DNA from: Mactromeris polynyma
Taxonomy: Eukaryota > Mollusca > Bivalvia > Venerida > Mactridae
DNA: 64,000 bases
Reading direction: 5' to 3'
NCBI GenBank assembly: GCA_032209605.1
Contig: JASFXZ010000005.1
Coordinates: 19,024,860-19,088,859 of the forward strand
Shown here: positions 1 to 64,000 of the stretch, one piece after another
Position numbering within the stretch: the stretch's first letter is position 1
Layout of the letters: every line of letters begins with the position of its first letter
The notes under the pieces: model-generated
Database searches by the model: none
What the model was told of the DNA's origin: nothing
Seen by the model: the letters and a program-made list of their open reading frames with translations, nothing else
Program-made: the position numbers and the translations under genes

Positions 1-3000
1 TTTAAATGCTAAATTTCAATTCATTTTATGATGTACGCTGTCATTGAATGAGTTCACGCAATTTGGGGCTACAATTTGAACAATACTGAACTTGTTTTTC
101 AGTCATGTAGCAAGTAGCATACGTAAGTAGCTATTGCACTTACAAAATAGCTGGAGCAGATTGTGTGTTTGTGACAAGTACATGATGTATATAAAACCTG
201 TAAACATCACAAGGCCATTTAACAGACACAAAGACATGAATTTATCAACAAGAGATCATTTTGTACAAACAAGTACATTGAATATTTTCCAACAAGGTAA
301 AACGTAAAAATTCTTTTAAGCCATCATTTCCTTCACTACAATCAGCCGACATCTATACATGGTGTAAGTTTCATATAAAACAAGCAAGCTTTTGCGTGCT
401 GATGCAATTTAGTAAGGCCCAGAGACTGGGGACAAAAATTTAAATGCAATACACACCTGTTTGTACAGCAGCTAATTGCAAGCCATAGGGTATATTAGAA
501 AGGACAGTAGGTCAAATTACCAAGGTCATACAAGAAACAAGTCAAGTCAAATGTAATACAGTGAATATACAGTGAACACCAAATTATCATATTAACAAGA
601 ATGCCGATAGATTTAAGATATGGCATGTAGTATATTCGACACCTATAATATAGTTATTGTTAAACATTTAAAAAGTATTGTGACCTAACCTTCAGATTAT
701 CAATGCATCACCATGACAACAAAATGTACAAGAAGTAAAATCATCTCCAAAAAGCTATTATACTGTTGGCATGAATTTTTCTAGCTGATAATTTCATGCG
801 CTTTTAGCCTTTCTTATTCAAAAGTGCTAACCTGCTACTTTGTTATTTGAGTTGATTGCCAAACATTCTCAAACTTTTAAAAGGAGTTCTATATTTGCAC
901 AGTTTTGATATGCTACTTCAATCCATTGTTAATACAAACATCATTACTTACAGCAATTAAAATTCGTTAAAATATATATATCATAGTAGCTTTTTAGAAA
1001 CCACATGAAATAATACTAGCAAGTAAACTCTTTTGACCAATATACAAAGGGAACAGTGTGACGGCATGCTATGGTGCGGTGTTGACTGTATTGAGGTGAG
1101 GTCTTAACCACACTAAATCCTGTAACAAAATTCTAACTCGTATATCATCATTAAATGATTAAGTATAACACTATATAAGTACAGGTAAATCAGGTAAGAG
1201 ACCAGTGATGTTTTATGGCAGTTTATGAAGCGGACAATGACACCACAAATGACACAGGTGATAATGAGAATGACATATGAGGTTACACCTACATGAACAC
1301 CAACAAATGTTGTACATAATAGTAAAAAGTTCAAGCATAATGGGATTGTCTTAAAAAATATTTTTTTCTCAACTCATGTTATGTAAAATTGCGCAAGACC
1401 CCAAAAGATTATGTCAGTATGAAATAAGTCGAGTCAGTAGAACTGGTAGGGTGTTTGTATTGTTTATAAGGTCATCAGTCACCATGTACAATTAAGTACT
1501 AATAGGCATTTTTATAGACCCCTGGAAGAGAGTTTTCTCTTTTTAAGGTTTATTTATAATCCATTAATGTAGGGACAGAGATCACTAAATCTGATTCAGA
1601 ATCTGTTGCCATTCAAAACTGAGATAGGGATGGGAGGTGCTTCAATATTTCATGCTGTGGAAAAAAAATTCAGACCTGAACTAGCAACTCCCAAATGTTA
1701 TGTAAGCTACAAGGAAGTGATTCTTACACTCCTATTTACATAGCAGTAATACACTTACACAAAAAATAAATATTCTTTCTATAGAACTACTTTTCACAAA
1801 TTCAATTTGACTTGTAAATAGACTACTCGGATCCAATTGCATTTTTTGAAAGCTTCAAAGCAATATGAATGTAAGTGCGTTCTAATTACATACAAAGATA
1901 CAATAAAGTTGATCTGAACAAGTTTGTTACAAGTATAGGATTTCGCACAAATTTCTGCATACAAACTGCATTATCTGCAAATATTTAATCACAGCAACAT
2001 TTAAATAGATCCTTCTATGATATGTATCCACAGAGAATGTAGGGAATTTAACAAAACAAGATTGCAGTGAATACAAACATGTCAGCTACTTCCTTCTAGA
2101 AGATAAAATAAATACACGTGAAAAAGACTGAAAACATTTTGCATGAATGCGCAAAATAAATTAGATACTGACAACAAAATGTGACCTCTGAGTCAAGCAA
2201 TTAGAAATTGGGACCAGAATTAAGATAAAATCTTTCATCAGATTTACAAATTTAAAAGGATTCTGCACAATCCTGCAGTCTCTTTTTTGAAGTCAAATTT
2301 TAATCTCATTTACCCCACAATAAGCCCCCCAGAAACTATTAACATTTGTATATGAATTCAAAAGACTGGTACTTCAGTTTGTCTGTTTTGTGGGGCAATA
2401 GTTAACATACAAGCTGGTAATTTGAAACACACAGACAGGAAATACTCTTACTGATATTAAAGCTTTAAGGCAAATTATACAACTCAATTTACATAACCAT
2501 TCTAGCATACTACATGAAAAGAACACATATTTTCCCCTTCCATAGTTTTAAGTTATCTAAATCAGACAATAATTCATAAAACTATCAACCCATAAAACTA
2601 AAGAATGACAAAAACCAAGATCAATCATCTACAGCTAGAGTGAATTTCGTTGTACCAATCATTGTACAAAGGGTAAACCATTAATACACCTGTCATTCAT
2701 ATAATGTATCAACATAAACGCAGGTAAACAGGACAACAGTTTGATTCAAGATAAATACAATCCCTCTACCAATTGGTAAGTGTCCATTTATTTTTCGAAA
2801 ATCTATTCATGATTATTATTACCACCACGCCCAGTACAACCAACTTATCAGGAGGCGTTTCAGTCTTATGTACGCCTACATAAAGTTTGAAATATTTTCA
2901 TGCATAAAAATTGTCCCTAGAAACAATGTTTTCATCAGTGCATACAATAAAAATGTGACATAAGTTTCATTTAACTGATAAATCAACTCCTCCACAGTTA

Positions 3001-4765
3001 AATGTCACGAGCCATTTTCTTGTTCACTCTCCCCATTACTCATCACAACACTTAACTCTAGTAAGCCCGGCAAAGAATCTTTCATATAATTATTACAGCA
3101 TCAGTCAAGATAAAAACTTCTTATCTGAAAATATTTATTTTCAAAATCACAATACTCCTCATGTGGTTGCTAGGAAACGAAGGAAGTATTTTTTATAGGG
3201 CAACAATCAAATTAAACCCAAGCAATAGTGATAATGTTTAAGAACATAAAGGTAAGATTAATGAAAGATTCATTTGGGCCGAGCAAACAAGAGTCTTCTA
3301 TGCTTCTATCACAACCTACCAGACTGGATATTAATTACTTATTTTAATAAAGCAAAGGGTGAACAACCACTTGTTACAGTGAAAGTGTTATTTTTGCAAG
3401 AATGAAAAACTACATAACCGGTCAGTAATCTTTTAAGCAATTAACATGAGGAATATTTATACTTAATTAAATGCAACTAGAGTTCATACATACATTCATA
3501 CTATGAATTGCAGGGCATTGGTACAGTTTATGAATGGACTTACTCAACTGTATATAAACGAATGCCCAGGTAAGTTTCTCATACCTCGCAGGTACCCACT
3601 AATATAACATTATGTTTTGCCTGACTGGCAATGCATTGACAATTCAACCAGGTAGAATTAGAGTAGTATTAAACACCACCAATACTACACACATTTAAAA
3701 TTCTGATCTAATTTGTCAGCAAAATAACACATATTAAAATCCCATTAAAGTGACTACATAGGCAAGCCTTAAAATATTTTTAATCAAATGAATTTAGGAG
3801 TGTCCTTGAGGTGTGTATATCATCATAAAGAACAACTTGTTGAATAACTTCCTTGCAGTGTATATATGTATATAAAATATGTCTTACAAGAGGACCTGGC
3901 AGCAGATCAAGACATTTAACAACCTGGGAGATGAGATAACGGAGGTGTTAAGAGGGTGTACATAAAAATGTTCAACACTTCGATAAATGAATATTTTACA
4001 CAGTCATGAATAATGGTTTAAATATGCCAGCACCACACCACGTTACCAGTCAGTATGCCATGGCTGGCTTAAATGACGTGAAAAACCCGATATTTAATAT
4101 GGAAAAGCTGACTTCCTGATTAAGAATTTGAAAAGAAAACTTAAACAAACTGAAGGGAATTATTAATCATAAATATTCCACAGAGCTAACTGTTTAAATA
4201 ACAATCAAGCTGATGGTGAAAGGACACTAGATGGCATAAGGTATTTATGAGCTTATGAAACCAAAATGTTTCTTGGTCAAGCAAAAAAACTCCCAAGAAA
4301 TTTGAATACAGCACAATAAAGGGTAATTCTTTGGACAAATTGAGTAAAGCAATAATTGAAGGGGTTCCTATTTTCTTGGAAGTGAAAATAAACTGTTAAG
4401 GACATTGCATACAGATAGTTTGCAAAATAGGTACAACCGTCTCTATTCCATTAAGATCAATGACTTCTTCATTTGCTAATATTGAATGCATATACAGTTG
4501 TTCACACCTTTTTCAATACAACACACAGGCTGTCATTATATGAATCTGAACACTCGACATTCAAGCCACCAGCTTCTTTTGAACAGTGCAATAGTTATTA
4601 AAATGTGGAAGAGCATTCCATATCATACATTTTACAAGGACTAACACAAATACTACATTGAACATGGATGAAAGCACAAACATACACAATGGTGAACTGT
4701 ACATCTGCTTTTATCAAGAAGTTCCACTTTTCCTCTAACACATGTTGTATTTGAACACACAAATG

Positions 4766-4974
4766 CAGGGATATCCCTGACGCAGGGTCCCTGGCTCCCT
4801 TTTCTTTCTAGGGACTCCCATTTTCAACTTACTGTGCATCCCTAGGACCCCTAAAACAAACTTTTGTCAAGTATAAACTGCATATCTGGGACCCTACAAA
4901 TTTACCAAGGACCCCCCATTTATTAAACACGATGGTCCAAGGACTCCTAGCTGAAAAATCCTAGGAAAACCCTG
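4766..4974. mobile_element. Short non-autonomous DNA element (MITE), CAGGG termini
   Basis: The segment starts CAGGGATATCCCTG and ends GGAAAACCCTG, so its termini are inverted (CAGGG/CCCTG). It is flanked on both sides by CAAATG (4760-4765 and 4975-4980), a candidate 6-bp target duplication. The inside is rich in AGGGACCC-type repeats and has no coding capacity. CAGGG ends suggest a hAT-like origin, but hAT duplications are normally 8 bp. Confidence 0.55.
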
Positions 4975-5817
4975 CAAATGGTATATAGAGGTACATACAC
5001 AGGGCTTCATGCAAAATTATTGCAAGACATTTTATACCAAACTTGAGCTACAATACTTTCACCCTTGACATATTATGTAGTAATGTAATAAATGCTTTAT
5101 AACAGCGACTGACATTTCCCATATACTTACATCTTACTACTTAGTAATGAAACAAAATTAACATAACCAAACTATTTACAAACAAAATAAATGTCACTGA
5201 AATCTGAATTAACCGGACAACAAATATCCCAGCTTGCCCGGACTTTTCTACATCATTCATGTACTAATAATGGTTATATAGTATATATGTGTAACATACT
5301 GGTATTACACATACATCAAGTTGCCATGACAACAGTAACATTAATTATCCATGATTTACAAAATGTCAAATGATAAATGAACAATAAGACAATAATTAAG
5401 GAAAATTTGGGAGAAATTTTGTTTCCATCGACTTCATGTAATATTTATTACATCTTCATCTTAATAACTTGAGTTCTACTGGGCTAAGATTCTCAACCAT
5501 GAAAATTAGCATGTGAAGGGGGATTGGGGAGTGTAGGGGTTTAGGGAGTTGCAGGTAATGGTAGAACCCCTTAACACTTAATCAGAGATCTTTGTGTAGT
5601 AATTTTTTCTTAGAATCAATTTTAACTTGGAATTTTCAACAAGATATAGAACACATTCAACTAAAACAGAGATTTTAAGGTCAATAACTCCTTTGGTTTT
5701 ACAAATCACTCTCAGAAGTTGTTAGGATTTTTCCCAAATAGAAGCTGATCATGACCAGTCAGTGACTGTATCATTAAATGAAATATGGGCCTTCTTTTTG
5801 TTTTGTATTTGCGTTTA

Positions 5818-5995
5818 TTTATCGTCGCCACTGGTTTCGCATATGGGTGACGCCTCTGGAAGAATGTTAGTCATTTTTGGAGGATAGTGCATGATACAGG
5901 AGATGCCGCAGTTCCAGAAGCACACCTGGTTCTTTTACGTGCTCGATGTAAAGCATCATACACAGGACCTCAGTCATTAAAGTCTCTTCAGATCG
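5818..5995. repeat. GC-richer block, possible SINE core or dispersed repeat
   Basis: This block contrasts sharply with the AT-rich intron around it. On the minus strand it contains CGAGCACGTAAAAGAACC, which resembles a motif I associate from memory with conserved central parts of invertebrate SINEs. No tRNA-like A or B box was found next to it. A 36-codon minus-strand frame (MTEVLCMMLY...) crosses it but has no recognisable product. Confidence 0.3.
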
Positions 5996-6037
5996 CTACA
6001 TTATGGGCCTAATTGTACATAAACTTGATGAACCAAC

Positions 6038-10192
<4,155 letters not shown>

Positions 10193-10266
10193 GGTTGCCT
10201 CTTTTTATTGCACCTGCTTGTAAATGAGATAATCCTTCAAGGTGTTGTCCTCAGTTGGGAATTATC

Positions 10267-13200
10267 CTAAAAAGATAACACAATCAAGAGCACTTAGTAT
10301 ATTTCCAACAACACAGAAAGTTAACCGATAGATATTAGTGTACGTATGTAAAGAAATTTAATATACAAAAGGCAAGTTTTAAATTTATCAGCACAACTTT
10401 ACTACACAAGGTTTAAACTGCTACTGAGTACTGACACATTCTGCACTACATCAGTAGTTTAACGTCAAGGGTTGGTTATACCTAGGAGACAACACCCTGT
10501 GACCAACCATTTTCCTGATAAGCATTTCATCCCAAATATTGTAATGGTAAACAGTATTTAATTTGTACAGATAAAAATGTCCAACACCCACAATGAATTC
10601 TTCTAATTTTTCAAAAAAATCTACTGAGGCATGAATCTTAGATAACATGAAACATCCTTCCTCGAGTCTAGACTTAATTCATAAATGTAACAGCAAATTA
10701 TTGGTGCATGAAGAATATTTCTCAAGATACAATTCTCCTTTCACTCAATGAAAAAGCAAACCTTTATGAACTCATTTACAAGCACTACACATTGCAAGAG
10801 TAGGGAGCACTTGATGAGCATGTGAATTTTTGTTCAGTACAACCCCACAAGCAATGCCTCAGAATAAGTTAATTAAACACAAATGTTTAAACTGAACGTT
10901 TTTACAGAAAATTCCTGTCAGTACATGTAGGTCTTTTAAACCGTATGTAATGTAAGCTTTCGAAATCGCTTATTTGTGTTATAAATATAAGAAAATCTGC
11001 AAGCTCAAAATGGAAATTACTTGCCCCAAAAACTCATAACCCAGTCCATCTTCAATGATTTTGATTCTCACACCAAGACCCCATTAAAAAGTGGTTTGCT
11101 TGTCAGTTAGAAGGACCCAAATGAAAAAATAATGATCTTTCACTTTTCTCTTTCAGGCCTTTCAGTACCCACGGGTCTGACTATCTGACCCATTCCCAAA
11201 GCCAAATATGTTGTTTTTTTAAGCGAATCAAGTTTTATCAAATTGGCAAATTTAACGACGCGTATTTTCCCAATTTATCAAGGGTCCTTTTCCCAAAATG
11301 GACAGAAAAAGGCCTGTCTTTAGTTGTTCTTAATACTAGCCAAGAGCATTTAGTCCAGGGACCTCGCTCTACTTGGTTGAAGGGGTCACTGTCATTGGTA
11401 GGGTGAATTTCAAGCAAATGGAGGTATTTTTCAACATCTTTCTGGTCAAGGTCAAACAGATGTAGACATACAATAATCCTCATATAGTTACACATATCCA
11501 ATTATGGGGGAAGAAGGGCTGCAAATCAAACTGCACTAAAGAAGCTCAGCTGACAAGTCCATAAATATACAATCCTAACTTTAAAAGACTTAGCTCAAAC
11601 TTCTAAATGTTTTATTGAATGTCCACTATTGTTTTCTGTAAGTTTTAGAATCCAGACCACAGATGCATCATTAATCAATAATATCTTCTTACATAGATAA
11701 AGGAATTAACAAATTTGTACAATTTAATTAACTGGATTTTCTGAGCAGAAACATTGACCTACTAACCTATCCTTGGGTCATGTACTCGGGATATGCTCAG
11801 TATATGAGTATCTCCACTTGAAACATTACATAACACTCTTTTCAATGATCAGACAACTAATGGGAAAACCTGGTCAAGTTAAATTCCACAAGTTAATGGC
11901 TTACTTTGGTAGGCTTCACTGATTCAGCCTATTTTCAAAAGGCAGGAAAATGAGACCCCTTAGTAGGTACATGTTAATGTCATTCTCCCTATTATGATTT
12001 ATGACTGACGAAGACTTCTGTACAAATAAAATATCAGACTGAAACTTCCACCAGACAAGGTGTAATGGAATGCCAGAAGTATGTCAGGCCCTATATTCTA
12101 TAGCTATGACTGACATTCAGAAATGTTCATTCACATCATGGAAACATATTCAACGTGGACTACCATACTCCATAGCTTACAACAATTATACAGTCACACG
12201 GTTTCCATAAGGCCTTAGTCATCACTTGTTGGCCTTTCCATAAGGCCTTAGTCATCACTTGTTGGCCAACTTAAAATGGAAAGGCTACACACCAATGCTC
12301 ATTTCCACATGCCATATTTTTGGAGAGATATACCTAGTTTTGGAGAGACATGCCTTATCAAAATATACTTAAATATTGGGCATTTTTAAAACCCGACTAT
12401 TATTATTACTTAACAAATCGCAAGCAGAAATACCAAACCTTGCACAAAGCCTGGATTTAATGCAGACCTTAAAATATAAGCATGTCACTTTAGTATCAAC
12501 ATTTGTATCGATTCCATAACAAATATGTTAATCCAAAACTTTCATCAGGACATACAGCGAGGAAGAGGAACATGACTTGTTCTAATAAATGCTGTATGAT
12601 CTGACAGGTGTCTTAAAATTATTGGGTTTATGTGAAATTGATAGAAAAGTGTAAAGGTCAAATGTATAACATATTTTTGTACCTTACAATTACATATGAC
12701 CTCCAAAAGAAGTTTAGGCCAACATGCAATACATTAAAATGTACATTACTTCCCAGTTCAATGTAGGACACAGAAGGTTTACAGTAATTTCCATTGCTAG
12801 CATAGTTAACTGCCTAGGCCAACTGTAAAAAATTGTTTTGTTTGGCATTGCCATACCTACTCCTGAGAATGGCCCATGCCCATCTAAGTCTTGCTGGGTA
12901 GAGTTGTGCCAAACAAACAATTTTTATGTATCATTGTATGGCCCTGTGTCCGTGCTCCACATTGTAATAAGATCTGTCTCTTTTGAGGAATGCCCAAGCG
13001 TTTGTCTAACTGATGCAGTATTATAGAAATTATCATCATTTTATGCCTGTCATTACAGGAGTTTATTGATAACCATTTTTACTAGGCTCAATATTGCCAA
13101 AATATTACTTAAATATCATGTACACTAGAATATTATTTAAACTAAGCCATCACAAGTTACACATGGTCATCTTTGTGTCCCAATTTCATGACAAAGCTGT

Positions 13201-14434
13201 GTTTCATAACAATTTTATTTTTTCACCCTCCCCATACAAAACTCAGAACTTGCCTTCCAAAACATGTGGATGCAAAACCCTAGTTATAACTGTCAAGATA
13301 TTGTAAATAGGGAACAGACTTTAAACATCAAAATATCATTTATGAACTGTCAAAAATATAATTTTTTTTTTATATAAAATATTTTGTAATAAAAGCTAAT
13401 TTGAGGACAAATGATGATATGCCAGTTTGTGAACGTAATGTCTGTAAATCGATTGCATTGTTACTGCACAAAAAGTTTAGCTATCGTCGATCAAACAAGA
13501 CTGGGTATAGCGAGTATAGTATACTATCATATTACACCAATACTACCACAAATACATTTAAACTCATCTGTCAAACATAAATGATTTAAACTCACTACAT
13601 CATCAATGGATTGCACATGGGCATACTTAAAGGAAATTATGATAATTTTGGGTTCTTAATTGTCATGGTTCGGTACCGTCTTATGCATGTTCGGTTCAGT
13701 ACGTCAGATGACATTTTTTTTTATTCGTGAAGCAACATTCTTGTCATTAGTTAATACTCATTTTCTTTTAGTTTAATACATAGCTATTGAACCGTTTACT
13801 TGTATTACGGGACCTGAAGCACTATTTCTAGTTATTGCTCCATTTTATTTTATATTATAACTCATTGTCCTTATTCCCCTTTTGTAGTCAAATGTGCATG
13901 TCTAGTCATTACAAGTTATTAATATAACCGATCCGAATAACTGAAAACCAATGGGTATAAATCAAAACCAAACCGAGACACCTGTTTAGTTTCTGCCCAA
14001 TAGGAAACATCAGTGAAATTCACTTAAAGCAAAACGTTCCTGTAAAATGGTTGGCAGTATCCAGATGAAGACGGGCAGATAATGTGATGCTTCAACTATT
14101 TGGGGACACAGTTCCTAATGATGAATGCGGATTGTCTACGTTTCTTCGGTGAAACATGGATGAAATTTAGAATATTCAACATAACTAATAACATGCACAA
14201 AGCTTCAGAATCAAATCAGCACATGGAGTGTCTCCATGAACAAACGTCCGCATAAATTGGGTGATTCATTCTCAACTAGAAATCGACTTTCCCCGCCCAA
14301 TTTTTCTGTCACATCAAAAAACTTCGTTTAAAGACAAGAAATGAACATTAAAACGAGAATATTTAACGCAATAAACACTTTCTATTTATTTTAACATTTA
14401 ACGCATTTATACACGATGACATGCAGTGTCTTAC
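10267..14434 (-). other. ERM first intron (5' UTR intron)
   Basis: This 4.2-kb intron lies between the untranslated exon and the ATG exon. It contains a direct duplication of a segment of about 33 bp (CCATAAGGCCTTAGTCATCA twice, about 12204-12267) and a palindromic segment at 12825-12925. It has no recognisable exon. Confidence 0.6.
12825..12925. repeat. Foldback repeat sharing sequence with 24310-24352
   Basis: AAAAATTGTTTTGTTTGGCA at the left end pairs with TGCCAAACAAACAATTTTT at the right end, giving a hairpin of about 100 bp. The left half (TTTGTTTGGCAT, ACCTAC, AATGGCCC) recurs in the same orientation at about 24310-24352. This indicates a dispersed, non-coding repeat family. Confidence 0.4.
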
Positions 14435-14500
14435 CGTAATTCAGTGATAAATCCTCTCTGACTCAAAATTGTCTCACCGACCGGTTTAAAATGGCGGACA
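14435..14500 (-). promoter_or_regulatory. Untranslated first exon and promoter region of the ERM gene
   Basis: On the minus strand a consensus donor (ACG|GTAAGAC) at 14434-14431 ends a short CpG-containing non-coding exon. It splices plausibly to the 5' UTR acceptor at 10267 (TTTTTAG|G). At the likely transcription start, 14488-14497 reads CCGCCATTTT on the minus strand. This matches the YY1/Pho motif often found at TATA-less housekeeping promoters. The exact start site is not determinable, so 14500 is approximate. Confidence 0.6.
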
Positions 14501-14691
14501 AGGGTGTGCCGCGAGATATTGCTATGCTATTGAATACAATATATTCATCCCTCTAGTGAGCAAATGCCTCGGAATGAAATGGTATGAGACCTCTAAATGT
14601 TATGAATGGAACGGGATGATCTCCCTTCTAGGTTTAACTTTTACTCTGTTCATTCGGTACGTAATAATTTTTTAGAGAACATTATCATCGA

Positions 14692-15847
14692 TGAGCAAAA
14701 TCGGAGAGAAATATTTTTTTTCCGAAAAATGAAATTCTATCAAGGGTCCCCCTTACGTGATTTTTAGCGTAAACTGTTTTCTCGAAAATATGTCAAGTAA
14801 TACATCATTTTGTTCGTCTTGATGCCAACTATCGAAATATATATATATGTGTATACTTTCATCTAAATCTACGGCTTATGCTGACCCTGACTGACTATGA
14901 CTGACTCTGACTGGCTCTGACTGACTCTGAAATGGATATACTGCATAGCTGAAGACATTTTTGTCGATGGAGTAGGTAGGTCTTTAAGTCCTGAGAAAAT
15001 GAGCAAAATCGGAGAGAAAAAAGAGTTAAAACAAGAAAGATATTTCTAACCATCAGGACGGAAATATTCCAATTTAATAAACACCCGGACTGCACCAGTA
15101 TGTTGAATTACTTCCATTTAACGTTTGCATATTTAAAAACCTGTTTTAATTAATTAAGGAAATTTATATATCAAATACTAGCAAGGGTGGTGTTTGGGAA
15201 ATGTTACATGTATACTTATATTTTTAAAAGGAAATGCTGTTTATAAAAAATTTGTATACGGAAATTCCCGGAAACTAGTCTACATAATCACATGACTAAA
15301 GGACACTTCAAAGATCTGACGTTTGTACTGCTGTATCACCGATATCAATTTTAGTTTTAGTAAACATAAACAATTATAATATTATAGCCTTTAACCAGAA
15401 GAGAAACCATTCCGCGTCAAGGTTACGAACTGGCCCGTCTGGTTTGCACATTCAAGGTAAGGCGCTCGACTCAAGAGGTCGTACAGAAGTTCGTAAACTG
15501 TACGTGGCGTACGATTTCCAAGACAATTATAAAAGCTACAAAGATGAGATACTCGGTGTGCAATTCAGCTAGAACTAAGTTCTCCGGTACGAAATGACCT
15601 AGGTACGAAGTGACCCGGGTACGAAATCTCCCGAGGTCATTTCGTACCCGGGTCATTTCGTAATCGGGTCATTCGTACCCGGGTCATTTCGCACCCTGTT
15701 CTTCTACTTCCGGAGCTGTTTATAAATGGAACAAAATAACAACAGGCAACAACAAAAACGTGAGCATTTCATATTCGAATAACATAAACTTTAATATAAC
15801 AAGAGAAATTTACGTTCTTCAGCTGGTATAACACTTGGCGACATGGC
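14692..15847. repeat. Mosaic repeat, modules A-B-C
   Basis: Three duplicated modules lie side by side. Module A (14692-14910 and on to about 15015) recurs at 21253-21690 as two copies about 300 bp apart. Module B (15016-15690) recurs at 18097-18771. Module C (15692-15847) recurs at 21071-21226. A contains TGACTGACTC strings. B ends in a palindromic GTACGAAATGACC block. The copies are close to identical by eye. No protein is encoded, and the short open frames across it are incidental. Confidence 0.7.
15587..15679. repeat. Large hairpin of GTACGAAATGACCCGGG units
   Basis: Left arm 15587-15627 (GGTACGAAATGACCTAGG...) is an inverted copy of right arm 15639-15679 with few mismatches, around a centre near 15633. 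The same structure sits at about 18667-18760. There the right arm continues into a long one-directional array. Confidence 0.65.
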
Positions 15848-15877
15848 GTACATGAAGTTATCTTTGATTCGTATGTA

Positions 15878-16055
15878 CAGTAAAACCTTACTTAAAGACC
15901 ACCTCAATAATTAGACCGCTTCAAAATTAAGAACACTATTTACAAGTCTTCTTTCCCTATTTAGCTCTTTATTCAACCTCAATATTAAGACCACCTAAAT
16001 AATAAGACGAGTTTAAAAGCGTCCCAAGAGTGGTCGTACTATTGAAGTTTTACTG
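15878..16055. mobile_element. Small DNA element with CAGTAAAACC / GTTTTACTG ends
   Basis: The left end CAGTAAAACCTTACTTAAAG, followed by GACCACC motifs, is mirrored by GGTCGTACTATTGAAGTTTT and ACTG at the right. TA precedes the left end. The ends suggest a pogo/Tigger-type MITE. A related right end is seen at about 29985-30058 in TFIP11 intron 6. Confidence 0.45.
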
Positions 16056-16339
16056 TTTACGGTAAATTGTTCTGTTACGATTTCCGATCTCGTACAGTCG
16101 TGATAAATCTGTCAACAAAGTTGAGTGTCATCTTATTTTTTCTTTATTTCTTATCAGTGCCTCGGAAATTGGGGGAAATGTTGATTTAACAGACAGCGTA
16201 CAGTTGCTTATTTTACTATTAATCATTGGCTTGGCGATGTTTATCAGTAAGCTTACTTAGCGGTACAGTTTTCCAAACCAACCAAGAATAAGCTTAAAAC
16301 ATCAGTTGTAAAGAGTTCCTTATGCACGGGTTTGTTAAG

Positions 16340-16420
16340 GCCCGCCCGATAAGCTCAGTCGGTAAATCGCCCGGTCGTGGGTTCGAAACCCGGAAGAGGC
16401 GTGTGTTCTTCCGTGACAAT
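16340..16420 (+). repeat. tRNA-derived SINE head, degenerate
   Basis: An A-box-like TAAGCTCAGTCGGTA (16350-16364) and a perfect B box GGTTCGAAACC (16380-16390) stand only 15 bp apart. The anticodon arm of a real tRNA is therefore missing. This fits a tRNA-derived SINE promoter with an internal deletion rather than a tRNA gene. The tail after about 16400 is unassigned. Confidence 0.5.
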
Positions 16421-16509
16421 TTGATTGAAGAGAATGCATCCAAAGTTACTTGTCATCCACCTCTGAACTCTGATTTATTCTATTGCTTGCAGAGGAGCAG
16501 GTTTTTGCA

Positions 16510-16650
16510 ATGATAATTTGGCTGATTCTTTTTGCAAGGATAATTTGGCTGATTCTTTTTGCAAGGATAAGTTGGCTGATTCTTTTTGCAAGGATAATTT
16601 GGCTGATTCTTTTTGCAAGGATAATTTGGCTGATTCTTTTTGCAAGGATA
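16510..16650 (+). repeat. 27-bp minisatellite, five copies
   Basis: The unit GATAATTTGGCTGATTCTTT with TTGCAAG is repeated about five times with one substitution (AAGTTGG in copy 3). Because 27 is a multiple of three, two frames stay open and give repetitive peptides. There is no sign that these are real proteins. Confidence 0.85.
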
Positions 16651-18096
16651 GTATATATAAGTGGGACGTTTTACAACGTTTCGCGCATTTTTATTATGAT
16701 TGTGTGTTCAATATATTGCAGTGTAATCGAGAAGTTAAGGGTTGCGCTGGGTCTTTACAACGCATGTTGCTATGGATACGATTAAACAAATATGACTGAC
16801 GTCACAATATAATAATCTGAACATAAGCTTTTGAAATATAATATTCTCATAAATGCTTAAGTTTCATAACGATTTGTCAAAGGAACATAGTTAAATGGAT
16901 ATTGTCTATATAAACTTTCCGAACGTCCCTCGTACTTTCGGTACAAGCCTCTATGAAAATTCTATGTTGATGAAAATTTAAAAAATGGGTATGTTAACAA
17001 CACACTTCCAAATAATATGCTAGTGATTTAACTTTATTATTTCCAAAGGTTGGATAAAACTGCATTCGTGTGCCCCTTTACTTGATATGTCTTTGTTTAA
17101 TCAAAATGACTATGGAAATTAAAAACTGAAAATTTTCGTATCTTTTGACATTTTATGTTTTATATTGTTTCTGCACTGATAACTTCTTGGCTCCTCAAGT
17201 GTAATTTACTAGTTTGGGCTCTTTTTTATTCATACGTAAGATGGTTATTTAAGTCATACCCCATTTTCAACAGATGTTGGGTCAGAAAAGGTCGTTTTGA
17301 GTTGTGTTAATAAAATATGATTCTACAAAAAAAGTTCGAACACAAACATATATTTTTCCAGAAAAACTAACTGATTATATGTTATTCTTAACAAATAGCA
17401 GGGAATCTTACGTAGTAATAAGGTTCTTTTTTTATTTCAACAATGGATACTATTAACACAATATAGCCTGAGCTTAACTACCGAAACATGAAACACAGAA
17501 ACGCATAAAAACTTCGGAATAATTTTAATAAACTTTCTAAATTACATATTATAACAACCAGTTGTTTACTAGTTAAATCAACTGATCAATGTGATAATGA
17601 ACTAGATGACATGTTTGATAATATAACGTAAATTACATGGTTATGTTCAGACATCCGTACATCCGATAACAATCGACATGCATCGTGTCAATTGAAAGTA
17701 TCTATTGACATACCTAATTCTCATGTTGTAGTGAGCATGTTGAAATTGCTGCGTATCGGATACAAAGGTGTCAATGGGTCATTATTACGGAACTTGCATT
17801 ACATAACCACGCTTATTAAAATATACATACGACTTTCACATTCCTCCGTAGATATTTAGGTATTTATTGTATAACCTATACTTTGACCTTACAAGGATAG
17901 AAGTTGGTATTTGTGAGGGGAATATATATAATTTTCTACCACGTGACATGTTAGACAATGAAATATGTATATCCACAGACGCCGTCGAAAAGAAACTTGG
18001 GCCAGCAACAATGATTTTCTGTAGCTTGTATAGAAAGTAATTGAAATGACGAAATCAGTCAGGTTTTGTACTCCATTTAGTATCATACTGTTATCA

Positions 18097-18771
18097 GAAA
18101 AAAAGAGTTAAAACAAGAAAGATATTTCTAACCATCAGGACGGAAATATTCCAATTTAATAAACACCCGGACTGCACCAGTATGTCGAATTACTTCCATT
18201 TAACGTTTGCATATTTAAAAACCTGTTTTAATTAATTAAGGGAATTTATATATCAAATACTAGCAAGGGTGGTGTTTGGGAAATGTTACATGTATACTTA
18301 TATTTTTAAAAGGAAATGCTGTTTATAAAAATTTGTATACGGAAATTCCCGGAAACTAGTCTACATAATCACATGACTATAGGACACTTCAACGATCTGA
18401 CGTTTGTACTGCTGTATCACCAATATCAATTTTAGTTTTAGTAAACATAAACAAATATAATATTATAGGCTTTAAACAGAAGAGAAACCATTCCGCGTCA
18501 AGGTTACGAACTGGCCCGTCTGGTTTGCACATTCAAGGTAAGGCGCTCGACTCAAGAGGTCGTACAGAAATTCGTAAACTGTACGTGGCGTACGATTTCC
18601 ATGACAATTATAAAAGCTACAAAGATGAGATACTCGGTGTGCAATTCAGCTAGAACTAAGTTCTCCGGTACGAAATGACCTAGGTACGAAGTGACCCGGG
18701 TACGAAATCTCCCGAGGTCATTTCGTACCCGGGTCATTTCGTAATCGGGTCATTCGTACCCGGATCATTTC
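18097..18771. repeat. Second copy of mosaic module B
   Basis: This is a near-identical copy of 15016-15690, including the AAGAGTTAAAACAAGAAAG start and the palindromic GTACGAAATGACC end. Small differences include AACGATCTG for AAAGATCTG and a one-base change in the T/A runs. It is non-coding. Confidence 0.75.
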
Positions 18772-19020
18772 GTACACGGACCATACGTACCCGGGTCACT
18801 TCGTACCTAGATCATTTCGTACCCGGGTCATTTCGTACTAGGTCATTCGTACCCGGGTCACTTCATACCCGGGTCATTTCGTACCCGATCATTCGTACCC
18901 GGGTCACTTCGTACCCGGGTCATTCGTACCCGTGTCATTTCGTACCCGATCATTCGTACCCGGGCCACTTCGTACCTAGATCATTTCGTACCCGGTCATT
19001 CGTACCCCGGTCACTTCGTA
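18715..19020. repeat. Short-unit minisatellite GGTCATTTCGTACCC
   Basis: About 18-20 tandem variants of a 14-17 bp unit (GGTCA[TC]TTCGTACCCGG and GATCATTCGTACCC) extend the right arm of the hairpin at the end of module B. The high CpG content (TTCGTACCCGG) is unlike the AT-rich surroundings. Confidence 0.75.
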
Positions 19021-19765
19021 TTGGCTTTATCCAGTATGTGTGTTACATTAGCTAAACATCTCTAAACAGAGCCATTGCAATGTAAAACATATTGAACAAT
19101 TATTGTTTTATCATAAATATCGGTAAATAGCCTGATTGTTAAAAAACTGGATTTTTAAAACAAAAATTACGATGTACTAACATCTTTTTCAACAAATATG
19201 GATTAATACATTATGAGTTAATTCTTTATAAATGCATGTTTAGTGATGTTTTAATCATAGGAAATATATTTTTCATCTTTGGTTAATTAAACAAATGAAC
19301 AAAATATGAGCATAGTATAACTTGAAACAAAGTTTAGCTATGTATCTACAACACACACAATGTACCATACCATTAGCGTCAATGTCTTTGTACATAAATA
19401 ATACCCGAATTGACATATTTATATATACAGCATAGTTGTAACCTGACCATTGAAGATACATTCGAGGTAGCGAACATCAATATTGAGGCTCAAACTCAGC
19501 AAAACATTATGATGTCCGCAAACATTGAATGATTGGATACCGATCTTTACTGTACGGTTAATCTACCACAGTACTTGCCAGTGATGACAGATGTGTATTC
19601 CTACTGTAAGGGGTACTAACATTTATATCTATACAATACAAGTCATATGTAAGCTAACAAGAATAAAATAAATTCAAGGTGTGTATTAATTGTCTTGTCC
19701 GAATACGTTCCGGATTAATTCGCCATCTCTCACACTCTCACATATCTGGGACATAGTTCTTCAAA

Positions 19766-19849
19766 ATATCGAAGGCTCAACGCAACACTGTCGTAACTAC
19801 TATGTATTTATATAGAAGATACGTCAGTGCTGCGTTGAGCCCTCGATAT
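19766..19849. repeat. Foldback repeat, 25-bp arms
   Basis: ATATCGAAGGCTCAACGCAA with CACTG (19766-19790) pairs with CAGTGCTGCGTTGAGCCCTC with GATAT (19825-19849), leaving a loop of about 34 nt. It is probably the ends of a tiny MITE or a structured element. It has no coding capacity. Confidence 0.5.
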
Positions 19850-21070
19850 AATAATGGCACACGGTAAGAGCTGAATATTTTTTATCAAATTTTGTATGAA
19901 ATTTGATCTTCATGTTAATGATATAAGCGGCTGACAACTGTTACAAACAATAATATGCTGATACACCCAGTAGATAGGTAACGAAGAGAACATGAGCTTC
20001 TGTCTGCAAAATACTAAGAGAGAACCATTTGAATAGGGGAATTGACGATAATTGTTTTTAAGCATATTGCCGAAAAGAGCATTGTTCCATTCAATAGTAA
20101 AACATTTAAAATGTTCTTCTGTGTACGCGGAAAATTAAGGTGGTTGTTATTTTCGGGACTTTCTTGAACATGCAAATTTCGCTTTCTTAGTTCATATAAC
20201 TATTATTGAAATAATCTACTTAACACAGTTAGTAAGAGGATAAATGAACGACCAACTGTTTAATACGCTATTATTGAAACAAGAAAGTACAAGTACATGG
20301 ATTTTGAATAGCAATCAAACACCAGTCGTGTTGCATGCTGTCATATCCTGTTGCTGTGCCCTGTCGTATAAATGACCAATGTTTTTATTCTGTTGATTCA
20401 ATTCAACAAACATAATCTGGAGGTAGTGATACAATTAAATGCCTGTTTATTCAACATATCCATGCCAGGCGGATTTCTTTGTTTAAATATGACTGGATAG
20501 TGGTCCTGTCTCGCTTACCAACCTTCGAGACAAGCTTTACTTTATGCTTGATTTTCAGTTGTACATATAATGATAATAGAGAAAAACAAACTGTTTTAAG
20601 AGAGAATAATTTGCTACAGGGAACGCCACACACACAAGACAATGCCTCTCTACACAGACCTCCGGGAAAACAACAGTCCATAAAACATCAGGCATTTGAA
20701 GAGGTACAAGGGCCAATACGCAAGGGAACAGGGGCGCAAGGAATGACCAGACTAGATCAAGATGCAGTCGCATTATTATCAAGCAGTGTCTTGTACATTT
20801 CTATATCAACATGAAAACATTATTGGCTTTGAGAGAAATCTTGATTTGTGACCGCTGGGTGAAATCTTAGCTTGGTGGTATATTTTATAATGTGACAGTT
20901 ACATAATTAATTACCAAATACTGATAAATTATGTGATTATCAAATGTGGTTAGCTCTATATTGTAACTAAGTAACATGCTTTTATTCTGAAGTATAGATT
21001 ACTATTGTTTAACACCCAAGAAATAAATAGCATGCATTATCTAACTACAATATATCTGGGCATGCGCACT

Positions 21071-21690
21071 CACCCTGTTCTTCTACTTCCGGAGCTGTTT
21101 ATAAATGGAACAAAATAACAACAGGCAATAACAAAAACGTGAACATTTCATATTCGAATAACATAAACTTTAATATAACAAGAGAAATTTACGTTCTTCA
21201 GCTGGTATAACACTTGGCGACATGGCTGGCTCTGACTGACTCTGACTGACTCTGAAATGGATATATTGCATGTTTGAAGACATTTTTGTCGATAGAGTAG
21301 GTAGGTCTTTAAGTCCTGAGAAAATGAGCAAAATCGGAGAGAAATATTTTTTTTCCGAAAAATGAAATTCTATCAAGGGTCCCCCCTTACGTGATTTTTA
21401 GCGTAAACTTTTTTCTCGAAAATATGTCAAGTAATACATCATTTTGTTCGTCTTGATGCCAACTATCGAAATATATATATATGTGTATACTTTCATCTAA
21501 ATCTACGGCTTATGCTGACCCTGACTGACTATGACTGGCTCTGACTGACTCTGAAAAGGATATATTGCATAGATGAAGACATTTTCGTCGATGGAGTATG
21601 TAGGTCTTTAAGTCCTGAGAAAATGAGCAAAGTCGGAGAGAAATATTTTTTTTTCCGAAAAATGAAATTCTATCAAGGGTCCCCCTTATC
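21071..21690. repeat. Mosaic repeat, modules C-A-A
   Basis: Module C (21071-21226, like 15692-15847) is fused directly to two tandem copies of module A of about 300 bp (CTGAAATGGATAT at 21252 and CTGAAAAGGATAT at 21551). The C-A junction is absent from the other locus, where C is followed by unrelated sequence. Confidence 0.7.
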
Positions 21691-24609
21691 CCAGAATTAG
21701 GGTGAAATACTTTAATATCTTTGTTACATTGTGCAATAACCACCCTGAATAAAAACTTCGACGTAACATAATATTTATTTTAAGGAAATTATGGACAGAA
21801 ACATCTCAAGATATTTGTGTAAATATTAAGCTGAAAGTTACGGTGATAAGTCCAATATATTCCGTGGGTATAAGTAAAAAAATGTTGCTGAAATTTGATT
21901 AATGCAAGGTTAAATATTATTCAAGGGTAATTTCATCAAAAATCATGCATGAATAGAAATAATATAGCAAAATATTACGTACTTCTGGGACACCATTCGT
22001 AAGGTTTGTCCCAATAAAGCGAAGACAAATGGATTTCTTTGACAATGCGACGTAAAATTTTGATAACAGTCTCTAGAAGTATTTAAACAATTATCTTTGA
22101 ATATATTAAACTATTTTGTATAGTTCTGACGTTGAACGAGGAGTAGTCCAGAGTATTTAATGCAAAATGCGGAGCAGGGACGGAAAATTCACAAGTCAGA
22201 ACTTCTCTCTATATACATATCTAGGAAAAGGGAGGAGGTACATACAGGGGGGGGGGCACAAAAACCGGATCAGAAGCTCACACAAGGAGGGGAAAGCAAA
22301 CAAATGTGAGGGGGTAGCACAGAAAAGGCCGCATTCACAAAACACGATCCCACATAGATAGTTAGGGTTCGAAATACAAAAAAAAACATTGAGTATTAAA
22401 CCCATCCTGTCGTCGCACAAGAGGGATGGGTGATGATTGATCATCAAGCATGCAGTATGTTGCAGTATAGCAAGAACATAACCTTTTTTTTAAACTGCTA
22501 ATACGTTTAATAAATAAATACTGGATTACATATGTCCAAGGATCTTATGAGTTCAATTTTAATACTTAATTAAGTACTCGCTATAACATTGAAGTTTACA
22601 CAATTAAATACACATGTACAAGAAACAACTCGTTAAATGACAAAAGCAGCTATTTATATATACATGTGTATAGCACATATCTGCCGTACTTAAATCGCCA
22701 TACCGTGTACCAACAATATGAATGCAGTGGAAGTACGTGCATGTTACATTAAGTTTATAGTTAAATACGCTTGTCTGTATTATGTGATAAAGATCGAAGT
22801 TGGTCGGGCAAGAAATGGCACATACAAAGTACACAGCCAAAAACACAAGGAAACATGAAAATATATACATATTTCGTACATATTAACAATAACACAAGCA
22901 ATATGGACTCAACTCAAGACATAAACATAGAGCAGTTATTATGCGATAAAACATACGTGCAGACTAATGATTATGTTACAACCAATCAATGTGGTTTTCG
23001 CAATATCAAATCTGCCGTTCCCTTACATCTGCACTTCTAAAAGATAAATGTCATTTTTCGGATTTTTTATGAAACATGACACTTTTGATACTTGTAAACG
23101 ACCTTGTCTTCATGTATACATGTAAACATCTTTGATGGTTGCTTTCGGAACATTAAGGATTGCGACTTGTGCATATACCTCTTTCATGAGTTTCCAATGA
23201 CTAAAAGAAAGTTTAAGTTTCAGAAGGCGATTTTCCCTGGTCATGGATCCAAAGTCATCCACTGAAAGCTGCTGTATTAGCTTGTAGTATCATTTAGGTA
23301 GAACTTCGCACGAAAACATGATCTGCTGAATGTTAAAATATATCCTGAACTTTTAGACAAGTATTACTGCGGTATAAATATATATGGATTATGAAAATGC
23401 TAGTTTATAAAGTGCAATATCTGAAAATTGTACTTCTTTTGTACATAATCGTCTATATTTTTCTTAATATGCAATATTTTTTTTATATTTTTTGTCTGTA
23501 CATTTAAACCAACCTAATATTTAATATTACAACAATAAATTAGCAATATATAGTGCAGATGTTATATTACAGGTGGATTTCGGTAATGGAAAATGGCGAC
23601 GATCGTAGGTCGGTAGTGGCGATTGGATTTCGGTAAACATAATCGTCTATATTTTCCTTAATATGCAATATTTTTCTTTGATTTTTCTGTGCATTGGAAT
23701 TATCCAATTATTTAATGTTATGTTAAAATTATAGCAGTATATAGCGCAGATGTTGTATTTGAAGTGGATTTCGGTAATGGAAAATGGATTCGGTAAAATT
23801 ACCGAAATATGTAATGTACCGGAAAGATAACGAACGACAACTGCTGATAAATTCGTGACTCCGTGATAACACGATACAAAGGTACTTTATAAGCTACTCA
23901 ATATCTCGAATTCTGAAAATAAATAAAAAGAAAATACAGTTTTAAATACCAGATTTCTACGTTAACATAGCGTGTCATTGGTAATGGTTTACGATAATTG
24001 TCTCCTAACCCTTTGGAGGTCATTCGAGGAAGTAACTTATGGGAATTAATTTGAGAATTTAAATTGCAATGTGTTTTCGCGATAGTCGTTTGTCGTACGA
24101 ATGTTTCATTTTGTTTTACATACTATGGTTTTTAAGAATTATTTCATTATATCCATTTTTGTATTTCAGTAATTGATATTTATCAATGTTCTTAAGCCTT
24201 GATAACTGCACTGATTTTATAATGCTTTCTATAGCTAAATAATTTACCTGGTTTAAAATTTTAAATCCTTCACCAGTGGCTCCAAGATATTACCAAAATT
24301 AAATATTTAGTTTGTTTGGCATAACCCTACCTACCCACCAAAATGGCCCCCATATATATGCCTATATCAGTGGATTACAGTAAATGGTGACAGGTCAGGT
24401 TAACTTTAAACTAATTAGTTTAATCAAACTATGCTGTGGAAAAATTATATTTTATAATATAAGGTATGCCAGTGAGTTAACTGCTTCTGACTAGGAAAGT
24501 GGATGCTTACTTAATTACTTTTGTTAAGGAGACAAAATGACCTTTAGACTTAAAATGAAAGTAAGTTATACCAGAAACAATGCATTAATAAATGACGGGA
24601 GGGTTACAT

Positions 24610-25161
24610 GGTAAAGGGTCATCTCGGCCCAGTCCTACTCGGCCCACTTTTGAAGCATAAGGAAAAGGCAACGCTGTTCACACCTTCGGCCTACTAAAGA
24701 AGGTGATAGTAGTCGTGTAATGAAAATGCTTGTTTGTCATTTATACCAATATTATGAAATAAATATTAAAGGTTTTTGTATCGTCTTCTTTGTTTCAAAT
24801 CTTAAAAGAATAAAATAATGATACTATGTGAAAGAAATACCTCTCATAATTGTTTTTGAGTGAAAACGGCGTGACAAGCATGTTCAAATTATAACAGATA
24901 CCAAAATACATTTCACAGGGAAATTTCCTCTCCATTGAGCTGGAAATGTCCACTGCACCGCGAATCTTCAATGTACAGGGAATATTCAATGATGTTTTCA
25001 ACTTACATTTAATTAGTTTTAACTTAAATATTAATGATCAATGTATCAAAATTCAACACTTAAAAGGTTCATATATATCGTCGCAATTATTGGGCTGAGT
25101 TGGTAAGTGGGCCAAGTAGGACCGGGCCAAGATTGTAAATAGGCCGAGTTCACCCTGAATC
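24610..25161. mobile_element. hAT-like non-autonomous element just upstream of TFIP11
   Basis: The terminal inverted repeats run AGGGTCATCTCGGCCCAGTC... on the left and ...GGCCGAGTTCACCCT on the right, with an inner matching pair at 24621-24649/25105-25133. Both ends are flanked by GGTTACAT (24602-24609, 25162-25169), an 8-bp target duplication typical of hAT. There is no transposase frame. The right end lies about 100 bp before the acceptor of the first coding TFIP11 exon. Confidence 0.7.
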
Positions 25162-25255
25162 GGTTACATAATCACACCCAATACATTTCTGGAACATGTG
25201 AGTGTTGGATTATGAGCCCACTAATTGTAGCTACATCCTATCCTATACTACCTAT

Positions 25256-25280
25256 TTCAGGACTCTGATAAGCAGCCAGT
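25256..25280 (+). other. Acceptor and 5' UTR part of first coding TFIP11 exon
   Basis: CTATTTCAG ends at 25260 and is followed by 20 nt of leader before the ATG at 25281. The 5' UTR is therefore interrupted by an intron, or spliced in trans; cis splicing to an upstream non-coding exon is the simpler reading. Confidence 0.6.
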
Positions 25281-28200
25281 ATGTCGTCTCCAGAAGTGGA
25301 AGACTTTGAAATAACTGACGAAGATGTTTACAGTGCTTTCAATTTGCGTAAGGGATGGAGACAGTCTAAGAATCAGGCTCTGTATGGTAAGAACTGAGAT
25401 ATTGAGAATCAGTTTATTGGGAAAATAGTGCTACATTAAGAATAATGCATATTGTCTGAAATGGTCAAAGGATGTTACATTGTATATTTCTGTATCTTTA
25501 ACGTTAAAGATGAACATCTTGTGCTTGCCTGATTCAATTGATACTTGCGACAGGGTATTGAATATATATTGATGTATTTGTTAATTTCTTGCTATAGTTA
25601 CAGTTGAAGTGGTTGTGAAATGGTAATTTACTTTAAACTGTTGTTACTGATGCTTTAGTTTGCTGGAAACCAAAAAATATGTTTTTTTATTAATATCAAT
25701 GTTGATTGAACAACCATGGTTAAAAAAGTGTGCAGGAATCATATTGACCATATTTTTGTTTTTGTAAATCGTAAGTTTGTAACAAGTCATATTAACACAG
25801 GATTGGCAGTGAAAAACCTAGTCCTATACTAATGCTTCAAATGATTTAAACCCAAACTAAATGACCATGACTTCTGTATTATGATTCATACGTTGTAATA
25901 TCTGTATACAGAAAAAGTTCTTACATATTGTAGGCATGTGGGCTGACAATGACAGTGATGATGAGAGACCAGGGTTTGGTGGTGGTAGAAAGAAACAGGA
26001 TGCCACTGCTCCTATAGGGTTTGTTAGTGGTGGGATAAAGCAGGGTGATAAGACAGTAAAACAAGGAGAAGATGACTTAGTATGTTTATTCAGTTTCCAT
26101 ATTTTACCGAATGATCTTAAAATATATAGAAATATAAACTGACATTTGCTTGTTTCCACCTTTGGCTACAGGTCAAAGTGCATGTTGAGGGATCAGTCAG
26201 TATTTTTAAATGAGACTGACAGGACTATATTGAGTACTTGTTTTAAGTTAGCCAGGGTTTTCCCTCAGACTTTTCAAGATAGTGTCCCAGGATCCCCATT
26301 TCGGCCTTTTTGGAAACCCTGATAATATTTTAGGGTTTCGCATTAATGAAAAATGAAGATATGTTGCTGGATGCATTAAACGTTACCAGATGTCAATAAT
26401 ACAAGTGTTAGAATGATATTACAATGAAGTAAAGTTTATTGTCGAAGGTATTAGCGCAAAGAATATATGCTGATCGCTGTTGTGTGTCCTCAGGATGCAC
26501 AGACAGTTGCAAATATAAGTTCTATGTCCAAAAAAATGTGTCAGTGACACAGAAACCCTGGGTGAGGGAAATTCCTGGTTTATAGCTACATAGAATGAGT
26601 GTTCCATGGTTACAAACATAGATACAATTATCTACCCTTTTCGTATCAGAAATAATAGCAATTGTTTTAGTTAGATTAATTCAAAACAATATTTTATTGA
26701 TGAAAACGGTTTATACGAAAATATCTTAATATACTGAAGTTTTTTGTTTGGTTGATTAGGATGATGTTGAAGATGACAATGGCGCAGATTTTGACATTGG
26801 AGATATTGCAAGACTAAGTTACAAAGGAAAGAAAAAGAAGGAACAATATATCAGACGGGGTGCAGCAAAAGTACCTGGGGGAAAGCAGTAAGTTATCCTC
26901 AAGAGGTCATATCACTATGAAATATCAATTAAAGATGGTCACCTTTTTAACAAATTTTCAATGAAAAAAAAGGTCAAAACTTGTTTCGGCTCATTGTGAA
27001 TATTAAACACGCTATTATGTAATGGTGAAAAAATTTCACAAAATGAATGCTTATCACAGTGTTCTTAAATGCAAATGACTATATTGGTTTTTGAATTCTT
27101 GATACTTCTTTGAATATTTTTTTTTTATTTCTTGTTATTTTATTACTGTATACCATGGATTGATTTAATTTCAGAGACTTTGGTGAATGGGAGAAACATA
27201 CAAAGGGATTTGGTATGAAACTCATGCAAAAGGTACAACATTTTGTGATGGTATTGTTTCTAATAGGGCTTAGAGTCCCTTGAGCTGTTTTCTGTGATAA
27301 AAATTGACCAATGCAGTGGTCTCCCTTTTTAAATAAATTTGCCATCACATATACTTCTACAATTTATTGTTAATATAATCTTTACCATTAAATCTAACTT
27401 ACTTTGATGTAGACATTTCACTGATTATGTATCAGAGAAATGAGGCTAATAAAGGAGTTGAAACAAAAAATAAATTTAGAGGTGTAAAATTATTATTAAA
27501 AAAATAGTATCCAAGACGTGACTATATTTTATTCTAACATCCATCATCGCATGATAACAGGCAGTGATTAATAAAGAGCTAGGGGTGATAAGCAATGTGG
27601 AGCATTTGACAAAACTATTCAATGTAGTTTATTTTTAATCCAGGAGATGCAGAGTCTAATCAGAACGAAATAATGATTATCAGATTCTTTGTATGTTTAT
27701 TCTGAAACATCAAAAACTAAGCTCTCTGACTGTTGGCAAAGTCTGTAATAGTATGACTTTCTTTTGCTGTATGTTTTAACGTGACACTTTATAGTAATCA
27801 CAGAATTGGTTTCAATCTGTTACCATCTCCTCAGAATCATGTTTAAGCATTATACTACATATGTGATATTTTGCATTTTTTTTTTTTTTTTTTTTATGTA
27901 TAGATAATTATGAATTGGAAGTTCTTAGATCAGATATTGGTAAAACTAGGTGTTATTAATATTATGAGTATGCAGTTGTGAGTAGTTGTGAATTGTATGG
28001 CTTTTCTCTTATGTCGTCACTGTGTATTCATACCTCTGATACTGACAAGTCATTTCTCTCAATTTTATGATTGGTAATTTTGCACTATTGCGTAATTCTT
28101 TGTAGATGGGTTTTGAACTGGGCAAAGGTCTTGGTAAAAATAAACAAGGTATTACAACACCGGTGGAGGCAGTAAAACGTAAAACTCAGAAAGCAGGTAT

Positions 28201-31200
28201 GGCATTTCATGGTACAGAGAGGTCGGATAGGTCTTTGGTTGATTTCCCTGTACAAGATCAGGAAGAACAGGAGACCAAGGCATTCAAGGAGCAATTGTCA
28301 CAGTGGAGGAAGGAACCAGAGGTAGGCTTGAAGTCGAAGCTTGTTTTGTTTGTGGGTATTCATTGTGCTTGGGAGGCATGGTGGTCTAGTGGTGGAGTGT
28401 CATGCTCCTGATTTGTTGTGGGTTTAAATCCTGCAATGGACTTGGTCTTTACAGTCCTTTAATTAGGTACAGGTACTGGATTGAAACCCAGGTAGCCTTA
28501 ATCTAGAGTGGTAAATATAGATTGTGAGAAATTTTTTAACAACCATCATACAATAAATTAGTGATGTCAATATTCGGTTATTTTGCTAACCGGTTAACCA
28601 GTTAATCTTGCCAATGGATAATTGTCCAAAATACTTAGATTGTGACTTGGGATATCTTACAAGATTTTTTCGATTTTTTTCAAAATGAAAGTAGATTTTT
28701 CTGTAAAAAATAAATGATTAACTGGTTAGTGATTTTACTAACCAATAACCACATGTTTGAGCTGTTAACCGGTTTATCATTTACATCCCTAAAATATATA
28801 AGTTTAGACTATTCTGCTGTGAACTAAGGCATACTCATTTTATTATGTAATGAGTAAAATGTTTATAATGCAAAGAGTCAAGCAATCAAAGATTAGATTG
28901 TACCAAGAACTGGCTAATTTTGTGTATCAACTCAAAAATGCTTCTGAAATAAAATTTGTTATGCTGTGAAAGTAAATCAATTCAGGCCCATTGTGAGACT
29001 TACTCATTTGGTATGTTTTAATAACTCTGTGACTAATAAATCTGTTTTGTGAAATAATTTGATGGTCTTACTTTTGTCATTTAAAGCTTTGAAGTTTACT
29101 TGAAAAAATTAAGATTGCTCTTTCCTGTTTGTGTATTTCAGCCCATTCTTTAAGTCGCCTAAAGAGATAATCTGGCGTGGAACTAATTCTTATTGATATA
29201 ATTCTAAGTTTTAAATGCTAATTTGTTTTGTTAAAGGGAAAGAAAAAGAAAGTGAAATATGTGTTCAAGACTGCACAGGAAGCCATTGATACCAGTAGTA
29301 ACAAGAAGAAGGGGATGAACAGTCAGATGGCTAATGTCAAGGTCATTGACATGACTGGTAAAGAAAAGAAAGTGCTGACAGGTATTAAAATATTTAAGCA
29401 GACTTTATTTGGAAAAAAGTAGAAATACGAGTAATAGACAAAGTAAGCAGAGACACTTTTTGTTAATATTGTAGGCCATATGGGTTAAGGTATATTACAT
29501 ATTATGTAATATGATCCAATGTTATGTAACACTATTAAGTTTAGTGTATAAAGATCTTTAATTTTAACTTGATCATATTACATTATTCTGGTTATTGTTG
29601 GATATTGTATATTTTATTCCTGACGAACCAGTGGAAATTGGAATAAAAAAAGCATATGTTAAAATTGTTTATGTGCTGGCATCTTTACTTTTAATGTATG
29701 ATGGACATACAGAGCTTTCATGACTGTTGATGTCTCTCAGTGAGATAAGATAAATAACAAATTTTTGACTGTAACTGTTACATTGCCATAGTTTAGAAAT
29801 TATAAATATTAGTATTGCTTTGTCATGGCAGATGTACAAAATATGCATTTAAAGCAACACTTAACTTGAAGTAGTTACCTCAATGATAACACCACATTTG
29901 GGACCCTTGAAAATTTATCTTCTTATTGGGGTGGTCCTAGTACATGTATTGTGGTTGAATAAAGAGCAACAAAACAGTGGAATTGGACTTGCAAATTGTG
30001 TTATTAATTTCGAGGTGGTCTTATTATTGAGGTTGTCTTTAGGTGAGGTTTTACTGTATATTGTTTAGAAACCTTTATAGTTCTTGAATATTTTTATTCA
30101 AAATCCTCTTTAGATCGGAGTTTTGGAAAAAACTTAAAGGCAACAAGCATATATAGCAATTTTCCCTGTATTTCACAGGTTATCATACCATTGCCAACAG
30201 ACATGATCGACCAGATGATGAGGAGGATGATGTAACTGTCCTTCCAGGTAGACCTGCTGGTGATGCATTTAGTATGCCAGAGTTAACACATAATCTTAAC
30301 CTGCTCGTAGAAATGGCTGAAGAAGATATTGTACAGAATGATAGAAAGTAAGACACCGTTGTGAGATAGTTGTACTATTCTCTGTATGTTTTAGTTATGA
30401 GTAGCATTTCAAGGGATGAGAATGAAACTAGACTGTCTGCAAGTTGATAAAGCAGCAGATAGGGATGTTTTACTTTCACCCCTCTATTTGTGTATTTCCT
30501 TACTACAGTGTTTAGTCTACTTAATGACAAATTCGGCCTAGGGTTACCATAAATTAAGTCATAAGAATAAACGTGTATCTGATAAGAATTCATACGTACC
30601 ATGTGGTAGTTTCGTTTGGTAGTATTGATTCTCTATAGTATACATGCTTAAAATTATGTTTGTTTGTCACTGTGTCTAATGCTCAGTGTGTTTGTGGTAG
30701 GGAAATTTGATTTTCCTTTTGTGCAAAAAAGGATGTGTAGTTATGTGTTTGTTATCAAACTATTTCTTGACTGTCTGACATTGTACTTAACCAAAATCTT
30801 TAACCAGCTGCTGTGAGCAAATTTATTTGGGGAATAGTATAACCCTTGGCCATGTTGATATAACCATTGGCCATGTTGATATAACCCATGGCCATGTTGA
30901 TAATACCCTTGGCCATGTTGATATTACCCTTTGCCATGTTGATATTACCCTTGGCCATGTTGATATGACTCTTGGCCATGTTGATATAACCCTTGGCGAT
31001 AACACATCAAGGAAAATTCTGTTGGGAGTCAGTAGTGTGAATATTTTCAGAATTCACCATATTAAAATGAATATTTCAGCTTAAAATTCTTTTAAAACGA
31101 AACATCATGGATCTAGTATTGTTAGATGGTCATATCATTTTATGTAACACTGTGTGTAATCATATCTTTATTCACAGGCTTTCTATGCTTGAATGTGAGA

Positions 31201-34200
31201 CAGATAGGACATTTATTTAAAAAATTAATCACAACACTTGTCACCTGGTTACATAAACTTTTAACAATGTTACAGGTTAAAACATGAGAAAGATTTGATT
31301 GTAAATATGAAATATGAGAAGACAAGAGTAGATACAGTAGTAGAACAAGAGGAGAAACAGATTGAACGTCTTGCTAAAGTCCTGGAAATCATTGGAACGT
31401 AAGTATTACAATAATTATTTATTATATTGTACATGTGTCTTTATAATGGAAGGTAAGTATTACAATATATTGTACATGCATCTCTATAATGGAAGGTAAG
31501 TATTACAATCTATTGTACATGCATCTCTATAATGGAAGGTAAGTATTACAACATATTGTACAAGGGTCTCTATAATGGAAGGTAAGTATTACAATATTGT
31601 ACAAGCGTCTCTTTAATGGAAGGTAAGTATTACAATCTATTGTACATGCATCTCTATAATGGAAGGTAAGTATTACAACATATTGTACATGCATCTCTAT
31701 AATGGAAGGTAAGTATTACAATATATTGTACAAGGGTCTCTATAATGGAAGGTAAGTATTACAATATATTGTACAAGCGTCTCTTTAATGGAAGGTAAGT
31801 ATTACAATATATTGTACATGCATCTCTATAATGGAAGGTAAGTATTACAATATATTGTACAAGGGTCTCTATAATGGAAGGTAAGTATTACAATATATTG
31901 TACAAGGGTCTCTATAATGGAAGGTAAGTATTACAATATATTGTACAAGGGTCTCTATAATGGAAGGTAAGTATTACAATATATTGTACAAGGGTCTCTA
32001 TAATGGAAGGTAAGTATTACAATATATTGTACAAGGGTCTCTATAATGGAAGGTAAGTATTACAATATATTGTACAAGGGTCTCTATAATGGAAGGTAAG
32101 TATTACAATATATTGTACAAGGGTCTCTATAATGGAAGGTAAGTATTACAATATATTGTACAAGGGTCTCTATAATGGAAGGTAAGTATTACAATATATT
32201 GTACAAGGGGCTCTATAATGGAAGGTAAGTATTACAATATATTGTACAAGCGTCTCTTTAATGGAAGGTAAGTATTACAATATATTGTACAAGGGTCTCT
32301 ATAATGGAAGGTAAGTATTACAATATATAGTACAAGGGTCTCTATAATGGAAGGTAAGTATTACAATATATTGTACATGCGTCTCTATAATGGAAGGTAA
32401 GTATTACAATCTATTGTACATGCATCTCTATAATGGAAGGTAAGTATTACAATCTATTGTACATGCGTCTCTATAATGGAAGGTAAGTATTACAATATAT
32501 AGTACAAGGGTCTCTATAATGGAAGGTAAGTATTACAATATATTGTACAAGGGTCTCTATAATGGAAGGTAAGTATTACAATATATTGTACAAGGTCTCT
32601 ATAATGGAAGGTAAGTATTACAATATATTGTACATGCATCTCTATAATGGAAGGTAAGTATTACAATATATTGTACAAGGGTCTCTATAATGGAAGGTAA
32701 GTATTACAATATATTGCACATGCCCTCTATAATGGAAGGTAAGTATTACAATATATTGTACATGCGTCTCTTTAATGGAAGGTAAGTATTACAATATATT
32801 GTACATGCATCTCTATAATGGAAGGTAGGTATTACAATATATTGTACATGCATCTCTATAATGGAAGGTAAGTATTACAATATATTGTACATGCGTCTCT
32901 TTAATGGAAGGTAAGTATTACAATCTATTGTACATGCGTCTCTATAATGGAAGGTAAGTATTACAATCTATTGTACATGCGTCTCTTTAATGGAAGGTAA
33001 GTATTACAATCTATTGTACATGCGTCTCTATAATGGAAGGTAAGTATTACAATCTATTGTACATGCGTCTCTATAATGGAAGGTAAGTATTACAATCTAT
33101 TGTACATGCGTCTCTTTAATGGAAGGTAAGTATTACAATATATTGTACATGTGTCTCTATAATGGAAGGTAAGTATTACAATATATTGTACAAGGGGCTC
33201 TATAATGGAAGGTAAGTATTACAATATATTGTACATGCATCTCTATAATGGAAGGTAAGTATTACAATATATTGTACAAGGGTCTCTATAATGGAAGGTA
33301 AGTATTACAATATATTGTACAAGGGGCTCTATAATGGAAGGTAAGTATTACAATATATTGTACAAGGGGCTCTATAATGGAAGGTAAGTATTACAATATA
33401 TTGTACAAGGGGCTCTATAATGGAAGGTAAGTATTACAATATATTGTACAAGGGTCTCTATAATGGAAGGTAAGTATTACAATATATTGTACAAGGGTCT
33501 CTATAATGGAAGGTAAGTATTACAATATATTGTACAAGGGTCTCTATAATGGAAGGTAAGTATTACAATATATTGTACAAGGGGCTCTATAATGGAAGGT
33601 AAGTATTACAATATATTGTACATGCGTCTCTATAATGGAAGGTAAGTATTACAATATATTGTACATGCGTCTCTTTAATGGAAGGTAAGTATTACAATAT
33701 ATTGCACATGCCCTCTATAATGGAAGGTAAGTATTACAATATATTGTACATGCATCTCTATAATGGAAGGTAAGTATTACAATATATTGTACAAGGGTCT
33801 CTATAATGGAAGGTAAGTATTACAATATATTGTACAAGGGTCTCTTTAATGGAAGGTAAGTATTACAATATATTGTACATGCGTCTCTTTAATGGAAGGT
33901 AAGTATTACAATATATTGTACATGTGTCTCTATAATGGAAGGTAAGTATTACAATATATTGTACAAGGGGCTCTATAATGGAAGGTAAGTATTACAATAT
34001 ATTGTACATGCATCTCTTTAATGGAAGGTAAGTATTACAATATATTGTACAAGGGGCTCTATAATGGAAGGTAAGTATTACAATCTATTGTACATGCATC
34101 TCTATAATGGAAGGTAAGTATTACAATATATTGTACAAGGGTCTCTATAATGGAAGGTAAGTATTACAATATATTGTACATGCGTCTCTTTAATGGAAGG

Positions 34201-37200
34201 TAAGTATTACAATCTATTGTACATGCGTCTCTATAATGGAAGGTAAGTATTACAATCTATTGTACATGCGTCTCTATAATGGAAGGTAAGTATTACAATC
34301 TATTGTACATGCGTCTCTTTAATGGAAGGTAAGTATTACAATATATTGTACAAGGGTCTCTTTAATGGAAGGTAAGTATTACAATATATTGTACATGCGT
34401 CTCTTTAATGGAAGGTAAGTATTACAATATATTGTACAAGGGGCTCTATAATGGAAGGTAAGTATTACAATATATTGTACAAGGGTCTCTTTAATGGAAG
34501 GTAAGTATTACAATCTATTGTACATGCGTCTCTTTAATGGAAGGTAAGTATTACAATATATTGCACATGCCCTCTATAATGGAAGGTAAGTATTACAATA
34601 TATTGTACATGCATCTCTATAATGGAAGGTAAGTATTACAATATATTGTACAAGGGTCTCTATAATGGAAGGTAAGTATTACAATATATTGTACAAGGGG
34701 CTCTATAATGGAAGGTAAGTATTACAATATATTGTACATGCGTCTCTTTAATGGAAGGTAAGTATTACAATATATTGTACATGTGTCTCTATAATGGAAG
34801 GTAAGTATTACAATATATTGTACAAGGGGCTCTATAATGGAAGGTAAGTATTACAATATATTGTACATGCATCTCTTTAATGGAAGGTAAGTATTACAAT
34901 ATATTGTACAAGGGGCTCTATAATGGAAGGTAAGTATTACAATCTATTGTACATGCATCTCTATAATGGAAGGTAAGTATTACAATATATTGTACAAGGG
35001 TCTCTATAATGGAAGGTAAGTATTACAATATATTGTACATGCGTCTCTTTAATGGAAGGTAAGTATTACAACATATTGTACAAGGGTCTCTATAATGGAA
35101 GGTAAGTATTACAATATATTGTACATGCGTCTCTATAATGGAAGGTAAGTATTACAATATATTGTACATGTGTCTCTATAATGGAAGGTAAGTATTACAA
35201 TATATTGTACAAGGGTCTCTATAATGGAAGGTAAGTATTACAATATATTGTACATGCGTCTCTTTAATGGAAGGTAAGTATTACAATATATTGTACAAGG
35301 GTCTCTATAATGGAAGGTAAGTATTACAATATATTGTACATGCATCTCTATAATGGAAGGTAAGTATTACAATATATTGTACAAGGGTCTCTATAATGGA
35401 AGGTAAGTATTACAATATATTGTACATGCATCTCTATAATGGAAGGTAAGTATTACAATATATTGTACAAGGGTCTCTATAATGGAAGGTAAGTATTACA
35501 ATATATTGTACATGCATCTCTATAATGGAAGGTAAGTATTACAATATATTGTACAAGGGTCTCTATAATGGAAGGTAAGTATTACAATATATTGTACATG
35601 CATCTCTATAATGGAAGGTAAGTATTACAATATATTGTACAAGGGTCTCTATAATGGAAGGTAAGTATTACAATATATTGTACAAGGGTCTCTATAATGG
35701 AAGGTAAGTATTACAATATATTGTACATGCGTCTCTTTAATGGAAGGTAAGTATTACAATATATTGTACATGTGTCTCTATAATGGAAGATAAGTATTAC
35801 AATATATTGTACATGCATCTCTATAATGGAAGGTAAGTATTACAATATATTGTACAAGGGTCTCTATAATGGAAGGTAAGTATTACAATATATTGTACAA
35901 GGGTCTCTATTATGGAAGGTAAGTATTACAATATATTGTACAAGGGTCTCTATAATGGAAGGTAAGTATTACAATATATTGTACATGCATCTCTATAATG
36001 GAAGGTAAGTATTACAATATATTGTACAAGGGTCTCTATAATGGAAGGTAAGTATTACAATATATTGTACAAGGGTCTCTATAATGGAAGGTAAGTATTA
36101 CAATATATTGTACAAGGGTCTCTATAATGGAAGGTAAGTATTACAATATATTGTACATGCATCTCTATAATGGAAGGTAAGTATTACAATATATTGTACA
36201 TGTGTCTCTATAATGGAAGGTAAGTATTACAATATATTGTACATGCGTCTCTATAATGGAAGGTAAGTATTACAATATATTGTACAAGGGTCTCTTTAAT
36301 GGAAGGTAAGTATTACAATATATTGTACAAGGGGCTCTATAATGGAAGGTAAGTATTACAATATATTGTACAAGGGGCTCTATAATGGAAGGTAAGTATT
36401 ACAATATATTGTACATGCATCTCTTTAATGGAAGGTAAGTATTACAATATATTGTACAAGGGTCTCTATAATGGAAGGTAAGTATTACAATATATTGTAC
36501 ATGCATCTCTATAATGGAAGGTAAGTATTACAATATATTGTACAAGGGTCTCTATAATGGAAGGTAAGTATTACAATATATTGTACAAGGGGCTCTATAA
36601 TGGAAGGTAAGTATTACAATATATTGTACAAGGGTCTCTATAATGGAAGGTAAGTATTACAATATATTGTACAAGGGGCTCTATAATGGAAGGTAAGTAT
36701 TACAATATATTGTACATGTGTCTCTATAATGGAAGGTAAGTATTACAATATATTGTACATGCATCTCTATAATGGAAGGTAAGTATTACAATATATTGTA
36801 CAAGGGTCTCTATAATGGAAGGTAAGTATTACAATATATTGTACAAGGGTCTCTATAATGGAAGGTAAGTATTACAATATATTGTACAAGGGTCTCTATA
36901 ATGGAAGGTAAGTATTACAATATATTGTACATGCATCTCTATAATGGAAGGTAAGTATTACAATATATTGTACATGTGTCTCTATAATGGAAGGTAAGTA
37001 TTACAATATATTGTACATGCGTCTCTATAATGGAAGGTAAGTATTACAATATATTGTACAAGGGTCTCTTTAATGGAAGGTAAGTATTACAATATATTGT
37101 ACAAGGGGCTCTATAATGGAAGGTAAGTATTACAATATATTGTACAAGGGGCTCTATAATGGAAGGTAAGTATTACAATATATTGTACATGCATCTCTTT

Positions 37201-40200
37201 AATGGAAGGTAAGTATTACAATATATTGTACAAGGGTCTCTATAATGGAAGGTAAGTATTACAATATATTGTACATGCATCTCTATAATGGAAGGTAAGT
37301 ATTACAATATATTGTACAAGGGTCTCTATAATGGAAGGTAAGTATTACAATATATTGTACAAGGGGCTCTATAATGGAAGGTAAGTATTACAATATATTG
37401 TACAAGGGTCTCTATAATGGAAGGTAAGTATTACAATATATTGTACAAGGGGCTCTATAATGGAAGGTAAGTATTACAATATATTGTACATGTGTCTCTA
37501 TAATGGAAGGTAAGTATTACAATATATTGTACATGTGTCTCTATAATGGAAGGTAAGTATTACAATATATTGTACAAGGGGCTCTATAATGGAAGGTAAG
37601 TATTACAATATATTGTACATGTGTCTCTATAATGGAAGGTAAGTATTACAATATATTGTACAAGGGTCTCTATAATGGAAGGTAAGTATTACAATATATT
37701 GTACATGTGTCTCTATAATGGAAGGTAAGTATTACAATATATTGTACAAGGGTCTCTATAATGGAAGGTAAGTATTACAATATATTGTACAAGGGTCTCT
37801 ATAATGGAAGGTAAGTATTACAATATATTGTACATGCGTCTCTATAATGGAAGGTAAGTATTACAATATATTGTACATGCGTCTCTATAATTGAAGGTAA
37901 GTATTACAATATATTGTACAAGGGTCTCTATAATGGAAGGTAAGTATTACAATATATTGTACAAGGGGCTCTATAATGGAAGGTAAGTATTACAATATAT
38001 TGTACAAGGGTCTCTATAATGGAAGGTAAGTATTACAATATATTGTACAAGGGTCTCTATAATGGAAGGTAAGTATTACAATATATTGTACAAGGGGCTC
38101 TATAATGGAAGGTAAGTATTACAATCTATTGTACATGCATCTCTATAATGGAAGGTAAATATTACAATATATTGTACATGCGTCTCTATAATGGAAGGTA
38201 AGTATTACAATATATTGTACAAGGGTCTCTATAATGGAAGGTAAGTATTACAATATATTGTACATGCGTCTCTATAATTTGTTTGCATTTGTTGAATGGG
38301 CTACTTCTAGAGAAACTTACCAAATATATACAGTCTATACCCCTGTGTACCCCACATTGATGCTGATTTTGTTTCAATATTCTTACAGATGTAATGAGAG
38401 AACCAACCCTGGATGTCCAAATCCTGTTACACTTGATGAATGTATGGCAATATTTCGTATTCTACAGAATGATTTCTATACAGAATACAAGATGTATGAA
38501 CTAGAGACATTGGCTATTGCCCTAGTGTTTCCTTTAGTAAGTAATACATTGTTGTAACCTTACTCTGGACACATTTAATCTGTTTCTATGTGTACTTCAT
38601 GATTTTGTGTTATATCTTGATTTATCCTGTCACTTGCCGTAATTTCGACCCGATAACAGGGTGCCTGATATTTTTTGCTTTATCAGGTCACTTGGTCACA
38701 TGACTTTTATCTCACGTCACATGACCACGTGACTAGCCGGACTATTTTTGGTAAAGTATCGCAATGTTATCTTTTTTCCGGACTTATTAAAACAATGGAT
38801 TTTCAATTGAATTCTATCGCAAATTTCATCTTTTTTGTATTATGCATACCATAAAATGTTCATTTCCCCAAAATGGTTCTGTTTTCATTCAAACATTGCT
38901 TAATCTTATCCGATACTCGATCTGCATTTTGACCCGTATTTAAGTGCTTACTGAAAGTGGAACACCGAACACGTAGTAAACAACGTAGTCAAACAAATTG
39001 TCGGATGTTTACACAATTGGAACAAAATCATGTCGGAAATTTGAGTTTGTCTGCGTTTGAACTCCATCAGGGATGACCATACAGTCGAGGTTCTCAATAA
39101 AATAACGTATTGATCAGTAGCAATAGCAGTACGTACCCCACCCATCTCAATTTTAGAATCCAAGTCCGGTTTCATCCATTTGTGCCGAAAATTCCTTTGC
39201 AATCGTAATGACACTGATAAACTGAATCCGCATTTTTTCGTTGTTTTCTTGTGCAGTTTTAAATGTCCAAATATTCATGAAATAAATGTAAATATCACTT
39301 ATTTTCACGCGTTCTGTGGCACTTGACATTTCTCATCATTTGTAAACAAACCAAGGGAAATTGCGTAATAACTAATTGTAATGTCTAATCTTGACTATTA
39401 CGAAATTGTTGCAAATTCTTAGATTTGTTATTGATTTATATTCATCAGATGTTCGCAAACGCAAATAAATTCATATTGCCACTGAAAATGTGTCAGACTC
39501 ATGGGAACTATTTCTCTCGGCGTAAGGTGCTAACCACACTTATATTCAATACATCATTAGAGATTCAATACGTCACGAATTAATTACGTCACAATTTAGG
39601 GGAAGTAACTCGGTATTATTTAAAATTAAAGGTATTTCCCCCTTACTTAACACAAGAAGTGACAGGATAAATAGAATAATAGGTTAGTGACGTGGAATGA
39701 AAAAGTTTATCAGGCTCGGCTCCGGTAGTTATCGGGTTCGCCTGCGGCTCACCCGATAAATTCCTCCGCCTTGCCTGATAAACTTTTTCATTCCATGTCA
39801 CTAACCTATTATTCTCTATATAATATGGGTTAAACAAACTCTGATGCAATCAATGTCATATGGGATTAGTGTGTTGTTGTTTGTGAATTGTATAAATGTG
39901 AGTTGTCACGGACTGCATAATGAATTAATCTATGTCAAATATTGTAAATGATTTCAAGTTCTCCAAAACTTTCTGGCTCGTCTGAATATAGTCATGTCAT
40001 TTGGTGTGGTAAACATCTAAGTTTTATAGCAGAATTGTACAGTGCACAAAGAAGGAATGATTGTCAGGTTGGCACTGACTGAAACAAACTGCATGACATT
40101 TAGTCAGTATTTGTATGTTTATATGACATGTTGCTTAGTTACGTCTGAGTAGGGGATGAGTAGAAGCTAAGAATGTTGATCAATCACTTTGCACTTCTGC

Positions 40201-43200
40201 AATTTTTCAGATGAGAGAATATTTCAAGGACTGGAATCCATTGGTTGATAACAGTTACGGTATGTCTGTAATAAAAGAATGGCAGTACATGTTAGGCGAT
40301 CCTAACCATGTGTATGTAAAGGACCAGAACAATATGGACGTATATCAGAGACTTATCTGGGACATATGGTTACCGCGTGTCAGAACTGTTATACTGTAAG
40401 TATGCATAAACACCATGTTTAATTTGTTTGAACTGATTTACTTTGCATCCGATGTGAAATTGGTTGTTGTGATTTTTTTTTTTTTTAAAGTTATCCATTT
40501 ATATTAATTATTTATATTGCCCGGTTTCTTTTTCAAAATTTTAAAATAACTCTCCTTCGGTTTTTATTTCAACAAAAAAAAGGAGAAAAAAGTGATAATG
40601 TTTACATTTTATGTTTAATGTTTATAATGTTCTGGTTCTGGTTCAGCATATCTGTTATGGTCAAGTTTTATCTGGACCTTTTACATAAATAGTCTGGTTA
40701 GATTTATATTGATCACTCTCAATGACCGCTTCCTCGGTCACTGTCAAGTACACATGTCTAAATACGTGACGGTGAAGTTCACAGTTCATCCTCCTCCAAG
40801 GCTTTATTTGAACTCGTGACATTCAAATCAGGAGTCGGGCATTCTGCTCCTCGTCTATTTCGCCTCCCTGTGTGTTCTTGAAAATTATAAACCGTGTTAA
40901 GATCATGTTTGAAATATTTCAGTGTAATAATTGGCCTCTATGATTCTCCATTTCTTAGAGTACATTCAAACATGTTTTATTGTGACCTTTGAATATGGAT
41001 TAGTACTTGAAAATATTGTACGACTGTGTTCCAAACAATAAAGCTTGTAATGTAAATTTTGTAATTAACACTATTGCTTTAATTTTGTGTGAAAAATATT
41101 TGTCATTAATTGCACATTTAAGTGTTATTCAATGAGTTGTCCATAGGCACTATGTACTTTCTCTTAAATGTATACCAATCAGTATGATTCTATGTGCTAA
41201 GTTTTGAAATATATTATATAAATTTATCTGGAATGGAAAGCCAGACAAAATTGCAAGAAATACGCTTAAACTTGATTATAAAGATGGTGGTTTAAAGATG
41301 ATCGATATAAACGGATATGTAAATGGAATAAAGGCAGGCTGGATAAAAAGAATATTTAACATAGAAAACAACGGGTTATGGAAAAAACAATACTTAAAAG
41401 AGTTAAATAAATTTGGCGGAAAACTACTATTGCAATCCAACATATCAGAAAAAGATATAAAAACAAAAGTGCAAAACTCATTTCTGAAAGATATAATTAT
41501 TAGTTGGTCCAGAATAAATTTTTCAAACAATGTCAATCCACTTCAGGAAATAATATGGAATAACTCAAACATCAAATTAAATAATGATACTATTTTTTAT
41601 AAACAGTGGTTCTTGAAAGGAATTACACAAGTAAAACAATTATATGATTGGAATAACAACCGTTTCTATGATTTTGAATCGTTTTCAATACTATATGGTC
41701 TTCCAAGTTCAGATTTTTTGAAACATCATTCACTTTTGACGAACATACCAACACAATGGAAAGAATCCATAAAACACACGAATTATAATGAGAAAGTTGA
41801 CGAACTGTTAATAGAAACCATTATGAGAATTAAAAAACCAAACAAAATACTGTATAATAAGTTTATTCATAAACAAATAACACCAGCTAATTCGCTAAAC
41901 AAATCAGAACTTAAATGGAATGAAGAATTTAATAACCTTAATTGGAAAACCATATATCTTAATCCCATAAAATGTACAATCGAAACAAAACTCAGAGAAT
42001 TTCAATATAAATATTTAAAAAGAATTATCCCTACAAATAGTTATCTGCTTAAATGCAACATTGCACAATCTAGTTTATGCGACCTTTGTAATATGCATAT
42101 CGAAACTATCCAACATTTATTCTGGGACTGTCAAAAAAGTCAATCTTTCTGGACCGATTGTAAACTATTCCTTAATCAGAATAATATGAATATACCATTT
42201 AACTACGAAACCATATCATTTGGTGTAACAGTTAGTTCCAATGAAAGCTCGATGGTTAACTTCATAATTCTGATAGCAAAGTATTTTATATTTAAATGTA
42301 AAATGCAAAAAATCGTTCCAATATTTCGTCACTTCATACGATTTAACCCCCTTATACAATGTAACAGATATTACACAAACCGATGTCTATCCTATCTTCA
42401 TCCTTTAACTCAAAGCAACTTAAACACATTTATGAAGTTACTAATACTATATTGACCAATCATTTTTCTTCATGTGATATGATTGGTTTATTTTTTTTTT
42501 GTTGCTCCTAAAATCTATTCTTTCGTCCTATTTCATATCTTCCCTCATCTGTAAAAAATCCTTGAAAAAAAACTCTCACAAAAAGTGTCATATGTGTGTA
42601 CCTTATGTATAGTATAAATATATATGTATGTATAAACGATTTGTGTATGTTATATGAGTAACTATTATATATGTAGGAATGTGTATATATGTTATTGTAT
42701 TGTAAAATAAACGGGGTACCCACATAGGTCCTCAAACAAGAAAAAAAAAGTTTTGAAATACAAAACTGGCCAATACTACTGTGCTGTTGTAATAATTGAA
42801 ACTTTAGGATATTTTGTCTTAATGGTATTCAATTATACTTCTATTCCGTGTGTTTGTAGGACATGGAATTGCAGAGAATGTGAGAATGTGATTGAGTTAT
42901 TGGAGACATGGATGCCTGTGTTACCTACCTGGGTTATGGAGAATATCCTTGGTCAGCTTGTGTTACCTAGATTAATGCAAGAAGTAGAAAACTGGAATCC
43001 ACTTACCGATACAATGCCGATACATGCCTGGTTACATCCATGGTTACCACTAATGGGTCAGTTTATATGCTCATTGAAAACATTATATGTAGTTATGTTT
43101 GTTTTTGGTTGTTCATTTTTCGTTCCTTCCTTCATTCCGTTAGTTCGTACATTTATTTGTTTGATTATCGTTCTGGTGATGCGACCATTCATTCAATATC

Positions 43201-46200
43201 TTACACCAAACCTTCAAGCTATTTAATAATTTGAACTAAAATGTGATTTCCATGGTGAAGGTACTTTGAACATAAGATTGTTTTCATCTTTCTGCAAAAT
43301 AGCATGAAATCAGAATAAAAACTTGTCAGCATTACTTTTTGTCTTAACATACATTTCACTTGATAATTTCTCTTGAAGGTGATAAGCTTGAGCCATTATT
43401 TGCACCAATAAGACAGAAACTTGGTAACGCTCTCACAAACTGGCATCCATCCGATAGCTCGGCTAAAGTTATCTTGAAGCCATGGCAAGGAGTATTCAGA
43501 GACGGACATATGGAAATATTTCTACGCAAGAATATTGTACCTAAACTGGAGTTGTGTCTGCAGGAATTTCCTATCAACCCTCATCAGCAAACCCTTGGTA
43601 CTTTATATTATTTTACATTTGTACATTGTATATTATAATATACACTACCCTCCAAAAGTTCCTGCACACTGACAATTTCCCATAGCAATTAATGTATGTT
43701 CATATTTGTTTCACATGCAATACAGCAGAAATGCTTTTTAACGTAGCAATACTTTTCTGTAGAAGTATTTATAAATTTGTACTGAAACAAATTATCTTAT
43801 TTTCTGTGTCAGATCAATCAGTTACACACATTTTGGTTTCGGATGCAGGCCGATTTATGTGCAAATTGTTAATTCTAAACTATCCATCACAGAAATGGGA
43901 TGGATAATATTACTTCATGGTCATACATGTTTGATTTGAAATTCTGTAAGAAAAAGTAAGAAATTCAAAATATTCAAGTGTGAAGTAACTTTTGGATTGC
44001 AGTGTATAGTAATTTCAGGTTCTATAGGAGCACTTCCATGCATTCTTCTCTAAATTCTTGTGCAGACAAAAATATCAATTTGACACTTCTTTCTGATATT
44101 TCCTTGTTTACAGAACAGTGTTATTTTTGCAGCAATTGTATGCAAGATGCCCTATAACACCTTCTCAGTCCTCAGATTGGTTATATTTTGGCTTTGCTAC
44201 CTGACCTGTCTTGATGGCTCCCGCAACTCCTGCTCAGAGTTCAGTCAACGTATTTGCGGCTCACATTTTGTAACGTTTTGCAATTTGGTTCCCCGTGTGC
44301 AGTCAATGTGATACGTTGGGCCAGGGATACAAAACAAAACGTGAGCAACTGTTAGCCTTAACTGATCGCAGGGCTAGAGTTTGTGTTCAGGATTGTCGTC
44401 ATGGATCAGTTATCCACCTGGATTCACCTTACTCATTCATATATTTACATGTTTGTGACTAATTACCAGGTGAGTTTTTTCTTCATACATTTAGTAACTT
44501 AACCCATATCTATTAACTGATATTGGAATAACGAAGTGGGAATTTAAAATAAATGATTTGTTTTATATAATTATTGCTTCGATTTCAGAACCTTTAAATT
44601 GGGTGATGTCATGGACTGATCTGATCTCACTAAGATACGTGGTACCTATGTTTGAGAAGTTTTTCTTCTCTCGATGGCTACAAGTTCTGTGTACATGGCT
44701 TGGCAATATGCCAAATTATGATGAAGTTACTAAGTGGTACCTGGGATGGAAGTCTGTATTTACGGAACCATATCTTTCCCATCCTGTCATCAAAGGTATG
44801 TTAGATTGTTTATTTATTACCTAAAGCTATGCATTTTTTTTTATTACCTAATCCAATGAAATGACTCAAAATTCTTCTGAATCAGATGAGTTAATTGTTT
44901 TTTCTGGTGACCCTACTATAAGTGGTAGGTAGGTAGACATTTCATCTTTTTAAAAAAAATATTTTCAGTAAGTAATAGTTTCGCTATATTCCTAATGATC
45001 AAGGAGGCAGCAAACAAATACATTTTATGTTCCTGCCGTTCAAATAATGGTGAATGGGTATTATGTGTTACCCTGTCTGTCTGTGCAAAACATAGGTTTT
45101 CGATCAATAACTCTTGATAATAAAATAGTCAACAGCGTAACTGAATTAAATAGCTTCGATGTCTTATTAGTTTAGAGGTTGCTTGTTCATTACTTCTTTG
45201 CAGTCATTCTACAGACTCATATATAGTAGTTTCCAAGGTAGTAAACTCAGTTTGACTAATTTAGTCACTGGTTTTAGTTGCACTTATGAAGAACAGGATT
45301 GTACAGAACCGATTCTTATTTGTATTCATGTTTTTCATACAGAGATGTTCACCAAAGCGCTAGATATGATGAATCGTGCTGTGTCAGGACATTTCCAGCC
45401 CGGGGTGAAGGAAAATATGGCTTACTTCACTCATACTGAACGTAGAAGCATTGGGGAACCATCATCTTCTAGGTCTAATTCACCACATGCAGGAGGATCT
45501 GGAGAGGTATGGTAGTGATTCATGTTATTTTGATGCCAAGAAATCTGTATAATAGTTGATAATCTGTGTATTTAATTAGGGCTTTTCCAGGAAAATCTCC
45601 CTCTATGGTAGTGATGAGGTTTTCATGTTATTTTGATGCCAAGAAATCTGTATAATAGTTGATAAGCTGTGTATTTAATTAGGGCTTTTCCAGGAAAATC
45701 TCCCTCTATGGTAGTGATGAGGTTTTCATGTTATTTTGATGCCAAGAAATCTGTATAATAGTTGATAAGCTGTGTATTTAATTAGGGCTTTTCCAGGAAA
45801 ATCTCCCGCTATGGTAGTGATGAGGTTTTCATGTTCTTTTGATGCCAAGAAATCTGTATAATAGTTGATAAGCTGTGTATTTAATTAGGGCTTTTCCAGG
45901 AAAATCTCCCTCTATGGTAGTGATGAGGTTTTCATGTTATTTTGATGCCAAGAAATCTGTATAATAGTTGATAAGCTGTGTATTTAATTAGGGCTTTTCC
46001 AGGAAAATCTCCCTCTATGGTAGTGATGAGGTTTTCATGTTATTTTGATGCCAAGAAATCTGTATAATAGTTGATAATCTGTGTATTTAATTAGGGCTTT
46101 TCCAGGAAAATCTCCCCGGGGTGGGAACGATGATCAATTAAAATTTTCAGGTGGGGGGGGGGGTCAAAAACTAATTAAAATTCTGTTGGTGTTCCCCTTA

Positions 46201-47222
46201 TTTTCATTTTGTTGTTCCTACCTACCCCCCCCCCCCCTAATACCCCCCAGGTAGATATTCCTGGAATTACTGTTTGAATTGAGACTGGGATATGAATATG
46301 ACAGCCATTAAATAAAGTAGCATTGCTTGTTTTCCCCACTCTGGATCTGCTAGTGCTTGTAAAGTATACTGTTATGTTTGTTCTTGTACTTCACTGGTTG
46401 AATTAATAGTAAGTTTTCGTAGTGTTATTTTATTGGCTATGTTGGTTTTCACACATTCCAAATACATTTAATGTATTTCAGCCTCCTGGTATGAAAGTAA
46501 CGTCAACAACATATCCTGCAAGCTTTAGAGAGTTGGTAGAGAGAAAGGTAAATATAGTTATCATCATTAATGTTAATATCTGTTTTGTGACAAATTATTT
46601 AAGTACTGTAAAATTAACATTTCCAGTGTTGATTGTATTCTTTGGTACATTTTCACATTTACAAGTACACTATTATAGTTCATATGTAAACCATTTGGAC
46701 TAGATTTAGCTTGTCATTGGAAAGAAGGATTGTTTTCTTAAGAAAATAATTTTTGTACAAGTATACTGGTTGCCTGTGTTTTCGTGGTACTGAAAAACTA
46801 ACGTAACGGAAGAAAAACTTATTTTCATTTTCATTGTTCAGTTCTTCTTTCAAATCTTTTAAAGATAGTTTCTTTTCTGTAGTTTTCCTATTATTCTAAA
46901 TTGGTTCAATATACGTTTTGTTGTCCAAATACCAAAATACCGCGAAACCGGAAGTAACGCGAAAATAGCAGCAAACACTATACTCATAAACTTTTCTGTC
47001 TATAATTTCTGTGTCCTAAAAATGTTCTTGTTTGTTTTTCAGGCTGAAGAAAATAATTTGGTCTTTGTTCCGATTCCTGGTAAGACTCACGAAGCAAAGC
47101 AGATTTATCGCTGTGGTAGAGTTACCATGTATTTTGATAGAAGCGTTGTTTTCATGATGGATCCACAGGGAATGTTTGTGCCTGTTTCTCTGCAGAAACT
47201 GATAGATACTGCAAAAAGTTGA
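25281..47222 (+). CDS. TFIP11: TFIP11 / Ntr1-like G-patch spliceosome disassembly factor, 818 aa, 16 coding exons
   Basis: TFIP11 acts in the nucleus, where its G-patch activates the helicase DHX15 to dismantle the intron-lariat spliceosome. Coding exons: 25281-25386, 25934-26079, 26760-26887, 27175-27232, 28106-28321, 29237-29381, 30179-30347, 31276-31398, 38389-38536, 40211-40395, 42860-43056, 43379-43597, 44589-44795, 45343-45506, 46482-46547, 47043-47222. Every junction is GT-AG and every phase joins; the sum is 2457 nt. The start MSSPEVEDFEITDEDV follows a 20-nt leader behind an acceptor at 25260. Domains: acidic N-terminus with YGMWADNDSDDERP (residues ~35-48), G-patch ~134-170 (GFGMKLMQKMGFELGKGLGK), VKVIDMTG ~250, a coiled region ~300-360, then the GCFC-like region ~364-690 with VENWNPLTDTMPIHAW, HPSDSSAK, NIVPKL and TKWYLGWKS. 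The C-terminus has DRSVVFMMDP- and SLQKLID-like blocks. Human TFIP11 is 837 aa, so the length is right. No key residue is missing. Introns 5, 8, 9, 10, 12 and 14 carry repeats or insertions listed separately. Confidence 0.97.
28365..28520 (+). repeat. tRNA-derived SINE in TFIP11 intron 5
   Basis: The A-box-like TGGTCTAGTGGTGG (28382-28395) and the B-box-like GGGTTTAAATCC (28420-28431) are spaced as in a tRNA, starting about 45 bp after the exon 5 donor. The piece CTCCTGATTTG between them recurs on the minus strand at 40824-40834, so the two heads belong to one family. The 3' limit is uncertain. Confidence 0.5.
28559..28791. mobile_element. hAT-like MITE in TFIP11 intron 5
   Basis: The left end TAGTGATGTCAATATTCGG and the right end CATTTACATCCCTA are imperfect inverted repeats. 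Inside, several GGTTAACCGG- and CTAACCGGTTAACCAGTTAA-type palindromes flank a non-coding core. TAGGGATGT-like ends with subterminal GTTAACC repeats fit hAT MITEs. I could not assign a convincing target duplication. Confidence 0.5.
30841..30998 (+). repeat. 21-bp minisatellite in TFIP11 intron 7
   Basis: CCCTTGGCCATGTTGATATAA is repeated about eight times with small changes (ACCATTGG, ACCCATGG, CCTTTGCC). It stays open in two frames because 21 is a multiple of three, but it lies in an intron and carries no gene signal. Confidence 0.85.
31399..38278 (+). repeat. Giant 43-bp minisatellite filling TFIP11 intron 8; each unit carries a 5' splice-site consensus
   Basis: The array begins at the first base of intron 8 (exon 8 ...GGAAC|GTAAGTATT). 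A divergent 54-bp first unit is followed at 31453 by 43-bp units up to the last, at 38241. The distance of 6788 bp equals 158 x 43 minus 6, and the shortfall is explained by a few 1-2 bp deletions, so there are about 159 full units plus the first. A unit reads GTAAGTATTACAATATATTG, then TACA, a variable AGGG/TGCA/TGCG/AGGGG block, TCTCTATAATGGAAG. Almost all keep AAG|GTAAGTATT; exceptions lie near 32825 (GTAGGT), 35790 (GATAAG) and 38155 (GTAAAT). Every unit also holds the 14-bp palindrome TACAATATATTGTA. The array ends 110 bp before the exon 9 acceptor and makes up about 98% of the intron. Confidence 0.98.
38630..39840. mobile_element. Unclassified structured element in TFIP11 intron 9
   Basis: The left part (CGACCCGATAACAGGGTGCC, CTGATA...TATCAGG) and the right part (TTATCAGGCTCGG, ATCGGG...CCCGAT, GCCTGATAAAC) share CCCGATAA and CCTGATA motifs in opposite orientation. 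This suggests the structured ends of one element of about 1.2 kb. The right end is a large hairpin, listed separately. A minus-strand open frame at 39214-38948 (88 codons) has no recognisable product. Confidence 0.35.
39671..39819. repeat. Long inverted repeat with nested hairpin
   Basis: Left arm 39671-39715 (ATAGAATAATAGGTTAGTGA...) is mirrored by right arm 39773-39819 with one substitution and a 2-bp indel. Between them ATCGGGT (from 39731) and ACCCGAT pair around a GC-rich loop. The transcript would fold into a stem of about 45 bp inside TFIP11 intron 9. Confidence 0.75.
40690..40880 (-). repeat. tRNA-derived SINE, minus strand, TFIP11 intron 10
   Basis: On the minus strand GAGTTCAAATA (40815-40805) resembles a B box. 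CTCCTGATTTG (40834-40824) is shared exactly with the SINE head at 28.4 kb. The block is GC-richer than its flanks. Its ends are uncertain. Confidence 0.45.
41199..42760 (+). mobile_element. 5'-truncated LINE insertion with 13-bp target-site duplication
   Basis: AAGTTTTGAAATA stands at 41199-41211 and again at 42748-42760 directly behind a poly(A) tail (42739-42749). It is a perfect target duplication. The element body (about 41212-42747, 1.54 kb) carries the 3' end of a LINE ORF2 and about 290 bp of 3' UTR. It sits in TFIP11 intron 10 in the same orientation as the gene. The AT-rich body and the poly(A) tail fit an L1/Tx1-like lineage, but the clade is not certain. Confidence 0.85.
41212..42455 (+). 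pseudogene. LINE ORF2 C-terminal fragment (after the reverse transcriptase domain)
   Basis: The frame is open from the truncation point. It begins KFIWNGKPDKIARNT..., which is typical of the region after the RT fingers and palm, then DYKDGGLKMIDI; the first ATG in this frame is at 41298. Near its end CDLCNMHIETIQHLFWDC forms the Cys-Cys-His-Cys knuckle (zf-RVT type) found at the C-terminus of many LINE ORF2 proteins. Endonuclease and RT are absent because of 5' truncation, so the fragment cannot work alone. No internal stop has arisen over about 400 codons, which indicates a recent insertion. Confidence 0.85.
43643..44004. mobile_element. Tc1/mariner-like MITE in TFIP11 intron 12
   Basis: The left end CACTACCCTCCAAAAGTTCC and TGCACAC is mirrored by GTGTGAAGTAACTTTTGGAT and TGCAGTG at the right. 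TA flanks both ends (43641-43642, 44005-44006). CAC/GTG termini with a TA duplication fit the Tc1/mariner superfamily. The 362-bp length and lack of a transposase frame show it is non-autonomous. Confidence 0.7.
44205..44392. mobile_element. Degenerate copy of the 62.6-kb foldback element
   Basis: AACGTTTTGCAATTTGGTTC, CCGTGTGCAGTCAATGTGAT and ACAAAACGTG closely match the core of 62612-62757. The terminal arms (CAGAGTTCAGTCAACG and CTTAACTGATCGCAGGGCT) are decayed. It is an older member of the same family, in TFIP11 intron 12. Confidence 0.6.
45508..46118 (+). repeat. 103-bp tandem array (6 copies) starting at the TFIP11 exon 14 donor
   Basis: TATGGTAGTGATGAGGTTTT starts recur at 45604, 45707, 45810, 45913 and 46016, exactly 103 bp apart. 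The first copy (45508, 96 bp) starts with the donor sequence GAG|GTATGG itself and lacks 7 bp. Later copies read CTCTATGG, so they do not duplicate a usable GT donor. Copies differ at very few positions. Confidence 0.95.
46153..46236. repeat. Poly-G and poly-C tracts facing each other in intron 14
   Basis: A G run of 11 (46153-46163) and a C run of 12 (46225-46236) lie about 60 bp apart. They could pair as a hairpin in RNA or form quadruplex-type structures in DNA. Confidence 0.6.
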
Positions 47223-47413
47223 AATTGTAAAGATGTCTGATACTGGTATAATAACAATACATTGTTCATGTTCATGACATGACCAAAATATGGATTCTGA
47301 TAAATCTTGATGATGAAAGAATTGGTAAAAATGTTCATCATTCTAGAGAAGTGTCTCTTGTTCCCTGTATTTTGTAAGTTTAGTAAATGTTTTCTTGTAT
47401 GAAGAAGTATGTG

Positions 47414-47419
47414 AATAAA
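47414..47419 (+). terminator. Poly(A) signal of TFIP11
   Basis: AATAAA lies 192 bp after the TFIP11 stop codon. It is followed at about 20-40 bp by T/GT-rich sequence (GTTATTCTGTACATTTT). The next minisatellite begins immediately beyond. Confidence 0.75.
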
Positions 47420-47459
47420 TTCAACAACTGAAATTGTTATTCTGTACATTTTACAAGTA

Positions 47460-50170
47460 ATCTCCCCTGATTCTTATGGGAAGTCAGTCTTCCGACTTAA
47501 ATTTTAAGTTTTTTTTAGAGTTTTCTCCCCTGATATAAAGGGACATCACTCTGAAAAGTTTAAGTTTTTCAGATTGACCTCCCCCGATTTTAAAGGGAAG
47601 TCACTCTTCCGACTTTAATTTTAAGTTTTCCAGAGTGACCTCCCCTGATTTTAAAGGGAAGTCACTCTTCCGACTTTAATTTTAAGTTTTTCAGAGTTTT
47701 CTCCCCTGATTTTAAAGGGGTGTCATTCTGATCATTTTAAATTTTCAGAGTGACCTCCCCTGATTTTAAAGGGAAGTCACTCTTCTGACTTTAATTTTAA
47801 GTTTTTTAGAGTTTTCTCCCCTGATTTTAAAGGGACGTCACTCTTCCGACTTTAATTTTAAGTTTTTCAGAGTGACCTCCCCTGATTTTAAAGGAAATCA
47901 CTCTTCCGACTTTAATTTTATGTTTTTCAGAGTTTTCTCCCCTGATTATAAAAGGACATCACTCTGATCATTTTAAGTTTTTCAGAGTGACCTCCCCTGA
48001 TTTTTAAGGGAAGTCACTCTTCAGACTTGAATTTTAAGTTTTTTAGAGTTTTCTCCCCTGATTTTAAAACAACGTCACTCTTCCGACTTTAATTTAAGTT
48101 TTTCCGAGTGACCTCCCTTGATTTTAAAGGGAAGTCACTCTTCCGACTTTAATTTTAAGTATTTTAGAGTTTTCCCTGATTTTAAAGGGAAGTCACTCTT
48201 CCGACTTTAATTTTAAGTTTTTCAGAGTTTTCTCCCCTGATTTTAAAGGGAAGTCACTCTTCCAACTTTAAGTTTTGCTGAGAGACCTCCCCTGATTTTA
48301 AAGGGAAGTCACTCTTCCGACTATTTTTAAGTTTTTTAGAGTTTTCTCCCCTGATTTTAAAGGGACGTCACTCCTTCGACTTTAATTTTAAGTTTTTCAG
48401 AGTGACCTCCCCTGATTTTAAAGGGAAGTCACTCTTCCGACTTTAATTTTAAGTTTTTCAGAGTTTTCTCCCCTGATTATAAAGGGACGTCACTCTGATC
48501 AGTTTAAATTTTAAGTTTTTCAGAGTGACCTCCCTTGATTCTAAAGGGACGTCACTCTTCCGACTTTAATTTTAAGTTTTTCAGAGTTTTCTCCCCTGAT
48601 TATAAAGGGACGTCACTCTTCCGACTTTAATTTTAAGTTTTTCAGAGTGACCTCCCCTGATTTTAAAGGGAAGTCACTCTTCCTACTTTAATTTTATGTT
48701 TTTCAGAGTTTTCTCCCCTGATTATAAAGGGACGTCACTCTGATCAGTTTTAATTTTAAGTTTTTCAGAGTGACCTCCCTTGATTCTAAAGGGACGTCAC
48801 TCTTCCGACTTTAATTTTAAGTTTTTCAGAGTTTTCTCCCCTGATTATAAAGGGACGTCACTCTTCTGACTTTAATTTTAAGTTTTTCAGAGTTTTCTCC
48901 CCTGATTATAAAGGGACGTCACTCTTCCGACTTTAATTTTAAGTTTTTCAGAGTGACCTCCCCTGATTTTAAAGGGAAGTCACTCTTCCTACTTTAATTT
49001 TATGTTTTTCAGAGTTTTCTCCCCTGATTTTAAAGGGACGTCACTCTTCCGACTTTAATTTTAAGTTTTTCAGAGTTTTCTCCCCTGATTATAAAGGGAC
49101 GTACCTCTTCCGACTTTAATTTTAAGTTTTTCAGAGTGACCTCCCCTGATTATAACGGGACGTCACTCTGATCAGTTAAAATTTTAAGTTTTTCAGAATG
49201 ACCTGCTTGATTTTAAAGGGACGTCACTCTTCCGACTTTAATTTTAAGTTGTTCAGAGTTTTCTCCCCTGATTATAAAGGGACGTCACTCTTCCGACTTT
49301 AATTTTAAGTTTTTCAGAGTGACCTCCCCTGATTATAAAGGGACGTCACTCTTCCGACTTTAATTTTAAGTTTTTCAGAGTTTTCTCCCCTGATTATAAA
49401 GGGACGTCACTCTTCCGACTTTAATTTTAAGTTTTACAGAGTGACCTCCCCTGATTTTAAAGGGAAGTCACTCTTCCGACTTTAATTTTAAGTTTTTTAG
49501 AGTTTTCTCCCCTGATTATAAAGGGACATCACTCTGAAAAGTTTAAGTTTATCAGAGTGACCTCCCCTGATTTTAAAGTGACGTCATTCTTCCGACTTTA
49601 ATTTTAAGTTTTTCAGATTGAACTCCCCTGAATTTAAAGGGAAGTCACTCTTCCGACTTTAATTTTAAGTTTTTCAGAGTTTTCTCCCCTGATTATAAAG
49701 GGACGTCACTCTGATCAGTTTAAATTTTATGTTTTTCAGAGTGACCTCCCCTGATTTTAAAGGGACGTCACTCTTCCGACTTTAATTTTAAGTTTTTCAG
49801 ATTGACCTCCCCTGATTTTAGAGGGACGTCACTCTTCCGACTTTAATTTTAAGTCTTTCAGAGTGACCTCCCCTGACTTTAAAGGGAAGTCACTCTTCCG
49901 ACTTGAGTTTTCTCCCCTGATTATGAGGGACGTCACTCTGAAAAGCTGAAATCTTAAGTTTTTCAGATTGACCTCCCCTGATTATAAAGGGACGTCACTA
50001 TTCCGACTTTAATTTTAAGTTTTTCAGAGTGACCTCCCCTGATTCTAAAGGGATGTCACTCTTCCGACTTGCATTTTAAGTTTTTCAGAGTCTTCTCCCC
50101 TGATTCTAATGGGAAGTCACTTTTCCGACTTAAATTTTAAGTTTTTCTCCCCTAATTCTAAGTCACTTTT
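47460..50170. repeat. About 61-bp minisatellite (about 44 units) directly downstream of TFIP11
   Basis: Units of 59-63 bp come in two forms: GAGTTTTCTCCCCTGATTAT-AAAGGGACGTCACTC and GAGTGACCTCCCCTGATTTT-AAAGGGAAGTCACTC. Each is followed by TTCCGACTTTAATTTTAAG and TTTTTCA. The forms partly alternate, so a dimer of about 122 bp is the likely amplification unit. Many copies contain GGGACGTCACTC (a CRE-like ACGTCA). The array starts within 50 bp of the TFIP11 cleavage site and decays at about 50.1-50.2 kb. Confidence 0.95.
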
Positions 50171-50274
50171 CCGTCTTTAATTTCTGTAGAATATGGGTGG
50201 TATGGAAACGCAAAAATTCAAAACATTCTGGACAATGTTGCTTTTGTGAACGGCCGCAATACTATCCTCCAGAC

Positions 50275-51670
50275 ATCTAAACCCCTTGCTGAATTGTGTT
50301 CCCATAATTATATACTTTGTTTACATTTTTTTCAAAAAACACAGTCATTGGCTCTTTGATTTGGTATTTGAACGACATAGAAAAATGTTGAATACAATTG
50401 AAAAATGTGAAGTAGAAAGGGCAACATTCACAAATCCAATTGTAGGCAAAGAGTACAAACAGGTAGGGACACAAAAACAACGAACATACCTATAGATAGT
50501 TCTAAAACAGGAAACGATACCGAAACTAACTGCACAAATTAAATGCTCAGAGTATAAACTTTCACGATATATAGATATTGGCAGCAAAAGAAACAAACAC
50601 ACTAAAAACAACGGATTTGAACGAGAAAAAACGACCGATCGAAATCAACCACATTTAGAAAATCAAAAAATTGAAAAAGGTTACACTGATGACGTATTAA
50701 CGTATCAAGAAGATTGACGTCATAACATTTTCGACGGAGCTACTTAGAGGTTGTTCGCACATCTGTAGAGATGCGAGAGTACTGTAAGTATATATGGATT
50801 TCGTCTTATCATTAGTCCAATCGTGAGAACCTGGCTTAGTATCTTAGAAATCATATACAAATTAATATTGACACTATTAAGTGGTCAGCTAATTAGTCAA
50901 CGTAGCAAGTAGAAAGTTCCTTGTTCTCATGCACTCTCGGTCAGAACTCCGTCGAATAAGCACGTTAAATTAAAGAAAACTGTTTAAATAGCAAAATCGG
51001 GAAAAACCAACGTTCAGTGATTAGTTTTGCTTTTTATTGCGTGTTAAAATCAATTTTTGATTTGAATTAATTCGTCTGTAAATTAGTTAAGTTTGCAGTT
51101 TATTTGACAGTATGATATATTTGATTACTTAGAGTTACGCATTTATTCGTTTTAATTTTTGCATAAATATCTGTTGTGTGAGAGAATTTTGTGTGCGAGA
51201 TTAATAAGATTTCTTACAACAAGTTTAGATTCATGTACTGTTTTAGCTGTTAAATTGAATGTAATTTTCTGGATAATAATTATGGTAATATGTTTATCGA
51301 CTTCTGTTTAGTTTGTAAACTGTTTATTGATAACGTGAAATTGTTTTAATTTCAGATAACCACTTCAATTTACAACGCTTTACGCTTTACATCGCAACGT
51401 TTCTCTTCACTTGTTTATAACTGTGCACTCGCATGTGCGTGTATTGTGAATCTTGAATAAAGTGTGTATGAATAACGATCCTGATTTTGTTGGGTAATGG
51501 TTCCCGCGCCCACTGTTAACCGGGTCCAGTATGTCGGTGACAGAACAGAGGTACAATTAAAAAGATGTGGACTTTTGGGCAAACTCTTACCCTGATAATA
51601 TTCTGTAAAAAATAAAAGAACAAGCAGAATCTAATTAAAAATGGACGGCATAGGACTTATTACGACTATA
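50275..51670. other. Unassigned spacer; possible non-coding two-exon unit
   Basis: No recognised gene. On the plus strand a consensus donor (GAGAGTACT|GTAAGTATAT, about 50783) is followed by a strong acceptor (TTTTAATTTCAG|ATAACC, about 51355) and an AATAAA at 51456-51461. These could outline a short spliced non-coding transcript or an old LTR fragment. An open segment at 50340-50495 has no recognisable similarity. Confidence 0.2.
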
Positions 51671-51671
51671 T

Positions 51672-51824
51672 CACAGGTGGCCGGTGAGTAGCCATGACAT
51701 TTAAAACCCGCATTGAATTTTTTTTTTTCACTCTGTTCTTATAGTCAGATACTATAAGAACAGAGTGAAAAAAAATTCAATGCGGGTTTTAAATGTCATG
51801 GCTACTCACCGGCCACCTGTGGAC
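51672..51824. repeat. Near-perfect long palindrome, arms about 74 bp
   Basis: Left arm 51672-51745 (CACAGGTGGCCGGTGAGTAG...) is followed after a loop of about 5 nt by its inverted copy, ending ...GGCCACCTGTG near 51824. The only visible difference is the length of the internal homopolymer (T11 against A8). Such a structure is either a very recent foldback or an assembly/read artefact. Confidence 0.85.
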
Positions 51825-52465
51825 TATATGAGCTTGGTCTTCCAATGTGTATGTAACAATTGATGAAATTATGCACAGAGCAAGTGAGCTCTGAAACGTT
51901 GTCAAGAGTGACAGCTGACTTGGGCCTTCCGGAATGATGGTCATTCTTCAAGTATAATTTTCAACAAAAAACTTAACATCTCATGTGTAACTGAAGCCTT
52001 CGAAATGTTGAAGAACCCATGTACCTGGAATATTGCAGAAAGTATAGTTTTACAAGGTATACCTTAAAGGGCTACGTGCTGTATATATAACTCAGGACTA
52101 AGTTCAAGCTTCCTTTCTACGTTCAAGTTTATCAACAGCAAAATATGGCTGATATACCGACTGACCGTATTTTAAATACATGTACATGTAAAACCAGTCG
52201 TAATTCACGGATTTCTGTAAAATATCGTGAAATTCGAAGTTAAGAAGTCGCTTTTTATTGTCATCAATGGGGCCGCGTTTGTTCACGAAATGGTACCGAT
52301 GAAACAACCGGATAAGTTATCCAAGGTACAAAGAAGAAAAACATTACATTGGCTCCTGTTTGTAGTTTTGTCTTGTACAAAATCAACTTCATCAAGTCTT
52401 AAGGTGATAGCCTTGCCATGTGTTTTGACAAGTTCATCAATATACACATTTATGGATTAACTCTA

Positions 52466-53315
52466 CACTCACCCAAAGTTCTAACGCATCACTTTGGGTT
52501 TACTTGATTTCGACAAGACGAACGAGGTGTTGGAAATTTATGGTCATTGTAGCAGAAAAAAACAATGAAATCACACATAACAAAAAAAGAAGTGCTTGAA
52601 TAAAATCCAGCAAATAAGCGTGTTTAAAATTTTACAGAAATAATTTTAATATAAGTTCAATTTCGTATGCTAAAAAACAAAGAAATGTGCTCTATGAAAT
52701 AAATACTGAGCGTATGCTAGGCACCTGTGGTTACTGATTTTCTGCCTATTTGCAGCATTACACGAGTCCCCTTTACTGGTGTCGAGACAAAGGGCGCGGA
52801 CACTTCCGGTCTTTTAAAATTTACAATTTTAACTTGGATCCACGTGGAAATATCGTGTAACAAGCTTACATGAACAACGCCGTTGTTTGATTCAATTAAT
52901 TATCTTTCGGAGTACAAAATATTTTACTTCTAGTCCTACAGGAAATGCAATTTTAGCCACATTTGTGAAAGGGCATGCTATTTTCAATCATTTGAGTGGA
53001 CAAATAGCCCTCCCATATTTCTTTTGTACCATTTTCACTCTAAACATAATGTTTTTAACGACTGTAACACAAAACAACACAATTAGAAAAAGAAATTATG
53101 TGAAAGACAGCCAAGTAAAAGCAGCAAGTCAAAAATACCGAAGTTCGATAATTCGTTCCGCGTGGCTGCACTTAACATCGAATAAAGAATTTGCGAAAGG
53201 TTTTTAAAAAAAAGAATGCTATATGATAAGAAATCTGAATTTTCATAACAATTAGTACATAATTAAGAAAATTATATCAAATGTAAACATGGTGCGTTAG
53301 AACTTTGGGTGAGTG
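52466..53315. mobile_element. Tc1/mariner-like non-autonomous element, 850 bp
   Basis: Perfect 23-bp inverted ends: CACTCACCCAAAGTTCTAAC-GCA at 52466-52488 and its complement at 53293-53315. TA flanks both ends (52464-52465, 53316-53317). The interior has no transposase-like frame; the longest open stretch (52887-53207) encodes an unrecognised sequence. Identical ends suggest recent movement. Confidence 0.85.
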
Positions 53316-53713
53316 TAGGCCTATACACTGTATAGTAAATTTGTACATGTAGAATAACTTTTGATGATATTTTACAATCCGGTAAATGCACACACAATTC
53401 TGTTAAGTATTTTTAATATCAAAAGTATTTTTGGAAAGGAGAAAAAGTATACTAGCTTGTGCTATCGATTTTTTTCAAAATTATATCGATAAAAATATAT
53501 AAAACTAGATTGTCCGTACTTACCCCTTGTTTCTGGTGTTGTTATTTTGGAATAAAAACTTAATTTTATGGTGTGTTTTTAAACCTCGACAGCGTGAGGT
53601 AGATTTGATTATTATCTTTGTATGTGTTTCATTTGCAAAATTAACGCTTGAGCAATTAGCCTGATTTACCGGTCCCAACATGTACAATTTGAAAGTACCA
53701 AAAGTGCAAATAA

Positions 53714-54839
53714 TGTAATGTTCTAGAATTTACCTGAACCTTGGGAGTATGGTACATTCATCCTTCACTTGCTCCCATCTTGATAAGCTTCTTGTTTACT
53801 TTTACACTTTGATGCTACTGCTGACGACAGTACATGAAGTTGGTTGCTGACTTGGTTTTATGTTACAAGACAGCAACACAACGTTACATAATGTGCCAGC
53901 TTTTATCTATTACATCATTTGATTCTATTTTCGTTACGTTATGTAACATGTTTCCGCGACTTGTCACAATTTATCCTTTCTAGTTGACTGTTTGCAACGC
54001 TCAGTTTATAATTTCATGTCAGCCATGTTGGATTTTCACTGTGATGGTTACTTAGCAACCACCACAGTCTAATGCACCGCTGTTTCGATATTTTATCAGT
54101 ACCTGTTAAGATGTTTTCTTTGAAGAGTGCCCGGAAAAGGCCTTATGAGGTTATTTGATGTTTAATTTATATTGTTTAATAGTAGTTTATACGTTAAGGT
54201 CCGTATTATTGTTTATTTTTATAACAAGCACCTGACGTTCTTTTTGCCACGACCCACACTGTGGACTGTGGACCACAACGCCACAGTTGTGGACTGTGAG
54301 TGCCACACTGTGGATTGTGGGTGACACACTGTGGGCTGTGGAGATCTTAGGAGTATATAAGCTCCACTGCCCGTCATTCGGGGACTTCCAATACTTTTGT
54401 TTCTCCGAGACCGTTTGTCTATTTTTTCCTTTAAAGGTGCATTTTCAAATCTTACTTTAAGTAACTCATTAAACAACTTCTATACATTATCTTATATTTT
54501 TGATACCTCAAGTAATAATTACACTGTAGTAACAATCTCTAAACTCATTTTATTATATGTGACTTAGTGGATGCGCCGACTAGTTTGTTTGTTGTTTAGA
54601 TGTGTACTAGTTAGTTGTCTATAGATACCAATATTAATAGAGAGTAAAACTCTTTGAAACGAATCTCATAGTCTTTGTTTTAGTTTTCATGGCTTGAGTT
54701 TATTTATTTACATACTAGTATAGATCTTTAACCGGAAGTCCAACGGTTATCTAACAGTATTCCAACTCAGTAGTTCACACCAGTTCGTGTATCAGCACTC
54801 ACACAACGACAGTTTCGCACACATACCGAGGGCGTAACA
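53714..54839 (+). repeat. 5' LTR
   Basis: 1126 bp, TG...CA boundaries. The U3 contains a cluster of TGTGG/CCACA motifs (54252-54342: CCACACTGTGGACTGTGG and variants) followed by a TATA box TATATAA (54354-54360), so transcription should start near 54385. There is no AATAAA in the LTR. A minus-strand open frame of 85 codons occurs in both LTRs and is incidental. Confidence 0.93.
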
Positions 54840-54843
54840 TTTA

Positions 54844-54861
54844 TGGTGGCAGCGGTGGGAT
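54844..54861 (+). other. Primer binding site, tRNA-Leu type
   Basis: TGGTGGCAGCGGTGGGAT begins four bases after the 5' LTR. It is complementary to the 3' end of a eukaryotic tRNA-Leu (AAG/TAG anticodon group, ending ...ATCCCACCGCTGCCA plus CCA) as I remember that sequence. Confidence 0.75.
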
Positions 54862-54939
54862 CTGATATCATTATTCAGATCCAGTGATCGAACAAGCGTC
54901 CTCCAGATCTAGAGAAGCATTCTAACATTTAACGAAACA

Positions 54940-56373
54940 ATGTACCAACCAGAAGCTGTTGACAGTGAAGGTGTGATTACGTTTGCGGGGCAAAATAATC
55001 ATGAAACTGGCGAACTACCTGAGTCGGCTGTTGTCCAACAAGCCGAGGACTCATTTGATGCGGGTTCGATAACCAGCCGGAAGTCAGACGATATGAGCCC
55101 TAATAGCAATTGTAATGCTATGAGCGAGATGTCTCAGATAATGAAAGGGATGGCTAGTGCATTTCGAGGTGTAGTTGAGGAGCTGAGAGAGCTAAAACAA
55201 GCTACCCAAAGCCAATCAAGCAAATATAGACATGACCCAGTTATAATACCCAACCCCAACATTAGTGTTCCGGAGCGTGTAGATCAAGCATGTACATATG
55301 AGTCAAATATGTCGAGATTACCAAGCAGAAGCTTTCTTTCAAACCGTGACCATGATCGCGAATATGATCAACAATATAACTCTGTTCAAACCCCAGACTA
55401 TGGTCCGGTAAGGCAAACTGGGCCCAGTAATAATATGCCCAACCCTTCCCGGCGACCAAACAATATCAAGATTCCTTCTTTTACTGGTAAAGAAGACTGG
55501 CAAACATGGATATCACGTTTTGAAATAATTGCCGAGCGCTATTCCTGGGGAAATGAAGATAAGCTTGATCAGTTGTTTCCGCGGTTGGACGGGGAGGCCA
55601 GTGTATTTGTATTTTCACAGCTACCAAGGTCTGTCTTGAGAAATTATCATGAGCTTGTAGCTGAACTCAATTGCCGATACCGAAAGATAGAGACGGCCAA
55701 GTCATTTGCGGCACAGTTTAGCCGGAGGTCTCAGAAACATGGTGAAACTGCTGAAGACTACGCTGCAGAGTTGAAGAGACTCTATGATAGAGCTCACGGT
55801 TATCGGGATAGAAGAACACGGGACGAGGACCTAGTGCGGCGGTTCTTAGATGGCTTGTATGATGAAGACATACAGTTTGAGGTAGAATACCATAAAGAGC
55901 CCCAGAACATTGACGAGGCGGTCTTCCATGTGGTAAACCACATTCAAACCAAGAATGCCAGACGGCGTGACCGAGGTAAAAATGCGGTAAGGACCAGTTC
56001 TACAGCTGTAACGAATGATGAGGGTAATTGGGAATCTTTGGCCAGAGTTCCTAATACTGATAACAGTGGTCAAGATACCTCAAATAGGGATAGTCCCGCC
56101 AACAATATGTGCAAGGAAATTACTGAAAGGCAGTTGGTTGAGCAACTTTGCCAGCGCATGGATAAACTAGAAAAGGATAGCACACAGCAGAGTAGAGAGA
56201 CCCCCAGAAGACGAGACAAACGTGATGTTGAGTGTTACAATTGTCACGAGCGTGGGCATTACGCTAGAGACTGCCCAAAGAAGAGAACACGCCCAAGTGA
56301 GTCCAGCCAACCGCCAACTGGGGATTTAAACTGGAAGGGACCTGTCCTTGCGGCCAAAGGGAGGTCCATGTAA
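54940..56373 (+). CDS. gag: Gag polyprotein of the LTR element, 477 aa
   Basis: Gag builds the particle that packages element RNA. Residues ~1-170 are polar and low in complexity. Residues ~175-345 look like a retrotransposon gag domain (IPSFTGKEDWQTWISRFE start, typical of Ty3/Gypsy gag). Residues 432-445 form one CCHC zinc knuckle (C-X2-C-X4-H-X4-C) for RNA binding. The ATG lies 100 bp after the LTR and is the first in this frame. The stop is at 56371-56373, 73 nt after the pol frame opens at 56301. The slippery site at 56325 lies in the overlap. The frame is uninterrupted. Confidence 0.9.
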   Translation: MYQPEAVDSEGVITFAGQNNHETGELPESAVVQQAEDSFDAGSITSRKSDDMSPNSNCNAMSEMSQIMKGMASAFRGVVEELRELKQATQSQSSKYRHDPVIIPNPNISVPERVDQACTYESNMSRLPSRSFLSNRDHDREYDQQYNSVQTPDYGPVRQTGPSNNMPNPSRRPNNIKIPSFTGKEDWQTWISRFEIIAERYSWGNEDKLDQLFPRLDGEASVFVFSQLPRSVLRNYHELVAELNCRYRKIETAKSFAAQFSRRSQKHGETAEDYAAELKRLYDRAHGYRDRRTRDEDLVRRFLDGLYDEDIQFEVEYHKEPQNIDEAVFHVVNHIQTKNARRRDRGKNAVRTSSTAVTNDEGNWESLARVPNTDNSGQDTSNRDSPANNMCKEITERQLVEQLCQRMDKLEKDSTQQSRETPRRRDKRDVECYNCHERGHYARDCPKKRTRPSESSQPPTGDLNWKGPVLAAKGRSM

Positions 56374-58934
56374 GGGGAAATAGAGAGGCCTATGATCAGT
56401 TGATTGAAAAGGACCATGAGATGAATCTTTTAGTTATTGCGAAGCGACAGCGAGAATTGAGTGATGGTGTCTACATTGAGGGCTGTATTGAGGGAGAAGC
56501 TTTGGTCTTTACGGCGGATACTGGAGCGTCAAGGACTATCCTATCATCGAGGGTGTATGATAGATTGAGTATTGACAATCGTCCGCAATTGAGGGGATCA
56601 ACCTGCCTGCGAGGGGCTGGGGGATCACCAATAAGAGAGAGAGGTAAAGCCAACTTTAAGATAAGCTTAGGTAGACTCATCATGGAGAAGGAGATAATTG
56701 TCGCAGACATTGAAGATGATGCCTTGTTAGGGTATGATGTCTTAGTAGAAGATGAAGAGGGTCCTGCTGATCTATTGCTAAGTAGAAACATTATAGTTTT
56801 GAGGGGATTTGAGATACCATGCCGCCAAAAGGGGAGGCAGATGAAAAGCAGAAAGGTAGTCGTAGCCGATAACATTACCATTCCTGGGAGATCAGAGGCA
56901 TTGGTAGATGTGTTTGTGGAGAGAGCTGAAACGGACGATGAGGATGAGCAAGCAGAGTATGTAGTTGAGCCAACAGATAACTTTACAGATAGGTATCAGC
57001 TCATGATGGCAGCGACACTAGTCGATATTAACAGGGCTACTACTGTAAAAATAAGGGTCATGAACCCTCTGCCAGATGAGGTCAGATTGAGACAAGATGC
57101 CGAGATAGGAAGAGCAGAAAAGAGTGAACAGATTGTTAGTACAATAGCAGATAAAGAGAATGTGGGTGAAATTGAAGATTGCAATAGAATCAGAAGAGTG
57201 GAAACTAGGGAGCATAACTTTGATGGCCAGCTGCAAGTGGAAAGATGTTCGCAAGATGATATACCAGCACACCTAAAAGACATGTTTGAGAACGCTACCA
57301 AGAATGTGTCAAAAGAAGAGGCCGAGGTTATTGCAGGGCTACTAGTAAAGTACTCGAGCACGTTTTCTAAAGATGAATGGGACCTTGGGGTCACACATCT
57401 GGCAGAGCATGCAATTAAGACCGGTGATGCAGAACCAGTTAAGCAGCGTCCGAGAAGAGTCCCTCTGGCGTATGCTGATGAAGAAAAGAAGGCCATAGAA
57501 GACTTGCTGAAGAAAGGAGTGATACAGAAGAGCACCTCGCCTTGGGCAAGTCCTATAGTTCTTGTAAAGAAGAAGTCTGGTGCAATAAGGCCCTGTGTAG
57601 ACTACCGAAAGGTTAACGCCCTTGTTAAGCCCGATGGTTTTCCTTTGCCAAGAGTCCAAGATTGCCTGGATGCAGTTGCTGGCGCAAGCCTGTTCAGTAG
57701 CTTTGATCTTACCAGTGGGTATTTTCAAGTACCACTTAAGCAGGAAGATATACCCAAGAGTGCATTTGTCTGTAAATTTGGGCTATTTGAGATGACAAAA
57801 ATGCCATTCGGTCTCAATAACAGTAGCAGCACTTTCCAACGCACCATGGAACTTGCTCTCCAGGGTCTTCAATGGGAGACATGTTTGGTATATATTGATG
57901 ATATCATTGTCTTCGGGTCAACCTTTAAACAGTATATCCAGAGGGTGGATCAGGTTCTAGACCGAATAAAACAAGCAGGACTTAAACTTCGACCAGACAA
58001 GTGTCATGTGTGCCAGACTGAAGTGGTGTTCCTCGGGCATGTGGTATCAGCTGAAGGCGTTCGACCAGATCCCACAAATGTGTCAAAGATATTAGGTTGG
58101 CCTATACCCCAAACTGCTAAACAAGTTAAACAATTTGTTGCAACAGGTTCTTACTATCGTCGATTTATCAAAGATTTCGCAAAGATTGCGCGTCCCCTCA
58201 TTGACCTCACCAAGAAGGGTGCAGATTTTCAGTGGAGCAGTAATTGTGAGTTAGCATTTCAGTCGATAAAAACAGCACTTATTGGTCGAAACGTGATGGG
58301 TTTTCCTTTCAATGAAGGTGGCGAGTTCGTTCTGGATGTCGATGCATCAGGGGTCGGCATTGGGGGTGTTTTAGCACAAATACAAGAAGGGCGTGAGAGA
58401 GTCATATCCTATGCCAGCAGGGCATTGAATAAGGCCGAACGAAACTACTGTATAACGGAACAAGAGTTACTTGCTGTAGTGTATTTCATTCAGTATTTTC
58501 GCCAGTATTTGCTCGGGCGGAAGTTCTTGGTACGCACAGACCTTCAGGCACTTGTATGGTTGTTTTCGCTCAAAGAACCGAACGGGAAAATCGCGCGCTG
58601 GCTTGAAATACTCGCTCCTTTTGATGTTTCCATCGAGTACCGACCAGGCAAGAAGCAGCCACACTGTGACGCTCTTTCTAGGTGCACTCATCCCAGGGAT
58701 TGCCGGTGCCATGATGTCGACATGTTTGAACCTCTGAAGTGCGGCCCATGCAACAAATGTCGAAGGCGGGCCGAGCAAATGCAGCTATCGTTGCCATCAC
58801 TTACCGATGAGATGACTGAAGCGGTACTCCAAGAGGACAGTATAGCCAGAAAGGTGGATGAGAAGGTACCGAGCACTTCTACTGAGAAGGAATCCCACCA
58901 TTCAAGACTATGGCTGAGCGGAATCTCGAAATAG
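56301..58934 (+). CDS. pol: Pol polyprotein: protease, reverse transcriptase, RNase H; no integrase
   Basis: The open frame runs from 56301 (after a TGA at 56298) to the stop at 58934 and is entered from gag by -1 frameshifting. Counting from codon 56400 as 1: aspartic protease FTADTGASRT with catalytic D40; RT from about 380, with RPCVDYRKVNALV, SSFDLTSGYFQVPL and the active-site box YIDD (residues 498-501); RNase H around 640-760, with DVDASGVGIGG (D646/D648), TEQELLAV (E689) and HCDALSR. A Cys-rich tail follows. The frame then ends with about 60 residues without similarity. The HHCC and DDE parts of an integrase are absent, although the family normally has them. The RT box FGLNNSSSTFQR differs from the commoner FGLTNAPATFQR type but keeps its shape. 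Confidence 0.92.
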   Translation, partial: VQPTANWGFKLEGTCPCGQREVHVRGNREAYDQLIEKDHEMNLLVIAKRQRELSDGVYIEGCIEGEALVFTADTGASRTILSSRVYDRLSIDNRPQLRGSTCLRGAGGSPIRERGKANFKISLGRLIMEKEIIVADIEDDALLGYDVLVEDEEGPADLLLSRNIIVLRGFEIPCRQKGRQMKSRKVVVADNITIPGRSEALVDVFVERAETDDEDEQAEYVVEPTDNFTDRYQLMMAATLVDINRATTVKIRVMNPLPDEVRLRQDAEIGRAEKSEQIVSTIADKENVGEIEDCNRIRRVETREHNFDGQLQVERCSQDDIPAHLKDMFENATKNVSKEEAEVIAGLLVKYSSTFSKDEWDLGVTHLAEHAIKTGDAEPVKQRPRRVPLAYADEEKKAIEDLLKKGVIQKSTSPWASPIVLVKKKSGAIRPCVDYRKVNALVKPDGFPLPRVQDCLDAVAGASLFSSFDLTSGYFQVPLKQEDIPKSAFVCKFGLFEMTKMPFGLNNSSSTFQRTMELALQGLQWETCLVYIDDIIVFGSTFKQYIQRVDQVLDRIKQAGLKLRPDKCHVCQTEVVFLGHVVSAEGVRPDPTNVSKILGWPIPQTAKQVKQFVATGSYYRRFIKDFAKIARPLIDLTKKGADFQWSSNCELAFQSIKTALIGRNVMGFPFNEGGEFVLDVDASGVGIGGVLAQIQEGRERVISYASRALNKAERNYCITEQELLAVVYFIQYFRQYLLGRKFLVRTDLQALVWLFSLKEPNGKIARWLEILAPFDVSIEYRPGKKQPHCDALSRCTHPRDCRCHDVDMFEPLKCGPCNKCRRRAEQMQLSLPSLTDEMTEAVLQEDSIARKVDEKVPSTSTEKESHHSRLWLSGISK
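56325..56367 (+). promoter_or_regulatory. -1 ribosomal frameshift signal between gag and pol
   Basis: T TTA AAC (56325-56331) is aligned to the gag codons exactly as the X XXY YYZ rule demands, and pol lies in the -1 frame. Six nucleotides later a stem-loop follows. GGACCT (56338-56343) pairs with AGGTCC (56362-56367) and CCTT (56346-56349) with AAGG (56357-56360), closing a 7-nt loop. The heptamer, spacer length and structure together are the standard arrangement for programmed -1 frameshifting. Confidence 0.85.
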
Positions 58935-59355
58935 GACATGGTGGTGAAACAAAGAGCAGACCAAGACTTCATGAGAAAGAGAACTCCCCCAAACTGAAGT
59001 CTATGTCAGTAGGAAGAAACCACGAACCTAATTTGTTACATGTATATTTATTCCTTTTTGTGTAATGAATCAGCTACAGCAGTTAGTATTTTTTGGATAA
59101 ACTTGTTAGTGGATGGTTTTGTTTATGTACAATTCAGTCGGCGCATTAATTAAGGTTGGTGTATGTATTGAATTGACTTAAAGTGTATTCACTGTGTATA
59201 TTTGTACACAAAATGTTGTATAGTGTCTTTAAAAGTTTACCATGTGTTACTCTGATGACAACTTTCTTTTAATATTTCATGTTGATGACTATGTAAGCCA
59301 TGCTAGTGTTAATGGTCTGGCAACAGGAGTTTTGCCATGGAAAACTGGGGGGTAA
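58935..59355 (+). other. 3' non-coding part of the LTR element with polypurine region
   Basis: About 420 bp between the pol stop and the 3' LTR have no coding capacity. The last bases, GGAAAACTGGGGGGTAA, are the likely polypurine primer for plus-strand synthesis, interrupted by CT. An internal deletion joining pol to this region would explain the missing integrase. Confidence 0.55.
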
Positions 59356-60481
59356 TGTAATGTTCTAGAATTTACCTGAACCTTGGGAGTATGGTACATT
59401 CATCCTTCACTTGCTCCCATCTTGATAAGCTTCTTGTTTACTTTTACACTTTGATGCTACTGCTGACGACAGTACATGAAGTTGGTTGCTGACTTGGTTT
59501 TATGTTACAAGACAGCAACACAACGTTACATAATGTGCCAGCTTTTATCTATTACATCATTTGATTCTATTTTCGTTACGTTATGTAACATGTTTCCGCG
59601 ACTTGTCACAATTTATCCTTTCTAGTTGACTGTTTGCAACGCTCAGTTTATAATTTCATGTCAGCCATGTTGGATTTTCACTGTGATGGTTACTTAGCAA
59701 CCACCACAGTCTAATGCACCGCTGTTTCGATATTTTATCAGTACCTGTTAAGATGTTTTCTTTGAAGAGTGCCCGGAAAAGGCCTTATGAGGTTATTTGA
59801 TGTTTAATTTATATTGTTTAATAGTAGTTTATACGTTAAGGTCCGTATTATTGTTTATTTTTATAACAAGCACCTGACGTTCTTTTTGCCACGACCCACA
59901 CTGTGGACTGTGGACCACAACGCCACAGTTGTGGACTGTGAGTGCCACACTGTGGATTGTGGGTGACACACTGTGGGCTGTGGAGATCTTAGGAGTATAT
60001 AAGCTCCACTGCCCGTCATTCGGGGACTTCCAATACTTTTGTTTCTCCGAGACCGTTTGTCTATTTTTTCCTTTAAAGGTGCATTTTCAAATCTTACTTT
60101 AAGTAACTCATTAAACAACTTCTATACATTATCTTATATTTTTGATACCTCAAGTAATAATTACACTGTAGTAACAATCTCTAAACTCATTTTATTATAT
60201 GTGACTTAGTGGATGCGCCGACTAGTTTGTTTGTTGTTTAGATGTGTACTAGTTAGTTGTCTATAGATACCAATATTAATAGAGAGTAAAACTCGTTGAA
60301 ACGAATCTCATAGTCTTTGTTTTAGTTTTCATGGCTTGAGTTTATTTATTTACATACTAGTATAGATCTTTAACCGGAAGTCCAACGGTTATCTAACAGT
60401 ATTCCAACTCAGTAGTTCACACCAGTTCGTGTATCAGCACTCACACAACGACAGTTTCGCACACATACCGAGGGCGTAACA
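59356..60481 (+). repeat. 3' LTR
   Basis: 1126 bp, same ends and same internal features as the 5' LTR, including the TGTGG cluster and the TATA box (about 59996-60002). One substitution was noticed between the two. Unrelated sequence follows after ATAA. Confidence 0.93.
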
Positions 60482-60485
60482 ATAA

Positions 60486-60780
60486 CTTCATTATTTTCAA
60501 CATTTTTACAAAATTATAGCAGTATTAGTTGAAGGACTGTATAACGATAAAACCGTATACATTTCACCTTGCTATAATATGTAGTTTCAAAATATTGCTA
60601 AAAATCAAATAAGGATATTTTCTAGGGTATATATATCGCCTTATATAATGCAATCCTAACGAGTTGGTACCAGTTTCCGTTCATGCACGATGTTTTCAGT
60701 TTGTATTTGTCAGTTGAATGTTGTTTCACTTGACGTTATTGTAAATGTTATTGGATATAGTATCATTTTTATTTTCTCAG
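60486..60780. other. AT-rich flank of the LTR element
   Basis: This is single-copy-looking AT-rich sequence after the 3' target duplication. I see nothing in it beyond the open lead-in to the candidate exon at 60781. Confidence 0.5.
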
Positions 60781-61297
60781 AAGGGATAATTGTGTTCCGT
60801 TGGAAACTGGATATGATTACATTCAGTATCTGCAGTTTGAAGAGCAACGAACCTAACCACGCGCTGGAACTAACGTCAAAGAAGTGCGACAGGTCACACC
60901 AAAATGTTCTGGACGCTGTCCAGTGTATAAACTGTATTCTAGCAAAAGACCAAAAACATTTTGTGAACTTGGTCTTCCTTTCTATACTTCTCCACCGGTA
61001 AGAGTTCCCAGAAAATTAATGAAGACTCATATTTTATGCAAGTAACACTCGTGGAAAAGAAACTTGGGTGTCTGTTGCAGGATGTGGTTGTGGATAGTGG
61101 ATGATAATAAACGGTCAACAAATCATTTAATACCGAAGCATATTGCACAAAGACTGTGTGATTCTGGAACTGCACTGGTAATACCATGCAGTCAACAGTT
61201 GATGTGTACAAATAACAATAATAAAACATATTTATGTAAAGACGAAATCACCCAATATGCCATAGAGGCCCCGTACTTCGTCCAAAGTGTAGTTTAA
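60781..61297 (+). CDS. Unrecognised two-exon-like open segment
   Basis: A good acceptor (TTTATTTTCTCAG, ending 60780) opens a 217-nt segment closed by a donor (CACCG|GTAAGAG, 60997/60998). After an 83-nt gap with an acceptor (GTCTGTTGCAG, ending 61080) a second open segment runs to a TAA at 61295-61297. The frame read as ...AA GGG ATA ATT... joins across the gap in phase (2+1) and gives about 144 residues, with KSNEPNHALELTSKKCDRSH in the first part and RLCDSGTALVIPCSQQ in the second. I do not recognise a family. The other strand and another frame are also partly open, so this may be a decayed fragment. Confidence 0.3.
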
Positions 61298-61345
61298 TAT
61301 CATCATAAATTTATATATGATAAATTTACACGAAAATGACGTCAG

Positions 61346-61420
61346 GTCGCAGTGGTGTAGTGGTTAGCATAACGGACCGGCAATCCGTAGACCTGGCTTC
61401 TATTCCCGGTAGCGCCATTG
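61346..61420 (+). repeat. tRNA-like sequence (SINE head or tRNA pseudogene)
   Basis: TGGTGTAGTGGTTAGCATA is a good A-box/D-arm. ACGGA-CCGGCAA-TCCGT forms an anticodon arm with GGC (Ala) at positions 34-36, but C replaces U33. The T-arm CCTGG-CTTCTATT-CCCGG departs from the B box, and the acceptor stem does not pair. A working tRNA-Ala is unlikely. Confidence 0.5.
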
Positions 61421-62004
61421 ACCGATTGATCGTGTTTCTCAAACTTGACTTTATTTATATAACCTGGGGTCATCTATAAAACATATGTAGGCCCCCCTGG
61501 AAATGAGAAAATGTGAACTTGGAATGATAATTTTTAATCACAAAATGATAACTCAATCTCTAGATGTTTAATTATTAAGAATATTTGAATTATATTTTAG
61601 CTTCAAATTAATTACCACGGAGGTTGGATATATAACGTTGCAATGGCATTATGCATGAAGAAAATCAAACTACACCATTGCAGATACATCTATCTACCTT
61701 TTAGATCATTTAACGACTGTACGAGGCCAAGTTGATATATTTTTTGTTCGCTTTAATATCTACATATATTAAATTTAGTCTTTCTGAAATATCAAAACAA
61801 TAAAAGTATGCATTAATCTGGACGCTTTAAAGTTCATCTACATCTACGTTGTACGTTAGCCGGTCAACTTTGACAAAGATCTAACGTACGGTGCGCAAGA
61901 ATAGAAAAAGGATTAAGAGAAATAATAGTACAAAGGTAGAAACTAGAATTGTCAAGAGTGCATGAATGCAATGACAGTAGAAGAGTAGAATGAAAGAAAG
62001 AGTT

Positions 62005-62130
62005 ATCCCAGTTACTTATACTACCCCTCCGAGATATCGTGCGACCAATCCGGCTTGCTTAGAGCTACCAGGGCACTAGACCCCGCCGGCATGGCTCGGA
62101 TCTCGTATGGTAAGGTATAATAACTGGGGA
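62005..62130. repeat. Foldback element, about 20-bp arms
   Basis: TCCCAGTTACTTATACTACC at the left and GGTAAGGTATAATAACTGGG at the right are imperfect inverted repeats. They enclose a GC-rich core (CCGGCTTGCTTAGAGC, CCCCGCCGGCATGG). It is probably a small MITE or a structured-RNA-derived repeat. No target duplication was identified. Confidence 0.45.
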
Positions 62131-62611
62131 AGTAACGATATCGTCGATAATTAATTTATGCATAATTAATTAAGGTGTACAGCTCTGTACACATAGCTGC
62201 AGAGTAGTACGTTGTATTGTGAGTTTCCATGTAACTGATACGTACAGTATGAAAGGATAATCTTAGCTAACGTGATGTGGTTGACCAGTTTTTCACGTCG
62301 AGTGGTAAGGAACCAATTTTTAAGATTTTTGGGGAGGCAAACATAAATATTTCGGAAATGTTACAAAAGTTTATAGTGTGTAGATTTATACCTAATATGT
62401 ATACATAGGCCCCAGTGTATATTCATCGGTCCCGGCTAAATATTCAGTCACTGGATTTTACAAGTAAGCTGTGTTATTGTTATTCTGTTCGACTGTTGTG
62501 TAAATAGTCTTTTGCAAGAAATGTTATTTCGGTAGGCCAAAAATGTATAAGGCTAAAAAACTACAGAACCAAGATGGTCTTTGTTTTTGAACAACAAGCA
62601 ACAGCAAAGAA

Positions 62612-62757
62612 CAGCCCTGCGTTCAGTTACAGCTATCAGCCCTATCGTTTCGAAACGTTTTGCAATTTGGTTCCCGTGTGCAGCCAATGTGATACGGTGA
62701 GCAAGGGACACAACACAAAACGTGTTTCACTGATAGCTGTAACTGAACGCAGGGCTG
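62612..62757. mobile_element. Foldback MITE with perfect 28-bp inverted ends
   Basis: CAGCCCTGCGTTCAGTTACA and GCTATCAG (62612-62639) recur inverted without mismatch at 62730-62757, around an 90-nt core. The core (AACGTTTTGCAATTTGGTTC) is shared with an older copy at about 44205-44392. It is non-coding. Confidence 0.75.
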
Positions 62758-63256
62758 GAATTTGAACAACCTAACCGAAAGTGATTTTCACGAGTTGAGT
62801 AATATTATGACCACCGGGACAATTAAGTAAACAAAAACAAACATGTCGTATTCAAACTTGCCCGTTATATTATGACCACAAAACCAAATTTGTGTCGAAT
62901 TAAGATTTAAAAAAGACTGAAATAACTGTACCAAACGGTATATGTGAATGATGTAACACATTCATACTTGTTGTAAACTTTGTAATGCGTTGTTTGGCGT
63001 TTTCCTGTATCACGATGTTTTCGGTTTGAAAAATAGTTTCGAAACTTGGTTTTACATGTAAGTTCATTATGTAGTATTGTTTCATGTCTTCTTAACTAGA
63101 AATGAATCTTATCTTATAATCTTACATATGACATCCGTAAAATCGTGTACATTGCCAAGAACACTCGCCTAAGATTTTTGGCCAAGATCCATACTGAAAG
63201 AAAACTAACCCACCTCCCAGGTTTGTCAGAGCAGATTATAAGACATGCAACAGCAC

Positions 63257-63610
63257 CAGGGATGGGTCGAGTACTGGGGGATAGTACTCGAGTAAGTACT
63301 GGATGCTTAGAGAGTACTTGAGTAAGTACTGAGTACTGGATGCTTAAATAGTACTCAAGTAAGTACTGAGTACTGGATGCTTAAAGAGTACTTGAGTAAG
63401 AACTGAGTACTGGATGCTTAAAGAGTACTCAAGTAAGTACTGAGTACTGGATGCTTAAAGAGTACTCGAGTAAGTACTGAGTACTGGATGCTTAAAGAGT
63501 ACTTGAGTAAGTACTGAGTACTGGATGCTTAAAGAGTACTCAAGTAAGTACTGAGTACTGGATGCTTAAATAGTACTCGAGTAAGTACTGAGTACTCACT
63601 TGTGTGTCTG
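63257..63610. mobile_element. hAT-like non-autonomous element filled by a 37-bp minisatellite
   Basis: AACAGCAC stands on both sides (63249-63256 and 63611-63618), an 8-bp target duplication. The element starts CAGGGATGGGTCGAG, a hAT-style end. Between about 63270 and 63598 about nine copies of a 37-bp unit (GTACTGGATGCTTAAAGAGT with ACTCGAGTAAGTACTGA) fill it. There is no transposase. Confidence 0.7.
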
Positions 63611-63931
63611 AACAGCACCAACTAGATTATATCAGGCCATAGCTGGAACTCTCTACAACAGAGAAGGGTTAACTCTCAGCTAGTCATGATGGTCCGACTT
63701 ATACACGATTAACAGTTCCAAGAGCATAACAATTAACATTCTCCCCATTTATAGCGACTGCTTATCTCTACATATAACTTTCATAGAAAAATCCCGATAT
63801 TTGGCAGGGTTTAACAATTGATTAAGTGTTTGTGGTTACATCAAATATATTAAATTGTATATTTTTGGAAAATTTAAATCGTAAACTTTTTTTCCAGTGT
63901 TAAATTGTTTTAGAAAATTGAAAAAGAAACC

Positions 63932-64000
63932 ATGTCAGACGGACAGTTAAGAAACAGCAGTTTCTATAAAGTTTTAGCGTTGCACTTTGGCTTGCAATAT
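63932..64000 (+). CDS. Possible 5' end of a gene cut by the window edge
   Basis: After an acceptor-like TTTTTTTCCAG (ending near 63897) and about 34 nt of leader, ATG at 63932 in the context AAACCATGT opens a frame that stays open to the window end. It encodes 23 residues (MSDGQLRNSSFYKVLALHFG...). The length is too short for recognition. Confidence 0.3.
   Translation, partial: MSDGQLRNSSFYKVLALHFGLQY

Follow-up and report, generated by a model that had tools for sequence, protein, structure and literature searches.

Is an intron filled with strong copies of a 5' splice site a device acting on splicing, or the residue of a tandem duplication that included a donor? This question is raised by intron 8 of TFIP11 in the bivalve Mactromeris polynyma, located in a stretch of 64,000 nucleotides that we analyzed as a whole (the window). 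The hand-built model of the host gene comprises 16 exons with an unbroken frame of 818 amino acids. Its product matched 'Tuftelin-interacting protein 11' (PDB 8ro2_TF) with an E-value of 3.4e-262, and Pfam detected TIP_N, G-patch, and GCFC domains, the last at residues 379-647 with an E-value of 1.6e-92. The intron had correctly been numbered 8 in an earlier note on this DNA, counting exon 1 at 25281. U1 has already gone from the lariat spliceosome by the time the latter undergoes disassembly. The same note described TFIP11 as freeing U1, U2, U5, and U6; this stands for U2, U5, and U6, the components of the disassembled lariat spliceosome named in PMC11958768, and does not for U1.

TRF called a repeat at positions 31423-38278 with a period of 43, 159.6 copies, and 94% matches, and cutting at the junctions gave 160 units (Table 1). 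Both agree with the description of the whole intron as a 43-bp minisatellite (head-to-tail units in the range of about 10-100 bp) that starts at the real exon 8 donor. The first base of unit 1 is the +1 position of intron 8, and the array occupies 6880 of the 6990 bases of the intron (98%), leaving a non-repeat stretch of 110 nt before the acceptor. Units of 43 bp predominate (n = 153), accompanied by four of 42 bp, one of 41 bp, unit 1 of 54 bp, and an incomplete last unit of 38 bp. Two blocks of units recur identically, the larger of which spans 18 units, while the longest repeated run was 7 in 200 shuffles of the unit order. The identical 18-unit block points to a recent change in the array. 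A genome-wide search (793 Mb, very common words skipped) matched the 43-bp unit solely at intron 8. No second place was found in the window, nor any match in the viral contigs and prokaryote genome contigs searched, the latter two being weak tests for an animal repeat. On these searches we reject a dispersed repeat.

Table 1. Positions of the features discussed, counted from the first nucleotide of the window. A slash marks the actual or potential splice point.
Feature	Positions	Strand	Basis
TFIP11 coding region, 16 exons, 818 aa + stop	25281..47222	+	hand-built in-frame model; PDB 8ro2_TF; Pfam TIP_N, G-patch, GCFC
Exon 8, last bases AAC, phase 2	31276..31398	+	gene model
Authentic intron 8 donor, AAC/GTAAGTAT, first bases of unit 1	31399..31406	+	gene model
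Intron 8, 6990 nt	31399..38388	+	gene model
43-bp minisatellite, 160 units, 159 array junctions, 156 with AAG/GTAAGTAT	31399..38278	+	TRF and junction cutting
Unit 1, 54 bp, sole unit with an 11-bp extra stretch	31399..31452	+	unit alignment
Mutated array donor, unit 34, GTAGGTAT	32825..32832	+	unit comparison
8-unit block, identical second copy at 34715-35058	33856..34199	+	unit comparison
Mutated array donor, unit 103, ATAAGTAT, GT lost	35790..35797	+	unit comparison
18-unit block, 774 bp, identical second copy at 36736-37509	35962..36735	+	unit comparison
Mutated array donor, unit 158, GTAAATAT	38155..38162	+	unit comparison
Non-repeat tail of intron 8 including acceptor TTCTTACAG	38279..38388	+	sequence and gene model
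Exon 9	38389..38536	+	gene model
Second donor-anchored array, six copies, 96-103-bp unit, first copy from intron 14 +2	45508..46116	+	TRF and sequence

The register is such that nearly every junction, 156 of 159, reads AAGGTAAGTAT, that is AAG/GTAAGTAT, matching U1 at 10 of 11 positions as previously noticed; units 34, 103, and 158 alone depart from it. Beyond the array, a single site with 10 of 11 matches was found on the forward strand of the window, and none on the reverse strand of the whole window. The authentic donor, AAC/GTAAGTAT, lacks the G at -1 and matches at 9 of 11 positions. Its calculated pairing with U1 is -7.6 kcal/mol, as compared to -12.5 kcal/mol for an array donor and -9.3 kcal/mol for the strongest other donor of TFIP11, so that it is indeed the weaker site, as the earlier note held. 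Array units in the pre-mRNA should, from these calculations, pair well with U1. Masking by RNA structure was considered and dismissed, as the predicted mean unpaired probability of the donors in four folded array stretches (0.29-0.74) makes them neither hidden nor fully open.

What would follow from the use of an array donor is simple to read. When intron 8 is retained, the frame continues as ACG TAA, with a stop at 31400-31402. Because this stop sits upstream of every array junction, every array donor, if used, would terminate translation at this one codon, after residue 364, and the product would end without the GCFC domain. With its reading frame intact, TFIP11 is presumably still expressed in the presence of the decoys. 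Were the choice governed by nothing but U1 pairing energy and the number of sites, the authentic donor would be selected in about 2 cases per million.

We regard it as probable that the array is a minisatellite anchored at a donor, which arose by tandem duplication over the 5' splice site and subsequent growth, and that the decoys are normally ignored by virtue of their position. A short tandem duplication across the junction of exon 8 with intron 8, taking in the last bases of the one and the first of the other, would have copied the 5' splice site; in the copy, position -1 would already have been G or would have become G later. About 159 extra units could then have been produced by slippage and unequal exchange, expanding the intron from about 164 nt to 6990 nt. 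The donors would be inherited from the founder unit and not be maintained by selection on single units. The authentic donor, which adjoins the exon and is transcribed first, would normally be chosen, and occasional use of an array donor would send the transcript to decay. The chance expansion of a donor-containing segment had been put forward as the null hypothesis, and it fits best; comparable arrays in further genes of the same genome (see below) strengthen it. The only sequence adjoining the donor that is common to the end of exon 8 and the end of the unit is TGGAA, upstream of the splice point, as expected if the exon end lay within the duplicated piece. On the other hand, position -1 is G in the array junction and C in exon 8, requiring at least one favourable change between founder and exon.

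Inheritance from the founder is further favoured by the identical 18-unit block and by the private substitutions, which are at least as frequent in the donor window as elsewhere: three of the five fall within its 12 columns and two in the other 31, and one of the three abolishes GT. Gaps were left out of these counts and of those for shared variants, as were the first and last units (1 and 160) and column 26, where variation comes solely from the 42-bp units as aligned. Variants common to at least two units count against passive growth, being found in none of the 12 donor-window columns and in 9 of the 31 other columns with a p of 0.036 (0.09 when the linked columns are treated as one); weak constraint would give the same picture. 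The sole long stretch free of shared variants, which runs from column 35 round to column 13 (22 columns), includes the donor, as constraint would also produce, but extends over almost double the length of the donor window. The comparison of donor and other columns proposed in the earlier note is therefore divided, the shared variants and the place of the clean run favouring constraint and the private substitutions and the length of the clean run speaking against constraint. We regard selection on the donor columns as unproven.

Intron 8 is not the only place where an array begins at a donor. Intron 14 of TFIP11 holds a second one (Table 1), which did not retain donors, as its later units have no G before TATGG. 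Of the 4 arrays that TRF called in the introns of TFIP11, 2 thus begin no more than 2 nt from a donor, an excess over what randomly placed growth would give in a post hoc calculation assuming uniform placement (P of 3.8e-5; 2.3e-4 for a limit of 5 nt and 9.3e-4 for 10 nt). Elsewhere in this genome, an SSADH exon has its final 31 nt (30/31 matches) and its donor repeated in an array, and another array, for which the evidence is weaker, repeats the last 11 nt of a probable DEG/ENaC exon (11/11) with its donor. Two or three of 11 arrays selected for AGGTAAGT lie at exons, which is no proof of special seeding, because that selection by itself favours real donors. None of 21 minisatellites in a 200-kb sample bore GTAAGT, a number too small to tell anything against 90 permutations (mean 0.39, maximum 2). 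A triple-donor pattern gave 772 + 1075 matches genome-wide versus 616 + 616 for the backwards pattern; these are overlapping array copies, including those of intron 8, rather than independent arrays, and we claim no enrichment.

The nearest published kind is the human IFI6 minisatellite, in which the authentic donor is part of the first unit, the units are of about 12 nt, and extra units alter the protein. According to PMC4526556, two downstream repeat units of IFI6 serve as donors, resulting in three mRNA species. The TFIP11 array resembles it as a minisatellite with multiple (here predicted) donors, 156 of the 159 junctions carrying the consensus, and in having the authentic donor within unit 1. 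It differs in its 43-nt units, in the 159 extra copies making up 98% of a 7-kb intron, and in that intact decoys out-pair the real donor by calculation, any use of them meeting an immediate stop. The SSADH array, in which an exon end and donor are repeated, looks even closer to IFI6. Human introns have reportedly arisen from tandem arrays as well (a 2007 study by Zhuo et al.). Intron gain by tandem duplication of an AGGT-containing segment (the Rogers model) and fission-yeast introns across 24-bp duplicates are treated in PMC4974935. The likeness to such introns lies in tandem units with AG/GT at each junction, whereas the TFIP11 unit is no recognisable copy of an exon and intron 8 ends in a non-repeat acceptor tail of its own. 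At best the unit matched exon 8 at 24/43 positions, exceeding by one the top value of 20 shuffles (23, with a mean of 21.9), and exon 9 at 23/43 (shuffle maximum 25), leaving the birth of the intron from an exon duplication unsupported.

Among the alternatives, we first weigh controlled use of array donors that destroys transcripts, thereby setting or feeding back on the TFIP11 level, which might in turn tilt donor selection towards the weak authentic site or towards the strong decoys. The single stop and the truncated product, the superior calculated pairing, and the shared variants sparing the donor columns are all in line with this reading. So is the assignment of TFIP11 to complexes that turn away spliceosomes whose 5' splice site is aberrant; in the fungus C. 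thermophilum, it was found in quality-control spliceosomes where this site is bulged (PMC11958768). However, private mutations do not avoid the donor, and unrelated genes of this genome hold similar arrays; a literature search judged by titles and the beginnings of abstracts found no report of TFIP11 autoregulation. We consider this reading unlikely, and its particular form as a working sensor, in which the TFIP11-DHX15 discard pathway, whose targets are spliceosomes on poor 5' splice sites, arbitrates between the weak authentic donor and the approximately 156 stronger decoys and copy number sets the level, very improbable.

Recursive splicing would remove the array harmlessly, the donor being regenerated at each step. 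Recursive splice sites are zero-length exons, and the array units resemble them in that AG is immediately followed by GTAAGT; all units start with GT and end with AG except the incomplete last unit and the unit that lost GT. The median acceptor score of the 159 junctions (1.5) exceeds 77% of 525 other intronic AGs, and the best junction scored 5.7, as compared to a median of 4.8 and a minimum of -0.8 for the real acceptors, albeit on a matrix built from the mere 15 acceptors of TFIP11 itself. Unlike recursive sites, the junctions have a weak pyrimidine tract (CAAGGGTCTCTATAATGGAAG) and come in 159 copies. We give this possibility little credence.

That the copy number or the block duplication is partly an artefact of assembly is a still slimmer prospect. 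An identical 774-bp block can arise when long arrays are assembled, but the units vary along the array in many private and shared ways, the array passes at either edge into non-repeat sequence belonging to that intron or its exon, and an error would alter the unit count and not the nature of the array. Least probable of all is an array gathering U1 against premature polyadenylation or titrating it. It could draw on 156 well-pairing, partly unpaired sites (as calculated) and on 139 weak AATATA signals in the array, which contains neither AATAAA nor ATTAAA, weak evidence either way since a short repeated unit easily lacks a given hexamer; there is no positive sign of protection, and an array-free intron of about 164 nt would need none. 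A nucleus holds about a million U1, making a global sponge of 156 sites per transcript implausible by numbers. Altogether, the functional ideas of the earlier note (U1 sponge, autoregulatory switch, protection from polyadenylation) gained no support in this analysis.

Should the sensor exist, repeat copy number would set the level of a disassembly factor through the transcript of TFIP11 itself. As the gene looks intact although energy and number favour the decoys, intron 8 is a natural extreme test of how an exon-bordering donor beats stronger downstream sites. The arrays at other exon-intron junctions suggest that the conversion of a 5' splice site into a minisatellite can happen repeatedly in one genome, and that such growth may enlarge introns and supply spare donors.

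The main tandem array of TFIP11 is a real, extreme minisatellite anchored at a 5' splice site: the first base of unit 1 is intron position +1, so that the array of 160 units starts at the exon 8 donor as the earlier note had claimed. Exactly 43 bp was found in 153 units, with four units of 42 bp and one of 41 bp; unit 1 comprises 54 bp, being the only unit with an additional 11-bp stretch, and the last unit is cut at 38 bp. The donor motif, which had been said to recur in almost every unit, was indeed kept as AAG/GTAAGTAT at 156 of the 159 junctions after unit 1, and each exception (units 34, 103, and 158) differs by a single change, in one case with loss of the GT. The units differ from each other by 5.6% on average in pairwise comparison, and intron 8 would be 164 nt long after subtraction of the additional copies. 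An 18-unit block (774 bp; 35962-36735) is a head-to-tail repeat with zero differences, and an 8-unit block recurs 20 units further on. When the unit order was shuffled 200 times, repeated runs reached at most 7 units. A 14-base perfect palindrome, TACAATATATTGTA, lies 3' of the donor with 134 exact copies in the array (e.g., 31803-31816) and could form a hairpin, in the loop of which the shared variants at unit columns 14 and 15 would fall.

The TFIP11 model is a prediction built by hand from the splice consensus, the reading frame, and the human protein. The predicted product matched Tuftelin-interacting protein 11 (8ro2_TF, E 3.4e-262) and bears the TIP_N, G-patch, and GCFC domains. A LINE-like open frame (zf-RVT) was found in intron 10 (41208-42452).

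Features discussed in the text, with positions in the window or in the genome (G000; C1 and C2 are its contigs)
Feature	Position	Description
TFIP11 coding region, 16 exons	25281-47222	joined open frame, 818 aa
TFIP11 intron 8	31399-38388	
Main tandem array, intron 8	31399-38278	160 units
Intron 14 array, TFIP11, donor-anchored	45508-46116	six copies, 96-103-bp unit
Array L039	C2:14189612 (fetched G000:C2:14187500-14189900)	starts within succinate-semialdehyde dehydrogenase (SSADH) exon
Array L030	C1:6992700 (fetched G000:C1:6992600-6995000)	starts at donor of probable DEG/ENaC channel exon
Array L029	G000:C1:4338600-4341100	35-bp array

Matches were counted against the U1 5'-end sequence. Beyond the array, a 10/11 match was found at a single site on the plus strand, and none on the minus strand of the whole window. 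The authentic donor is weaker than the array donor, as had been proposed, with calculated U1 pairing of -7.6 vs. -12.5 kcal/mol (-9.3 kcal/mol for the best other TFIP11 donor). If pairing energy and site number were the sole deciders, the authentic donor was calculated to be used approximately twice in a million. As TFIP11 looks intact, we infer that position outweighs affinity in the donor choice in intron 8. Exon 8 ends in phase 2; whether the intron is retained or one of the array donors is chosen, the frame thus runs into ACG TAA, placing a stop after residue 364, upstream of the GCFC domain.

The earlier note had called for a comparison of the donor bases with the rest of the unit, and the answer was divided: the older variants hint at donor constraint, and the recent ones give no such hint. 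The counts omit the first and the last unit (1 and 160), all gaps, and column 26, whose variation comes solely from the 42-bp units in the alignment used. Variants shared by at least two units occupied nine columns, and the donor window of 12 columns contained none of them (Fisher p 0.036; p = 0.09 when the linked block 25-29 counts once). Shared variants were also absent from 11 of the 43 circular 12-column windows, all 11 of which fall within one 22-column stretch free of such variants, extending from column 35 round to column 13 and including the donor. On the other hand, three of the five private substitutions are inside the donor window, and all variant events pooled gave 3/15 in 12/43 columns (p 0.36).

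A second TFIP11 array, in intron 14, has its first copy beginning at intron position +2. TRF reported four arrays in the introns of TFIP11, and two of them thus begin within 2 nt of a donor, for which uniform placement gives post hoc P values of 3.8e-5 (2 nt), 2.3e-4 (5 nt), and 9.3e-4 (10 nt). In place of the AGGTATGG of the exon junction, the later intron 14 units have CTCTATGG or CGCTATGG, and therefore do not carry the original donor. A 21-bp array in intron 7 (30838-30997) is not close to a donor. A 61-bp array of approximately 45 copies (47462-50147) lies immediately downstream of the TFIP11 stop codon, and the consensus unit of a 37-bp array (63295-63596) holds GAGTAAGTAC, a weaker donor-like motif.

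An LTR retrotransposon with gag, protease, reverse transcriptase, and RNase H domains occupies 53711-59652, and its flanking direct repeats are identical for at least 300 nt, so it is probably a recent insertion. A tRNA-like match at 61346-61417 (Rfam RF00005; no ARAGORN call under the bacterial code) is perhaps part of a SINE.

Across the genome (299 contigs, 792.8 Mb), the triple-AGGTAAGT pattern with 20-50 bases between motifs yielded 772 + 1075 matches, and the reversed control pattern 616 + 616. Among the matches listed, at least 16 array loci lay on C1 and C2, five sharing one GTTGTACCAACA-type unit; the 5' flanks were inspected for the 11 loci without that unit type. The unit of L039 comprises the final 31 nt of the SSADH exon plus the donor, 30 of the 31 nt 5' of the first donor being repeated before the second, and GTAAGT occurs seven times in the fetched part. 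The 48-aa piece up to its donor matched Aldedh (3.1e-13) and an SSADH structure (1.1e-15), and an upstream stretch on the same fetched piece matched Aldedh (8.6e-12). The L030 unit is made of the final 11 nt of the probable DEG/ENaC exon, the donor, and 30 nt of intron; the 34-aa exon piece matched ASIC1 weakly (E 0.0039) and nothing in the Pfam scan, and an upstream ORF on the same fetched piece matched ASC at 1.3e-19. L029 may also start at an exon donor, its first unit being the end of an open frame 3' of a good acceptor, albeit this candidate exon had no match in Pfam or PDB. Its later units have CCAG/GTAAGT preceded by TGCTTGTAG, so each resembles a miniature exon complete with acceptor and donor. 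No exon was recognized in the translated upstream stretches of the other eight loci, and the one scanned against Pfam (L037) gave no match. Thus, with L039, L030, and the candidate L029, the TFIP11 array is not alone in the genome; selection by the donor motif favors arrays at exons, and the count is therefore no proof of special seeding.

By structure, the intron 8 array is a minisatellite of the human IFI6 kind. PMC4526556 describes the IFI6 repeat units as acting as additional donors. The defining trait of IFI6 is that such donors are in use; those of the intron 8 array are candidate donors. The two arrays are unlike in the size and copy number of the unit, in location, and in consequence. 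Recursive splicing is a possible, if weak, account of the intron 8 array. No report of this array was found in the titles and abstract openings of open-licence papers on decoy/U1 snRNP, minisatellite splice donors, and TFIP11 autoregulation. Altogether, a functional role of the array specific to TFIP11 is possible but unsupported, and we regard this donor-anchored minisatellite as probably passive.
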